From: Butyricicoccus faecihominis
Lineage (GTDB): Bacteria; Bacillota; Clostridia; Oscillospirales; Butyricicoccaceae
Length of the DNA: 64,000 nucleotides
Assembly (NCBI RefSeq): GCF_024462775.1
Contig: NZ_JANGCE010000019.1
Location: forward strand, 1-64,000
Reading direction: 5' to 3'
Below are positions 1-64,000 of this stretch, in pieces. A program made the translations under genes and the position numbers. The notes beneath the pieces are model-generated. The model did not search any database. It was given only the letters and a program-made list of their open reading frames with translations, and was not told where the DNA came from. The stretch's first letter is position 1, and every line of letters starts with the position of its first letter.

Positions 1-22
1 GCGGGTCTGCTCCGATAACGAA

Positions 23-90
23 GAAACACCCCGTCCGGCTTAGAAGTCTCGCCGTATTGCGGCGGGGCTTCGTGCCATAAGGGGTGTTTC
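23..90. other. Inverted repeat downstream of tRNA-Leu
   Basis: Ten-base arms at 23-32 and 81-90 are perfectly complementary (gaaacacccc / ggggtgtttc). A second nested pairing, 44-53 with 61-70, works on the plus strand when G-U pairs are allowed. The element lies just beyond the 3' end of the tRNA gene and could be its terminator or a small structured RNA. There is no clean T-run, so the role is open. Confidence 0.35.
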
Positions 91-94
91 TGAG

Positions 95-181
95 TGGTGC
101 CGGTGACCGGACTCGAACCGGTACGCTGTCGCCAGCGGTGGATTTTGAGTCCACTACGTCTACCAATTCCATCACACCGGC
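95..181 (-). tRNA. tRNA-Leu (anticodon CAA)
   Basis: The reverse complement folds as an 87-nt class II tRNA. It has a 7-bp acceptor stem (GCCGGTG pairing with CACCGGC), a discriminator A and an encoded CCA at 95-97. The anticodon arm is GTGGA-CTCAAAA-TCCAC, giving anticodon CAA (reads UUG). A variable arm typical of leucine tRNAs and a T arm with GGTTCGAGTCC are present. A promoter lies just upstream at 205-233. Confidence 0.97.
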
Positions 182-204
182 AAAGATGGGGTGCAACAGA
201 AATT

Positions 205-233
205 ATTATATCCTATTGCACCGCATTTTTCAA
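205..233 (-). promoter_or_regulatory. Sigma-A promoter of tRNA-Leu
   Basis: On the minus strand TTGAAA (complement of 228-233) is followed after 17 bases by TATAAT (complement of 205-210). The start would fall a few bases before the tRNA. It sits in the short gap after the symporter gene. Confidence 0.7.
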
Positions 234-238
234 GTGTT

Positions 239-1609
239 TTAAGCAAAGAACTTATCTTTTATCCCAAGCGCAAAGATGATCAACACAATGACCGGAAGAA
301 TATAGCTGACATAGATGCGCATCCAGTCCTGCACCTTGATGCCGCCGCCTTCGTTGGCTTCCTCTTTAAACTTCTTCCAGCCCCAGCCGTAGCGGCTGGT
401 ACAGAACAGAAGGTAAACGAGCGAGCCGATGGGCAGCCACAGGTTGGATACGAGAAAATCCTCTAAATCGAGCACGGCGGACCCCGCGCCGAACGGCTGG
501 AAGCCGCTCCACAGGTTGTAGCCCAGCACGCACGGCAGCGACAGCAGGATCATCAGCACGATGTTTACCGCCGCAACCTTTTTTCGGCTCGCGCCGGTCA
601 GGTCCATACCGCAGGAGAGAATGTTCTCAAACACGGCGAGCACAGTGGAAAACGCCGCGAACGCCATAAAGACGAAGAACAGGCTGCCCCACAGGCGGCC
701 AAGCGGAATATTATTGAAGATATTGGGCAGGGTGATGAAAATCAGGCTCGGTCCGCTGTCCGACGGCACGCCAAAGGAAAAGCAGGCCGGGAAAATGATC
801 AGGCCCGCCGTGATGGCCACAAAGGTATCCAAAATACCGACGCTGACCGCCTCGCCCATCAAGGCGCGGCCCTTGCCGATATAGCTGCCGAAGATCGCCA
901 TCGCGCCGATGCCGAGCGAAAGCGTGAAGAACGACTGGTTCATCGCACCGACGATGGTCGCGCCAACACCGACCTCCGCCATGCGGGCAAAATCAGGCTT
1001 TAGGTAGAAGGAAAGGCCCTCGGACGCGCCATCCATCATGATGCTGTTGACCGCGAGCACAACCATGATCGCGAGCAGCGCGATCATCATCACCTTGGTC
1101 ACGCGCTCCAGACCGTTTTGCAGGCCGAACGAGCAAATGCCAAAGCCGATGAGCACGACCAGCACCATCCAGCCGCCCATGACGAGCGGCTGCGAGAGCA
1201 TTTCGGTAAAGGTGCCCGCCACCTGATCGGGCGACGCGCCGACAAAACGTCCCGACGCGGTCAAATAAAAATAATGCAGCATCCAGCCCGCGACGGTGGT
1301 GTAAAACATCATCAGCAAATAGTTGCCGATCATCGCGAGATAGCCGTGGATATGCCATTTCTGCCCCGGCTTTTCCAGCGCCTGATACGCCGCTACCGGA
1401 CTTTTCTGGCTCGCGCGGCCAACGGCGAACTCCATCGTCATGATGGGCAGTCCGAGAATAATCAAAAAGAAGATGTAAAACAGTACGAATGCGCCCCCGC
1501 CGTACTGTCCCGCCATATATGGAAATTTCCACACGTTGCCGATACCGATCGCGCAGCCCGCCGACAGCAGGATGAATCCCAGCCGCGAGCCCAGTCTTTC
1601 TCTTTGCAT
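239..1609 (-). CDS. Sodium-dependent NSS-family (SNF) transporter
   Basis: A polytopic inner-membrane symporter of the neurotransmitter:sodium symporter family (LeuT/MhsT type), which usually imports amino acids with Na+. The N-terminus carries the family hallmark GIGNVWKFPY followed by GGGAF, and about eleven to twelve hydrophobic segments follow. The product is 456 residues, normal for bacterial members. The ATG at 1607-1609 was chosen because AAGGGG precedes it by about 7 bases and the family motif begins about 20 residues later. The reading frame stays open further upstream into tadA, but that extension looks like a tadA shadow. It lies 10 bases after tadA and is probably co-transcribed with mreB-tadA. 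The amino acid carried cannot be told from the sequence. Confidence 0.93.
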   Translation of the reverse strand: MQRERLGSRLGFILLSAGCAIGIGNVWKFPYMAGQYGGGAFVLFYIFFLIILGLPIMTMEFAVGRASQKSPVAAYQALEKPGQKWHIHGYLAMIGNYLLMMFYTTVAGWMLHYFYLTASGRFVGASPDQVAGTFTEMLSQPLVMGGWMVLVVLIGFGICSFGLQNGLERVTKVMMIALLAIMVVLAVNSIMMDGASEGLSFYLKPDFARMAEVGVGATIVGAMNQSFFTLSLGIGAMAIFGSYIGKGRALMGEAVSVGILDTFVAITAGLIIFPACFSFGVPSDSGPSLIFITLPNIFNNIPLGRLWGSLFFVFMAFAAFSTVLAVFENILSCGMDLTGASRKKVAAVNIVLMILLSLPCVLGYNLWSGFQPFGAGSAVLDLEDFLVSNLWLPIGSLVYLLFCTSRYGWGWKKFKEEANEGGGIKVQDWMRIYVSYILPVIVLIIFALGIKDKFFA

Positions 1610-1619
1610 ACAATACCCC

Positions 1620-2108
1620 TTAGTTTGTTTTTGAGGCGTTTTTCGCGCCCCTTCCCCTCTTTTCGCGAAGCTTTTTAAAAAATGCCGTGAGGAGACCCGC
1701 GCAGGCCTCCTCCATGACGCCGCCGACCACGGCGGGCTTATGGTTATAGGGCAGCGCAAACAGATCGACCAGCGTGCCGCAGGAGCCGGCCTTTGGATCG
1801 CTTGCCCCGTAAATAACGGTGCGGATGCGGGCGTTGATTATGGCCCCCGCGCACATCGGGCAGGGTTCCAGCGTTACGTACAGATCGCATTGATGCAGCC
1901 GCCAGCCGCCAAGCTTTTTGCATGCCTTGCCGATCGCCTCGATCTCTGCATGGTGCAGGGCGTTTTTTTTGGTCTCGCGCCGGTTGCGCCCGCGGCCGAC
2001 GATCTTGCCATCGCGCACCACGACGGCGCCGACCGGCACCTCGCCTTCCTCCGCCGCCTTCTGCGCCAGACGCAGCGCGGCCTTCATGTATTTTTCCTGC
2101 TCGGTCAC
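1620..2108 (-). CDS. tadA: tRNA-specific adenosine deaminase TadA
   Basis: Zinc-dependent deaminase converting A34 to inosine in the tRNA-Arg anticodon, an essential decoding step. Residues 53-55 are HAE, with the zinc-binding His and the catalytic Glu, and 82-86 are PCPMC, with the two zinc cysteines. The 162-residue length is normal. The start is a GTG overlapping the mreB stop by four bases (GTGA), which suggests translational coupling; the resulting N-terminus MTEQEKYMKAA resembles that of Bacillus TadA. An ATG seven codons later with AGGAAA ahead is an alternative start. Confidence 0.95.
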   Translation of the reverse strand: MTEQEKYMKAALRLAQKAAEEGEVPVGAVVVRDGKIVGRGRNRRETKKNALHHAEIEAIGKACKKLGGWRLHQCDLYVTLEPCPMCAGAIINARIRTVIYGASDPKAGSCGTLVDLFALPYNHKPAVVGGVMEEACAGLLTAFFKKLREKRGRGAKNASKTN

Positions 2109-3169
2109 TGCATCATCTGCCGCCGGCGGGAAAGATTCATGGTGCCATCCTGCATGGCTTGCAGGTTTTCCAGACAGTTGCCCGTGCCGTACGCGACACA
2201 GGAGATCGCTTCGTCCGCGATATGGGTCGGGATGCCGGTCTTGGAGGCGACCAGCTTGTCAAAGCCCCAAATCAGCGAGCCGCCGCCCGTCATCACGATG
2301 CCGTTGGTGGAGATATCGCCGGTCAGTTCGGGCGGCGTGCGCTCGATAACCCAGTGGATCGCTTCGATAATGGCGGCGCTGACCTCTTCCAACGCGTCGA
2401 GGATTTCGGTCGAGTTGACCGAAAAGGTGCGCGGCAGACCGGTCATCAGGCAGCGGCCCTTGACCTCCATCGTGACTTCCTCGGTGCGGGGATAGACACA
2501 GCCGATGCCCTTCTTGATCGCTTCCGCCGTGCGGTCGCCGATCAGCGCGTTGTGCTTGCGGCGCACGTACTTGACGATGGCTTCATCAAACTTATCGCCC
2601 GCGATTTTGATCGAGGTCGATTCCACGATGCCGCCAAGGGAAATGACCGCCACATCGGTCGTGCCGCCGCCGATATCGACGACCATGTTGCCGTTGGGCT
2701 TGGCGATATCGATGCCCGCGCCAATCGCGGCGGCCACCGGTTCTTCCACCAAAAACACGCGCTTAGCGCCCGCCTGCGTGCCCGCGTCGATCACGGCGCG
2801 CTCTTCCACTTCGGTAATGACCGAAGGCACGCAGATCACCAGATTGGGCTTGAACAGACGGAAGCCCTGTACCTTGCGGATAAATTCCTTGATCATGCGC
2901 TCGGTCATCTCATAGTCTGAAATGACGCCTTCGCGCAGCGGACGGATCGCGACGATATTGCCCGGCGTACGGCCCAGCATCTTCTGCGCGTCCGCGCCGA
3001 CGGACAGTATTTTACCCGAAGCCTTGTCCACCGCCACAACAGAGGGCTCGTTCAGCACAACGCCCTTGCCCTTGACATAGACCAGCACGGTTGCGGTGCC
3101 GAGGTCAATCCCGATATCGCTTGAAAACAGCGAGAATTTTTTAGCCAGCGTTTCTAAAAAAGAGCCCAT
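2105..3169 (-). CDS. mreB: Rod-shape determining protein MreB/Mbl
   Basis: Bacterial actin homologue that forms membrane-associated filaments guiding lateral cell-wall synthesis. The actin-fold phosphate-1 loop is DIGIDLGTATVLVY near residues 18-31 and the phosphate-2 loop is DIGGGTTDVAV near 165. Length (354) is somewhat above the usual 330-345, mainly from an amphipathic N-terminal start (MGSFLETLAKKF) that could bind membrane. AAGGA precedes the ATG. It has its own promoter at 3212-3241 and no mreC/mreD neighbours, which is common for stand-alone MreB/Mbl paralogues. Whether it is MreB, Mbl or MreBH cannot be settled here. Confidence 0.93.
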   Translation of the reverse strand: MGSFLETLAKKFSLFSSDIGIDLGTATVLVYVKGKGVVLNEPSVVAVDKASGKILSVGADAQKMLGRTPGNIVAIRPLREGVISDYEMTERMIKEFIRKVQGFRLFKPNLVICVPSVITEVEERAVIDAGTQAGAKRVFLVEEPVAAAIGAGIDIAKPNGNMVVDIGGGTTDVAVISLGGIVESTSIKIAGDKFDEAIVKYVRRKHNALIGDRTAEAIKKGIGCVYPRTEEVTMEVKGRCLMTGLPRTFSVNSTEILDALEEVSAAIIEAIHWVIERTPPELTGDISTNGIVMTGGGSLIWGFDKLVASKTGIPTHIADEAISCVAYGTGNCLENLQAMQDGTMNLSRRRQMMQ

Positions 3170-3211
3170 ATCTATTCATCCTTACCTTTAAGCCAAATTT
3201 TCATTCATTAC

Positions 3212-3241
3212 ATTATAACCCAAGCAGGTCATGCTTTTCAA
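3212..3241 (-). promoter_or_regulatory. Sigma-A promoter of mreB-tadA
   Basis: On the minus strand TTGAAA (3236-3241) and TATAAT (3212-3217) are 18 bases apart. The start would lie about 35 bases before the mreB ATG. Confidence 0.7.
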
Positions 3242-3276
3242 GGCTATTTGCAAATTTATTATCAATTTGCACCCAT

Positions 3277-5514
3277 TTACCCCGAATTTTCCGTTTTTTC
3301 CGTCCCCGGCCGCCACTTGTCGCGCAGCCGCACCTTGAGCGCGCTGTAACGCCTGCCCTTCTGGTTATTATCCACCATGTAGGTAATGGTCTCGCCGCTG
3401 CCGACAATGACCAGCAGCCGCTTGGCGCGCGTGATCGCGGTATACAAAATATTGCGCGTGAGCAAACGGCGCGGAATGCCGCTGGACAGCGCCAGCACCA
3501 CCGCGTCAAATTCGCTGCCCTGCGCCTTGTGCACCGTTACGGCATAGGCCAGTTCCAATTCGTTCAGCATGTCAAACGTATATGTAGCCAGCTTATCGTC
3601 AAAGCGGACGATCAGGCATTCCTGCTGCGGATAGATCCTGACGAGCTCGCCCACATCCCCGTTAAAGATACCGGTGCCCGCTTCTTCCTCGCCGCTTTTT
3701 TCCCATACGATATCATAATTGTTGCGCACCTGCATCACGCGGTCGCCTTCGCGGAACACGGTTTCGCCAAAGCGCTTTTCCGCCTTGTCCGCGCTTGGCG
3801 GGTTGAGCGCCTCCTGCAAGCGGGCGTTGAGCGGCGCCGTGCCGCTCCCTTGCCGTCTGGCGGGCGACAATACCTGAATCTGCGAAGGGGCAAATCCGTA
3901 GTGCTCGGGTAATCGCTTGACGCAGAGCTGCGCGATCGTTTCGATGACGGCCGCCGGGTCCGAGCGCTTCATGATAAAAAAGTCTCCATCGGCCGCAGAC
4001 GCCCTCGGCATCCGCCCCGCATTGACCGCATGCGCGTTCATTACAATATCGGACTTTTGCGCCTGTCGAAATATCTCGGTCAGCTCGATCGTCGGCACGC
4101 AGTGCGAGCCGATCAGGTCCCGCAGAAAGTTGCCCGGCCCAACGGGCGGCAGCTGGTCCGCGTCGCCTACGAGGATTAATCGCGCGCCATAGGGCAGCGC
4201 TTCGATCAGCGCCTGCATCAGCGAGATATCGACCATGGATACCTCGTCCAAAATGACCGCGTCGCATTCGAGCGGATTGGTCATACTGCGCTGAAAGGCC
4301 AGCCGCCCGCCCGCGGCGTAACCCGCTTCCAGCAAGCGGTGTATGGTCTTGGCCTCCATCCCGGTCAATTCGGATAAGCGCTTGGCGGCGCGCCCGGTAG
4401 GCGCGGCCAGCAGCGTATTAAGACCGAGCGCCTCAAAAACCTCCAGAATGCCGCGCACCGTGGTCGTTTTACCGGTGCCGGGGCCGCCGGTCAGAATGAC
4501 AAGGCCGTTTTTTGCCGCTTTCGCGATCGCCTGTTTTTGGTTTTCCGAAAACGGAAACGCGCTGTCCAGCTCCAATGCGGTTAGCAGCTCGTCCACATCA
4601 AAATCATATTCAAAGTTGCGTTCCGCCATATGGCACAGCGCTTCGGCCAAATAGGCCTCGGCTTCATGCATGGTACGCAGGTAAACCGCGTCCCGCCCGG
4701 CGATGAACTCCCGCACAAGCTTGCCTCCGTCGGCCAGCCGGTCGATGCTTTCCAGCGCGCGGTTTTCGTCGAATACCACATCGTCCTCGCTAAGCAGGGC
4801 GCACACCGCGCCCACCAGCTTTTCCACGGGAATAAACGTATGGCCGTTATCCAAATTAAAAGAAAGCGTATAAATCACGCCCGCGTCCGCCCGTTCCTCG
4901 GATAGCATGGACAGACCCAGATTAAACGCCAGCGCATCGGCCAGTTTAAAATCAATCTCGTAATAAGCGTCGCACAGCAGATAGGGGTTTTCACACAGCG
5001 CGTCGATCGCGCTTGCGCCGAGGCGCTTATAAAGCAGCGCGGTCAGCGAGAGCGGCAGCGCATGCTCGTTTAGAAAATCCATCAGCAGCCGCATTTCGCT
5101 CTGTTCCGTGAACTGGCGGCCAATCTCTTTCGCCTTGCGTTCGGTGATGCCGCGCAGCTCGGTCAACCGCTCGGGTTCGGCCATCAGGATATCAAAGGTA
5201 TCCTCTCCAAACTTTTCGGCAATGCGCGCGGCGAGCCGTTGACCCACGCCGCGTATCAGGCCGGAGCCGAGATACTCCGCGATACCGCGCACCGACGAAG
5301 GCAGGCGGCGTTCAAACGCCTCGGTGGAAAACTGTTCCCCATAGGACGGATGCGTGACCCAAAAGCCGGTCAGAATCACCTGTTCCCCCAGTCCGATATT
5401 GGGAAAGGTGCCGGTCGCGGTAACCTCGCCCCCATCCTCGGACAGGAGACGCAGCACGGCATAGCCGTTTTCCGCATTGTAGAAAACGATCTGCTGCACC
5501 GTGCCGCGTATCAT
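3277..5514 (-). CDS. recD2: RecD2/YrrC-type ATP-dependent DNA helicase
   Basis: Superfamily 1B 5'-3' DNA helicase of the RecD2 class, acting without RecBC in repair and replication-fork maintenance. The N-terminus has an OB-like segment and helix-hairpin-helix repeats, then Walker A GGPGTGKTTT near residues 343-352, a DEVSMVD Walker B region and the C-terminal motif YAVTVHKAQGSEFD. With the chosen ATG at 5512-5514 the protein has 745 residues. A TTG 12 codons upstream would lengthen it, but its Shine-Dalgarno-like AAGGA abuts the codon, so the ATG after GAGAGAG is preferred. The next gene upstream is a small unknown gene. Confidence 0.93.
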   Translation of the reverse strand: MIRGTVQQIVFYNAENGYAVLRLLSEDGGEVTATGTFPNIGLGEQVILTGFWVTHPSYGEQFSTEAFERRLPSSVRGIAEYLGSGLIRGVGQRLAARIAEKFGEDTFDILMAEPERLTELRGITERKAKEIGRQFTEQSEMRLLMDFLNEHALPLSLTALLYKRLGASAIDALCENPYLLCDAYYEIDFKLADALAFNLGLSMLSEERADAGVIYTLSFNLDNGHTFIPVEKLVGAVCALLSEDDVVFDENRALESIDRLADGGKLVREFIAGRDAVYLRTMHEAEAYLAEALCHMAERNFEYDFDVDELLTALELDSAFPFSENQKQAIAKAAKNGLVILTGGPGTGKTTTVRGILEVFEALGLNTLLAAPTGRAAKRLSELTGMEAKTIHRLLEAGYAAGGRLAFQRSMTNPLECDAVILDEVSMVDISLMQALIEALPYGARLILVGDADQLPPVGPGNFLRDLIGSHCVPTIELTEIFRQAQKSDIVMNAHAVNAGRMPRASAADGDFFIMKRSDPAAVIETIAQLCVKRLPEHYGFAPSQIQVLSPARRQGSGTAPLNARLQEALNPPSADKAEKRFGETVFREGDRVMQVRNNYDIVWEKSGEEEAGTGIFNGDVGELVRIYPQQECLIVRFDDKLATYTFDMLNELELAYAVTVHKAQGSEFDAVVLALSSGIPRRLLTRNILYTAITRAKRLLVIVGSGETITYMVDNNQKGRRYSALKVRLRDKWRPGTEKTENSG

Positions 5515-5562
5515 TACGTACTCTCTCTCGTCCACTTGCGCTTTCCCCAATCCTTGGCTTTA

Positions 5563-5862
5563 TTAGTCCAGATACATGATGTCCTGCCGCACCGCCATAT
5601 GCTTGGCGATATTCTGCCCTTGCCCGTTGCCGATCTCGACAAAGGTGATGGACAGACCGGGCAGGTACTGCCTGCGCATATGCAGCGCAACGCGAATGAG
5701 CTGCTCGGACGAGGCGTCGCAGCCATCGCCATAGAGCGTCAGCTCCGCGCTGCCGCGTTGACGCAGCACGCGCATGAACACAAGCTCATACACGGTATGC
5801 AGCACCGTATAAAACCCGACAGCGGCAAAAACGGCGAGCACGGTTTGCCAGAAAACAGACAT
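5563..5862 (-). CDS. Small membrane-anchored protein of unknown function
   Basis: A 99-residue product not recognised as a known family. It starts with one hydrophobic segment (about residues 4-25), followed by a soluble part with alternating hydrophobic pattern, including LTLYGDG and ITFVEIGNG. The ATG at 5860-5862 has GGAGGGG upstream at good spacing; an ATG six codons earlier has no ribosome binding site. It lies 48 bases before recD2 in the same direction and may be co-transcribed. No function is proposed. Confidence 0.65.
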   Translation of the reverse strand: MSVFWQTVLAVFAAVGFYTVLHTVYELVFMRVLRQRGSAELTLYGDGCDASSEQLIRVALHMRRQYLPGLSITFVEIGNGQGQNIAKHMAVRQDIMYLD

Positions 5863-6005
5863 GGTGTTCCCCTCCTGCATTCAGGCTATGCGCGCCCGTC
5901 GCCACGGGTTCCGATACTTATTTTATTTTATCACAGCATGGGGAAAAAGTAAATCACAGCGCCGCGCAAGCAGGCTTTTGCTTGCCGCCAAGGGAAAGCA
6001 AAAAC

Positions 6006-6041
6006 AGGGGCCGCGACGTTTGGCGTTTCGTCGCAGCCCCT
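6006..6041 (-). terminator. Intrinsic terminator of the 6057-6299 gene
   Basis: A 13-bp stem with one mismatch (arms 6006-6018 and 6029-6041) and a ten-base loop. On the minus strand it is followed by GTTTTTGC. It lies 16 bases after the stop codon of the small gene. Confidence 0.75.
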
Positions 6042-6056
6042 ACAAGTCGGCGCTGC

Positions 6057-6299
6057 TTAAAGCTCGTGCTCGCCGCACCAATCGCGCAGGTCGTCGCTGT
6101 TGGTCCCGCTGATCGGATGCGCGTGTCCGCAATCGCGGTCATGCGGGCTGAGCGCCTTGCCGGTCGGGAACGCTTCATCCGCCGTCGGCGCGCCGCCCTG
6201 TGTGTCGCGCGCGGCCACGCTCGGCTTGGAAAGCTCCATCCACTCTATATTTTTCTTGGCCGAATCCAGTTGTTTTTGAGAAACCTCTTTCTTTTCCAT
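6057..6299 (-). CDS. Small hydrophilic protein of unknown function
   Basis: An 80-residue product, unrecognised. It has a lysine-rich helical N-terminus (MEKKEVSQKQLDSAKKNIEW), a central low-complexity linker and a C-terminus with cysteines and histidines (HDRDCGHAH, DWCGEHEL) that could bind metal. A strong AAAGGAGG 8 bases before the ATG and a dedicated terminator support a real gene. The frame extends seven codons upstream, but that part contains the ribosome binding site. Confidence 0.6.
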   Translation of the reverse strand: MEKKEVSQKQLDSAKKNIEWMELSKPSVAARDTQGGAPTADEAFPTGKALSPHDRDCGHAHPISGTNSDDLRDWCGEHEL

Positions 6300-6372
6300 G
6301 TGCAAAACCTCCTTTTGCACTTATTCTCCCGCGCAAAACAGGTTTTCACACATGCAAAAACTTCAAAAACAG

Positions 6373-6409
6373 GCAAAAGAGTGCCCGAACAAAATGTTCG
6401 GGCACTCTT
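6373..6409. repeat. Second copy of the tuf terminator hairpin
   Basis: This 37-base stretch is identical to 6621-6657, the tuf terminator. Its perfect stem (6377-6391 with 6395-6409) would also act as a terminator on the minus strand, with TTTTGCC after it. Together the two copies flank repeat copy A as direct repeats. Confidence 0.85.
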
Positions 6410-6619
6410 CAGACTGTCAAAAATAGTTTTTTGACAGTCTGTCGATCGAAACAAAGCCCCATTTCGATCGAAAATTCCGGCTTCTGCGCGCGCCTTACAG
6501 GCACACTTGAAGTCGGTTTGTATAAAAACCGAGATACATGCTCCCGGTTTTTATGAATTTTGCCGCAAGCGGCAAAATCCTATTTTATGCGCGCTGCGGC
6601 GCGAGGGAGTTCTTTGACA
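6410..6619. repeat. Dispersed intergenic repeat, copy A
   Basis: A non-coding stretch of about 210 bases made of nested palindromes: an agactgtc...gacagtct hairpin at 6410-6442, a cgatcgaaa...tttcgatcg pair, an aaaccg/cggttt hairpin and gccgcaagcggc. Nearly the same sequence occurs inverted at 58118-58378. It lies between two copies of the tuf terminator hairpin. No protein is encoded. It resembles a non-autonomous (MITE- or REP-like) element, but no transposase or clear target duplication proves mobility. Confidence 0.8.
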
Positions 6620-6620
6620 A

Positions 6621-6657
6621 GCAAAAGAGTGCCCGAACAAAATGTTCGGGCACTCTT
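6621..6657 (-). terminator. Intrinsic terminator of tuf
   Basis: A perfect 15-bp stem (arms 6625-6639 and 6643-6657, apical sequence included) is followed on the minus strand by TTTTGC. It lies about 50 bases after the tuf stop and ends the str operon. Confidence 0.85.
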
Positions 6658-6705
6658 GAAAAGCGTTATAAATAACGGTTTTTCAAACTGCAAAGCAGCT
6701 TAAAA

Positions 6706-7908
6706 TTACTCGTTGATCTTGATAACAACGCCGGAGCCAACGGTACGGCCGCCTTCGCGGATAGCGAAGCGGAGGCCTTCCTCGATAGCGATGGGGGTGA
6801 TCAGCTCAACATCCATTTCAACGTTGTCGCCGGGCATGCACATCTCAACGCCTTCCGGCAGAGCGATAACGCCGGTAACGTCGGTGGTGCGGAAGTAGAA
6901 CTGCGGGCGGTAGTTATTGAAGAACGGGGTGTGACGGCCGCCCTCTTCCTTCTTCAGAACGTAAACCTGACCGCGGAACTTGGTGTGCGGGTGGATGGAG
7001 CCGGGCTTAGCCAGAACCTGACCGCGCTCGATGTCGGTCTTCTGGATGCCGCGAAGCAGAGCGCCGATGTTGTCGCCAGCCTCAGCGTAGTCAAGCAGCT
7101 TGCGGAACATTTCGATACCGGTAACAACGGTCTTGCGGGGCGCTTCCATGAGACCAACGATCTCAACTTCTTCGCTCAGCTTCAGCTGACCGCGCTCAAC
7201 ACGGCCGGTAGCAACGGTGCCGCGGCCGGTGATGGAGAATACGTCCTCGACAGGCATGATGAACGGCAGGTCCGCCTTGCGCTCGGGGGTCGGGATATAC
7301 TCGTCAACAGCGTCCATCAGCTCGCGGATGCACTTGTACTCCGGAGCGTTCGGATCCTTGGAGTCGGACTCCAGCACGCCCAGCGCGGTGCCGCGGATAA
7401 CCGGCACGTCGTCGCCCGGGAAGTCGTAGGAGGACAGCAGTTCGCGAATCTCCATCTCTACGAGATCGAGCAGCTCCTCGTCGTCGACCTGATCGACCTT
7501 GTTCATGAATACAACGATATAGGGAACGCCAACCTGACGGGCAAGCAGGATGTGCTCGCGGGTCTGGGGCATCGGGCCGTCAGCAGAAGAAACAACCAGA
7601 ATAGCACCGTCCATCTGAGCAGCGCCGGTGATCATGTTCTTAACGTAGTCAGCGTGGCCCGGGCAGTCGACGTGCGCGTAGTGGCGCTTGTCGGTCTGGT
7701 ACTCAACGTGAGCGGTATTGATCGTGATGCCGCGCTCTTTCTCTTCCGGCGCCTTATCGATCGCGTCATAGGCCTGATACTCCGCGTCGCCCGCGAGAGC
7801 CAGAACCTTGGTGATAGCCGCGGTCAGCGTGGTCTTGCCGTGGTCAACGTGGCCGATGGTGCCGATGTTAATATGCGGCTTATTTCTTTCAAACTTTTCC
7901 TTAGCCAT
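6706..7908 (-). CDS. tuf: Translation elongation factor Tu
   Basis: GTPase that delivers aminoacyl-tRNA to the ribosomal A site. G1 is GHVDHGKTT (about residues 18-26), G3 is DCPGHADY and G4 is NKVD; beta-barrel domains 2 and 3 are complete. Length 400 is typical. It is the last gene of the str operon, 82 bases after fusA, followed by a terminator. The start is the ATG of [16 protein letters not shown] with an AGGAGG upstream. Confidence 0.99.
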
Positions 7909-7990
7909 GGTGGATATCCTCCTCGTAATTTGAATTCTAAGTCATTGGTAGATTTATTCTACCGCAAATTGCAGAAAAATGCAATAGGTT

Positions 7991-10096
<2,106 letters not shown>

Positions 10097-10134
10097 ATTG
10101 CTCTCCTTTCAAAGCGTAGCGGGAAACGCCTCTA

Positions 10135-10605
<471 letters not shown>

Positions 10606-10791
10606 TTTACTTCCCTCCTTCAAAAATATTTGATTTCATAGGTACTCCGGCCTTCTTATCAATTAAGAAAAACCGTTGTAATGCCTGTCCGAGGTGATAT
10701 ATCGGTTTCGGATATAAAACGCCCAGACAAAGCATGCTTGTGCTTTGCTCTGAAAATTTTAACTTTTCTCGCAAAACGTCAGCAGGTAAGC

Positions 10792-11211
10792 TTACTTGCC
10801 TGCCTTAGGTCTTTTCGCGCCGTACTTGGAGCGCGCCTGACGGCGATCCGCTACGCCCTGCGTATCCAGTGTGCCGCGGATGATGTGGTAGCGCACGCCA
10901 GGAAGATCCTTGACACGGCCGCCGCGAACCATAACGACAGAGTGCTCCTGCAGGTTGTGACCGATACCCGGGATGTAAGCGGATACTTCCATCTGGTTGG
11001 TCAGCTTGACACGAGCGACCTTACGAAGCGCGGAGTTCGGCTTCTTCGGCGTCATGGTTTTAACCGTCGTGCAAACACCGCGTTTCTGCGGAGCGGACTG
11101 GTCGGTGGCCTTCTTCTTCTGAGAGTTGTAGCCTACCTGCAGAGCCGGCGCCGTGGACTTGGCGGTGACTGCCTCGCGACCCTTACGGACGAGTTGGTTA
11201 AAAGTTGGCAT
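10792..11211 (-). CDS. rpsL: 30S ribosomal protein S12
   Basis: Decoding-centre protein of the small subunit. The [11 protein letters not shown] loop carries the lysine associated with streptomycin sensitivity, so no common resistance change is visible. The 139-residue product ends with a basic tail. The ATG of [12 protein letters not shown] lies after AAGGAGG. It is the second gene of the str operon, 54 bases after the L7Ae-like gene. Confidence 0.98.
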
Positions 11212-11265
11212 TTTATTTCCTCCTTCTTTCAAAAGTGTTTATGAAAAAGCGCGTTTTGCGCAGTT

Positions 11266-11517
11266 TCAGCTGGTTTGGCGCAGAACCGTGACCACCGCGG
11301 CGCCGACATCAATACCGGCCGCGTCGCCCAGTTCCGCCATAGTGGTGATCTCGCTCACCTTGGTATTCGTTTCGCCGCAAAGCTCATAGATGGGTGCTGT
11401 GACGCGCTTTTCCGCGTCCAGCGCGACGAAGACCTCGGCGGCCGCGCCGTCCCGAATGGCTTTTTTCGACTGCTTCACACCAATGACCTTGTGCGCCGTG
11501 CGAAGTTCTGAAAGCAT
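11266..11517 (-). CDS. L7Ae/L30e-type ribosome-associated protein (YbxF-like)
   Basis: An 83-residue member of the L7Ae/L30e/S12e/Gadd45 family, which binds RNA kink-turns. Its place directly ahead of rpsL is conserved in Bacillota (the YbxF/RplGB position). Visible family features are the N-terminal VIGVKQSKKAI segment and the central VFVALDAE strand. The ATG at 11515-11517 follows TAGGAGGG; an in-frame ATG seven codons upstream lies before that site. It is the first gene of the str operon, about 30 bases after the promoter at 11547-11575. Confidence 0.85.
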   Translation of the reverse strand: MLSELRTAHKVIGVKQSKKAIRDGAAAEVFVALDAEKRVTAPIYELCGETNTKVSEITTMAELGDAAGIDVGAAVVTVLRQTS

Positions 11518-11546
11518 AGTAACCCTCCTATACGGCATACTACATT

Positions 11547-11575
11547 AGTATAGCGGTTTGCAGCAGCGAAGTCAA
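11547..11575 (-). promoter_or_regulatory. Sigma-A promoter of the str operon
   Basis: On the minus strand TTGACT (11570-11575) and TATACT (11547-11552) are separated by exactly 17 bases. The start lies just ahead of the L7Ae-like gene. With the rpoC terminator upstream, this makes the str operon an independent unit. Confidence 0.85.
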
Positions 11576-11735
11576 GCACTTTTCCAGATTTATCGTAGAA
11601 ATTCACAGTATTCTCTCCCCCACGCCGCGCGCCGCAGCACGCATTCCAAAGGCAATGGCCAAAGCGCGCCGGAATCAAAATTCCGGTGTGCTTTGGGCGC
11701 GGGGATCGATTGCGAGCGCCGCTTGCAATCGAATA

Positions 11736-11770
11736 AAAACAGAGGAACGCCACAAAGCATTCCCCTGTTT
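11736..11770 (-). terminator. Intrinsic terminator of rpoBC
   Basis: The arms aacagaggaacgc and gcattcccctgtt pair with one G-U and a short loop. On the minus strand the stem runs into CTGTTTTTATT. It lies about 15 bases after the rpoC stop. A further palindrome (11706-11732) follows and may reinforce it. Confidence 0.8.
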
Positions 11771-11785
11771 TCCCTGTTTTATACC

Positions 11786-15325
<3,540 letters not shown>

Positions 15326-15385
15326 AAAGTTTTATGAGCTCCTTCCCTGTTTACGGACGATTTTGAACGGACTTTGCTCCTTCGG

Positions 15386-19117
<3,732 letters not shown>

Positions 19118-19266
19118 GTGCTTCAATCACTCCGTTTCTTTCGGCATTATTTTGATACGCCCGGCGGCGTGGCAAAATCTTTAAAATTGCTCTTGCAATT
19201 ACAGATTCACCGTGATAACATGTATTTAGCTATTGGCAGAATCGTATCTAATTTGTCGAGCGTTTT

Positions 19267-19296
19267 ATTATACCATAGAAATTTTGCCAATGTCAA
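19267..19296 (-). promoter_or_regulatory. Sigma-A promoter of rpoBC
   Basis: Perfect TTGACA (19291-19296) and TATAAT (19267-19272) on the minus strand, 18 bases apart. It lies right after a terminator, so rpoBC is separated from the upstream gene. The untranslated leader is about 145 bases. Confidence 0.9.
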
Positions 19297-19314
19297 GCAT
19301 TTTATTGCACAGAA

Positions 19315-19340
19315 AAGCGGACAGAACACTCTGTCCGCTT
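19315..19340. terminator. Bidirectional-type terminator hairpin upstream of rpoB
   Basis: Eleven-base perfect stem (19315-19325 with 19330-19340) and a four-base loop. The minus strand ends TTTTCTG and the plus strand ends GTTTTTTT. It would end the small gene at 19383-19625. Confidence 0.8.
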
Positions 19341-19382
19341 GTTTTTTTGTCACAAAAGCGCGATAATAACGACATATATTAT

Positions 19383-19625
19383 TCAGAACCGGCCCGCGCG
19401 CCGCAGAAAGCATTCGGCAAAGTGTACGCCCGCGCAAAAACCGCGGAAATAGTTTTCCCGCGTCAGCTTATCGCCTTCCGCCAGACCGATATCTTGCACA
19501 CGGCGAAGCAAGCGCCGCTGTTCAACATTTAATTGGCGGCGCAATTCTTCGGAAAGCACCCTCTGCTCCGTTGGCACATCGAGGCATGCCATTCCTTCCT
19601 CATAAATGTCTTGCAAAATGCTCAT
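19383..19625 (-). CDS. Small helical protein, DUF6809-like
   Basis: An 80-residue, mainly alpha-helical acidic/basic protein beginning MSILQDIYEEG and ending in a GFCAGVHFAECFL segment. The start and the glycine-containing C-terminal helix recall the short DUF6809 proteins found in many Clostridia; this is from memory, not a search. The ATG at 19623-19625 follows AAAGGAG; the TTG next to it is less likely. It forms its own unit with a terminator before rpoB. No function is known. Confidence 0.6.
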   Translation of the reverse strand: MSILQDIYEEGMACLDVPTEQRVLSEELRRQLNVEQRRLLRRVQDIGLAEGDKLTRENYFRGFCAGVHFAECFLRRAGRF

Positions 19626-19752
19626 CAAAGTACACTCCTTTCACATGCTCCTCGATCATCATAGCACATGATTTATCCAAACGGAAGTACAGCTTTAAAC
19701 TGTTAACAGGCCATAGCTGTTATCGATTCCATTTTCTCGATATAGCGATTTA

Positions 19753-19795
19753 GAAACGCGGAAAATCTTGCAACTACAAAGATTTTCCGCGTTTC
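19753..19795. repeat. Long perfect hairpin upstream of the small helical gene
   Basis: Seventeen-base perfect arms (19753-19769 and 19779-19795) around a nine-base spacer. It lies in the 350-base gap between the amino-acid ABC operon and the 19383-19625 gene. On the plus strand it is followed by GTTTCTTTCGG, so it may be a terminator, but no plus-strand gene lies upstream. Confidence 0.6.
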
Positions 19796-19843
19796 TTTCG
19801 GTAGCTCGCTACGCTCGCAATAGTATACGCTGCAGTAGCCGCA

Positions 19844-19943
19844 GCGGCGGGGTGAGGTCACCCCGCCCTACTTCTTGGTTTATCTCCCATTTTCAGTAAC
19901 GAGAAAACCGTTAAGCGTAGGGCGGGGTGACTCACCCCGCCGC
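19844..19943. repeat. Inverted GC-rich repeat pair (ggcggggtga type)
   Basis: Arms of about 28 and 27 bases at 19844-19871 and 19917-19943 are inverted copies differing by one base, and each arm is itself palindromic (gcggggtga / tcaccccgc). They lie between the ABC ATPase gene end and the small gene. Such modules are commonly dispersed in intergenic DNA of gut Clostridia; mobility is inferred, not shown. Confidence 0.65.
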
Positions 19944-19977
19944 ATTTCTAATTGTGAGCGTCAGCAAACCCCTGTTT

Positions 19978-20700
19978 TTACAACACCTTGGACAAAAAGT
20001 CCTTTAAACGGGGATTCTGCGGATTGGCGAAAAACGCCCCCGGTTCGTTTTGCTCCATGATGCGCCCCTCATCCATGAACAGCACGCGGGTGCCGACCTC
20101 GCGGGCAAAGCCCATTTCGTGCGTGACGACCACCATGGTCATACCGTCCTCGGCCAGCTCCTTCATGATCTCCAGCACTTCACCGACCATTTCCGGGTCG
20201 AGCGCGGAGGTCGGCTCGTCAAAAAGCATGACGTCCGGATTCATGGCGAGCGCGCGGGCGATCGCGATGCGCTGCTGCTGTCCGCCGGAAAGCTGAATTG
20301 GATAGCTATCCGCCTTATCCGGCAGACCGACGCGGGCCAGCAGCTGCAAGGCGCGATTTTCCGCTTCCTCATCGCTCATGACCTTGAGCTTTACCGGCGC
20401 AAGCTTGATATTCTCCTTAACGGAGAGATGCGGAAACAGATTAAACTGTTGAAATACCATGCCCATCTTACGGCGGACGATATTAATATCAGTTTCTTTA
20501 GAGGTAATGTTTTGCCCTTCAAAAATGATAGCTCCGCTGGTCGGTTCCTCAAGTAGATTCAGACAACGCAAAAAGGTAGACTTACCCGAGCCAGACGGCC
20601 CGATGATAACAACCTTTTCACCTTTCTCAATATGTTCGTCTACACCCTTGAGCACCTCGTGGTCTCCAAAGGACTTATATAAGTCTTTAACGACGATCAC
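19978..20700 (-). CDS. Polar amino-acid ABC transporter, ATP-binding protein
   Basis: NBD of a GlnQ/HisP-type importer, 240 residues. Walker A is GPSGSGKST (about 35-43), signature [15 protein letters not shown], Walker [13 protein letters not shown], and the H-loop [10 protein letters not shown]. It begins with a GTG after AAAGGAGG and overlaps the permease gene by 14 bases, indicating coupled translation. It forms an operon with the permease and lipoprotein at 20687-22341. Confidence 0.96.
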
Positions 20701-21469
20701 TTGCGCGCAACCTCCTTTCGAGCAATCCGAGCAGTTTAGTCAAAATCATGACAATTACCAGATATATAATCGCTAAGCTGATGTATGGTACGAATGGGTT
20801 GTACGTATTGGCAACAATATTCTGTGCTTGTTTCGTTACATCTCGCAGCATAATAACAGACACAAGCGAAGTATCCTTTAGCAGGGTGATCATTTCATTT
20901 CCAAGCGCGGGCAAAATATTTTTAATGGCTTGCGGAATAATAATGTACCACATGGTTTTTCCGTACGTCAACCCTAACGAACGGCCCGCTTCCATCTGTC
21001 CTCCGCCGATCGACATAAGACCTGAACGCGCGATTTCTGCCACGTATGCACCTGAATTAATGCCCAATGTTACAATGCCGCATACTACCATTTGGCTTTG
21101 TTCTTTTGGCACAAAAACAACGAAACCCATGATGAGCAGTTGCACCATCATCGGCGTGCCACGGATTACGGTTAGATATACCTTACAGATTGCGTTAATC
21201 AAGCTCAAAATTGGATTAGGTCGGCCTATACGGCGGGAATCGTGCGCTGAACGAATTACAGCTACGATCAGACCGATAATGATACCCAGCGCCAGCGCTC
21301 CCAACGTGACCATAAATGTAATTTTAAGGCCATCTACAAACCATGTCCATCGATCTTGATAGACAAAGGTTTGATAAAGTTGAAAAAAGAATGTTTTCAT
21401 CCCATCAGGCAATCCCTGTAGCCAGTCGGGCGCCGTCTGTATCCAGTTCGCAAATGTCAGTTGGCTCAC
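20687..21469 (-). CDS. Polar amino-acid ABC transporter, permease
   Basis: Integral membrane subunit of the HisM/GlnP family. It has several hydrophobic segments and the EAA-type coupling loop ([20 protein letters not shown]). The GTG at 21467-21469 is chosen because AAAAGGGG precedes it by 7 bases, giving 260 residues. An ATG six codons upstream lacks a ribosome binding site. It lies between the binding protein and ATPase genes. Confidence 0.94.
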
Positions 21470-21498
21470 AGCTTTTCCCCTTTTCATTGGTATTTGCA

Positions 21499-21527
21499 GA
21501 AAAGGGGCGGCATCCGCCGTCCCTTTC
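21499..21527 (-). terminator. Intercistronic hairpin after the binding-protein gene
   Basis: A GC-rich stem with a small bulge (gaaaaggggcggc / gccgtccctttc) in the gap between the binding protein and permease genes. No long T-run follows. Such hairpins usually keep the binding protein in excess by partial termination or mRNA stabilisation. Confidence 0.6.
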
Positions 21528-21546
21528 TACTGAACATTTCGTAAAA

Positions 21547-22341
21547 TTACTTTGCAGGAATATACTTTTCAATAATACCGGAGATTGTACCGTCATCCTT
21601 AAGTTCCTTCATCGCGGCATTAACCTTATCCAGCAATTCCGTATTATCCTTTGCGATTGCTGCAGCGTAATCTTCTATTGCATACTCGGTATCCAGAATC
21701 TTCAGCCCCTGATTGGCTTCCACATAATTCTTAGCCGGCTCGTTATCAATGACAACGCAATCCACCTGACCATTTGTTAATGCGGCAACCGCCAGAGCGC
21801 CATTATCAAACTGCTTGACCTGTTCCTGACCGTAAGCATCGGTGCAGTACAAATCACCGGTCGTACCGGACTGTACACCAATCGTCTTACCATCCAAATC
21901 ATCGACCTTAGCTATTTCAGAATCTTCAGGAACAATGATTACCTGTACACCGGTCGCATAAGAATCGGTAAAGGTCACCGCTTCAGCACGCTCCGGATCA
22001 ACAGTCATACCAGCCAGAACGATATCAATCGTGCCAGCCTGTACCGCAGGGATCAGCGAGTCAAACGCCATATCGGTAATCTCCAGCTTCATCCCCAGCT
22101 TTTCAGCAATCGCACCGGCAATTTCCGCATCAATACCGGCAACTTCATTATTCTCATCTACGAACTCATACGGCGGGAATGCCGCGTTTGTACCCATACG
22201 CAACGTATCGCTGACTGCATTGGTATCTCCACCGTTGTTCTCCGGGGTTGTGTTCTCCGGTTCCGCCGGCTTACTGCCGCAGCCCGCCAGCAGGCTCATG
22301 CTCATCGCGCCTGCGAGCAGCGCGCACACTAATTTCTTCAT
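21547..22341 (-). CDS. Polar amino-acid ABC transporter, substrate-binding lipoprotein
   Basis: Extracellular solute-binding protein family 3, 264 residues. A lipoprotein signal peptide ends with lipobox LLAGC (Cys about 21), followed by a Pro/Glu/Asn-rich linker. The mature part has the family features GTNAAFPPYEF, IDAEIAGAIAEKLG and AGMTVDPERAEAVTFT. The start follows TAGGAGGAG. It is the first gene of a three-gene operon with a promoter at 22397-22425. The exact amino acid is unknown. Confidence 0.95.
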   Translation of the reverse strand: MKKLVCALLAGAMSMSLLAGCGSKPAEPENTTPENNGGDTNAVSDTLRMGTNAAFPPYEFVDENNEVAGIDAEIAGAIAEKLGMKLEITDMAFDSLIPAVQAGTIDIVLAGMTVDPERAEAVTFTDSYATGVQVIIVPEDSEIAKVDDLDGKTIGVQSGTTGDLYCTDAYGQEQVKQFDNGALAVAALTNGQVDCVVIDNEPAKNYVEANQGLKILDTEYAIEDYAAAIAKDNTELLDKVNAAMKELKDDGTISGIIEKYIPAK

Positions 22342-22396
22342 TCGTTAAACTCCTCCTAATTTCGGTTTTGGACAACCGACTTTCAAATCAAGGTTT

Positions 22397-22425
22397 ATTA
22401 TACGGTCTTTCGTTTAAAAATGCAA
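22397..22425 (-). promoter_or_regulatory. Sigma-A promoter of the amino-acid ABC operon
   Basis: TTGCAT (22420-22425) and TATAAT (22397-22402) on the minus strand, 17 bases apart, about 50 bases before the lipoprotein ATG. The stretch from 22426 to 22608 shows no gene or further signal. Confidence 0.75.
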
Positions 22426-22608
22426 GTAGTAATTCCATCATTTCTTACGGCGCGCAAAAGTTTGTAGGTGTTTACAAAAGTCTAATTTTTGCAACAAATT
22501 TGCCCGCCAAGTCACAATCAGTGCATCGATTCGTATGACCCTCTACGTCCCCCCGCCGTTTATGCAAATCCTTATCCTTTGGTGTATACGCAGGGTACCT
22601 GACTCTTG

Positions 22609-22660
22609 CTAAAAAACCAGAAAAGCATCCCAAATCGGCCAGTAATCGGGATGCTTTTCT
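22609..22660 (-). terminator. Intrinsic terminator closing the catabolic island
   Basis: Thirteen-base perfect stem (22619-22631 with 22648-22660) followed on the minus strand by GGTTTTTTAGC. It would stop transcripts coming from the kinase gene at 23015 or from the short reading frame at 22698-22826. Confidence 0.75.
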
Positions 22661-22697
22661 GATTTTAAAGAGATTGTCGTAAGACGGAGTTCGTGAA

Positions 22698-22826
22698 TCA
22701 TTCAAGTGCCTCGTCTATCAGTTCAAGCGTCGACAGACAGTGGTGTACGTCCGCAAAATAATCATATAAATACCGTAGCCCAACCCTTTCCAGACTATTC
22801 GCTTCGATTAACTCTCGGCAAAGCAT
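22698..22826 (-). pseudogene. Short coding-like remnant
   Basis: A 42-residue frame with coding-like composition (for example RELIEANSLERVGLRYLYDY) between the kinase gene and the terminator. A stop lies directly before its ATG and there is no Shine-Dalgarno, so it looks like the C-terminal remnant of a lost gene rather than an intact one. The family is not recognised. The rest of 22827-23014 shows nothing clear. Confidence 0.3.
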
Positions 22827-23014
22827 TTATTCGGCAGCGCATTTATGGGATCATTTTCCAGACATCACGCCATTCAAATACGCCACTCTACCTCCTCTAA
22901 GGTTTGCAGCGCCGCGAACTTAGAACAACCTCTTTTTCATTTGTGGACTTCACATATACTATCAGGTTTGCTTTATAAGAGAACATTACTTCGCTCTTTA
23001 CCACTTATCACTGG

Positions 23015-24874
23015 TCAAAATCGCTGCTCTACGGCATTTACAGCCATAATTCGGTTGCGCGGAATTTCCATTTTAAAATGATAACCATTGTCAGAATAGG
23101 AATAAATACTGGCGCCCATTTCCAGCGACATGTTTTCGATGATAGAAACCCCAATTCCTTTAGATTTTGAAAAGTTTTTTGAATCAATACCCGATCCATT
23201 ATCCGAATATTGGAATGTGATTTTGTTTCCATCATTAAAGCATTGAACAAAAGCTCTATAATCTTCCCTTTTGCAATTAACAAATGCATGCTTTAACGTG
23301 TTACTGATTAATTCATTTACCAAAAGAGCAATTGAGGTTGCTTTATCATACGGAATGCTGATATTATCCATTTGGATATCAATATTTAGTTGGGTTGCCC
23401 TGTATAATTTGCAGATTTCCTGAAAAACAGTGCGCAAATTAATAATATTCTTTCCAGAACCATCATGACACAAAAGATCATGAATACTTGCAATGGTGTT
23501 GATACGCTTTATAGCTGCTGTAAAGACATCTTCTATCGCAGGGTTAGCATTTTTTTGAAGGAAGAGAAGATTGGATACTATTTGAAGGTTGTTTTTTATA
23601 CGGTGATGGCTCTCCTGAAGTAACACGGAACGGCCAAGAAGCCGCGAATTATCCATTGCAATGCAGATTTCTTTTGCAAAAAGTTTCAGGTATTCCTCGA
23701 ATCTATAATTAGGATAATGCCGTTTGGCATATAGGATTTGGATAAGCCCCACCGTATTAGAGTCAACCGAAAAAGAGTATACCAGCATATGTTTTAGCTG
23801 ATTTCTTTGTTCGAAAAACAAAGATTTGGCCGATTTGGAAAAATCGTATATCTGAAATTGGGTATCTGCGCATAATGAAAAAACCTGCTCCTGTCGAATA
23901 AAGGAGCAGGACTGTACGTTCTCTGAACTACAAATCTTCTCCAACATCTCATTATTTGCAATGTCAACAAAATAAATGATCGCACCATTCGAATCAAATG
24001 CTTTGGCCATATCTTCCGCCAGAAAATTCAGACGTCTGTTAAGCGTCAGTTCAGAAATTGATATATCACGTGCTTTTAGGATATGCTTCAAAACATGCGG
24101 AATTTTTGAAACATCATCAGGCGTCTCATACAGTGTTCTTAAATCTGAAAATTGTTGAATAATCTTGCCCGGATCTTCTTTCACCTCATTGATGTCAAAT
24201 GTTTGCTGAATGCTGTCTTGATCAAAAACAGAAATCCGGTCAGAAAAAACCATGCCCATCTCTATGTTTTGGCACACATAAATGATAGAAACGCCTTTTT
24301 CCTTCAACCACCTTATAATTACAGGAAGTTGAATCGCCGAGCTATGCTCGAGCCAGTTATATGTATCACAAAAAACCGCAATACGCGGTAGGCAAACACA
24401 TACGCGCAGAATATCTAACAGCTTTTTTTCAGAAAAGCTCATATCGGATACTGGCTTTTCGAGGTTGAGTTGGAGTCCCAACTCTTTCAAAATTTTCTGA
24501 CAGGATATGATGTTTTCCCTTTTTAGTCCAAATATGGACTTTTTATGAATAAAGATATTTTCTTCAGCCGAAAAAAAGGATATTGAATCCTCGCTGTTGC
24601 TAATCACCATAATTTCGCTCCAGTTCGGCTTTCTTTTGGATACAGTTTTCCCCAAAAAGTCGAATTGCCCCATATACTTTTTGGGAGGATCACACAGGCT
24701 ATTAACGAAATTTTGTAGTCCGAATGATTGTATTCCAATTATACCGTGACATTCTCCTGGCATTAACGTAAAACATATATCCCTAAGATCTATATTGCCG
24801 TTTGTCGTAGCAGTATAAAAATCCATATGAATTAAGGGTGAATCGCTTTGCGAGTTATCATTTTCTTTTTTCAT
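23015..24874 (-). CDS. Hybrid sensor: degenerate ABC ATPase - GAF-like - HisKA_2 histidine kinase (locus 1)
   Basis: A 619-residue protein with no signal peptide or membrane segment. Residues about 13-225 align by eye with the first ATPase domain of RbsA-type sugar importers, but Walker A reads GIQSFGLQN (Lys lost), Walker B reads IAVFCDTYNWL and the H-loop His is replaced (IIYVCQN), so ATP hydrolysis there is unlikely. Residues about 270-410 resemble a GAF domain. Residues 421-431 are ESHHRIKNNLQ, the HisKA_2 phospho-acceptor box, followed by a HATPase_c domain with N-box NELISNTLKHA (520-530) and DNGSGI (558-563). It overlaps the upstream ANTAR regulator gene by four bases (ATGA), so the two are surely partners. 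Base composition is AT-rich compared with the flanks. A paralogue is at 52473-54311. Confidence 0.9.
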   Translation of the reverse strand: MKKENDNSQSDSPLIHMDFYTATTNGNIDLRDICFTLMPGECHGIIGIQSFGLQNFVNSLCDPPKKYMGQFDFLGKTVSKRKPNWSEIMVISNSEDSISFFSAEENIFIHKKSIFGLKRENIISCQKILKELGLQLNLEKPVSDMSFSEKKLLDILRVCVCLPRIAVFCDTYNWLEHSSAIQLPVIIRWLKEKGVSIIYVCQNIEMGMVFSDRISVFDQDSIQQTFDINEVKEDPGKIIQQFSDLRTLYETPDDVSKIPHVLKHILKARDISISELTLNRRLNFLAEDMAKAFDSNGAIIYFVDIANNEMLEKICSSENVQSCSFIRQEQVFSLCADTQFQIYDFSKSAKSLFFEQRNQLKHMLVYSFSVDSNTVGLIQILYAKRHYPNYRFEEYLKLFAKEICIAMDNSRLLGRSVLLQESHHRIKNNLQIVSNLLFLQKNANPAIEDVFTAAIKRINTIASIHDLLCHDGSGKNIINLRTVFQEICKLYRATQLNIDIQMDNISIPYDKATSIALLVNELISNTLKHAFVNCKREDYRAFVQCFNDGNKITFQYSDNGSGIDSKNFSKSKGIGVSIIENMSLEMGASIYSYSDNGYHFKMEIPRNRIMAVNAVEQRF

Positions 24875-25437
24875 ATTTTCAAAATATCCTGTGCCAATAA
24901 TACCATTTTACGGCTTTGTGAACTTGCTTTCTTCTGCATGAATCTCATGGCTTCTTCATCACTCATATTAAATTGTAACATCAAAGAAGACTTTGCGCGT
25001 TCTATAATCTTTCGCTCCTCAAGCGCAGTAATTGCCTTGTCTCGTTCATTCTGGGCGGCTTGAAGTTCATTATATCTAGTCATTGCCAGAGACAGTACCA
25101 TTCTTACTTCTATATCGTCAACAGGTTTTTGTAAATAACTGAATACTCCTAATTCCAGAGCGTATTCCAACAAAGACTCACTTTTGTATCCTGTAATGAT
25201 GATGGACGGAATGTCAAAATGTTCTTTGACCTTTCTCAAGAGCGTTATTCCATCCATTTCCGGTAAATTGATATCAACAAGAAGAATGTCAGGACGGAGT
25301 TTTACTATTTTTTCAAGGGCAGTTACTCCGTCGGTAGCAGTCCCAGCGACGATATGACCACCAGAAGTAACCATCGTTTTAAAACCGAATAAGACCATAG
25401 GGTCATCTTCAACAATAAATACATTCAATTTGTTCAT
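24871..25437 (-). CDS. ANTAR-domain response regulator (locus 1)
   Basis: A 188-residue cytoplasmic regulator of the REC-ANTAR (EutV/AmiR/NasT-like) type. The receiver domain has EDD at 10-12, the phospho-acceptor Asp55 in LLVDINLPEMDG, Thr82 and Lys104. A helical linker leads to an ANTAR domain at about 133-188. Phosphorylated ANTAR proteins dimerise and bind paired RNA hairpins to prevent a leader terminator from forming. The ATG at 25435-25437 follows GGAG; six upstream codons in frame are not needed. The likely targets are the leaders at 39441-39504, 52276-52365 and 55109-55196. Confidence 0.92.
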   Translation of the reverse strand: MNKLNVFIVEDDPMVLFGFKTMVTSGGHIVAGTATDGVTALEKIVKLRPDILLVDINLPEMDGITLLRKVKEHFDIPSIIITGYKSESLLEYALELGVFSYLQKPVDDIEVRMVLSLAMTRYNELQAAQNERDKAITALEERKIIERAKSSLMLQFNMSDEEAMRFMQKKASSQSRKMVLLAQDILKI

Positions 25438-25788
25438 AACTAATCTCCATTTCATTTGTATCCTTTAGCTTATATAACCTTAATATCGCTTCATCAAGAT
25501 ATGATAATATCAGGCGTAGTCACTAACTGTTTACAAATAATACCTACATCAAATCCCTTTGAAAAAGGAATATTTTAAAATGGAGCAGCACAGCTATACC
25601 CAATACGATTATCTGCTGCTGACAGGAAAACAATGTTTCAAGCAAGCACGCGGTTCTGCTTTTGGGTCGAACAAAAAACATGCAGAGCTCCGGATTTAAC
25701 CTTATAACTTAGTATTATATATGATACCACAAAACCACAATAAAATCCAGTTCATCTGCTGTTGGGGGTAATTATTTAATTAAAAATA
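25438..25788 (-). promoter_or_regulatory. Upstream region of the locus 1 regulator pair
   Basis: A gap of about 350 bases. A TATAAT (complement of 25714-25719) with a weak TTGTGG 15 bases upstream is the best promoter guess and would give a leader of about 270 bases. On the plus strand, 25580-25698 can be read as a 39-codon coding-like frame (MEQHSYTQYDYLLLTGKQ start) with no ribosome binding site; it may be a gene fragment. No terminator of the preceding hydroxyacid dehydrogenase gene is visible, so read-through into the regulator is possible. Confidence 0.4.
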
Positions 25789-26751
25789 TTACGAGACAAC
25801 ATTCATCGGACTGCCCGCCAAAAAAGCGCGGAGGTTCTCTGCGCTAGTATCCATGATGCGCTGTCTGCTTTCCTTAGGCGCCCATGAAATATGCGGTGTG
25901 ATGATGCAGTTTTTCGCTTGCAACAGCGGATTGTCCGCGCGAATTGGCTCCGTATAGACAACATCCAGTCCCGCAGCCATAATCTTACCAGCGTTCAGCG
26001 CATCGGCGACGTCCTGTTCATGAATCAGCTGACCGCGCGAATTATTGATTAAAATCACACCATCACGCATTTTGGCAATGCTTTTTCGGTTAATCATGCC
26101 TGCATTCTCCGGCGTTAGGTTGCAGTGCAGCGTGATCACATCTGAATTTGCATAGAGCGTGTCCAGATCGACGTATGTCGCAATTTCCTTGCCGCTTTCC
26201 GTTTGGAACAGATCATATGTGAGCACCTTCATTCCAAGCGCCTTAGCAATTCGTCCCTCCATTTGGCCGATACGTCCGAACCCGATTATGCCGATGGTCT
26301 TATCCACCAGCTCGATCAGCGGATAGTCCCAATAGCAAAAATCTGCACAGTTCTGCCATTTGCCGTTTTTAACGGTGTCACTGTGGTGTCCAATATGATG
26401 ACAAATCTCTAGCAGTAGCGCTATGGAAAACTGAGCGACCGCAGCCGTACCGTAGGTCGGCACATTGGATACGACGATTCCGCGTGCGCGCGCCTCTGAA
26501 ACATCCACAACGTTGTATCCAGTCGCAAGAAGGCTGATCAGTTTAATATTGGGGCATGCGGCCATGGTTTCGGCGCTGATCGGCGTCTTGTTCGTATAAA
26601 CGATCTCGGCCGATCCGATCCGCTTAGCGATCTCCTCCGGATCGTCGATCTTAGTGCGGTTATAAACAACCAAGTCCCCTTGAGCGGCGATAGGTTCCCA
26701 ACTCAGATCCCCCGGATTCTCTGTGTAGCCATCTAACACAACGATCTTCAT
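25789..26751 (-). CDS. D-2-hydroxyacid dehydrogenase, hydroxypyruvate/glycerate type (locus 1)
   Basis: NAD(P)-dependent oxidoreductase of 320 residues. The dinucleotide motif is GFGRIG (157-162). The catalytic Arg lies in NNSRG, the Glu in VVYTEP and the His in PHISWAP. The closest well-known members reduce hydroxypyruvate or glyoxylate; pairing with a glycerate kinase suggests it makes D-glycerate, but this is inferred from context. AAAGGA precedes the ATG. It follows glycerate kinase by 62 bases. A close paralogue is at 41537-42502, where the order of the two genes is swapped. Confidence 0.9.
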   Translation of the reverse strand: MKIVVLDGYTENPGDLSWEPIAAQGDLVVYNRTKIDDPEEIAKRIGSAEIVYTNKTPISAETMAACPNIKLISLLATGYNVVDVSEARARGIVVSNVPTYGTAAVAQFSIALLLEICHHIGHHSDTVKNGKWQNCADFCYWDYPLIELVDKTIGIIGFGRIGQMEGRIAKALGMKVLTYDLFQTESGKEIATYVDLDTLYANSDVITLHCNLTPENAGMINRKSIAKMRDGVILINNSRGQLIHEQDVADALNAGKIMAAGLDVVYTEPIRADNPLLQAKNCIITPHISWAPKESRQRIMDTSAENLRAFLAGSPMNVVS

Positions 26752-26813
26752 AGTTTATCCTTTCTATAACTCATCATCGATCCCATCGACACATTTTTTC
26801 GTAACCATTTCAC

Positions 26814-27965
26814 CTATAGCCCTAATGTTCGGATGAGGCGAAACACCTGTTCCGCCGATCGCTCCATATTACAGCGCGCCTGTTTTGACTCCATTGCCGT
26901 TTGCAGCGTAACGATTTCCTGCAAGATAGGGAAAAAGGCGTCTATTCCTTCTCGGTTACAGTCCTCGGCTCCCGATCCGACGCTGCCGGCGAATGCGATC
27001 ACTTTCGCGCCATAGCGCTTTGCCCGCCGCGCTACGCCGATCGGTGCTTTGCCCATCACAGTTTGTCCGTCCAACCGCCCTTCGCCGGTCACGACGATAT
27101 CCGCACCGATCAACGCGTCATCCAGATGCGCCTCGTCGAGAACAATTTCAATACCCGGTTCCAAATCTGCTTTCATAAATGCACGAAATGCATATCCAAG
27201 TCCGCCTGCCGCCCCTGTGCCCGGATAGTCCGGATCGGATCGCTCCGCGTTTGGGCTCCACTGCCTTACCAAATCGGCGTATTGAGCCATCCAGCGATCC
27301 ATGTCCTGAATCATTTCCCGCGACGCACCTTTTTGCGGCGCAAATACTACGCTGCACCCGGATTCCCCGCACAATGGATTCCTCACATCGCAGGCGATGC
27401 GAAAGGTACAGTCGTTTAATTCGGGGAGCACTTGCTCCGTGCGAATCTCCGCCAGCGTGGAAAGGCCTAAGCCTCCACCCCGTACCTTCTTTCCTGATGA
27501 GTCCAGCAGACCATAGCCGAGCGCTTGCAGCATGCCAATGCCGCCGTCATTTGTTGCGCTTCCACCGAGTCCAACAATAAAGCGCCTGCATCCACGTTTG
27601 ATCGCATCGCAAATCAATTCGCCAACGCCGCGCGTTGTCGTGTGCAAGGGGTTTTTTTTCCTCTCACACAGCAGCGTCAGCCCCGCAGTACACGCCATCT
27701 CGATCACAGCCGTTTTCGTCTGTGGCAGAATTCCATAGGTGCTGTTGATCGGATCGCCCAGAGGACCGGACACACGTGTACGGATTAATTCTCCGCCAAA
27801 ACCGGAAACAAGCGCCTCGACCGTTCCCTCACCTCCATCCGCCACCGGATGCACTGCAACTATTGCCTCTGGAATTGCACGTTGTATACCGTTCCGAATC
27901 GCTTCACCTGCTTCCAAAGAGGATAGACTTCCTTTTAAGGAATCAATCGCTACAACTATTTTCAT
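26814..27965 (-). CDS. Glycerate kinase, GlxK/GarK family (locus 1)
   Basis: A 383-residue kinase of the family that phosphorylates D-glycerate, usually to 2-phosphoglycerate. Visible hallmarks are the N-terminal IDSLKGSLSS, HPVADGGEGT, the glycine-rich VGLGGSATNDGG and the C-terminal TGEGRLDGQT. It would feed the C3 product of the locus into lower glycolysis. GAGGATC precedes the ATG. A long hairpin at 27995-28062 lies in its 257-base upstream gap. The paralogue is at 40369-41508. Confidence 0.93.
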   Translation of the reverse strand: MKIVVAIDSLKGSLSSLEAGEAIRNGIQRAIPEAIVAVHPVADGGEGTVEALVSGFGGELIRTRVSGPLGDPINSTYGILPQTKTAVIEMACTAGLTLLCERKKNPLHTTTRGVGELICDAIKRGCRRFIVGLGGSATNDGGIGMLQALGYGLLDSSGKKVRGGGLGLSTLAEIRTEQVLPELNDCTFRIACDVRNPLCGESGCSVVFAPQKGASREMIQDMDRWMAQYADLVRQWSPNAERSDPDYPGTGAAGGLGYAFRAFMKADLEPGIEIVLDEAHLDDALIGADIVVTGEGRLDGQTVMGKAPIGVARRAKRYGAKVIAFAGSVGSGAEDCNREGIDAFFPILQEIVTLQTAMESKQARCNMERSAEQVFRLIRTLGL

Positions 27966-27994
27966 TTCATGATCCTCATTTTTTCTTTTACAAG

Positions 27995-28062
27995 CAAATA
28001 TGCTCTCTCCTTGGTGACAAGCTCATCCAGTTAGCATGTCTTCCTCGGAGAGAGTATATTTG
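27995..28062 (-). promoter_or_regulatory. Long hairpin in the leader of glycerate kinase
   Basis: Sixteen-base arms (27995-28010 and 28047-28062, one G-U pair) enclose 36 bases. It ends about 30 bases before the glycerate kinase ATG, with no T-run. It could be a leader RNA structure, a processing site or an mRNA stabiliser; no known riboswitch class is recognised. The rest of the gap (28063-28222) contains a possible -10 (TATAAG) but no convincing -35. Confidence 0.5.
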
Positions 28063-28222
28063 TCTAGCCAAACAATTCTTCTTGACCGTTCTATTGTATT
28101 CGTAGGTCGGTCTTCTTATAGCATACGCTATATTGATTTCACTACGTATTTCTTTATTGCTCTGGCAATTAATCAGCTATGCCTTTCATGCTTTTGTGTG
28201 GCTGTTGACTCTCAAAATGAGT

Positions 28223-29356
28223 TTATTTAATGGTTAGCAATCTTTTTGGATTTTCAATCATGATAGTGTCGAGATCGTAATCGGTTACGCCATACTTCAT
28301 GCACAGCTTGCGGAAAGTGGTAATCACATGGGAATAACCGTTTCCGCCAAACTCAGTCATCAGATAACGGTGGGCCAAATCGTGGGAAAGGAATACGCGT
28401 TTTGCATGACCTCTCATGCACAAATCATGGACCGCCTTTGCGCGATCGTAATCGGACGGATTATCCCAAGTAGCATAATCTGTATAGAACTCGTCGTTAT
28501 CACCGCAGGTATCGAACTCGACCGACGCGCCTCTATCGCAGATTCCCACATAGTGATCAACCGCTTTGTCGAAAGTTAGATTGCGATTTGTTAAACAAGC
28601 TTCTCTGTGGCTCAGCACCACTCTTGTAAGATCACACCCTACCTCTTCCAGCGTATCAAGAATTCTGAAATCATACTCGTATGTATACGGCTCTACGTGA
28701 ATGTTGACGCCCAGACCTGTTTCGCGCTGCGCAATGCCCATTGCTCTCAAGGCTTTGATTTCTTCATTAGTACATACCGGACCTACGCCTGTCTCGCCGA
28801 TAATGCCGGGCTTGATGCCGGTATCGCCATAACCATTTCTGATCACATCGATAAAGCTATCCGCCAGTTGCTCGGCAGTCATTTCCTTCACTGCGTCGGG
28901 ATGCGCCATCTCCAGATACAAACCGATCGAAGAAATGATATGAACGCCGGATCTCTTTGAGATATCGACCACATCATGCCAATGCTTGAGATCGGACACC
29001 ACTTTGTAATTGCCTTTCTCGTCCTTTACAAAGTCTGCGCCTTCCTGCTTCATCAGCGGCCCAAGTTCACAGATAGAGCCGCCGCCGTTGTTTTTATATT
29101 TTTGCAGCTCGCGCACGATCAGGTCACAATCCTGACAAATACAGTTTTCATAAATCGCATATGGGTTTCCATGCAGGAAATGCAGATTTTCAAGCGTGAT
29201 ATGATCCTTGAAATACTTTGCGCCTTCCGGATCCTTTGAGGGTTCCGCATAGTACTGCAGGTTGCAGGTCGTGTGCTCATGAGGCAGAGTTTTTCCCAAA
29301 TCCTTCGGATCGATTAACCCCAGTACGGTCATTACTTTTCCAGCGTTTTCATGCAT
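28223..29356 (-). CDS. Phosphotriesterase-family metal hydrolase (locus 1)
   Basis: An amidohydrolase-superfamily TIM barrel of 377 residues. Metal ligands visible are HEH (H26, H28 in LPHEHT), the bridging Glu in GIIGETG, His in VNIHVEPY, His in LSHRE and the Asp in LSHDLAH. Despite the family name, many bacterial members are lactonases or phosphate-free hydrolases; in this sugar locus a sugar-lactone hydrolase is a reasonable guess. AAAGGAGG precedes the ATG. The paralogue is at 42610-43716 and keeps all ligands. Confidence 0.88.
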   Translation of the reverse strand: MHENAGKVMTVLGLIDPKDLGKTLPHEHTTCNLQYYAEPSKDPEGAKYFKDHITLENLHFLHGNPYAIYENCICQDCDLIVRELQKYKNNGGGSICELGPLMKQEGADFVKDEKGNYKVVSDLKHWHDVVDISKRSGVHIISSIGLYLEMAHPDAVKEMTAEQLADSFIDVIRNGYGDTGIKPGIIGETGVGPVCTNEEIKALRAMGIAQRETGLGVNIHVEPYTYEYDFRILDTLEEVGCDLTRVVLSHREACLTNRNLTFDKAVDHYVGICDRGASVEFDTCGDNDEFYTDYATWDNPSDYDRAKAVHDLCMRGHAKRVFLSHDLAHRYLMTEFGGNGYSHVITTFRKLCMKYGVTDYDLDTIMIENPKRLLTIK

Positions 29357-29397
29357 TTTAATTTCCTCCTTTAAGTAAATAAGTTGTTATTATAAAG

Positions 29398-30369
29398 CTA
29401 GGCGTTTTGGCCCAGTCTTTTTTTCATAAATGTGAAAACCTGTTCCATACTCTTGACGCCGGTAGATGCTCCGATGGATCCGACACAAATTGCGCTTGTT
29501 GCTTTTGCATACTGGACACACTCGTGAATGGAACATCCCCTAATCAGCCCAGATATAAAGCCCGCCATAAAATTATCGCCGGCGCCAGTGGTGTCCACCG
29601 GATCCACGAAAAATGGAGTATCAAAAAATTCATCTCCATTCGATGTTTTAACGAAGCATCCTTTTCCGCCTAGCTTTATGATGATGGTTCCAATTCCAAG
29701 GCTGAGAAAGTAATCCGCCATTTGTTCTGTTTCCATCAAGCCGGTTAGGTTTTTCGCCTCTTTTTCATTGGCGAACAAAAAATCCAGATACGGCAGCGCC
29801 TGACTATATCTATTCATGGAGCAGTCCAGATCATCCGCTTTCACATCTGCGCAGGTGATACCGCCTGCCTCCTTTACCGTTTTAAAAATTTTTGTCATAG
29901 CCTCGTTTCCTAACAGCGGATGTACAAAAAGGCTGCCGATAGACACTACCTTTGCCTGTGTCAATACGGAATAATCAATATCTTTTTCACAGAAACTCGC
30001 AATACTGGATTTGCAATCCGTGGCGTTTGTGATATAAACTCTTGTATCATCCTTTCCTATCAGAATAATATTGCATACGGAAGCTATGTCTTGGTCTCCT
30101 CTAGCAATCAGGCTCATGTCAACACCCGATTTCTCTAGCTTATCGTAAAGAACATTTCCGGCATCATCTGATCCCAGCTTCGTAATAAATTTCACCTTAT
30201 GCCCCAGATGGGAAAGCACAATCGACTGATTGGTCGCGTCACCGCCTGCACTAAAAGATATGGAGCCGACAATATTGGGCTCACGTTCAAAAAAACCATC
30301 TTTATCAATTTCAAATGTGGATATATCAAGAAGCGATGCTCCTATACATACAACATCTACAGTCTTCAT
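29398..30369 (-). CDS. PfkB-family carbohydrate kinase (locus 1)
   Basis: Ribokinase-fold sugar kinase of 323 residues. The N-terminal glycine pair (SAGGDATNQS) and C-terminal anion hole with catalytic Asp (DTTGAGDNFMAG) are present. It probably phosphorylates the pathway intermediate cleaved by the class II aldolase. The ATG of MKTVDVVCIG follows TAAGGAGG; 13 codons upstream in frame include the ribosome binding site. It lies 41 bases before the phosphotriesterase-like gene. Confidence 0.93.
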   Translation of the reverse strand: MKTVDVVCIGASLLDISTFEIDKDGFFEREPNIVGSISFSAGGDATNQSIVLSHLGHKVKFITKLGSDDAGNVLYDKLEKSGVDMSLIARGDQDIASVCNIILIGKDDTRVYITNATDCKSSIASFCEKDIDYSVLTQAKVVSIGSLFVHPLLGNEAMTKIFKTVKEAGGITCADVKADDLDCSMNRYSQALPYLDFLFANEKEAKNLTGLMETEQMADYFLSLGIGTIIIKLGGKGCFVKTSNGDEFFDTPFFVDPVDTTGAGDNFMAGFISGLIRGCSIHECVQYAKATSAICVGSIGASTGVKSMEQVFTFMKKRLGQNA

Positions 30370-30411
30370 AATTACCTCCTTACTTGGAAATAAAGTTGAT
30401 GCTGTCACATA

Positions 30412-31452
30412 TTAAAACTTAAGGACCGCCTTGACGATCTCCTGCTTCTGGGCAGCTGCCTCTTCAAAGGCATGCTGCGCTTCTTCAAAGTCGAACACCT
30501 TATTTACCATGGTCTTTAAATCAATAATACCTTCGGCTATCGCATTAATTGCCGTAGGATAAATATTGCGATAACGAAACACGGTCTTAATCGTAACTTC
30601 TTTTTCACTGATATCTTCAAATATAATAGATGAGGGTTTGAGCAGCGCTCCTACCAGTGTGATAACTCCCGCGCGACCGATGAGTTTCATACACATTTCC
30701 GCCGCCACAGGATTGCCTGCAGCTTCAAAAATATATTTCGGTTCTTCTCCCAAAATATGAATTACTTTTTTTATCACATCGCATTCACTGGAATTAAGGA
30801 CGGCAGACGCGCCGAGCTTTTTAGCGGTCTGTAAACGGCTTTCAAATACATCGACAACAACGACATCACTCACGCCTTTTGCGAGACAGGATAACAGCAC
30901 GGTCAACCCAATGCACCCCGCCCCAAAGATAACCGCCGAATCCCCTAAACCGATGCCTGAAATATTTGTGGCATGCAGCCCGACTGAAAGCGGCTCAATT
31001 AAAGCGCCTTCCAGAGAACTTACATCATCCGGAAGTTTAAATACCCATGCGCTCGGATACGACATATACCGCTGCATTGCACCCTTATAGTCCGGCGGGC
31101 ATCCTAGAAATCTCATATCGCGGCAAAGGTTATATAAGCCTTGCTTACACATATCACATTTACCGCATCCGATACCTGCCTCAACAGCAACCCTGTCGCC
31201 TTCTTTTATCTTTGTAACATTTTTCCCTGTCTTAACGACTGTGCCCGCACACTCATGCCCAATCATGATCCCCTGTTCTTCTGCCGCCGCAGTAACATCT
31301 CCAAAATCGCCATTGAACGCATGAATATCCGAACCACAGATACCCATATATTCTATTTGAATTAACACATCGTCTTCTAATACTTCTGGAATGGGAAGTT
31401 CTCGTTTTTCAAAATTTGCCACACCGGTCAGAACATATCCTGTGTTTTTCAT
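30412..31452 (-). CDS. Zinc-dependent alcohol dehydrogenase, type b (locus 1)
   Basis: Medium-chain dehydrogenase of the sorbitol/threonine dehydrogenase group, 346 residues. Catalytic zinc region GICGSDIHAF and GHECAGTVV; structural zinc cysteines in CGKCDMCKQGLYNLC; nucleotide-binding GAGCIGL. Probably NAD-dependent oxidation of a secondary sugar hydroxyl. The ATG at 31450-31452 is 11 bases after AAGGAG; an in-frame GTG four codons earlier lies inside the ribosome binding site. The paralogue is at 48265-49308. Confidence 0.93.
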   Translation of the reverse strand: MKNTGYVLTGVANFEKRELPIPEVLEDDVLIQIEYMGICGSDIHAFNGDFGDVTAAAEEQGIMIGHECAGTVVKTGKNVTKIKEGDRVAVEAGIGCGKCDMCKQGLYNLCRDMRFLGCPPDYKGAMQRYMSYPSAWVFKLPDDVSSLEGALIEPLSVGLHATNISGIGLGDSAVIFGAGCIGLTVLLSCLAKGVSDVVVVDVFESRLQTAKKLGASAVLNSSECDVIKKVIHILGEEPKYIFEAAGNPVAAEMCMKLIGRAGVITLVGALLKPSSIIFEDISEKEVTIKTVFRYRNIYPTAINAIAEGIIDLKTMVNKVFDFEEAQHAFEEAAAQKQEIVKAVLKF

Positions 31453-31489
31453 GTTATATATCACTCCTTGCCGCTGACTAAGAATCCAC

Positions 31490-32557
31490 TCAAGGTATTA
31501 ATACCACCTTACCGGATTGTTGTGTTTTCATCATTTCATATCCAGTAAGGTACTCATCTATGGGCAAGACATGTGTTATTGCATCTTTAATATTCAGCAT
31601 GCCTGCTTTATATAACTCCATGCTGTTGTCCCATGATACTGCATCGTATCCCATATGACCGACTACGGTAATCTGCTTATCGATCAGCGGTATCAGAGTG
31701 TGATTGTAAATTGCAGCAACATTACCAATACGAATGAATTCACCGCCATGCCGAATATATTTATCTACTCCTGCCATAATGCTTGGAATGCCAACTGCAT
31801 CATAGACAACCGCAACCGAATCTTCTCCGGTAATCTCCACAATTTTCAATGCTATATCCTCTTCACGATCCGATGCAAGCACTATATTTGCCCCCATTTT
31901 TTTTGCTATGGGCGCTCTGACTGTCATATCGCTGGACATTCCCACTGCGATTATTTTAGCCGCTCCGGCCAAATGACACATTTGGATTGCAAATAATCCG
32001 ATTGGGCCTAGACCGAAGACAACAACCGTTTGCCCCGGCATGATATGTGAATCCTGAACCACAGCTTTATACATATTTGCGACAGGTTCCATGCATGCAG
32101 CTTCTTCAAAAGGCATCGAGTCCGGGATTTTCATGAGTGCGCTGGGATAATGCCTGATAGCCCCTCCCGGAATTAAACAATATTTTGCAAACCCTCCATC
32201 GGTTCCGCCTCCTAGGCCAATCCGATGCGCACACTGAAGAAACTGCCCCCTTTTGCACGCAGAACAGGTGCCGCAGGCATATGCGGTATTGTCTGATACA
32301 ACCCTGTCCCCAATCTGCCATAAGGGCTCTACGTTTTTCCCCATCTCCACAATCTCTCCTGCGAATTCATGCCCCAGAGTCACTTCATGGTCCGCGTTAA
32401 AGGAACCGCTCAGCCAATGCAGATCTGCCCCGCATATCCCCGCAGCCTTTACCTCGATTAAGATATCGTCATCGCCGCATTCCGGAATCGGAATCTCTTT
32501 TAATTCCAGATGTTTCGTTTTGATCCAACGAATCGCTTTCATTTTTTCCATCCGCAT
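31490..32557 (-). CDS. Zinc-dependent alcohol dehydrogenase, type a (locus 1)
   Basis: A second medium-chain dehydrogenase (355 residues) distinct from type b. Catalytic zinc motif GICGADLHWL with GHEFAGEIV, structural zinc cysteines CGTCSACKRGQFLQC and nucleotide motif GLGPIGL. The first ATG is used because AAAGGAGG lies 8 bases upstream, although two further Met codons follow. Type a and b genes are adjacent in both loci in the same order, so the two oxidations probably act in sequence. The paralogue is at 49320-50384. Confidence 0.93.
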   Translation of the reverse strand: MRMEKMKAIRWIKTKHLELKEIPIPECGDDDILIEVKAAGICGADLHWLSGSFNADHEVTLGHEFAGEIVEMGKNVEPLWQIGDRVVSDNTAYACGTCSACKRGQFLQCAHRIGLGGGTDGGFAKYCLIPGGAIRHYPSALMKIPDSMPFEEAACMEPVANMYKAVVQDSHIMPGQTVVVFGLGPIGLFAIQMCHLAGAAKIIAVGMSSDMTVRAPIAKKMGANIVLASDREEDIALKIVEITGEDSVAVVYDAVGIPSIMAGVDKYIRHGGEFIRIGNVAAIYNHTLIPLIDKQITVVGHMGYDAVSWDNSMELYKAGMLNIKDAITHVLPIDEYLTGYEMMKTQQSGKVVLIP

Positions 32558-32579
32558 GATTTATACCTCCTTTATAACG

Positions 32580-33572
32580 CTAGTTTCCTCTTGCATTTTT
32601 CAGTTTGAAAACAGTGACTGCGGTCGTTGCCAAAAGCATGACCGAGCCCAATACAATTTCCTTAGAAGCAACGGAGGTTCCCATAATTGTCATTCCGTTG
32701 GCTATAATTGCAATGAACAGCGAGCCAACAATAGTTCCCGGAACATTAAACACACCAAGTCTGAGAAAGCAAGCACCAATCATAAGCACTGTCATGCCAT
32801 AGTTAAGCATATTAGCTCCCATTTCTTGAGCAGAGCCATTTAGCATGCTTGATTGGATGAGTCCTGCAATACCGCAGCACACAGAACATAGAATAAATGC
32901 TTTAATCTTTTGCCGATTGGCGTCAATACCTAGGAACTTACATGCAGTGGGGTTGGAACCGCCAGCATATATATATTTCCCGCCTCTTGTATGTTCCGTG
33001 TAATAAAGCATGATGGCAGCCATGACCACCAGTACTACTGCCGGCATCGGGATCACTCCCAGAAAGTATCCCTGTCCAATGTATGTGTAAATGGGTCCTA
33101 TTCCTCTGCTGATCCCCATAAAATTCAGTCCATTGGTCATCCATTTTGCAATACCATTCACCATATAAGATGTCCCCAACGTTGCAATAAAGGAGGGTAT
33201 CCTACAGTAAACATGAAGCACCGCATTCAGCAAACCTACGAGTACCATTGTGATCATAACAATCAACATGACTAGAAAATAATTTTTCATCCCTAACTGT
33301 GATATTAGAGTGCAGGCAAGAGTAGCGGCCAAGGTAAACTCTGCTGCAGCGCAAAAATCAGTTTCGCCTGCTGCGGTAATTAGTGTCAGGCCAATGCCGA
33401 CAATGCCAAAAAGGCAGGCATTGCTTACTATATTTAGAATATTGCCCATGTTCCAGAAGGTTTGATTTACCCCTCCGAATACCAGCATGACCACAAATGT
33501 GACCAACAGCATCATGTAATTGGTCGCAAACTTTCCTATCGCTTTCTTTTTATCAGAAGACTCGTTATTCAT
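32580..33572 (-). CDS. Sugar ABC transporter permease, RbsC-type (locus 1, second)
   Basis: Integral membrane subunit of the BPD_transp_2 family, 330 residues with about ten hydrophobic segments. The conserved loop GRIPSFIATLGTSYMVNG-like stretch (here RIPSFIATLG) and YAGGSNPTACKFLGI match the ribose/galactoside permease group. It follows the other permease by 15 bases. Two permeases may form a heterodimeric channel, unlike locus 2 with one permease. Confidence 0.92.
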   Translation of the reverse strand: MNNESSDKKKAIGKFATNYMMLLVTFVVMLVFGGVNQTFWNMGNILNIVSNACLFGIVGIGLTLITAAGETDFCAAAEFTLAATLACTLISQLGMKNYFLVMLIVMITMVLVGLLNAVLHVYCRIPSFIATLGTSYMVNGIAKWMTNGLNFMGISRGIGPIYTYIGQGYFLGVIPMPAVVLVVMAAIMLYYTEHTRGGKYIYAGGSNPTACKFLGIDANRQKIKAFILCSVCCGIAGLIQSSMLNGSAQEMGANMLNYGMTVLMIGACFLRLGVFNVPGTIVGSLFIAIIANGMTIMGTSVASKEIVLGSVMLLATTAVTVFKLKNARGN

Positions 33573-33587
33573 ACCAGCACCTCACCC

Positions 33588-34604
33588 TTAACTTCCGAAA
33601 TTAACAGATGGCAACCCTTCTTTTCTCACCAACGCAATAATCAAAATGGAAATAACGAGAAGTACTCCCTGAATGAAGTCTCTGACAAAGAAAGAACCGC
33701 CTGCCGTGATAACACCGTTCTGAATCAGATACATCATAAATGCAGCTACCGTTACTCCCGGAATATTATACTTGCCGGGTTTATAGAAGGTCGCGCTGAG
33801 CATGACCGTGCATGTGGCCAATGAAAAAAGAGTAGTCCCCGCTGTAAGATTCACAGAATTCACGTAGGAAACATACACCACGCCAGCAAGAGAAATAAAG
33901 AAGCCGCTCATTAAATACGCAATGTATTTTGTTTTCTTTACATTAATGCCAACCTGCTTGCAGGTCGTTGCGCTTAGACCTACCGCGTATATATATCTGC
34001 CAATACGCATGCGTTCTAAGAACAGATGTGCAAATATTGCAAACACCGCAAATATAATAACCGGATATGGGATGACGCCAAACAGCATTCCTTGTCCAAG
34101 TACAATAAAATTAGGTCCCCACTTATTAGAAAACATAACGGTATTATCTGTCAGGTAACGGCATACCCCCATAAGAATGGTTTGAAGCGCCAACGTAGCA
34201 ATAAAAGGGGGAACACCCAGCCCGACCACGAAGATACTAACAATACCGCTGATAGCAACTCCGACTATGATTGAAATCAGGGCTGCAGCCCAATACATAT
34301 TGTCGGGCCATAGCATCATCAATTTGCCGATGATGGCGCCAGTAAGCGTCACCTGTGCGCCTTGCGCAAAATTCAAACCTCCTGTATTGAGTATAAAAAC
34401 ATTGGAAATCGCCATGAATCCGATAATACATGCAGAACGCATTACAGCCATCATATTAAACATGGTAAAGAATTCCGACGCAAGAATTTGGAAGGCAAGA
34501 ACGATCAACCCAAGTGCGCCGAGCAAAAGCCATTTGGATGTTTTCTGGAGTACCAGCTGACGCCTATTTCTATTTTCTACGCTTTTTGTCCAATCATGAG
34601 ACAT
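33588..34604 (-). CDS. Sugar ABC transporter permease, RbsC-type (locus 1, first)
   Basis: A 338-residue BPD_transp_2 family permease with about ten membrane segments. It has GVPPFIATLALQ and YAVGLSATTCKQVGI, the regions expected to face the ATPase. GAGGGGG precedes the ATG, which is only 5 bases after the ATPase stop. A charged N-terminus of about 25 residues precedes the first helix. It differs clearly from the second permease. Confidence 0.92.
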   Translation of the reverse strand: MSHDWTKSVENRNRRQLVLQKTSKWLLLGALGLIVLAFQILASEFFTMFNMMAVMRSACIIGFMAISNVFILNTGGLNFAQGAQVTLTGAIIGKLMMLWPDNMYWAAALISIIVGVAISGIVSIFVVGLGVPPFIATLALQTILMGVCRYLTDNTVMFSNKWGPNFIVLGQGMLFGVIPYPVIIFAVFAIFAHLFLERMRIGRYIYAVGLSATTCKQVGINVKKTKYIAYLMSGFFISLAGVVYVSYVNSVNLTAGTTLFSLATCTVMLSATFYKPGKYNIPGVTVAAFMMYLIQNGVITAGGSFFVRDFIQGVLLVISILIIALVRKEGLPSVNFGS

Positions 34605-34609
34605 GTTGC

Positions 34610-36133
34610 TTACCCCCTCACCGCTGCATTCAAAATAGCAGCTTTATCAAATGCTTTTCTTTCGACTTCCTGAATGATGTCTCCGTTATAATACACATAT
34701 AGTCGATCAGTTACAGATAACAATTCATCCAGCTCCGAAGAAATGAAAATAACTGCCACATTGTCCTCATCGGCCAATCTTCTTATCTCATGATAAACTT
34801 CGTACTTAGCACCTATATCCATGCCATTTGTAGGTTCATCCAGTGCCAGAAGACAAATATTACTTACCTCCGTAGACCGTCCAATGATGATTTTTTGCAT
34901 ATTGCCGCCTGACAATTCCACGATTTTCTGACCTTTAGCCGAAAACTTAACATTGTTTTTTTGAAGAACCCGATCAACTAACTCCACCTTTTTCCTGTTT
35001 TCAATTGCACCAAACGGTGGTTTTGACAGTCTGTGCGAATAAAACAGATAAGATATGTTTTCTATCAAATCAAAGTCGGCGAATATCGCGTTAGCCCGCA
35101 ACTCTGGAGTAAGAACCATTCCTCTTTCAATCATTTCTTTCGATGTTGTTTTTCTTATCTCCTCACCATTGAACTTATACTTCATGAAATCCGTATGTCT
35201 TAGCCCATAGATAGCCTCCAAGCTCTCTGTTCTTCCCGATCCTACCAAACCATACATGCCTACCACCTCCCCGCGTTTCACGCGGATCGGTATATGATGG
35301 GCGCGGTCATCGTAGAAAATATCCTCTGTAATTTCCAGAACATTTTCTTCTTTTGATATATCTTTCTCCTTCACCACAACCGGTTTGATTTTGGAATCTC
35401 TTAGCATTGCTGAAATACATTCTTCTTGTGTTGTTTCAGCTGTCATAGACACCTTAACCAATTTTCCGTCTGTAAACACGGCAATCCGGTCGGAAAGCGA
35501 AAACACTTCATCTAGTTTATGTGAAATGAAAATTATTGCGATGTCTTCCGCTTTACAGAGTCTCTTAATGAACTTAAAAAAAGGATCCACTTCACTTTTT
35601 CCAAGTGATGCCGTCGGTTCGTCCAGAATAAGAATCTTTGGGTTGTATTTCAGCGCCCTTAAAATTTCAATTTGCTGTTTATCGCCCGCGCTCATGGATT
35701 CCACCGGCGTATTCAGTTCGATATGAATACCAAGTTTATTCCTGATTTCTTCCGCGCATTTTAACATCTTTTTTTCATTCATAAGAGCTCTCGTCTGGGG
35801 TTCCTGACCAAAACAGATATTTTGAGCGCCTGTCAATCCTCCAATGAGGTTTCTTTCTTGATAAACCATAGCAATTCCAGCCTTTAAGGATTGCGCGACA
35901 GATTTCAAATGCACTTCTTTTCCATTAAGTATGATTTTTCCACTACTTGGCGCATAATTCCCAGTTATCATTTTGCAGAATGTGGACTTGCCAGCGCCAT
36001 TTTCTCCAATGATCGCTAAAATTTCACCCTTATAAACGTCCAGCGAAATCTCTTTGTTTGCCACAAACTTCCCAAACTTTTTAGTCAAATCTTGCGTACT
36101 CATAATCGGCATTTTTGCAGTTCTATCGTCCAT
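34610..36133 (-). CDS. Sugar ABC transporter ATPase, RbsA-type (locus 1)
   Basis: Two fused nucleotide-binding domains, 507 residues. Domain 1 has Walker A GENGAGKST, signature MSAGDKQQIEI and Walker B ILILDEPTAS. Domain 2 has the altered Walker A typical of the RbsA/MglA group (GLVGSGRTES) and signature LSGGNMQKIIIGR. The ATG at 36131-36133 follows AGAGGA; nine upstream codons are excluded. Domain 1 is the family member that the degenerate N-terminal domains of the two kinases resemble. It serves the two permeases at 32580-34604. Confidence 0.95.
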   Translation of the reverse strand: MDDRTAKMPIMSTQDLTKKFGKFVANKEISLDVYKGEILAIIGENGAGKSTFCKMITGNYAPSSGKIILNGKEVHLKSVAQSLKAGIAMVYQERNLIGGLTGAQNICFGQEPQTRALMNEKKMLKCAEEIRNKLGIHIELNTPVESMSAGDKQQIEILRALKYNPKILILDEPTASLGKSEVDPFFKFIKRLCKAEDIAIIFISHKLDEVFSLSDRIAVFTDGKLVKVSMTAETTQEECISAMLRDSKIKPVVVKEKDISKEENVLEITEDIFYDDRAHHIPIRVKRGEVVGMYGLVGSGRTESLEAIYGLRHTDFMKYKFNGEEIRKTTSKEMIERGMVLTPELRANAIFADFDLIENISYLFYSHRLSKPPFGAIENRKKVELVDRVLQKNNVKFSAKGQKIVELSGGNMQKIIIGRSTEVSNICLLALDEPTNGMDIGAKYEVYHEIRRLADEDNVAVIFISSELDELLSVTDRLYVYYNGDIIQEVERKAFDKAAILNAAVRG

Positions 36134-36170
36134 CGCTTTTCCTCTCCCAAACTGAAGCAAGTATTTTATT

Positions 36171-36205
36171 CAGGCAGTTGTAAAATGCATCTTTACAACT
36201 GCCTG
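36171..36205 (-). terminator. Intercistronic hairpin after the binding-protein gene (locus 1)
   Basis: A perfect 14-bp stem (arms 36171-36184 and 36192-36205) between the binding protein and ATPase genes. No T-run follows. It probably lowers expression downstream of the binding protein or protects its mRNA. Confidence 0.7.
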
Positions 36206-36229
36206 AACAAATGCTATTGCAATAGATTT

Positions 36230-37474
36230 TTATGTATTTTCCGCACCAATCTGATATTCTTCCACAACATACTGACCCTTGCCGTCATCCCAGGTATACC
36301 ATGCGTCCGTGTCTTCAGGATCATAATAGTCAAAATATTTGTGAACTGTTGCACCAACTTCCGGGCAGTTATCAATGGTAGTTACTACGCCGTCAGAATA
36401 TACCACCTGTCCTGATTTCTCAATGATGCAATCAGCATCGCCGGGATTTAGCCCCTCAACCTGAATTTGCTGTACGCACTCACAGGTATTATGGGCATAT
36501 GCCTCAGCCGGCTGTGAGTAAGTATATTTAAGCGGAGTATCGTTACGGATATATGCCCATGCTTGGGACCCACCATCGATACCTGTCGTGATCCACTTTT
36601 CTCCCTTCGGGTCACCACTTGCAATGATACCCTCCGCTGCGGTAGTTGCGTGATAATCGGAAGTGGTAAATAAGATATCCAACTCCTCACCGTACTGCTG
36701 AATCCATGTAGATGCAAAATCATATCCAGCCTGCGCTACACTTGTAGGTGCTGCCGCAATATCCTGTGTTGCGAGAAGGATTTCATTGGGATAGGCCCTA
36801 TCAAATCCAACCAGTGCACGGCTTCTTTCACGCGTAACCAGAATACCTTCCTCAACCATTACCGTATAGTTGAAATTCCAGTCATAATCGGCGCCAATCT
36901 TATACATCAACTCAAGCATAGCGGTTCCGTTCTGTACGGTTGTATTGACAATAACGCCGGGGATTACCTGATTATCGATACAATACAAACCGATTCCTGC
37001 ATTTCTAGTCTGCGTAGCCAGATCCTCATATTGTTCAAATGTATTCGCATTACCAACAATAATCGCGTCAACGCCCTGATTAATAAGATTCAGCCAATTC
37101 TCCCGAAGTGCGTTGTCCTGTTCATATACAACTGTAATCAAATCCCAGCCATAGTGGTCAGCATCGATCTCAACTTGACGAAGGAATCGCTGATGAATTT
37201 CGCCTGAAAGGCTTCTTACAAGATAACCCACCTTCAGCGCCCGGTCCTTAACAACCACCGGTCGAGCAAAGTTATCAAAGCTTCCGGCTGTTGTATCGGC
37301 TGACGGTTTCGTCTCTTTGTCGTCCGGAGTTGAAGTCGAATCTTCTTGCTGTGTGGGTGTATTATCCGGGGCTGTAGTTGATGAAGCAGGATTACCGCAT
37401 CCTGCAAAAGTAGCTAACATCAAAGACAGGATTGCCAATAGTGATACTAATTTCTTCGCATTCAACTTTTTCAT
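36230..37474 (-). CDS. Sugar ABC transporter substrate-binding lipoprotein (locus 1)
   Basis: A 414-residue periplasmic-binding-protein-like (Peripla_BP_4 type) receptor. The signal peptide ends at lipobox FAGC, then a Thr/Ser/Pro/Asp-rich linker of about 50 residues. The mature domain contains GVDAIIVGNANTFEQY and TTGIDGGSQAW. It is about 80 residues longer than the locus 2 receptor and not obviously its close paralogue, so the two loci may import different compounds. GGAGGGG precedes the ATG at 37472-37474. Confidence 0.92.
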   Translation of the reverse strand: MKKLNAKKLVSLLAILSLMLATFAGCGNPASSTTAPDNTPTQQEDSTSTPDDKETKPSADTTAGSFDNFARPVVVKDRALKVGYLVRSLSGEIHQRFLRQVEIDADHYGWDLITVVYEQDNALRENWLNLINQGVDAIIVGNANTFEQYEDLATQTRNAGIGLYCIDNQVIPGVIVNTTVQNGTAMLELMYKIGADYDWNFNYTVMVEEGILVTRERSRALVGFDRAYPNEILLATQDIAAAPTSVAQAGYDFASTWIQQYGEELDILFTTSDYHATTAAEGIIASGDPKGEKWITTGIDGGSQAWAYIRNDTPLKYTYSQPAEAYAHNTCECVQQIQVEGLNPGDADCIIEKSGQVVYSDGVVTTIDNCPEVGATVHKYFDYYDPEDTDAWYTWDDGKGQYVVEEYQIGAENT

Positions 37475-37501
37475 ATGAACCCCTCCAATCATTGAATAGC
37501 A

Positions 37502-38413
37502 TTATCTGTAATTGTTTGCTGTGACAGCTTCGCTCGCTGACGCCTGCATGTCAAGGGCTTGCGTATTGAATACCTCCAAAATATGTTTGGTTTCTGCTAC
37601 AACGGCGTCAACCCCAACTTCCATCAACTGACGAGATGTCAGTCGTTTTCCTGCATTTTCCTCGGAAAGCTTTCGCATCGCATTGGCGCAATTAATTTGC
37701 ATTCCCGAAATGTAATTGACTTTATTAATGCCATTTTCTACGGCTTTGGAAAACTCTTCATCCGGCAAGCCTGAACCGCCATGCAGCACAAGCGGCAGCC
37801 CGCCTACCCGTTTGCGTATCTCCTGAAGCCTAGGAATATCCAGATGTGGCGTTCCCTGATATGGACCATGGTTAGATCCAAATGCAACCGCTAAAGCATC
37901 AACCTTGGTAAGTGATGCAAATCGCTCTGCCTCATCCGGCTTTGTATAAAACTCCGGTTTAGCAACCCCCTCATCCGGAGTCCCCTCATAACCTCCTACA
38001 TGACCAATTTCAGCTTCCACACTAACACCACATGCATGAGCCGCTTTCACCACCTCGCTTACAATTTCTACATTTTTATCAAACGGCTGTGTGGAAGCAT
38101 CAATCATAACGCCACCGCAGCCATAATGAATTGCCTGAAGACATAATTCATAGCTGCCTGCATGGTCAATCATTATGCAAACCGGAACCTTTGAGCAGCG
38201 TCCCATTTCCAATAGCATCCGCATATGTACGTCCTGCCTAAAAGCATATGGGAAGGTAAAATCCCCGGAATACATGAGAATCAAAGGTTTGTTCATTTGT
38301 TCGCAAGCAAGCAGACATCCCTGAGCAGTAAAGAAATCATGACCATTCAAAGCCGGCACAGCATATTTTTTCTCGATCGTCTCGCTTAAAATTTCCTTTA
38401 ACGTTACAAGCAT
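37502..38413 (-). CDS. Class II fructose-bisphosphate-type aldolase (locus 1)
   Basis: Zinc-dependent ketose-bisphosphate aldolase family, 303 residues. Catalytic Asp83 and zinc His84 lie in MIDHAGSYEL (Ala replaces the usual Gly). The zinc Glu region is EAEIGHVGGYEG, further zinc His in SNHGPYQGTPHLD and LHGGSGLPDEEF, and substrate-phosphate residues in GINKVNYISG. It would cleave the phosphorylated sugar acid or ketose to a triose phosphate and a C3 unit. Extremely similar to 50384-51295. It lies between the aldo/keto reductase and binding protein genes. Confidence 0.92.
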   Translation of the reverse strand: MLVTLKEILSETIEKKYAVPALNGHDFFTAQGCLLACEQMNKPLILMYSGDFTFPYAFRQDVHMRMLLEMGRCSKVPVCIMIDHAGSYELCLQAIHYGCGGVMIDASTQPFDKNVEIVSEVVKAAHACGVSVEAEIGHVGGYEGTPDEGVAKPEFYTKPDEAERFASLTKVDALAVAFGSNHGPYQGTPHLDIPRLQEIRKRVGGLPLVLHGGSGLPDEEFSKAVENGINKVNYISGMQINCANAMRKLSEENAGKRLTSRQLMEVGVDAVVAETKHILEVFNTQALDMQASASEAVTANNYR

Positions 38414-38446
38414 ATTTTACCTCACTGTTTTCATTGATTGAGTGTA

Positions 38447-39382
38447 TTAATCCAGATATGTTGCAATTGCATCATTAATTTGTTTCATCTCTTCATCACT
38501 GAGCGCCCATTCAAACCCTCCGCAATTCTCCTTGGCCTCCTGCACACTTCTTGCCCCACATAACGCAGTATCAATAAAGCTTGTTTGCGTGCTCCAGTTT
38601 ACAACAATCTGAGCCAGAGCCGCCGTTCGTTTTTCAGCAACCACGTCTAATGTTTCTAGTAGCTTCATGATCTTTGAAAATAGCGGTTCTGAAAAATACG
38701 GAAAGAAGTTACGAGCATCACCTTTGGGAAAATTCGGCAGTGTTCTATACTGTCCTGTGAGCACGCCGCTTCCAAGACTGCTGTAACTCATGGTTCCCAT
38801 CCCTCTGTCATGAGCCCATCTTAAGAGCTCCTCATTGCTTCGGTCGGCCATATTATAGCTCAGCTGAACTGACTCAACAGGGCAATACTTTTCAGCTTCT
38901 ATAATCTGCTCCTTGCTGAAATTGGAGACACTAATATGCCTGATTTTCCCTTCCCTTTTTAGGTCTTTTAATGCTTCCATAGTTTCCTGCAACGGCGTAT
39001 TGGCATCCGGCCAGTGAAGCATATAATTATCGATATAATCAATCTCCAAATTTTTTAGAGATTGGTTAACACATTCATTAAGAAAATCGCGACTACTGCA
39101 TTTTACAAAAATATTTCCGAATAGATTCATCGTACCGCCCTTGGTCGTGATATACAGTTTATCGCGAATTCCTTTGATGCACTGAGCCACCACCTTCTCA
39201 CAGTTTCCTGAATCATACGCTAATGCAGTATCCAGATGATTAACGCCTCCGTCCACCATTGCATGAACAACATCAATGCTGTCTTTTAATCCCACATTGC
39301 CCCAACCACCTCCAAGTGTCCATGACCCGATGCTGAGACATGAAATGTCCCATCCGTAATTACCAAACTTTTTGTACCTCAT
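38447..39382 (-). CDS. Aldo/keto reductase (locus 1)
   Basis: NAD(P)H-dependent TIM-barrel oxidoreductase of 311 residues, similar to IolS-type enzymes. The catalytic tetrad is visible: Asp51 and Tyr56 (HLDTALAYD), Lys81 (TTKGG) and His123 (MLHWPD). It is the first gene of the locus 1 operon, about 60 bases after the leader terminator, and AGGAGG precedes the ATG. The paralogue at 51308-52258 is also first in its operon, right after its own leader terminator. Confidence 0.93.
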   Translation of the reverse strand: MRYKKFGNYGWDISCLSIGSWTLGGGWGNVGLKDSIDVVHAMVDGGVNHLDTALAYDSGNCEKVVAQCIKGIRDKLYITTKGGTMNLFGNIFVKCSSRDFLNECVNQSLKNLEIDYIDNYMLHWPDANTPLQETMEALKDLKREGKIRHISVSNFSKEQIIEAEKYCPVESVQLSYNMADRSNEELLRWAHDRGMGTMSYSSLGSGVLTGQYRTLPNFPKGDARNFFPYFSEPLFSKIMKLLETLDVVAEKRTAALAQIVVNWSTQTSFIDTALCGARSVQEAKENCGGFEWALSDEEMKQINDAIATYLD

Positions 39383-39440
39383 GTTTCTCGTCCTCCTATT
39401 TTCATTGTTGGCTAACTACATAAAACAGATAGAAAAACGC

Positions 39441-39504
39441 AAAAAGAGCCCCTGTATTAAATACAGAAGCTCTCATAGCCTTAACGTTACCCCTGCCATA
39501 GGGG
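39441..39504 (-). promoter_or_regulatory. ANTAR-type leader: two hairpins and terminator (locus 1)
   Basis: Reading the minus strand: hairpin P1 (39490-39504) is CCCCU-AUGGC-AGGGG. Hairpin P2 follows as AGGCU-AUGAG-AGCUU, and its 3' arm is part of the 5' arm of a strong terminator (39445-39457 with 39461-39473) ending in UUUUUGCG. P2 and the terminator cannot form together. Both loops have the order U-A-U-G. This is the layout known for ANTAR antitermination; the published consensus is a hexaloop with A1 and G4, which fits P1 (AUGGCA) better than P2. Confidence 0.75.
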
Positions 39505-39522
39505 CTATTTAATTATGATGTG

Positions 39523-39551
39523 AATATACCACACCAGATTTTTAATGTCAA
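39523..39551 (-). promoter_or_regulatory. Sigma-A promoter of the locus 1 operon
   Basis: TTGACA (39546-39551) and TATATT (39523-39528), 17 bases apart on the minus strand. The start at about 39516 puts hairpin P1 within the first dozen bases or so of the transcript. The DNA from 39552 to 39735 is AT-rich with no gene. Confidence 0.85.
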
Positions 39552-39734
39552 TATATTTATTTATTTTTGTAGATATATAAATTTTTCAGGGATGTTTTTT
39601 ATATATATTACACAACACTCATTAGGTCATATTAAAAAGCTGTGGCGTTCAGTTTTACTTTTTTGAACCTAGAGTCCGTATGTTCATTTCTTGTTCGCTA
39701 GTTCCTTCCCCCTTTTCTAGAGGTAAAATTGAAG

Positions 39735-40320
39735 TCACGACCACCCCAAAGCAGGGTGGCATGAACAAGCCCTATAAGGGCATAAAAAAGCTGGCACCTA
39801 AAAGACGCTGGCTTTCACTTCGTTCAAACCTTGATGGTAAGACTACTTACTACCCTTAAAAGGGTCAACATATTCTTTCTGACTTAAGCTATCTTCGATT
39901 TGATCCTGCTTATCTTGCTCCCTGATATATTATTGAATCGTGGCAGTATTGATTCCTACCGTGCTCATATAATATCCAGTCACCCTGAAATTACGACTGC
40001 CGAATTTTAATGAAATTCCCATGCCGATCAAATATCATCATCGCGCTTTTCCCTTTTAAATATCCCATAAACTGCGAGATACTGTATTTCGGCGGCACAC
40101 TTACGAGTAAATGAATATGGTCAGGCATCATATGTCCTTCGACAATTTCCACGCCCTTCCACTTGCACAAATCCTTTATAATTTGCTGTATATCTTTTCG
40201 CAGTTGCTTATAGATTATTTTCCTTCGATATTTCGGTGTGAATGCGGTGTGATACTTGCATACCCACTTTGTATGTGCTAAAATGTTTGCTTTTGATATA
40301 ACATACGCCGACACAATAAG
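39735..40320 (-). mobile_element. Decayed IS200/IS605-type element between the two loci
   Basis: The remains of a single-strand-transposing insertion sequence. The right end has the typical small hairpin (ccaccccaaagcagggtgg, 39741-39759) after a TnpA relic at 39853-40302. The left end is not defined precisely. No tnpB or accessory gene is present. It marks the junction between locus 1 and locus 2. Confidence 0.7.
39853..40302 (-). pseudogene. tnpA: tnpA (Y1 HUH transposase) relic, frameshifted
   Basis: The first part reads as TnpA of IS200/IS605: ILAHTKWVCKYH, FTPKYRRKIIY and the HUH-type HIHLL motif. After IFDRHGN the frame shifts; the next frame continues as KFGSRNFRVTGYYMSTVG, then an in-frame stop (ATIQ-stop-YIREQ) precedes KEYVDPFKG. 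The catalytic Tyr region is thus detached and the element is inactive. The open frame begins upstream at 40341, but family similarity starts near 40302. Confidence 0.8.
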
Positions 40321-40364
40321 ACGCAGAGACAATGCGCTCATTCAGAGCAGCATGATCTCTGCGT
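40321..40364 (-). terminator. Likely terminator of the locus 2 glycerate kinase
   Basis: Nine-base arms (40321-40329 and 40356-40364) with further imperfect pairing inside. On the minus strand it follows the stop codon by a few bases and runs into CTTATTG. It might alternatively be the left-end hairpin of the IS200 relic. Confidence 0.5.
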
Positions 40365-40368
40365 TTTG

Positions 40369-41508
40369 TTATTTAGCCGCACGTAATAGACTGAACACCT
40401 GTAGCGCGGTTAGAAACAGGTTGTGGGCTGCATTTTCAGGATGCAGCGCGTGCTCCAGCGTGCAAGGCGCTTGCAGGATTGGAAAGTATGCGTCGATCCC
40501 CTCCGCATTCAGCGCCTCCGCATCGGGCGCAGCACTGCCGCAAAAGGCGACTACCAGTGCACCGAAGCGTTTTGCCATGCGGGCGACCGTGGCCGGAGCC
40601 TTTCCCATCGCGGTCTGCGCGTCCAGTCGGCCTTCGCCTGTGATTACCAGATCGGCATCCTGCGCATGTGTTGTGAAGCCTACGTTGTTGAGAATCACCT
40701 CGGCTCCAGACTGTAACTTTGCGCCGCAAAAGGATACGAGCGCATAGCCTAGACCGCCAGCCGCGCCGCTGCCCGGCATATTTTCTGTGGCAATTCCATA
40801 TTTTTCACGAACGATGCCGGCAAGTCGCGACAGCGCCTCATCCAGCAGCTGCACCGTACCGGCATCCGCTCCCTTTTGCGGCCCAAATACGGCGGAAGCG
40901 CCGTTGGGACCGCATAGCGGGTTCGAGACGTCGCATGCCACTTGCAGGGTGGATACCGCAAGTCGCGGGTCGAGCCCGGTACTATCGATATCCGACACCC
41001 TCATCAAATCCGCTCCAAGCATGCCGACCGGATCGCCATTTTCGTCCAGAAACTTGCAGCCGAGCGCTTGCAGCATGCCCATACCGCCGTCATTCGTCGC
41101 GCTGCCGCCGATACCGATCATAAAATGGCGGCAGCCCGTGTCCAACGCGTCGCGTATCAACTCGCCCACGCCATAGGTTGTGGTATAAAGTGGATTTCTT
41201 TGCTCCTCCGGCACCAGCGCCAACCCGGCCGCCGACGCCATTTCCACAACCGCTGTTCGTCCGTTTTCAAGGATACCGTACAGCGCGTTAACCGGTTTCC
41301 CCAACGGTCCTATGACGCGCACCCGCCGTTTTTCCCCGTGCAGACTATCCACGACCGCATCCACCGTTCCCTCCCCGCCGTCCGCCAATGGTAAAACCGT
41401 GATTTTTGCGTTTGGAAACACCTGTCGCGCTGCCGCCGCCACGTTTCTCCCTGCTTGCAACGATGTCAGGCTCTCCTTAAAGGAATCGATCGCGATCACA
41501 ATTTTCAT
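40369..41508 (-). CDS. Glycerate kinase, GlxK/GarK family (locus 2)
   Basis: A 379-residue paralogue of 26814-27965 with the same hallmarks (IDSFKESLTS, PLADGGEGT, IGIGGSATNDGG, TGEGRLDAQT). It should phosphorylate D-glycerate. AAAGGAG precedes the ATG. It is second after the hydroxyacid dehydrogenase (28-base gap), whereas the gene order is reversed in locus 1. GC content is visibly higher than in the locus 1 copy. Confidence 0.93.
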   Translation of the reverse strand: MKIVIAIDSFKESLTSLQAGRNVAAAARQVFPNAKITVLPLADGGEGTVDAVVDSLHGEKRRVRVIGPLGKPVNALYGILENGRTAVVEMASAAGLALVPEEQRNPLYTTTYGVGELIRDALDTGCRHFMIGIGGSATNDGGMGMLQALGCKFLDENGDPVGMLGADLMRVSDIDSTGLDPRLAVSTLQVACDVSNPLCGPNGASAVFGPQKGADAGTVQLLDEALSRLAGIVREKYGIATENMPGSGAAGGLGYALVSFCGAKLQSGAEVILNNVGFTTHAQDADLVITGEGRLDAQTAMGKAPATVARMAKRFGALVVAFCGSAAPDAEALNAEGIDAYFPILQAPCTLEHALHPENAAHNLFLTALQVFSLLRAAK

Positions 41509-41536
41509 ATGCTTCTCCTTTGCCGCGCATACGCGA

Positions 41537-42502
41537 TTACGAATTGACGACGTTTATAGGCGCGCCCGCTAAAAAGGCTTTCAGGTTTTCCATCGCGCAT
41601 GTCAGGATGCGCGCGCGGCTCTCTTTTGGGGCCCAAGAAATATGCGGTGTGATGATACAGCGCGGTGCGGAAAGCAGCGGATTATCTCCGCTGATCGGTT
41701 CGCTGGATACTACATCGACTGCCGCCGCCGCTACTTTTCCCGCATGCAGCGCATCCGCCAAATCCTGCTCCACGATCAGCGGGCCGCGGCTGTTGTTAAT
41801 CAGAATAACGCCGTCCTTCATCTTGGCGATGGTTTCCCGGTTAATCATCCCCTCGGTCTCGGGGAACAGAGGGCAATGAAGGGTGACCACGTCGGAAAGC
41901 GCCAACAGACCATCCAGATTGGTGTACTGTGCGATCTGTTTTCCCGTGTCGGTCTGTACCGCGTCAAACGCAAGCACATGCATGCCAAGCGCCTTTGCGA
42001 TGCGTCCGGTCGCTTGTCCGATTCGGCCAAAGCCGATAATCCCGATCGTTTTGTCAAACAGCTCAATCAGCGGATAGTCCCAAAAGCACCAGTCGCTGCA
42101 CTGTTCCCACTTGCCATCATGTACCGCTTGATCATGGTGGCCGATGTGATGGCAAATCTCCAGCAGCAGCGCAATGGCGAACTGACTGACTGAAGCTACG
42201 CCATACGACGGCACGTTCGTCACCGGTATGCCCTTCTCTCGCGCGTAGCGGTAGTCGACTACGTTGTAGCCCGTTGCCAATAGGCCGATAAACCGGATCG
42301 AGGGACAGCGGTCAAGCACGTTACGCGTAACAGGCGTTTTATTGGTGTAGACGATTTCTGCATCGCCAATGCGGCGAATGATTTCCGTTTCATCCGAAAG
42401 CGGCGTCCGATCGTAAACGGTCAATTCTCCGAACGTTTCCAGACCGCTCCAACTTAGATCTCCCGGGTTTTCGGTGTAACCATCCAAAATGACAATTTTC
42501 AT
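41537..42502 (-). CDS. D-2-hydroxyacid dehydrogenase, hydroxypyruvate/glycerate type (locus 2)
   Basis: A 321-residue paralogue of 25789-26751. GFGRIG dinucleotide motif, NNSRG (Arg), VVSSEP (Glu) and PHISWAP (His) are all present. Expected to reduce hydroxypyruvate or a similar 2-oxoacid. It follows a strong terminator (42575-42599) and may use a promoter formed by TTGTTT and TATACT (17-base spacing; -10 at 42547-42552), so it may not depend on the main operon. Confidence 0.9.
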   Translation of the reverse strand: MKIVILDGYTENPGDLSWSGLETFGELTVYDRTPLSDETEIIRRIGDAEIVYTNKTPVTRNVLDRCPSIRFIGLLATGYNVVDYRYAREKGIPVTNVPSYGVASVSQFAIALLLEICHHIGHHDQAVHDGKWEQCSDWCFWDYPLIELFDKTIGIIGFGRIGQATGRIAKALGMHVLAFDAVQTDTGKQIAQYTNLDGLLALSDVVTLHCPLFPETEGMINRETIAKMKDGVILINNSRGPLIVEQDLADALHAGKVAAAAVDVVSSEPISGDNPLLSAPRCIITPHISWAPKESRARILTCAMENLKAFLAGAPINVVNS

Positions 42503-42574
42503 AGCATTTCTCCCATTGCATGTCGATATAGTTGCGGGTTATTCTCAGTATACCGCGCCCTTTTTCAAAAAACA

Positions 42575-42599
42575 AGGAGCCGCCGGTACGGCGGCTCCT
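42575..42599 (-). terminator. Intrinsic terminator at the end of the main locus 2 operon
   Basis: Eleven-base perfect stem (42575-42585 with 42589-42599), three-base loop, followed on the minus strand by TGTTTTTTG. It lies just after the phosphotriesterase-like gene. Confidence 0.88.
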
Positions 42600-42609
42600 C
42601 ACGTTCAGC

Positions 42610-43716
42610 TTACTCAATGGTCAATAGTCTCTGCGGATTATCCTTGATGATCGCGTCGAACTCATCGTTTTCAACGCCTACCAGATTGCATATCTCACGG
42701 AACCTGCCGATGATGTGATTGTAGCAATATCCCCCGCAGGTGGAAAATCGGTGTCTCTCAGCGGAATCGTGCGATAGCAAAATCCTATCCTGATAGCCAC
42801 GCACGATCAGCTTATATACCGCCTGCGCGCGCTGCTTATCGGAGGCGTTGCACCATGCGCCATAAGTCATTTTCTCGTAGCTCATGTTGCCGACGCCGTC
42901 AAAGGAGATATACGCCCCCTTGTCCATCAGCGCCTGCAAATGTCCGAAAGCGTCGCTTTCGCTCCAATTATCCTGAATTAAGCAGGCTTCTCTGTGACTG
43001 AAGGCAAACTTGTTAAGGTCCATACCTTCTTCCTCAAACACTTTCAGGATTTTAAAATCATGCCGCCACTGGTATACGTTGACATGCACGTTGACCGGCA
43101 GACCTGTTTCCTTTGCCGCGATCGCGGCGGCGCGCAGGCACTTCCATTCGTCGTCGGTAATGACGTCGCTTGTACCGATCTCGCCGATGATCCCAGGCTT
43201 AATACCGGTTTTGCCATAACCGTTACGAATGATATCAATATACTGCCGCGCTAGATCGTCCACAGTCTGCTTGCTAAAATCGGTCTTTCCGTTTGGTGGG
43301 AAGTGCCCGACAGCGCCGACGATATAAATGCCGGACTGTTCGGCCAAAGCCTTGATGCGTTCCCAGTGCTCGTCGGTGGGCTTGCCCTCCGCATAAAACT
43401 TGGTGTTGTCGTCACAGGTCAGGTCGACGACCGTGCCGCCGCCGGCCTTCTGAAAGCGCCTGAGCTCCTCAACAAAGAGCGCATCGTCATAATTGAGCAA
43501 ATTATCGCGTACACCATAGAAGTTTTCATTCAGGATGTAGTGCAGATTGTCCAGTGTGACCGGCTGCTCGAAATACTGCCGTTTTTCAGGGTCCGAGTCG
43601 GGCATTTCATAGTGATTGAGCCAGTTCAGCGTGTGCTCGTGTGGAAGCGTATGTCCCAGCATCTTTGGCTCGACAGGCCCCTGCACGGTCATAACCTTGC
43701 CTAAATTTTCTTTCAT
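42610..43716 (-). CDS. Phosphotriesterase-family metal hydrolase (locus 2)
   Basis: A 368-residue paralogue of 28223-29356. Metal ligands: LPHEHT, GIIGEIG, VNVHVNVY, FSHREACL and LLSHDSAER. The C-terminal substrate loop differs from locus 1 (STCGGYCYNH against TEFGGNGYSH), consistent with a related but different substrate. It is the last gene of the main locus 2 operon. AAAGGGA precedes the ATG. Confidence 0.88.
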   Translation of the reverse strand: MKENLGKVMTVQGPVEPKMLGHTLPHEHTLNWLNHYEMPDSDPEKRQYFEQPVTLDNLHYILNENFYGVRDNLLNYDDALFVEELRRFQKAGGGTVVDLTCDDNTKFYAEGKPTDEHWERIKALAEQSGIYIVGAVGHFPPNGKTDFSKQTVDDLARQYIDIIRNGYGKTGIKPGIIGEIGTSDVITDDEWKCLRAAAIAAKETGLPVNVHVNVYQWRHDFKILKVFEEEGMDLNKFAFSHREACLIQDNWSESDAFGHLQALMDKGAYISFDGVGNMSYEKMTYGAWCNASDKQRAQAVYKLIVRGYQDRILLSHDSAERHRFSTCGGYCYNHIIGRFREICNLVGVENDEFDAIIKDNPQRLLTIE

Positions 43717-43740
43717 GGCCGATTTCCCTTTCCCAAGCTT

Positions 43741-44733
43741 TTAATAATCCTTATAATCCGCTACATTCGATGCGTCGACCGCGCTGAACGGAACGATTTT
43801 ATCCGTTGGCTCCTTGCCATCGCGAATCTCTATGCAAAGTTCAATAAACGCTTTCGCCTGCGCCTTGTAGTCCTGTAAGACACTCATGGACATTTCACCC
43901 GCCGCGATGGAATCCTGCGCTTCGGCGGAAGCGTCGAATCCGGCCACGATCACATCGCCGTCGAAACGGTCGGCCGCTTTCATCGCTTCGATGGCCGGCA
44001 GCGCGGTCTCATCAGCGGTTGTCACAACACACTTGATGTTGTCGTATGCCTGCAGCCAGTTTTCCATGATCTTCAGGCCTTCGTCGCGGTTGTTATGCGC
44101 ATCCTCGCGGGCGGCGACGGTAACGTCGTCACGTCCGGCGTCCTTTAGCGCCGTTAGCATGCCTTCCTCGCGGGCCAGCGATTGTTGATCGCCGTCATGG
44201 CTGGCCATATAAAAAATCTCTGCGTTTTGCGGGAGATGCTCTGCCAGCCACTGCCCCTGCAAATAGCCGCCGTCATAATTCTCCGATCCGACATAGGCAT
44301 ACTTCTCATAGCCGTCCGCCCGGTCGGTCAAACCGTTCAGCAGACCCACGCACCATGCGTCCGCTTCTGCACAGGCGGTTGCGACCGGCATGCAAGCATC
44401 GGAGTCATCCCAAATGCCGCCGACGACCTGCGCCCCTTGCGCCAGCATGGATTCCGCGTTGCTGATCTCGGTATAAACATCACGGTTTGCCTGTGTCAGC
44501 AGCACGGTCATGCCCTCGGCCTCCCCGTACTCCTTGATCGCGTTGGCAAAATTCATGCAATAGACGCAGGAGCTTGTGGAATATTCGCAGCCAATGATAA
44601 ACTCCTTTGCGCTTCCCGCGGAGACGCTGTCCGCGCCGCTCTCCTCTGCGCTTGGCGCCGCCGGTTCGCAGCATGCCGACAGTCCGCCCACAAGCATCAG
44701 TGCCGCCACCAAAATGCTGATTGCTCTTTTCAT
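43741..44733 (-). CDS. Sugar ABC transporter substrate-binding lipoprotein (locus 2)
   Basis: A 330-residue Peripla_BP_4-type receptor. The signal peptide ends with lipobox LSAC followed by a second Cys, and a short acidic linker follows. The mature part has three more cysteines near its start (CEYSTSSCVYC), unusual for a sugar receptor. Later motifs include VVTTADETALPAIEAMK and VIVAGFDASAEAQDS. TAAGGAGG precedes the ATG. It is placed after the permease here but before the ATPase in locus 1. Confidence 0.92.
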   Translation of the reverse strand: MKRAISILVAALMLVGGLSACCEPAAPSAEESGADSVSAGSAKEFIIGCEYSTSSCVYCMNFANAIKEYGEAEGMTVLLTQANRDVYTEISNAESMLAQGAQVVGGIWDDSDACMPVATACAEADAWCVGLLNGLTDRADGYEKYAYVGSENYDGGYLQGQWLAEHLPQNAEIFYMASHDGDQQSLAREEGMLTALKDAGRDDVTVAAREDAHNNRDEGLKIMENWLQAYDNIKCVVTTADETALPAIEAMKAADRFDGDVIVAGFDASAEAQDSIAAGEMSMSVLQDYKAQAKAFIELCIEIRDGKEPTDKIVPFSAVDASNVADYKDY

Positions 44734-44786
44734 GATTTTTCCTCCTTAGATATTGGTTTAATGTGAATGAAATTTAGCTTGCATAC

Positions 44787-45758
44787 TCATTTGTTGCTTT
44801 TTTTCGTATTGATATCAATAATGACCGCCACAGCGATCAGCAAACCCTTTGCGATCGTCTGCCAGTTACTGTCAAGCCCCATCAAAATCATGACGTTATT
44901 GATGATACCGACGATGATGGCGCCGACGATGACGTTGAACATCGAGCCGTGGCCGCCGCTGAAGCTGGTACCGCCGACCACAGTCGCCGTGATCGCGTCG
45001 AATTCATACCCGCCGGTCGTGATGTTGGGCGTTGCCGCCATCATGCGCGACGTAAGGATCAGCCCCGCGATACCGACCAGCGCGCCGTTGATCACATAGG
45101 TCAGTCGAAGGATTCGGTTCACATTGATACCCGCCGCGATACTAGCCTTCAGGTTGCCGCCAATGGCGTACATGTATAGGCCAAGTCTGGTTCGTTTGAG
45201 CATAAACTGCATAAGAATTAGTACAAGCGCGAGCAAAACCAGCATATTGGGTATGAAATCAAACAACTTACCCTGACTTAACCATTTCAGCTTATCCAAC
45301 CCTTTTATCGTTTTGCCGCCGCTGTAAAGATAGCTCATGCCTTCGGCAAGGCTCATAATGGCAAGCGTTGCGATAAACGGCGGCAGCTTGAACCAAGTAA
45401 TCATGCTACCGCTGATGTAATTGAGCACGATGCCGATCAGCATGGCGACGGCAAAGCATACGATCACGGAATTGGTTTGCAACAGCGCATTGGCTGCAAA
45501 GCAAGAGGAGACAGCCGCGACAGCCGAGGCGGACAGATCGATACATCCGCTGACGAGCAATATCGTTTCGCCCGCCGCAATGACCGCGACCGCCGTGATC
45601 TGCTTCATGACGTTCGTTAGGTTGGAAGCTTTCAAAAAATTGGGGTTTGCGATACAAGCCCCGAGAAACACGATGATCATGATCAAGAAAATGCCGTATT
45701 TCTGATAAATTTCGCCTACGCTGCTTTTGTTGAGCTTGGAACCTACGCCATTCTTCAT
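44787..45758 (-). CDS. Sugar ABC transporter permease, RbsC-type (locus 2)
   Basis: A 323-residue BPD_transp_2 permease with about ten hydrophobic segments; KLPPFIATLAIMS and YAIGGNLKASIAAGI are the expected conserved loops. It overlaps the ATPase gene by four bases (ATGA). As the only permease in locus 2 it probably forms a homodimer. Confidence 0.93.
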   Translation of the reverse strand: MKNGVGSKLNKSSVGEIYQKYGIFLIMIIVFLGACIANPNFLKASNLTNVMKQITAVAVIAAGETILLVSGCIDLSASAVAAVSSCFAANALLQTNSVIVCFAVAMLIGIVLNYISGSMITWFKLPPFIATLAIMSLAEGMSYLYSGGKTIKGLDKLKWLSQGKLFDFIPNMLVLLALVLILMQFMLKRTRLGLYMYAIGGNLKASIAAGINVNRILRLTYVINGALVGIAGLILTSRMMAATPNITTGGYEFDAITATVVGGTSFSGGHGSMFNVIVGAIIVGIINNVMILMGLDSNWQTIAKGLLIAVAVIIDINTKKSNK

Positions 45759-47257
45759 AGTTTTCTCCCCCCATCGATGATGGTTTTCATGATACCGTCC
45801 TGCGTCGCGTTTTCGTGCGGAAATTCGTCCAGAATACGGCCGCTGTCCATCACGATGATGCGCTGGCTGACATTGATGACCTCCGGCATTTCCGAGCTGA
45901 CGATGATGATCGCCATGCCCTGCGCCGCAAGATCTTTAATAATCTGATAGATCTCCTGTTTCGCACCGATGTCGATGCCTCGCGTCGGCTCATCCATAAT
46001 CAGAACCTTGACATCCTTTCGGATCAGCCACTTGGCCAGCACAACCTTTTGCTGATTACCGCCGGAAAGAAACGCGGTCTTTTGGTGAATAGACGGCGTT
46101 TTGATCCGTAAAAGCTCTGTTTGCCCGCTCACCTCCCGCGCAATGCGTTTGAAATCCAAACCGCCGTATTTTGAGTATTCCTTTGCGCTGGGGAGCATCA
46201 CATTTTCACTCACCGTAAGATCGCCCACAAACCCATGGATGGCGCGGTCCTCAAACACCAGACAGATTCCGGCCCGAATTGCGTCTTGGGTTGAGCGTAT
46301 CTTGACTTTTTCTTTGTTGATAAAAATACTGCCGCTTTGGTATGAATCCATGCCAAAAAGCGCGCGCATCACTTCGCTGCGTCCCGCTCCGACCATGCCC
46401 GAAAAACCCAGCACCTCGCCCCGATGCAGTGTAAAAGAGATATTTTCGAATACGCCCTGTCTGGTCAGGCCCTCCACGCGGAGCACCTCTTCCGTGCCGC
46501 ATGTTCCCACGGGCGGATACACCTTACCCATATCGCGGCCGACCATCATTTGTATGATCTTAGCCTCCGAAGCTTCTTTTCTTGGAATGGAGCCGATCAG
46601 CTTTGCATCGCGCAGAACGGTAATCGCGTCGCACAGCTCCATAATCTCATCTAGCTTATGACTGATGTAAACGACCGCTATCCCTTTAGCCTTGAGCGCC
46701 CTGACCTGCTCAAACATTTTCTGAGTTTCCACCGTGGTAAGCGACGAGGTGGGTTCGTCCATGATCACAACCTCCGCGCCGCGTGAGATCGCTTTGATGA
46801 TCTCTACCATTTGACACTGAGCGATACTGATATCGCTCATTTTGGTTGTCGGTTCCATTTGTAACTTGAGCTCGCTGATCAGTTCTTTTGTCTTTTGACA
46901 GCGCGTTTTCTTGCTGATCACACCGCCTGTGGCGGGCTCCCGCCCCAGAAATATATTTTCCTCAATGGTCAGTCCGGGCACATAGGCCAGCTCCTGCGGG
47001 ACGATCGATATTCCCGCGTCCAGCGCTTCCCGCTCGCTACGAAAGTCAACAACTCGCCCCTTATAGCGGACCTCGCCCGCATCCTTTTTATAGGTGCCGG
47101 ATAGTATTTTCATTAAGGTAGATTTGCCCGCGCCGTTTTCACCGACCAGTGCGTGAATACTGCCTCGCCGCAGCGTTAAGCTTACGGAATCCAGCGCTTT
47201 AACGCCGGGAAAGCTTTTTGTAATGTCCTTCATTTCAACGATCACGTTGTTTTCCAT
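45755..47257 (-). CDS. Sugar ABC transporter ATPase, RbsA-type (locus 2)
   Basis: A 500-residue protein with two ATPase domains. Domain 1: Walker A GENGAGKST, VVIMDEPTSSL Walker B and a VVYISHKLDE H-loop. Domain 2: GMVGAGRSEV, signature LSGGNQQKVVLAKWL, VLIMDEPTRGID. The segment GSIHALVG...TIEENIFLGREP is the closest match in this window to the N-terminal domain of the locus 2 kinase (GEIHAVVG...SAAENIFLTK). Confidence 0.95.
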   Translation of the reverse strand: MENNVIVEMKDITKSFPGVKALDSVSLTLRRGSIHALVGENGAGKSTLMKILSGTYKKDAGEVRYKGRVVDFRSEREALDAGISIVPQELAYVPGLTIEENIFLGREPATGGVISKKTRCQKTKELISELKLQMEPTTKMSDISIAQCQMVEIIKAISRGAEVVIMDEPTSSLTTVETQKMFEQVRALKAKGIAVVYISHKLDEIMELCDAITVLRDAKLIGSIPRKEASEAKIIQMMVGRDMGKVYPPVGTCGTEEVLRVEGLTRQGVFENISFTLHRGEVLGFSGMVGAGRSEVMRALFGMDSYQSGSIFINKEKVKIRSTQDAIRAGICLVFEDRAIHGFVGDLTVSENVMLPSAKEYSKYGGLDFKRIAREVSGQTELLRIKTPSIHQKTAFLSGGNQQKVVLAKWLIRKDVKVLIMDEPTRGIDIGAKQEIYQIIKDLAAQGMAIIIVSSEMPEVINVSQRIIVMDSGRILDEFPHENATQDGIMKTIIDGGRKL

Positions 47258-47272
47258 AGCTCCCGCCTTTCC

Positions 47273-48250
47273 TCATATGCACGGCGTGATTTGCATGCGT
47301 TTGTTCCGGCTTTCCAGAAAAGCCTCCACCTGTTTCGCGCTTTCAATCCCGGCGGTTGCGCCGACCCTCCCCACAGCCAGTGCGCCCGTGGCCGAAGCGT
47401 ATGCCGCACAAGCCTCCAGCGGCAGTCCGTGGATCAGCCCCGACATGAATCCGGCCGCATAGCAATCGCCCGCGCCGGTCGTATCGATCGGATCAACATA
47501 GAAGGGCTGCTGAAAAAAACGCGTTTTCTTATTTTTGATCAGGCTTCCTTTTGCACCGAACTTGATCGCCACCGTGCCGATGCCTAAATTCAAAAAGTAA
47601 TCCGCCATTTCATCGGGATCACGCTTGCCGGACAGCATGGCTGCTTCCCGTTCGTTGGGAAACAAGTAATCCAGATAGGGCAACGCGTGCCGCAAGCCGT
47701 CTAAAGAGCAGTGCGCCGCAGTCGGGCCAACATCGGCGCAGGTGATCGCGCCGTTTTGCTTCGCCGTTTGGAATAGATGTGTGAGCGCCCGATCGTCAAA
47801 CTTTTCATGCACAAAAATGCTGCCGAACGCGATGAGCCGCGCCCTCCGTATCACCTCGTAATCCACATCGTCCTCGCAGAACTCGGTGCGTGATGTTTTG
47901 TTTTTGCTGATCGTATAGATCCGTTTGTCCTTCGCGCCAATCAAAATATTATTGGCCGCCGTCGGCGCATCCGGATCGCGGTAGACCGATGCAACGTCCA
48001 CCCCCGCCGCTTCGGCTTGCTCCAGCAAAAAACGGCCGATAAAATCGTCGCCTACTCGACTGATCAAACCCACGCGGTTTCCCAGCTTGCTCATGGCCAT
48101 CGCTTCGTTTACCGCGTCGCCGCCCGCGCTGTAGGTGATCGATTCCGCAAGATTTGGCTCGGTTTCCAAAAACGTATTGAAATCCAAGCCGCTTGTTGAA
48201 ATATCCAGCAGACAGGTGCCCAGACAGATGGCGTCAAATTTTTTATCCAT
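47273..48250 (-). CDS. PfkB-family carbohydrate kinase (locus 2)
   Basis: A 325-residue ribokinase-fold kinase, paralogue of 29398-30369. Glycine pair in YSAGGDAVNEAM and catalytic DTTGAGDCYAAG. CGGAGGG precedes the ATG. It lies between the type b dehydrogenase and the ATPase genes. The substrate is probably an oxidised sugar derivative made by the dehydrogenases. Confidence 0.93.
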   Translation of the reverse strand: MDKKFDAICLGTCLLDISTSGLDFNTFLETEPNLAESITYSAGGDAVNEAMAMSKLGNRVGLISRVGDDFIGRFLLEQAEAAGVDVASVYRDPDAPTAANNILIGAKDKRIYTISKNKTSRTEFCEDDVDYEVIRRARLIAFGSIFVHEKFDDRALTHLFQTAKQNGAITCADVGPTAAHCSLDGLRHALPYLDYLFPNEREAAMLSGKRDPDEMADYFLNLGIGTVAIKFGAKGSLIKNKKTRFFQQPFYVDPIDTTGAGDCYAAGFMSGLIHGLPLEACAAYASATGALAVGRVGATAGIESAKQVEAFLESRNKRMQITPCI

Positions 48251-48264
48251 GGTATCCCTCCGTT

Positions 48265-49308
48265 TCAGAATTTGATAACGGCTTTGACCACGCTCTGCTT
48301 GTTGTGCTCCGCCTGTTCAAACGCAAGCTGTGTATCCTCAAAGGCAAATTCATCGGTCGCGAGCTGGTTGATATCGATTCGCCCGCTCGCGATCGCCTCG
48401 ATCGCCGTGGGATAAATGTTGGCGTAGCGGAATGTAAAAATCAGCTTGACCTCTTTTTCCGTCAATTCGTAAAGCGTAAGCGTCGTCGGCGCATTGACGC
48501 TGCCGACCTGTAGGATCGTACCGCCGCGTCCAATGAGCTTTGCAGCAAGCTGCACGGTTTCCGGCCGCCCGGCTGCTTCCAATACAAAGTTCGGCAGGCC
48601 GCCGCCCAGCAGCGTCCGAACCTTTGTGAGCGGATCTTCACGCGCCGAGTTGATCACCGCGTCCGCGCCCAATTCCAATGCTTTTTGCAAACGGTTATCG
48701 AATACATCAACCATGATGATCTTGGAAACGCCGCGGGCTCGTGCCGCCAGCAGCAGCGTCAGACCGATACAGCCCGAACCCAAAATAACGGCTACATCGC
48801 CCAGACCGATACCGGCGCGCTTCGTCGCGTGCAGGCCGATGGAAAGCGGCTCGATCAGCGCGCCCGCTTTGGTATCGACATTTGCGGGGAGTTTGAACGC
48901 CATATGCGCCGGATAGTCGATATAGCGGCGCAGGGCCCCGTTGAAATACGGCGGACACGCCATAAATTTTACCTCCGGGCACAGGTTGTACCGGCCGCTT
49001 TTGCAGAACGCGCACCTACCGCAAGGAACGCCCGGTTCCAGCGCAACCTTATTCCCCACCGTTAAGTGCGTGACGTTTTTGCCGGCCCGCACCACCTCGC
49101 CCGCGCATTCGTGGCCAATGATAAAGGGGAGCTTATGTGCGCCGTTTGCAACCTCATGGTTGTGGTCGCCGAAAAAGAATAGGTCGGAACCGCAAATGCC
49201 CATGTATTCCGTACGTACGATCACCTGATCGTCGCCGCAATCCGGCATTGGAATTTCCCGCTTTTCCATTTTTCCTACGCCTACCTGATAAAACGCCTCG
49301 TTTTTCAT
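48265..49308 (-). CDS. Zinc-dependent alcohol dehydrogenase, type b (locus 2)
   Basis: A 347-residue paralogue of 30412-31452. GICGSDLFFF and GHECAGEVV for the catalytic zinc, CGRCAFCKSGRYNLC for the structural zinc, and GSGCIGL for the nucleotide. It follows the type a gene by 11 bases, and GGAGGGG precedes the ATG. Confidence 0.93.
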   Translation of the reverse strand: MKNEAFYQVGVGKMEKREIPMPDCGDDQVIVRTEYMGICGSDLFFFGDHNHEVANGAHKLPFIIGHECAGEVVRAGKNVTHLTVGNKVALEPGVPCGRCAFCKSGRYNLCPEVKFMACPPYFNGALRRYIDYPAHMAFKLPANVDTKAGALIEPLSIGLHATKRAGIGLGDVAVILGSGCIGLTLLLAARARGVSKIIMVDVFDNRLQKALELGADAVINSAREDPLTKVRTLLGGGLPNFVLEAAGRPETVQLAAKLIGRGGTILQVGSVNAPTTLTLYELTEKEVKLIFTFRYANIYPTAIEAIASGRIDINQLATDEFAFEDTQLAFEQAEHNKQSVVKAVIKF

Positions 49309-49319
49309 CTGTTCCCCTC

Positions 49320-50384
49320 CTATTCCGGCAGCAGCACTGCTTTGGCGACCTGCTGGGATCGCATCATTTGATACCCAGTTTTATATTCACTAAGCGGTAA
49401 AACCGCGCCGATCAGGCTTTGCAGATCAAGCTGTTTGGTTTCGAGCAGCCGCATCACCTTGGCCCACGAGGTGCCGTTATAACCCATGTGGCCGATCACC
49501 GTGATCTGTTTATCAATCAGCGGCAGCAGCGAATATCCATACGCTCCGGGCGGATTGCCGATACGGACGAATTTTCCATCGTGCTGCAAATACTCCATGG
49601 CCTGATGCATGACAGCGGGCGCACCCGCCGCGTCCACCACGATGCCAACGCCGTCCTCTCCCGCGAGCTGCCGCACGCGGGCGGGGATGTCCTCCTCATC
49701 CGCAACCAGCAGATGTGTCGCGCCAAATTGGTGAGCCAAGGGGAAGCGCTTTTCCACATCGCTTTTCATGCCGATGCAAATGATGCTGCTCGCACCCGCA
49801 AGCTTTGCCATTTGCAAGCTGTATAAGCCGAGCGGGCCAAGCCCGACGATCACGACCGTGTCCCCCGGCCGGACTTGTGCTTCCTGTATCATGGCACGGT
49901 ACGCATTGGCGGCGGGCTCCATAATCGCGCCTTGCTCAAAGGAAACACAGTCCGGAAGCTTCATGAGGCAGCTTGGGTAAAGCTTTAAAATATCGCCGGG
50001 GATTCTGCAATATTTTGTAAAGCCGCCGTCCATGCCGGAACCAAGCGTTTTGCGGTGCAGACAATGCACAAAATCGCCGCGCAGGCAAGCCGAGCATTGG
50101 CCGCACGCATAACCGGTGTTATCGGAAACGACACGGTCGCCGATTTTCCAGCGGCCGCTCACACGGCTGCCCAGTTGGCAAATAACGCCGCAAAATTCGT
50201 GCCCCAGTACGAACGGATGATCCGCGTTAAACGCACCGTTTTCCCAGTGCAGGTCGGCGCCGCAGATGCCGGCGGCCCTCACTTCAACCAAAATGTCGTC
50301 TTCGCCGCAAACTGGAACCGGTATTTCCTGAAGCGCCAGCTTGCCGCGTTCCAGATACCGCAGCGCGGTCATGGTCTCACCCAT
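49320..50384 (-). CDS. Zinc-dependent alcohol dehydrogenase, type a (locus 2)
   Basis: A 354-residue paralogue of 31490-32557. GICGADLHWE and GHEFCGVI (catalytic zinc), CGQCSACLRGDFVHC (structural zinc), GLGPLGL (nucleotide). The ATG overlaps the aldolase stop by one base (TAATG) and has GAGGAGG 8 bases upstream. Both loci place type a directly before type b. Confidence 0.93.
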   Translation of the reverse strand: MGETMTALRYLERGKLALQEIPVPVCGEDDILVEVRAAGICGADLHWENGAFNADHPFVLGHEFCGVICQLGSRVSGRWKIGDRVVSDNTGYACGQCSACLRGDFVHCLHRKTLGSGMDGGFTKYCRIPGDILKLYPSCLMKLPDCVSFEQGAIMEPAANAYRAMIQEAQVRPGDTVVIVGLGPLGLYSLQMAKLAGASSIICIGMKSDVEKRFPLAHQFGATHLLVADEEDIPARVRQLAGEDGVGIVVDAAGAPAVMHQAMEYLQHDGKFVRIGNPPGAYGYSLLPLIDKQITVIGHMGYNGTSWAKVMRLLETKQLDLQSLIGAVLPLSEYKTGYQMMRSQQVAKAVLLPE

Positions 50385-51295
50385 TACTGAAACCTCCTCG
50401 CCGTCACTGTTTCCGTTTCAGAGACCGGAATGGTAAGGGTCTGCGTGTTGAATACCTCCAAAATATGCCGTGTTTCCGAAACAACGGATTCCATGCCCAC
50501 TTCGAGCATCTGACGGGAGGTCAGCCGCTTGCCCGCCTGTGCATTCGAGAATTCCCGCATAGCGTCCGCACAGTTGATCATCATACCGGAGATATAGTTG
50601 ACCTTATTGATCCCGCCTGCGACAGCCTTTGAAAATTCCTCATCCGGCAGGCCGGAGCCCCCGTGCAGGACCAAAGGCAGATCGCCGACGCGGTCGCGGA
50701 TCTCCGTCAGGCGTGGAATATCCAGATGCGGCGTACCCTGATAGGGGCCATGGTTAGAGCCAAAGGCGACGGCCAGCGCGTCAACGCCGGTAAGGTTTGC
50801 GAACCGCTCCGCTTCCTCGGGCTTCGTATAGAACTGGGGCTTTGCGATCCCCTCGTCGGGTGTGCCCTCGTAACCGCCCACATGGCCGATCTCGGCTTCC
50901 ACGCTCACGCCGCAGGCATGCGCGGCTTCCACAACCTTGCCGACCAGCGCCACATTTTCTTCAAACGGCAAGGTGGAGCCGTCGATCATCACGCCGCCGC
51001 AGCCGTAATGGATCGCCCGCATGCAAAGCTCATAACTGCCGGCGTGGTCGATCATCACACAGACCGGGACCTTGGCGCTACGCGCCATTTCCAGCAGCAT
51101 CCGCAGATGTACGTCTTGCCGGAAATCAGCCGGGAATGTAAAATCACCGGCAAACATCAGGATCAGCGGGCGGTTCATTTGCTCACAAGCGAGCAGACAC
51201 CCCTGCGCTGTGAAAAAGTCATGTCCGTTCAGCGCGGGCACGGCGTATTTTTTCGCAACAGATTCGCTTAGTATCTCTTTTAACGTTACTAACAT
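50384..51295 (-). CDS. Class II fructose-bisphosphate-type aldolase (locus 2)
   Basis: A 303-residue paralogue of 37502-38413, the most conserved pair in the island. MIDHAGSYEL (catalytic Asp, zinc His), EAEIGHVGGYEG, SNHGPYQGTPHLD, LHGGSGLPDEEF and GINKVNYISG are identical to locus 1. This points to the same bond cleavage in both pathways. AAGGAG precedes the ATG. Confidence 0.92.
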   Translation of the reverse strand: MLVTLKEILSESVAKKYAVPALNGHDFFTAQGCLLACEQMNRPLILMFAGDFTFPADFRQDVHLRMLLEMARSAKVPVCVMIDHAGSYELCMRAIHYGCGGVMIDGSTLPFEENVALVGKVVEAAHACGVSVEAEIGHVGGYEGTPDEGIAKPQFYTKPEEAERFANLTGVDALAVAFGSNHGPYQGTPHLDIPRLTEIRDRVGDLPLVLHGGSGLPDEEFSKAVAGGINKVNYISGMMINCADAMREFSNAQAGKRLTSRQMLEVGMESVVSETRHILEVFNTQTLTIPVSETETVTARRFQ

Positions 51296-51307
51296 GATGC
51301 CGTCTCC

Positions 51308-52258
51308 TTAACAGTCCAGATACGTTTCGATCGCTTTGTTGATGGTTTTCATTTCTTCATCCGTCAGCGTCCAGTCAAAGCCGCCGCAGTTTTCATTCGC
51401 TTCTCGGGTATTGCGCGAGCCGCAAAGCGAGGTATCGACAAAATCGCGCTGTGTGTTCCAATTCACCGCGATCTGCGCCAGCGCCGCGCCGCGTTTTTCA
51501 GCAATCACATCCAGTTCTTTGAGCAGTGCCATCACCTTAGAAAACATCGGCTCGCGGAAATACGGGAAAAAGGCGACGCGCGCGTCGTCCGGCGCAAAAT
51601 TCGGAAGGGACCGGTACTGTCCGGTCAGCACACCGCTGGCAAGGCTCGAATAGGTCATCGTACCCATGCCCCGTCTGTGCGCCCACTTGAGGAATTCCTC
51701 GTTCGAGCGGTCGCACATGTTGTAACACATCTGCACCGCCTCGATCTTCCCATACTTTTCGGCTTCCAAAATCTCTTCCTTGGTAAAGTTGGAAACACTG
51801 ATGTGGCCGATCTTGCCCTGCTGTTTCAGCTCGTTCAGCGCGTCCATTGTTTCCTCGATCGGCGTGTTTTGATCGGGCCAGTGAATCATGTAATTATCGA
51901 TATAGTCGATACCCAGATTGCGAAGCGATTCCTCACAGCACTTTAAAATAAAATCCCGGCTGCCGCAGCGAATAAAAATGTTGCCGTAAATATTCATGGT
52001 GCCGCATTTTGTCGTAATATACAGCTTGTCGCGGATCCCCTTGATGCACTCACCCACTATTCGCTCGCAGTCTCCTGCTGAATAGGACAGCGCCGTATCC
52101 AAATGGTTTACGCCGTTCTCCACCAACGCGTGAACGGTGTCGATCGCGTCTTTCTTCTCGATCGCTCCCCATTCCTTGCCCCCAAGCGTCCAGGAACCGA
52201 TACTCAGACAGGATATATCCCATCCGTAATTGCCAAATGATTTGTAACGCATTGTCAT
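51308..52258 (-). CDS. Aldo/keto reductase (locus 2)
   Basis: A 316-residue paralogue of 38447-39382 with HLDTALSYS (Asp, Tyr), TTKCG (Lys) and MIHWPD (His). It is first in the locus 2 operon. The AGGAGG is 4 bases from the first ATG and about 10 from the second (two codons later), so the exact start is open. It lies about 20 bases after the leader terminator. Confidence 0.93.
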   Translation of the reverse strand: MTMRYKSFGNYGWDISCLSIGSWTLGGKEWGAIEKKDAIDTVHALVENGVNHLDTALSYSAGDCERIVGECIKGIRDKLYITTKCGTMNIYGNIFIRCGSRDFILKCCEESLRNLGIDYIDNYMIHWPDQNTPIEETMDALNELKQQGKIGHISVSNFTKEEILEAEKYGKIEAVQMCYNMCDRSNEEFLKWAHRRGMGTMTYSSLASGVLTGQYRSLPNFAPDDARVAFFPYFREPMFSKVMALLKELDVIAEKRGAALAQIAVNWNTQRDFVDTSLCGSRNTREANENCGGFDWTLTDEEMKTINKAIETYLDC

Positions 52259-52275
52259 ACAACCTCCTTAAACAT

Positions 52276-52365
52276 AAAAAAACAGAATGCCCCCGCTTAT
52301 TACAGCGAAAGCATTCTGCACTTTCTCTCATCACATTCGGCAAAAAACCCTTCATGAGTCCCGCC
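52276..52365 (-). promoter_or_regulatory. ANTAR-type leader: hairpins and terminator (locus 2)
   Basis: On the minus strand P1 (52339-52365) folds as ACUC-AUGAA-GGGU extended by G-U pairs and a GGC/GCC clamp. Further on, GAAAGUG and UGCUUUC can pair, and this overlaps the 5' arm of a strong terminator (52304-52318 with 52283-52297) ending in seven U. The same GAAAGUG...AUGCUUUCGCUG stretch occurs in the third leader at 55149-55170. The loop sequences fit the ANTAR consensus only partly. Confidence 0.65.
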
Positions 52366-52390
52366 AAATCTATTCACTTTTGATGGGCTA

Positions 52391-52420
52391 AGTATAACCT
52401 CACCCCAAGTCCTTTGTCAA
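52391..52420 (-). promoter_or_regulatory. Sigma-A promoter of the locus 2 operon
   Basis: TTGACA (52415-52420) and TATACT (52391-52396) on the minus strand with an 18-base spacer. It starts the leader described at 52276-52365 and lies about 50 bases after the kinase gene. Confidence 0.85.
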
Positions 52421-52472
52421 CACTTTTTTATTTTTTCAGTAATTTACGCTATTTTTTGATACTTATTTTTGT

Positions 52473-54311
52473 TCAATCTTTACTATTCCGCGCGTCATAC
52501 ACATGCGAGGTCGGAAACAGGATCCGCACCGTCGTTCCCGCGTTATTCGCAAAATCCACCGTGCCATGCAGCCCCGCAATAATGCTTTTGACCACGGACA
52601 CGCCAATGCTCCCCGACAGCTCCATTTGTTCCCGATTCTTCAATCCGCATCCATTATCTGCGATGATCAACTGTATGTTCTTACCATCGTTGTGACAAAA
52701 GACGCGGATCACATTATCCTTACGCCCCTGAAAAGCGTGCTTCATGCAGTTACAAATCAGTTCATTGACCACCAGCGATATCTGCGTCGCCTTATTGTAT
52801 GGAATACTGATGTTTTCCACGTCCAGATCGATGCGCACATCGTCTCGCTCATATATTTTGATCACTTCTTTCACGATATTGTAAAGATTTACAATGCTAC
52901 CCTCGTTTTTATCTTTGGCCAGCAGGTTATGCACGATCGCTATACTGGAAATACGCGATATGATGGATTGAAAAATCTCATCGATGTCGCCGCCCTTTTC
53001 CTTGTAGTGCAGCTTCTGCATATAGATCATGGAGGTGATCATTTGTAAATTATTCTTTATTCTATGGTGACTTTCTTGCAGTAGCATCGAACGGCCGATC
53101 AAGTTGGAGGTTTCAATCGCAATCGCGATCTCTTTGCCAAAAGTTTTTAAATACCGCTCATCGGTCTCGCTGAGCAGACGGTTCTCCCGGAAGGATACTT
53201 GAATCAGCCCGCTAATCTGTTCATCACGGTTGACCGGCATACAAACAATGGTGCGTATCTCGCGGTTCTCCTGAAAAAGGGCTTCATATCCCGCGTTTTG
53301 TCCGGATAGGATTACAAGCTTCCCTTCACACACCAGCCGGCAGATCGCGTCGCTTTTCAGACTGGGCACTGACAATTTTGTCTCGTTGTCCCGTATCGTG
53401 TCTATTACGCCGTTTACCTCTTCGTTGAGCAGGTAGATCACGCTGTTTTGCGCACCCAATACTTTGGTGATATCCTTTGCAAGATACAGCAGTTCTTTTT
53501 TCAGCTCCGAACTCGAAGATAAAATATCGCGCGCATTGACAATGGTTTGCAAAATATTCCATTCCTTGTCGCGTGAATCTCGTTGAAGCGGCGCCCAGCC
53601 TGACAGCATGTACATGATCTCTTTGGGATTTTTGATCACATCCTCGGTCTTGGCGGTTATTTTAATCAGCCCGTCATCCAAAACCGATATTCTGTCCGAG
53701 ATATGCAGTGCATCGTCCAGATGGGAGGTCACAAACACGATGCTTTGTCCGCGTTGTTTCATTTCCCGCAAGATATTGAGCAGCCCGCCTCGGTTGTCCT
53801 TATCAATATCCAGAAAAGGCTCGCTAAGCACCACGATAGGGCAATTTTTGATATAAGCGCGCAGAAATTCAAGCATTTTCCGATCTTCGCGCGCCATTTC
53901 ACGGACTTTTTTCCGCAAATCCAACTTGATCTGGAACTGCTCAAGCAGCTCCTCACATCGCCGCAGCTCCTGCCTCTTTTTTAAACGAAAAACACCTGTC
54001 TTCGTCAAAAAAATATTTTCCGCAGCCGATAAGTACGGGAATTGGTTCGCCCCCTGACGAACCACATCGATCCTGCGCTCCTTCCTGCAAAACCGCGCCG
54101 GCTCGCCCAATAAGAAGCATTGACCGGAATAGTCCGACAAATCGCCGCTCAATAAATCGACAAACTTTCGCAGTTCGTGCGTGGCCATGCCGACTACCGC
54201 GTGGATTTCCCCCTTTTGCAGCGCGAAACTGAGATTGGAAAATAGCTGCTCTCCGTCGCTGCGAACAGAAATATCCCGCATTTGCAGCACCGTTTCCGCC
54301 GTTTTATTCAT
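52473..54311 (-). CDS. Hybrid sensor: degenerate ABC ATPase - GAF-like - HisKA_2 histidine kinase (locus 2)
   Basis: A 612-residue soluble protein, paralogue of 23015-24874. Residues 5-225 are RbsA-like: GEIHAVVG, then a broken Walker A (MATHELRKF, no Lys), SAAENIFLTK, a changed signature (EMAREDRKML), Walker B-like IVVLSEPFLDID (Asp replaced, Glu kept) and an intact H-loop His197 (VTSHLDDA). Residues about 255-400 look like GAF. ESHHRIKNNLQ (413-423) is the phospho-acceptor box; N-box NELICNCMKHA (516-526) and DNGCGL (552-557) form the ATP site of the kinase. It overlaps the regulator gene by four bases. Absence of membrane segments implies a cytoplasmic cue, possibly the transporter itself. 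Confidence 0.9.
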   Translation of the reverse strand: MNKTAETVLQMRDISVRSDGEQLFSNLSFALQKGEIHAVVGMATHELRKFVDLLSGDLSDYSGQCFLLGEPARFCRKERRIDVVRQGANQFPYLSAAENIFLTKTGVFRLKKRQELRRCEELLEQFQIKLDLRKKVREMAREDRKMLEFLRAYIKNCPIVVLSEPFLDIDKDNRGGLLNILREMKQRGQSIVFVTSHLDDALHISDRISVLDDGLIKITAKTEDVIKNPKEIMYMLSGWAPLQRDSRDKEWNILQTIVNARDILSSSSELKKELLYLAKDITKVLGAQNSVIYLLNEEVNGVIDTIRDNETKLSVPSLKSDAICRLVCEGKLVILSGQNAGYEALFQENREIRTIVCMPVNRDEQISGLIQVSFRENRLLSETDERYLKTFGKEIAIAIETSNLIGRSMLLQESHHRIKNNLQMITSMIYMQKLHYKEKGGDIDEIFQSIISRISSIAIVHNLLAKDKNEGSIVNLYNIVKEVIKIYERDDVRIDLDVENISIPYNKATQISLVVNELICNCMKHAFQGRKDNVIRVFCHNDGKNIQLIIADNGCGLKNREQMELSGSIGVSVVKSIIAGLHGTVDFANNAGTTVRILFPTSHVYDARNSKD

Positions 54312-54895
54312 TTGATTTTCTCGCTTACATCTACGATCTTTTGCGCCACCACGGCCATTTTGGTGTTGGTATCCGCACTCTTTTTTTGCAGAGCTTTCAT
54401 TGCTTGCTGCTCGGTTAAGCCAAATTGATCCATCATCACACCCTTGGCCCGCTCGATGATAATCCGCTCCTTCAACTTCGATTCCGCTGTTTTCTGTCCC
54501 TGCTCCGCCTTCCTGCGCTTTTGAAATTGGCTTACCGCGATTTTGAGGGCCGAGCGCAACTCATATTCATCTATCGGCTTTTGCAGGTAAGCGAAAACAC
54601 CGGCCGCGCAAGCGCGCTCCACATAGTTTTCATTCCGGTAGCCGGTCACGATGATCGTAGGGATCTCTTGTTCTTGATTGACGGTATCCGCCGCCGTGAT
54701 CCCATCCACTACCGGCATATCGATATCCATGATCACAATATCCGGCTGTTGTTTACGGATTCCGTCGATTGCGGCTTGTCCGTCCAACGCGGTGCCGACA
54801 ACCTCATGGCCGCATATCTTTACAAGCGCTTCAAAGCCCATGAGTACGATCGGCTCATCCTCTGCAATGAACACCCGTAATTTTTTATCACCCAT
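54308..54895 (-). CDS. ANTAR-domain response regulator (locus 2)
   Basis: A 195-residue REC-ANTAR regulator. Receiver residues: ED at 12-13, phospho-Asp57 (IMDIDMP), Thr84, Lys106. ANTAR domain about 138-192 (ERAKGVMMDQFGLTEQQAMK). The ATG at 54893-54895 follows AAAGGGG; six in-frame codons upstream include that site. It is expected to bind leader hairpins in the island once phosphorylated by the overlapping kinase. Confidence 0.92.
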   Translation of the reverse strand: MGDKKLRVFIAEDEPIVLMGFEALVKICGHEVVGTALDGQAAIDGIRKQQPDIVIMDIDMPVVDGITAADTVNQEQEIPTIIVTGYRNENYVERACAAGVFAYLQKPIDEYELRSALKIAVSQFQKRRKAEQGQKTAESKLKERIIIERAKGVMMDQFGLTEQQAMKALQKKSADTNTKMAVVAQKIVDVSEKIK

Positions 54896-54942
54896 GTGTA
54901 TCCCCTTTCTCAATCCAGAATCACTGATATATTTGTATATTA

Positions 54943-54971
54943 ATTATAGCACCCAATCGTTCCTCTCACAA
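54943..54971 (-). promoter_or_regulatory. Sigma-A promoter of the locus 2 regulator pair
   Basis: TTGTGA (54966-54971) and TATAAT (54943-54948), 17 bases apart on the minus strand. The transcript starts about 40 bases before the regulator ATG with no leader terminator, so this pair is not itself under ANTAR control at this point. Confidence 0.75.
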
Positions 54972-55070
54972 TTTACAATCTCGAGATGTCCTGTCATTCT
55001 TATATATCCACAAAAATCGCCCTTCTTTTTTGGTCAAATCGTTAATTTTCTTAAGCGTTTGACAAACCGC

Positions 55071-55099
55071 TTGACAACTTCTATGTAATATGTTTTAAT
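55071..55099 (+). promoter_or_regulatory. Sigma-A promoter of the plus-strand gene
   Basis: TTGACA (55071-55076) and TTTAAT (55094-55099), 17 bases apart. It is divergent from the regulator promoter about 100 bases away. An extra TTGACA-like copy lies at 55059-55064. Confidence 0.8.
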
Positions 55100-55108
55100 C
55101 GGTACAAC

Positions 55109-55196
55109 GAAATTGAGTTTATGGCAGATTCAATTTCTTTGTGGTAAGAAAGTGACGGATGCTTTCGCTGTATAGGCGAAAGCATCCGTTTTTTTT
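55109..55196 (+). promoter_or_regulatory. ANTAR-type leader: hairpins and terminator (plus-strand gene)
   Basis: P1 (55109-55137) is an 11-bp stem with apical UAUGGCA, the same seven bases as the locus 1 P1. A second hairpin AAAGUG-ACGGA-UGCUUU (55149-55165) uses bases that also form the 5' arm of the perfect 14-bp terminator (55155-55168 with 55176-55189, eight T). The two are mutually exclusive. The leader therefore has the antitermination layout and shares elements with both other leaders. Confidence 0.75.
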
Positions 55197-55225
55197 ATTC
55201 AATTTTTCATTAAGGAGTGTAAAAA

Positions 55226-56062
55226 ATGAACTACCAATTTAAAATCGACCCACAAAAGTTACCTGCGCTGACTGAGGAACAAAAAGCTTGCCCTTATGCA
55301 GCGCTATATGAACGGGATATCGCCGAACCCGAAGCGGATATCCTCGCTGCCTTTGCGCCCGATCACGAGATCGCTTCCAGTTTGGCGGTCATGCCGGAGG
55401 ACTTATGCAAAATTTTAGATCCGAATTTCCACCCCACAATGGGTTATTGCGTCATGCCTAACGGCGTCGGCTATTCCTGTACAGTGGTTCGATTGCCCGG
55501 GGCAGTTCCAGAAATGTATGATTACCGGCTAAACTTGGTTTTCGCAGAAGATATGGGGTTTATTGTGGAATATCCCGGCTTCCATTTTGAGCATTACGAC
55601 GGTCTGTGTATAGAGGACAACGGCGCGGGACCCAAAGCGCTGATCCTTGACCGCAATTATTCCTTTGCCGAATTGGGTTTTCCCGGCGATCCCACGAAAA
55701 TCAATTCCGATATTCTCAGCATTTCCGCCCACGATCAGGATATCGTGGCGGTGGAAGGTCCCATCGACCCGAACCGCGACAAGGGCGTGCTGATTTTGGT
55801 CAACAAGCGGATAGCAGGCGGCATGGAGCAGTGGTGGTTCGTCTATTCCGGCTTGCATATTCAAGACGGCAAATCCGCCGTTGTACTGGCTGCGGACGAA
55901 GTGATCTCCGCCGAATCCTGCCGCAGAAAGGGCCTGCATCTTGCCTATGAAGCTGTCAACCAGCTTCAGTATTTGCCCATGCTCATGGAGCAGTATCCGT
56001 TCCGCGCGTTCACGCCTCCGCGCCTCTGGCCCGAGCGCTACCGCTTCCTGCAGCATAAATAG
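55226..56062 (+). CDS. Putative DAPG/phloretin hydrolase-like protein
   Basis: A 278-residue soluble protein, the only clear plus-strand gene of the window. The central GYCVMPNGVGYSC followed by PGAVPEMYDY recalls the PhlG/phloretin hydrolase family (C-C bond hydrolases of acylated phloroglucinols, with a zinc site of His and Glu), for example phloretin hydrolase of Eubacterium ramulus. Possible ligands include FHFEHYD and SGLHIQD. This match is by eye and partial, so the function is tentative. AAGGAG lies 8 bases before the ATG. Expression is probably gated by the leader terminator at 55155-55196, and the gene is divergent from the ANTAR regulator pair. Confidence 0.4.
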   Translation: MNYQFKIDPQKLPALTEEQKACPYAALYERDIAEPEADILAAFAPDHEIASSLAVMPEDLCKILDPNFHPTMGYCVMPNGVGYSCTVVRLPGAVPEMYDYRLNLVFAEDMGFIVEYPGFHFEHYDGLCIEDNGAGPKALILDRNYSFAELGFPGDPTKINSDILSISAHDQDIVAVEGPIDPNRDKGVLILVNKRIAGGMEQWWFVYSGLHIQDGKSAVVLAADEVISAESCRRKGLHLAYEAVNQLQYLPMLMEQYPFRAFTPPRLWPERYRFLQHK

Positions 56063-56179
56063 ACTATCGTTGAACCCACAATCGAGTAGGCTAGTGATCA
56101 ATTCCCCTTCTCTCACACCATCATATGGATTCCGGACTTTATCCGGTTTGAAACGTGCATCGCCGGTTGCACAAACAGC

Positions 56180-56213
56180 AAGCCGCTGTGCATAACTTCG
56201 CGCACAGCGGCTT
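56180..56213. terminator. Shared terminator between convergent genes
   Basis: Twelve-base perfect stem (56180-56191 with 56202-56213), followed by GTTTTAT on the plus strand. It separates the plus-strand hydrolase-like gene from the convergent SWIM gene. It bounds the island on this side. Confidence 0.8.
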
Positions 56214-56216
56214 GTT

Positions 56217-57920
56217 TTATAATTGTTTGGCCGCCTTTCGCTCCAAAAGCGTTAGCTCCTCCTGCAGGGCGCTGCGGCGGGGATATGTTTCCCGCAGTTC
56301 CATGACCAGCTGTCTGGCTTCGGCGGTTCCTCCGTAACCGATTAGCTTTTCAAGGAGTGAGCACAGCTTTTGATAGTCCCGCCGATTCTGGACTAGCTCC
56401 CCGACGGAACGGATCTGTGACGCGCACAGCGCATACACCCGCTGCGGGTATTGTTTGGCCAACTGGTTTCCGTAAATAAATACCGTATCCGGTTTTCTTT
56501 CTACTTGCTCTATCAGAAGCGCAAGCTCCGATTCCTTCGCTAAAATCAACATGTATTGATCGCAGGGGCGCGATGCGGCAATCGACTGCAAAAGCGACGG
56601 ATATTCCTGCTCCCAACAGCCATCTGCCTGCAGACGCTTTTTCAGTTCATCATAGCACTCCAGCTTACCCAGCAGGAGCATAGTGCGCAACTGCGCTGTC
56701 AGCTTCTTCTCCTGTCCGGCAGTACGATAAATATTACAGAGAAGCTCATGCCACTGGCTTGGAGAGCCATAGGGATTACGGGATGTTGTTTCGGCTTTTT
56801 CCAGACACAGCTTTTCCGCACGCTTGTAGTTCCCGGCGTCCATATCCATAATAACCGCCAACTCCCGAAGCCGATCAAAATCCAGATGCTGTGAAAGAAA
56901 ATCTCTGGCAGCTTTTGCTCCCTCCATGGTTTCGATCAGGCGAAAACGGGTTTCCATATTTGCTTCCATGCAATATTCTCTGCCGTATTCCATTTTACCG
57001 GCGGCGGCAAGCAGCTCGTCCAATAATGTGCGCAGCTTGGGCGCACTTTTCTGATCGGCGAGCAGCGCTGCGCAGTTTAAAAGATCGTAGCGCAAATCCT
57101 CCCAGTCGTCAAACGTCTTGTTAGGCGCGATTTTCAGAATTTTGTCAAAGGAAACCTGTTTTTTCTTGGGCTCACCGCTTTGAAGGCTCGCCGCCGCATT
57201 CTCCAAAAGCTCCAATCCGTAATCCATCGTGTCACACAGACAACCCGAGCTGCTGTCCGCCTCAGAGGCCAGTTTTGCCCCGATGTGCAGCATCTCCAGT
57301 GCAAGGGCTATGGCCGCGGCAAACCGCCCGCGCTCCACGTGACGGCGCGCTGTTTCGAGAACCTCGTCCATATCATTGCAGATTGCGTCACAGCCCCGCA
57401 TGTCAATATCGCCTCTGTGCGTGTTGCGCCGGATGGATGCGTGTATCATCTCTTTTGCGGTGCTCAGTTCCTGCTCATCAGGTGCGCCCAGCGCAAATAG
57501 GACATTGGCGCAAAAACGCTCATCTTCCTTGGTGTGCTCCAGAATCAATGCCGCAAGTTCCTTCTTTGACGCCTTAGACAGCAGTGGTTCCAGCGAAAAC
57601 GAAGGTTTGTTTTTATTTTTTCTAGGCGTAGTCTTTTTCTCTTTTGCTTTCCCGTTCTGCACAGCGAGCAACATCGCAACCACATGCTTGCACACATCCC
57701 CGCCGTCATAGGGGCAGGTGCAATACCAATCCTTTACCTCTTGCTCCTCGGAAAGCTGAATATCCACATCATACGGCTCCCAGTCGCTCCCGTGCACCTT
57801 TGCGGAATAGTGACAGCCGTCCCGAACGAGACGCTCGACCATGCCATTTTCGTAATACCGCACACCTCTGTCATAAATGCGTATATCCACAGCGGACAGG
57901 AATTCTTCGATCGTTTTCAT
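56217..57920 (-). CDS. SWIM zinc-finger protein
   Basis: A 567-residue protein with an N-terminal SWIM domain: the zinc ligands are C67-x-C69, C77-x-H79 (CTC...CKH). The remainder is a helical-repeat-like region rich in Leu, Ala and charged residues, with a basic segment (KEKKTTPRKNKNK) just after the finger. SWIM proteins bind DNA or proteins, but the bacterial stand-alone forms have no fixed role. It forms its own unit, with its end at a shared terminator. No helicase domain is attached. Confidence 0.85.
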   Translation of the reverse strand: MKTIEEFLSAVDIRIYDRGVRYYENGMVERLVRDGCHYSAKVHGSDWEPYDVDIQLSEEQEVKDWYCTCPYDGGDVCKHVVAMLLAVQNGKAKEKKTTPRKNKNKPSFSLEPLLSKASKKELAALILEHTKEDERFCANVLFALGAPDEQELSTAKEMIHASIRRNTHRGDIDMRGCDAICNDMDEVLETARRHVERGRFAAAIALALEMLHIGAKLASEADSSSGCLCDTMDYGLELLENAAASLQSGEPKKKQVSFDKILKIAPNKTFDDWEDLRYDLLNCAALLADQKSAPKLRTLLDELLAAAGKMEYGREYCMEANMETRFRLIETMEGAKAARDFLSQHLDFDRLRELAVIMDMDAGNYKRAEKLCLEKAETTSRNPYGSPSQWHELLCNIYRTAGQEKKLTAQLRTMLLLGKLECYDELKKRLQADGCWEQEYPSLLQSIAASRPCDQYMLILAKESELALLIEQVERKPDTVFIYGNQLAKQYPQRVYALCASQIRSVGELVQNRRDYQKLCSLLEKLIGYGGTAEARQLVMELRETYPRRSALQEELTLLERKAAKQL

Positions 57921-58080
57921 ATTGATACATTTCCTTCATCAATCAATTGAAATTCCTCTATTGTATCTATTTTACTCCTCAGTTATTTCAAAGTAAATAT
58001 TTTTAGGCTTTCATTCTGATCGAACTCATGGCATATCCAAATATGAGCGATGCTTTTTCCAATCAATACGAACTGCTATC

Positions 58081-58113
58081 GACAGACTGTCAAAAATACT
58101 TTTTTGACCGTCT
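58081..58113. repeat. Hairpin module flanking repeat copy B
   Basis: This gacagactgtc...gaccgtct hairpin repeats in direct orientation at 58345-58377, the other end of copy B, with three base changes. It is the same hairpin that begins copy A at 6410. The stretch 57921-58080 before it holds no gene or clear promoter. Confidence 0.75.
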
Positions 58114-58117
58114 CAGC

Positions 58118-58378
58118 GTGTCAAAGAATCCCTCGCGCCACAGCGCGCATTAAATAGAATTTTGCCGCTTGCGGCAAAATTCATAAAAACCGGGAGCATG
58201 TATCTCGGTTTGCTCTCATTTAATCGCCGCACGGCGGCGGTCAGTGGATAGAGGCCTACGGGCTATACAAACCGACTTCAAGTGTGCCTAAAAGGCGCGC
58301 GCAGAAGCCGGAATTCTCGATCGAAATGGGGCTTTGTTTCGATCGACAGACTGTCAAAAATACTTTTTTGACAGTCTG
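58118..58378. repeat. Dispersed intergenic repeat, copy B
   Basis: An inverted counterpart of 6410-6619 with the same palindromes in the same order. It carries about 50 extra bases (near 58225-58275) with an internal cgccgc...gcggcg pairing, where copy A has four A. It lies after the dehydrogenase gene 58422-59441 and could act as its terminator on the minus strand. Coding potential is nil. Confidence 0.82.
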
Positions 58379-58421
58379 GTGCGCGCCGCAGAAGAACTAT
58401 CTGCGGCGCGCATGTCTATTA

Positions 58422-59441
58422 TTACGGCTTACTGCAATCCAATAGGATTTTGGGGTATTTCGCGGTTTTAAACACCTCGAAACTCTCAACCGCTTCGCTC
58501 AGCGGCATGACCTTGCCGATGATCTTATCGGTTTGCATCCGTTCGATCATGTTGATCGAACGGTTCATGATCGTCGTCGTGGTGAACACCGTTTGAATGC
58601 GGCCTTCCTTCATATACAACGCATGCAGGTTGAGCGGCATTTCAAACTGGGGCGGGAACACCGCAAAGTAAACGGCGGTGCCGCAGCGCGCCAGAATCTC
58701 GATCGGCGTCGCGGCCGCCTTGGGCGAGCCGGACATTTCAAACACGTAGTCAAAACCTAAACCGCCGGTTATCTCCATTGCGCGGGCGGCCGCGTCTTCA
58801 TGAAACGGGTCGATCACATACTGCGCGCCCATCGAAAGCGCCAGCTCACGCTTTTCGGGCACCGGGTCGATCACCGTAATGCGCGCCGCGCCCGAAAGCA
58901 AGACCTGATTGAGCATGATCGAGCCTATGCCGCCGACGCCCGCGACGCACACGGTCGCACCGTGGCGGATGGGCGCCAAATCCATCGCGCGCAGACAGCA
59001 GTTTGTTGGTTCAACGATCGCGTAATCGCGCAGTTCCGCGCTGTCGGGCAGTTTGTAAATGGTCTTAACGTCGGTAACGACGTATTCCGCGAACGCGCCG
59101 GTCGGCTTGGAATGGATGCAGTACTGCGTCATGCCCTTTTTACACCATTCGCATTCGCCGCAATGGGAAACGGGGAACATCGTCACCTTGTCGCCCAGCT
59201 TATAGCCCGCGGCCTCAGCCTCCGGGCTCAGTTCAACGAGCGTGCCCGCCGCCTCATGTCCAAGCGGCGCGGGCGGCTTACTGCCCATCACGCCCATGGT
59301 GACCATATGGACATCGGTCGCGCAAAGCGCGGCGTAAGCGATCTTCACCTTGACTTCCCCCGGCCCCACCGCCGGAATATCCACGTCGATCAGATCGATC
59401 TTGTTCTCATCCAGCCACCAAAGCTGCTTCATTTTTGCCAT
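58422..59441 (-). CDS. Zinc-dependent alcohol dehydrogenase (transketolase operon)
   Basis: A 339-residue medium-chain dehydrogenase of the threonine/sorbitol dehydrogenase group. Catalytic zinc LCATDVHMV and GHEAAGTLV, structural zinc CGECEWCKKGMTQYC, nucleotide motif GVGGIGS. AAAGGAG precedes the ATG. It is last in the operon tktN-tktC-GPH symporter, suggesting oxidation of an imported polyol or sugar. It resembles the partial gene at the window end more than the island enzymes. Confidence 0.92.
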   Translation of the reverse strand: MAKMKQLWWLDENKIDLIDVDIPAVGPGEVKVKIAYAALCATDVHMVTMGVMGSKPPAPLGHEAAGTLVELSPEAEAAGYKLGDKVTMFPVSHCGECEWCKKGMTQYCIHSKPTGAFAEYVVTDVKTIYKLPDSAELRDYAIVEPTNCCLRAMDLAPIRHGATVCVAGVGGIGSIMLNQVLLSGAARITVIDPVPEKRELALSMGAQYVIDPFHEDAAARAMEITGGLGFDYVFEMSGSPKAAATPIEILARCGTAVYFAVFPPQFEMPLNLHALYMKEGRIQTVFTTTTIMNRSINMIERMQTDKIIGKVMPLSEAVESFEVFKTAKYPKILLDCSKP

Positions 59442-59471
59442 AGTAAAACGCTCCTTTCAAAAGCCGACCGG

Positions 59472-60854
59472 TCAATTCGCGAGCCCGCGTTCGCGCAGAT
59501 TGCTGACGATTTCGCCGTAAGTCTTCTTATCCAGTTTGTAGGAGAACATCGCGATCGCACAAACGATGGAGAACAGTCCGACAAAAATATGCGAGCCAAA
59601 ATTCATGGTGAAAAGCACGGCGTCGCTCTGCGTCGCGTTCGGCACATAGCCGACGATTTGCAGAATAAAGGACGCGCCCGAAATCGCAACCGCCTGCCCG
59701 ACCTTCAGCATAAAGTTGATGAAGGTCGAAACAAAACCGGCACAGTAAACGCCGTATTTGTGATAGGTGTACTCCGCCGTGTCGGGCATCATGCCGAATA
59801 CGTTGCCCAGCATCATACCGGTGCCGAAGCCCATGCCGATATTCATCACATAGTAGAGCGCCTGACCGACAGGCGTAGTGATCGGAAGAAAGAACGAAAT
59901 CAGCGCGCAAGTGGCGATCAGCGAGAAAGCTACGCCGCTTATCGTCCCCTTGTTTTTCACGCGAGGCACCAGATAGCTTACCGCGAACGCGCCCACCATG
60001 CCAAGAATGGACTGAAGGGTCTGCGTATTGGCGTAAAGCAGATCGTTGCCCGCGTTATATGTGCAGAAATACAGGCGGAAAGTCATGCCGCCCTGAATAA
60101 TGCCCCAGCCGGCATAGGCGATGGCGATCTGAATGACCGGCCAGTTGCCCTTGAGAACCTTGAACTGCGAAATGAACGAAACCTTCTTGGATTTGCTCAT
60201 GTCCACCTGAACGACTTCCTTCGTCGACAGGATCGTGATGATAAAAAACGGCAGCGCCATTGCGGAAAAAATCAAAGCGGCCTTGCGGTATCCGGTCGCG
60301 CCGCCGCCCGTCGCATTGACGATACGCAGTGTGGCAAAACTTAGAATGGTCATGGCGAGGAACGCGCCGGTCATGCGGTAGCTGGAAAGCGCGCTGCGCG
60401 TATCCGTATCGCGCGTCATAGTCGCCGGCATCGCCGAATAGGTCACATTCACCATCGTGTACAGCAGTACCAAAATAAAGTACATGCCAAGGCCCCACCA
60501 CGTGCGCGCGGTTTCCGACCAGTTAGGGTTGGTGGTAAAGGTCAGCACGTTGAAAACCAGCATGGGGACGCAAGCAAAGATGATCCAAGGGCGATAGCGG
60601 CCCCATTTGCTGTTCGTATGATCAGCCAGCGAACCGATGACCGGATCGTTGATCGCATCCCAAAATTTTGAGATAAAAATAATGATACCGACCGTGGCGG
60701 CGTTGATCATCGCAACGTCGGTCAGGAAAAACACCAGATATGCGCTGACGAGCGACCAACTCATATTACAAGCAAAGTCACCGCAGGCGTAACCGATCTT
60801 TTTGGGAACGCTCAGTTTGGTATATTCATCGACTGTTGCAGGCGCAGTACTCAT
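59472..60854 (-). CDS. GPH-family sugar:cation symporter
   Basis: Major-facilitator transporter of the glycoside-pentoside-hexuronide group (MelB/XynB/UidB-like), 460 residues with about twelve membrane segments. DAINDPVIGSLAD after helix 2 and KWGRYRPWI are family hallmarks. It probably brings in a glycoside, pentoside or sugar alcohol with Na+ or H+. AAAGGGG precedes the ATG. It lies 45 bases after the transketolase C subunit gene. Confidence 0.93.
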   Translation of the reverse strand: MSTAPATVDEYTKLSVPKKIGYACGDFACNMSWSLVSAYLVFFLTDVAMINAATVGIIIFISKFWDAINDPVIGSLADHTNSKWGRYRPWIIFACVPMLVFNVLTFTTNPNWSETARTWWGLGMYFILVLLYTMVNVTYSAMPATMTRDTDTRSALSSYRMTGAFLAMTILSFATLRIVNATGGGATGYRKAALIFSAMALPFFIITILSTKEVVQVDMSKSKKVSFISQFKVLKGNWPVIQIAIAYAGWGIIQGGMTFRLYFCTYNAGNDLLYANTQTLQSILGMVGAFAVSYLVPRVKNKGTISGVAFSLIATCALISFFLPITTPVGQALYYVMNIGMGFGTGMMLGNVFGMMPDTAEYTYHKYGVYCAGFVSTFINFMLKVGQAVAISGASFILQIVGYVPNATQSDAVLFTMNFGSHIFVGLFSIVCAIAMFSYKLDKKTYGEIVSNLRERGLAN

Positions 60855-60899
60855 TTCGGTTCCCCTTTCTCTGTATCCCTGTTTATATGTCTATCCCCG

Positions 60900-61850
60900 T
60901 CACACCATTTCCCGAACCGCCTTGACGACATCGGCAATATCGTAGCCGTATTTCCGGCGCAGTTCTTCGCCGCTGCCGAAACCCGCGTAAACCTGCGGTA
61001 TGCCGAAGCGCTTGAAGTTTTTTGGCCTGATCGCGTTGTCGACGAAGAAATCGGAAATGGAGCTCGCCAAGCCGCCGCGCATCAAGTGGTCCTCCCACAC
61101 GACGATGTTGCCGGTCTCTTCGACCGCCCTGCGCACCACGGCTTCATCAAACGGCTTGATGGTGTACATGTCGACCACGCGCACATCAATGTTTTCTTTC
61201 GCCAGTTCCTCGGCGGCGTCAAGCGCCTCGCCGACCATTTCGCCGTGGGCCAGAATGGTCGCGTCTTTGCCGTCCCGCGCCGTCACGCTGCCGCCGATCG
61301 AAAAGTCGACCGCGCCCGGTTCATACAGCTGGCGGTCCTTTTTGCCCTGTGCCAAACGGATGTACATCGGCCCCGGATATTCCATCGAAAGATGGAGGAT
61401 GTCGCGGATCATGTTCGGGTCGCAGATGGAAATCACCGTCATGTTGACCATCGACTTGACAATCGCAATGTCCTCCATCGCATTATGGGTAGAGCCGCCG
61501 CCCGAGGTCAGCCCGCCTCCTGTGCCGATAATGCGCACGGGCAGATTCTGATAGCACACCGCCGTGCGAACCTGCTCGCAAGCGCGCATTGACAGAAACG
61601 GAAGCATGCCCATGATGACCGGGATGTTGCCTTCGAGCGCCAGCCCCGCCGCCACGCCGACGCAGTTCTGTTCGGCTATGCCGACGTCGATATAGCGGTC
61701 CGGGAAGTCCTGCCGGAACTGTTTCAGGTTCATGCCGACATCGGGCGTGCAGACAAACAGCCTGTCGTTCGTCTCGCCGATTTCATGCAAGGCATCGCCA
61801 ATGACGCTGCGCGCCGAAATCCATTCCCCAAAATTAAAAGAACCAGCCAT
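60900..61850 (-). CDS. Transketolase, C-terminal subunit
   Basis: A 316-residue protein with the pyrimidine-binding and C-terminal domains of transketolase. The catalytic Glu lies in DVGIAEQN, and the GTGGGLTSGGGSTHNAMED stretch is typical of split transketolases. It works as a heterotetramer with the N-terminal subunit encoded 3 bases upstream, transferring C2 units between sugar phosphates. Its presence in a sugar operon suggests a dedicated pentose-phosphate function. Confidence 0.94.
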   Translation of the reverse strand: MAGSFNFGEWISARSVIGDALHEIGETNDRLFVCTPDVGMNLKQFRQDFPDRYIDVGIAEQNCVGVAAGLALEGNIPVIMGMLPFLSMRACEQVRTAVCYQNLPVRIIGTGGGLTSGGGSTHNAMEDIAIVKSMVNMTVISICDPNMIRDILHLSMEYPGPMYIRLAQGKKDRQLYEPGAVDFSIGGSVTARDGKDATILAHGEMVGEALDAAEELAKENIDVRVVDMYTIKPFDEAVVRRAVEETGNIVVWEDHLMRGGLASSISDFFVDNAIRPKNFKRFGIPQVYAGFGSGEELRRKYGYDIADVVKAVREMV

Positions 61851-61853
61851 CGT

Positions 61854-62708
61854 TTACGCCTCCTTACCGTAATTCTTCGCGAGATTCTCAAGCGCCTGCT
61901 TGAAATCCTCTTCATTCAGGCTGCCGGCATGCCAGCCGACCACGCCTTCCATGAAATCAACGCCCTTGCCCTTGCGCGTGTGCGCGATGATCGCGGTTGG
62001 CCGCAGAGAGGACGAAGGCGGTAGGCTGTCGAGCGCGTCGACGATGGCGTTCATATCGTGGCCGTCAATCTCGATCACATTCCATCCGAACGCCTTCCAT
62101 TTGTCCGCATAGGGCTCCATCACGGTGATCTCCTCCGTGTGGCTGCACATCATCTGCTTGTTGCGGTCGATCACCGCGATCAGATTGCCCAGCTTGTACG
62201 ACCGCCCCGACATCGCTGCTTCCCAAACCGAACCTTCACAGGTTTCGCCGTCGCCCAGCATGCAAACAACGCGATGGCTTTCGCCTCGTGCTCTGGCCGA
62301 AAGCGCCATACCGACCGCCATCGACAGCCCCTGTCCCAACGAACCCGAGGAACACTCGACGCCCGGCAGCTGCACCTTGCAGGGATGCATGCCGTACGCA
62401 CTGCCCAGACGGCCGTAGGTGCGGACAATTTCGTCGTAATCGAAAAAGCCGCGCATCGCCATAGCGATGTACATGCACACCGCGCCGTGGCCCTTGCTCA
62501 GGATAAACCGGTCGCGTTTTGGATTGCGGATATCGCTCGGATCAACGTTTAGCCCGTGGTGGAACAGGCCGATCAGCAAATCGGTCATCGACAGATCGCC
62601 GCCAATATGCACCGAGCCCTCGTAAACGCCGCACAGGTTAATCAGTTTTCGGCGCATTTCGTACGCCAGATCGGTCAAACGCAAAACTTCCTGTTTGTCT
62701 GCCATCAT
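61854..62708 (-). CDS. Transketolase, N-terminal subunit
   Basis: A 284-residue thiamine-diphosphate-binding subunit. The ThDP/Mg motif begins GDGETCEGSVWEA and ends with IDRNK; ILSKGHGAVCMY is another family hallmark. Two adjacent ATGs (62706-62708 and 62703-62705) follow GAGGAGG; the first is used, and the second is equally possible. The frame extends 27 codons further upstream, but that part contains the ribosome binding site. It is the first gene of the operon. Confidence 0.94.
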   Translation of the reverse strand: MMADKQEVLRLTDLAYEMRRKLINLCGVYEGSVHIGGDLSMTDLLIGLFHHGLNVDPSDIRNPKRDRFILSKGHGAVCMYIAMAMRGFFDYDEIVRTYGRLGSAYGMHPCKVQLPGVECSSGSLGQGLSMAVGMALSARARGESHRVVCMLGDGETCEGSVWEAAMSGRSYKLGNLIAVIDRNKQMMCSHTEEITVMEPYADKWKAFGWNVIEIDGHDMNAIVDALDSLPPSSSLRPTAIIAHTRKGKGVDFMEGVVGWHAGSLNEEDFKQALENLAKNYGKEA

Positions 62709-62951
62709 ACATACCTCCTCGGATTTCGGTTTGGAAAAACGCGCCGCAAACATTTTGGTACTGTTATTGATAGAAAAACAAGGTTTCACCCAGAAATATG
62801 ATTCCTTTATCCATGTTTTGTCTATTTTTACCTTACGTCTGCGGATTCGTTGTCTCTGTTAAGCATCATACGACAGTTTTTCAGGTTTGTCTGCCGGCAT
62901 AGCGGACATGAAATTGTTTTTTCTGTCCAAAATCAGCCGCCTCACCTGCGC

Positions 62952-62981
62952 ATATTATGCAAAATGTACAAATTACCGCAA
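62952..62981 (-). promoter_or_regulatory. Possible promoter of the transketolase operon
   Basis: TTGCGG (62976-62981) and TAATAT (62952-62957), 18 bases apart on the minus strand. It would give a leader of about 240 bases in which no known riboswitch is recognised. The rest of 62709-63034 shows no gene. Confidence 0.4.
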
Positions 62982-63034
62982 GAGCTTTTTGCATATGCCA
63001 CGATTCCCTCCGCGACACCGCACCCGGATAGAAA

Positions 63035-63068
63035 GCGGCTGCCGGAGACTTTTGTCTCCGGCAGCCGC
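63035..63068 (-). terminator. Terminator of the partial dehydrogenase gene
   Basis: A perfect 15-bp stem (63035-63049 with 63054-63068) and a four-base loop. On the minus strand it continues with TTTCTATCC. It lies about 20 bases after the stop of the 63089 gene and isolates it from the transketolase operon. Confidence 0.8.
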
Positions 63069-63088
63069 AATAGAAGGATGAAGCGCTC

Positions 63089-64000
63089 TTATTCCAGATC
63101 GGGATTGCATTTGACGAGGATCTTGGGATATTTACCGGTCAACTGCGCGTCAAACGCCGCGACAGCATCGTCCAGATCGAACACGGTTTCGGTCAGGCAC
63201 TTGAGATTGAGCCGCGAAAGCATTTGTAGCGCGCGTGGGTAGGCGTACGGCGCCACCATGACGCCTGTGACGGTGATTTCGTTAAAATAGCAGTATTTTG
63301 ATATATTAAACGGCAATTCATACTCGTTCGGATACTGCGCGCCGTAGATCAGCATGCCGCACTTAGCCGTAATATCGGGCAGCGCAGTCACCGCGCGAAC
63401 CGAACCCGAGCAGTCAAGGACGATATCGTAACCGCGGCCCTCGGTCAGCTCCATCGCGCGGTCGACAACGCTTTCGCTGGACGGGTCAATCAAATACTGC
63501 GCGCCCAGTTCGCTGGCCAGCGCGCGGCGGTCGGCGATCGGCTCGATCATGGTAAGCGAGGTTGCGCCGTACAGGTTAAAAGTCTGCAACGCGAGCAGAC
63601 CGATCGGTCCGCCGCCGCACACGCAAACGCGCATGCCCGCTTTCATTTGCGCCTTGTCCATCATGCGGATGATGATCGACATCGGCTCGAGCAGGCAGCC
63701 TTCTTTCAAGCTGATCTCCTCGGGCAGCTTATACACCTGATCCTCATGCCAAATCAGTTCGGGCGCATAACCGGGACGGTTATAGGTCTGCGCGTTTTCG
63801 CAAAACTGCTGTTGCCCGTTCTGGCAGTAATAGCAGCCGCCACAGAAGCGCAGAAAGTTGCCCGCCACACGATCACCCACTTTGAGTCCCTTGTGGTGCG
63901 CTTCCGGCCCCAGTTCGAGCACAACGCCCGAAATCTCATGCCCCAACGGGATGGGGTCGGTCGAGCCCTGCTCCTGCCCGAAACAGCCGCCCACACAGTG
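63089..64000 (-). CDS. Zinc-dependent alcohol dehydrogenase, 5' end outside the window
   Basis: At least 304 residues; the frame continues past 64000, so the N-terminal part with the first zinc ligand is missing. Seen are GHEISGVV, a structural-zinc cluster CGGCYYCQNGQQQFC and the nucleotide motif GGGPIGL. The GTG at 63994 could be misread as a start, but the frame stays open upstream (HCVGG) and the family needs about 40 more residues. It has a strong terminator and probably belongs to the same sugar pathway as the next operon. Confidence 0.9.
   Translation of the reverse strand, partial: HCVGGCFGQEQGSTDPIPLGHEISGVVLELGPEAHHKGLKVGDRVAGNFLRFCGGCYYCQNGQQQFCENAQTYNRPGYAPELIWHEDQVYKLPEEISLKEGCLLEPMSIIIRMMDKAQMKAGMRVCVCGGGPIGLLALQTFNLYGATSLTMIEPIADRRALASELGAQYLIDPSSESVVDRAMELTEGRGYDIVLDCSGSVRAVTALPDITAKCGMLIYGAQYPNEYELPFNISKYCYFNEITVTGVMVAPYAYPRALQMLSRLNLKCLTETVFDLDDAVAAFDAQLTGKYPKILVKCNPDLE

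Follow-up and report, generated by a model that had tools for sequence, protein, structure and literature searches.

EutW is a HisKA_2 kinase, and AmiC is related to a component of ABC transporters. In the available parts of PMC3369931 and PMC8934654, the EutVW system of Enterococcus combines a kinase/REC-ANTAR pair with dual-hairpin leaders, whose second hairpin (P2) overlaps a terminator; the conserved loop G is the only base-specific contact (PMC8934654, as excerpted), and ANTAR targets lie mostly at nitrogen-metabolism genes (PMC3369931, as excerpted). In NasS-NasT and AmiC-AmiR, the ANTAR regulator goes together with a sensor descended from an ABC-transporter component. According to the excerpts of PMC3795266, NasS resembles the binding protein NrtA, and transporter parts as ANTAR sensors therefore have a precedent. 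Both systems work without a kinase: the ANTAR protein is set free by a partner that resembles binding proteins. A transporter part or partner provides the input of a kinase in CbrA, which has a membrane SLC5 domain, and in BceS-BceAB, where the partner is an ABC transporter of antimicrobial peptides (available parts of PMC7096432 and PMC7438565).

The stretch of DNA analyzed here (the window, 64,000 nucleotides of Butyricicoccus faecihominis) contains a kinase/REC-ANTAR pair that resembles EutVW but has a different sensor, as the kinase carries a domain derived from the first nucleotide-binding domain (NBD1) of CUT2 importers. Hence, an ATPase domain is fused to the kinase, in contrast to NasS-NasT and AmiC-AmiR; unlike in CbrA and the Bce systems, this domain is soluble and of the kind found in the ATPases of sugar-type importers. 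Our preferred reading, held with a little more confidence than doubt, is that two-component antitermination controls a CUT2 (RbsABC-type) importer together with its catabolic genes, and that the N-terminal input domain of a soluble kinase would come from an importer-type NBD1. The pair probably turns on the adjacent pump genes by keeping their transcripts from ending too early. No prior description of this association of an ATPase domain with an ANTAR kinase was found in the literature searched, which consisted mostly of papers outside subscription.

Kinase 1 has 612 residues and exceeds the Pfam cut-offs for four domains: ABC_tran at residues 25-166 (35.1 bits, cut-off 25), GAF at 278-399 (31 bits, cut-off 22.4), HisKA_2 at 413-484 (57.2 bits, cut-off 22.3), and HATPase_c at 508-601 (35.6 bits, cut-off 26.4). 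Its gene shares 4 bp with that of its partner (ATG at 54895, end at 54308), in which Pfam identifies Response_reg and ANTAR. The Walker A motif reads GMATHELRK, the one of the RbsA of the same window GENGAGKST. A sequence-only reading had described an ABC-like domain followed by a GAF-like domain and a HisKA_2/HATPase kinase, a Walker A without lysine, and an overlap with a REC-ANTAR gene, all of which these data bear out. That reading mentions neither the second kinase/regulator pair of the window, the third of the genome, nor the leaders, nor the lysine retained in some relatives (all below). It had also likened the N-terminus to RbsA. The top five NCBIfam matches are indeed CUT2 ATPases (YtfR, xylose, AraG, LsrA, and GguA), and the phylogenetic tree (see below) narrows the origin to CUT2 NBD1. 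An AlphaFold model of the single chain, based on six input sequences (mean pLDDT 73.7, pTM 0.46), agrees with this: in Foldseek its N-terminal part matches many ABC ATPases over ~220-260 columns (for example 2pcj, target-normalised TM 0.78). The model also matches the blue-light kinase EL346 (4r3a), and 4r39 and 4r3a rank top in a PDB sequence search. A chance similarity of the N-terminus with ABC proteins is ruled out by Pfam, NCBIfam, the PDB search, the tree, and Foldseek. None of 16 family kinases, kinase 1 included, has a membrane-helix-like stretch in 19-residue hydropathy profiles (maximum 2.02 at residues 355-373 of the L015 protein, 1.01-1.75 in the others), which suggests that the ABC-GAF-HisKA_2-HATPase_c kinases are probably soluble.

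Table 1. Features of the two kinase loci in the window
Feature	Position	Strand	Remarks
Soluble histidine kinase 1	52473..54311	-	CUT2-NBD1-derived pseudo-ATPase ~5-235, GAF ~278-400, HisKA_2 413-484, HATPase_c 508-601
REC-ANTAR response regulator 1	54308..54895	-	Pfam
Histidine kinase 2	23015..24874	-	Architecture as kinase 1, ATP site more decayed
REC-ANTAR response regulator 2	24871..25437	-	
Presumed operon 1	43741..52258	-	AKR, class II aldolase family, two zinc-type dehydrogenases, PfkB kinase, RbsA, RbsC, substrate-binding protein
Operon 1 RbsA	45755-47257	-	
Operon 1 RbsC	44787-45758	-	
Operon 1 substrate-binding protein	43741-44733	-	
Presumed continuation of operon 1	40369..43716	-	PTE-family gene, D-2-hydroxyacid dehydrogenase-like gene (named by eye), glycerate kinase
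Presumed operon 2	25789..39382	-	AKR, aldolase family, substrate-binding protein, RbsA, two RbsC, two dehydrogenases, PfkB, PTE, glycerate kinase, hydroxyacid dehydrogenase
Operon 2 RbsA	34610-36160	-	
Operon 2 RbsC, two copies	33588-34604 and 32580-33572	-	
DAPG-hydrolase (PhlG)-like gene	55226..56062	+	3′ of divergent leader; 24.0 bits, cut-off 22.7
Promoter-like site, 5′ of operon 1	52391..52420	-	TTGACA-18-TATACT; consensus likeness by eye
Dual-hairpin leader 1	52308..52361	-	P1 52345-52361, P2 52308-52324; in R1 training set
Intrinsic terminator overlapping P2 of leader 1	52276..52318	-	5′ of AKR gene (start 52258)
Divergent leader	55071..55196	+	Promoter-like 55071-55099, P1 55109-55137, P2 55148-55166, terminator 55156-55196; fixed-rule scan, R1 (training), R2
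Leader 2, 5′ of operon 2	39441..39551	-	Promoter-like 39523-39551, P1 39489-39505, P2 39466-39482, terminator 39441-39472; folding, fixed-rule scan, R1, R2

The second kinase/REC-ANTAR pair of the window adjoins a near-duplicate operon. A third kinase of the genome, on a separate contig, is adjacent to a transporter ATPase that consists of two separate halves. Relatives are present in Clostridia (Candidatus Equihabitans merdae and Halanaerobium congolense) and in Bacilli (Mesobacillus campisalis and Gracilibacillus halophilus), all within L015-L018, and further ones in genomes G006, G360, G581, G811, G890, G1007, G1077, G1103, G1154, and G1161. The family totals 17 loci, 3 of them in this genome and same-species copies (G004) left aside, and the named relatives are all Clostridia or Bacilli. 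Genome frequencies, with 3 to 14 candidates scored per genome, are lower bounds: at least 3 of 87 genomes of the taxonomic family, 3 among 394 from the order with a narrower query, 2 among 391 from the class with two queries, and, for full-length kinases, 8 of 398 of the phylum, where 15 genomes pass the threshold, seven of them by a partial match. Plasmids gave two records, in which the match spans 41% of the query and covers the kinase part only.

The domain order that the sequence-only reading proposed to look for in other genomes does occur there, as ABC_tran, HisKA_2, and HATPase_c are found at E ≤ 0.001 in all 16 kinases scanned. Each of three GAF models matches 5/10 kinases of one batch, and GAF is found in all six others. 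The HHRIKN motif of HisKA_2 is invariant across ten aligned kinases. A REC-ANTAR partner, with one invariant receiver Asp, accompanies the kinase in 16/16 visible cases; in G006 the contig starts at the kinase and the partner falls off it. By domains and partner, these are HisKA_2/REC-ANTAR two-component systems, for which phosphotransfer and signal-induced RNA binding are predicted. Each of the seven kinases tabulated contains a single ABC_tran stretch, and not the two NBDs of CUT2 ATPases, which may sit in one chain or in two halves. The resemblance with RbsA, XylG, AraG, and YtfR is thus confined to the N-terminal ~230 residues, which group with their NBD1; the kinase lacks NBD2, has a mostly degenerate ATP site, and is fused to GAF and kinase domains.

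The tree comprised 49 ABC domains, 16 of them kinase NBDs; the G1007 kinase (interrupted frame) was excluded from it and from the motif table, and the Gracilibacillus RbsA (two ORFs) from it and from the distances. The kinase NBDs form one clade (support 100/97), nested in groups with CUT2 NBD1s (89/88 and 82/91), and a separate clade (100/98) holds the C-terminal NBD from each of 13 full-length RbsAs. The weak points of the tree are its root (69/28) and the meeting of two long branches, HK_Equi and HK_G360. A constraint uniting the kinases with all N-type NBDs is rejected (p 0.0019), because the split NBD2s of the C4 and G006 loci group with their NBD1s. Since the kinase NBDs fall in one clade, a single fusion is the simplest history, and an independent fusion at every locus, to the RbsA present there, finds no support. 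The domain derives from a CUT2 NBD1, most simply through one fusion.

The Walker A lysine is present in 6/16 kinases (Halanaerobium, G1077, G1161, G1103, G811, and G1154) and absent in 10/16, including both window kinases. The complete GxxGxGK[ST] motif occurs in four (G811, G1103, G1154, and G1077), DEP in three, the Q-loop Gln in five, and the H-loop His in two (W1 and G811). Judged by motifs, the residues of Walker A, Q-loop, Walker B, and H-loop are all intact in G811 alone. W1 has kept Gln and His, lost Lys, and has SEP for DEP; in W2, Lys, Gln, DEP, and His are all gone. One might regard the NBD as a nucleotide or energy sensor, with ATP binding or hydrolysis gating the kinase, as the residues retained in G811 and the full Walker A of the three other genomes would allow. 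With the lysine missing in ten kinases, both of the window among them, and the histidine kept in two, this is a very improbable account. Nucleotide binding, one option of the sequence-only reading, is accordingly unlikely for the window protein, but may occur in relatives such as G811 that have intact motifs.

Conservation was compared between the ten lysine-less kinase NBDs and the RbsA NBD1. The Walker A mean, 0.97 in RbsA NBD1, is down to 0.02 in these NBDs, and the Q-loop goes from 1.00 to -0.11, while the strand after the H-loop stays nearly level (0.56 and 0.53); over all columns the mean falls from 0.45 to 0.21. Hence, the fold has been retained and the ATP site has not. The D-loop (0.53 to 0.20) and the signature region (0.60 to 0.30) drop near the average. 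Coupling contacts are expected in the columns after the Q-loop, where the fall, from 0.50 to 0.29, is also similar to the average, and the profile of the ten NBDs singles out no region as a permease interface.

At both window loci the permeases are of the BPD_transp_2 type, and RbsA is present. In operon 1 the two dehydrogenases were named by eye, and in operon 2 the members without a scan of their own were named by likeness to operon 1; for both we infer co-transcription. At E ≤ 1e-60 the window RbsA has no match among PDB sequences, and at E ≤ 1e-15 the product of the DAPG-hydrolase-like gene has none in NCBIfam. The co-occurrence with RbsA/RbsC genes, also raised in the sequence-only reading, is marked in the 15 family records (mean 15.6 kb): the window RbsC finds a permease in 13 (E ≤ 1e-5), and the window RbsA finds RbsA in 13 (E ≤ 1e-40). 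Both are found in the same 2/76 control loci (mean 14.2 kb), which are those of other kinases from the same search, matching only the C-terminal part and taken without a Pfam scan. With added queries from family loci the counts become 14/15 for the permease (L011, L016, and L101 matching themselves), 13/15 for RbsA, and 2/76 for the controls. Three records deviate: in L101 the binding protein is of the Bmp type, and Pfam identifies the permease as BPD_transp_2; the contig of L015 ends inside an ATPase ORF whose best match is the N-half of RbsA (E 2.5e-47; RbsA query 9e-39); and that of L105 ends inside the permease, so that any RbsA would lie beyond the sequence. CUT2-type transporter genes are present at 17/17 loci, two of them truncated by contig ends. 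On this gene linkage, the tie of the kinase to a sugar transporter is well supported.

Near the regulator genes, 5′ of transporter or catabolic genes, are paired small hairpins, the second of which overlaps an intrinsic terminator where examined. This arrangement, the one of ANTAR targets, is found in three window leaders and, through folding and a fixed-rule scan, in relatives. The targets differ, as they are here sugar-type uptake and catabolism and not mostly nitrogen metabolism, as in the available parts of PMC3369931. The loops differ also: EutV-type loops are hexaloops with A1 and G4, three bases apart (PMC8934654, as excerpted), and here the loops mostly have 7 nt, the conserved G following the A at a distance of two bases. 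The A stands at this place in 17/17 P1 and 16/17 P2 loops (strings picked by eye); the P2 loop of leader 1 has C where the other leaders carry A. Three P2 loops that begin with A, two in L101 and one in L015, do fit the A1/G4 pattern, and an earlier hairpin search with A1/G4 hexaloops gave nothing convincing. The fixed rule, which asks for a terminator and two hairpins with A-x-G-R loops, is partly post hoc, the A/G spacing having been chosen after the leaders of nine loci were read. In 714,512 bases from 20 sources, both strands counted, it finds ten distinct family leaders, one same-species duplicate, and two off-target places (L124 18441-18515 and L126 16098-16156), and misses eight accepted leaders: 52308 of the window and those of L016, L017, L103, L122, L123, L124, and L126.

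A covariance model (R1) was built on 17 hand-picked leaders from 15 loci. In 339 kb it gives 19 matches at E ≤ 1, which are the 17 training leaders, L124 (E 0.023), and a weak match in L127 (E 0.11). It matches at 16/17 loci, 15 of which had supplied its training leaders, and finds no leader in the 3.9-kb contig of G890. In its alignment 89.9% of cells pair, and 7/10 pairs show changes on both sides; the covariation score (0.618 versus 0.286 in shuffles) is inflated, because the sequences had been aligned to fit the structure. The whole genome has four matches at E ≤ 1, all at kinase loci and all in the training set. Among the best 150 candidates of each whole genome, 10/12 kinase-bearing genomes are matched, G890 and G1154 having none. 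Of 25 genomes of the genus, 22 lack the kinase; no match in these falls under E 0.13, and weak ones, up to E 1, occur in four. Matches away from the loci (L142, L143, L146, and five in four genus genomes) have E 0.13-0.92, and no kinase or ANTAR gene was recognised by eye in the ~3 kb around L142, L143, L146, and L148. A blind model (R2), built without the leaders of this genus and of L015, has its two best window matches at 55115 (E 0.041) and 39467 (E 0.20), misses leader 1 (52308), and finds L015 (E 0.0026) and L127 (E 0.14); L012 (E 3.1) and L011 (E 4.0) are at chance level. On whole genomes R2 finds no leader at E ≤ 10 among the best 150 of 359-626 candidates, and Rfam matches only a single tRNA in the window.

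The antitermination part of the model is strong. A substrate signal would lead to autophosphorylation of the kinase, the phosphorylated REC-ANTAR protein would dimerise and bind P1/P2, and, with these bound, the terminator would fail to form and the operon would be read. This chain is strongly indicated, because the protein families imply both phosphorelay to REC-ANTAR and antitermination.

The contact of the NBD with the transporter is the weaker part. As the sequence-only reading had suggested for the permease, the domain may sense the transporter by contact, most simply at the permease face where the NBD1 of RbsA docks, because it descends from a docking domain, is never away from CUT2 genes in this sample, and has mostly given up its ATP site, and because a kinase dimer would offer two copies to a two-fold permease. 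The GAF domain may contribute a cytosolic signal. A bolder version, which we consider rather unlikely, has a kinase homodimer with two NBD1-like domains replacing RbsA under the permease dimer as a non-transporting "sensor transporter," in which a loaded binding protein on the permease would move the coupling helices and switch the kinase directly. The importer would then be a receptor first and a pump second.

Given the kinase, distances of NBD and permease correlate (r 0.38, p 0.0015, 15 loci; in a second set 0.35, p 0.0055, 13 loci), and still do given kinase and GAF (0.29, p 0.0155). The GAF-permease correlation is similar (0.30 and 0.33), as is that of kinase and permease given the NBD (0.38), and the covariation thus speaks neither for nor against NBD docking. 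With kinase and RbsA both held, the NBD-permease value is down to 0.17 (p 0.105); inheritance of the locus as a unit would be enough to produce the correlation. The NBD could also take the place of one of the two NBD partners of RbsA, and not bind the permease, and report or inhibit ATPase assembly. NBDs dimerise face to face, and the NBD-RbsA correlation given the kinase (0.32, p 0.01) is close to the 0.35 of NBD and permease; given kinase and permease, however, it is 0.08 (p 0.29), and Walker A and Q-loop, part of the nucleotide-sandwich face, have no remaining conservation, although the near-average fall of D-loop and signature region weakens this last argument. We regard such pairing as quite improbable.

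The main rival is that GAF is the only sensor and binds a sugar or metabolite in the cytosol, as may happen in soluble ANTAR kinases, with the NBD a structural or dimerisation remnant. GAF models match across the family, the GAF domain covaries with the permease about as much as the NBD, whose ATP site has decayed in most members, and in L127 two REC-ANTAR genes flank a GAF-HisKA_2 kinase without ABC domain. Yet all members identified have a full-length NBD and lie next to CUT2 genes, and one would expect a useless 230-aa domain to disappear in some lineages, although a full-length query would under-detect such losses. On balance we think this rival unlikely and retain the reading in which the NBD senses the transporter. 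It suggests that a cytosolic kinase might read extracellular sugar without a membrane sensor, through a borrowed ATPase domain that fits the importer. The ATPase domain would join the ABC parts recruited as ANTAR sensors, such as the binding protein-like NasS, and ANTAR antitermination would extend to sugar-type uptake operons. The natural series of ATP-site decay, from intact to lost, offers a testbed for coupling without ATP hydrolysis.

Three of the four ANTAR genes of the genome are the partners of these kinases. No kinase was recognised beside the fourth, whose neighbours look, by eye, like genes of glutamine synthetase and glutamate synthase. The Halanaerobium locus carries galE-like and galactokinase genes.

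Two stretches of the window, 25789-39382 and 40369-52258, are near-duplicate gene sets. Both contain genes for AKR, aldolase, dehydrogenases, PfkB, PTE, hydroxyacid dehydrogenase, and glycerate kinase, and each has its own CUT2 transporter and its own ABC-kinase.

An ANTAR-type leader accompanies the DAPG-hydrolase (PhlG)-like gene of the window, and its P2 hairpin is very similar to that of the AKR-operon leader. The AKR operon and this gene may be under the common control of system 1, the local kinase and REC-ANTAR regulator. The PhlG family includes phloretin hydrolase from gut bacteria that degrade flavonoids.

Hydrolase-like gene with an ANTAR-type leader
Feature	Position	Strand	Remark
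DAPG-hydrolase (PhlG)-like gene	55226-56062	+	Pfam match barely above cut-off

The fourth ANTAR regulator of the genome (locus L014, 8401-9006) adjoins glutamine synthetase- and glutamate synthase-like genes, as judged by eye, and no kinase was recognised among its neighbours.

Among loci outside the window, L127 (6449-9538) has REC-ANTAR genes on both sides of a GAF-HisKA_2 kinase lacking the ABC domain, with a weak leader match 3′ of these genes (E 0.11, covariance model R1, trained without this locus). At L121 (8566-10419), the frame of a family kinase is broken into two ORFs in the assembly at hand. At L101 (12888-13040), two dual-hairpin leaders lie in tandem upstream of a Bmp-type transporter locus.
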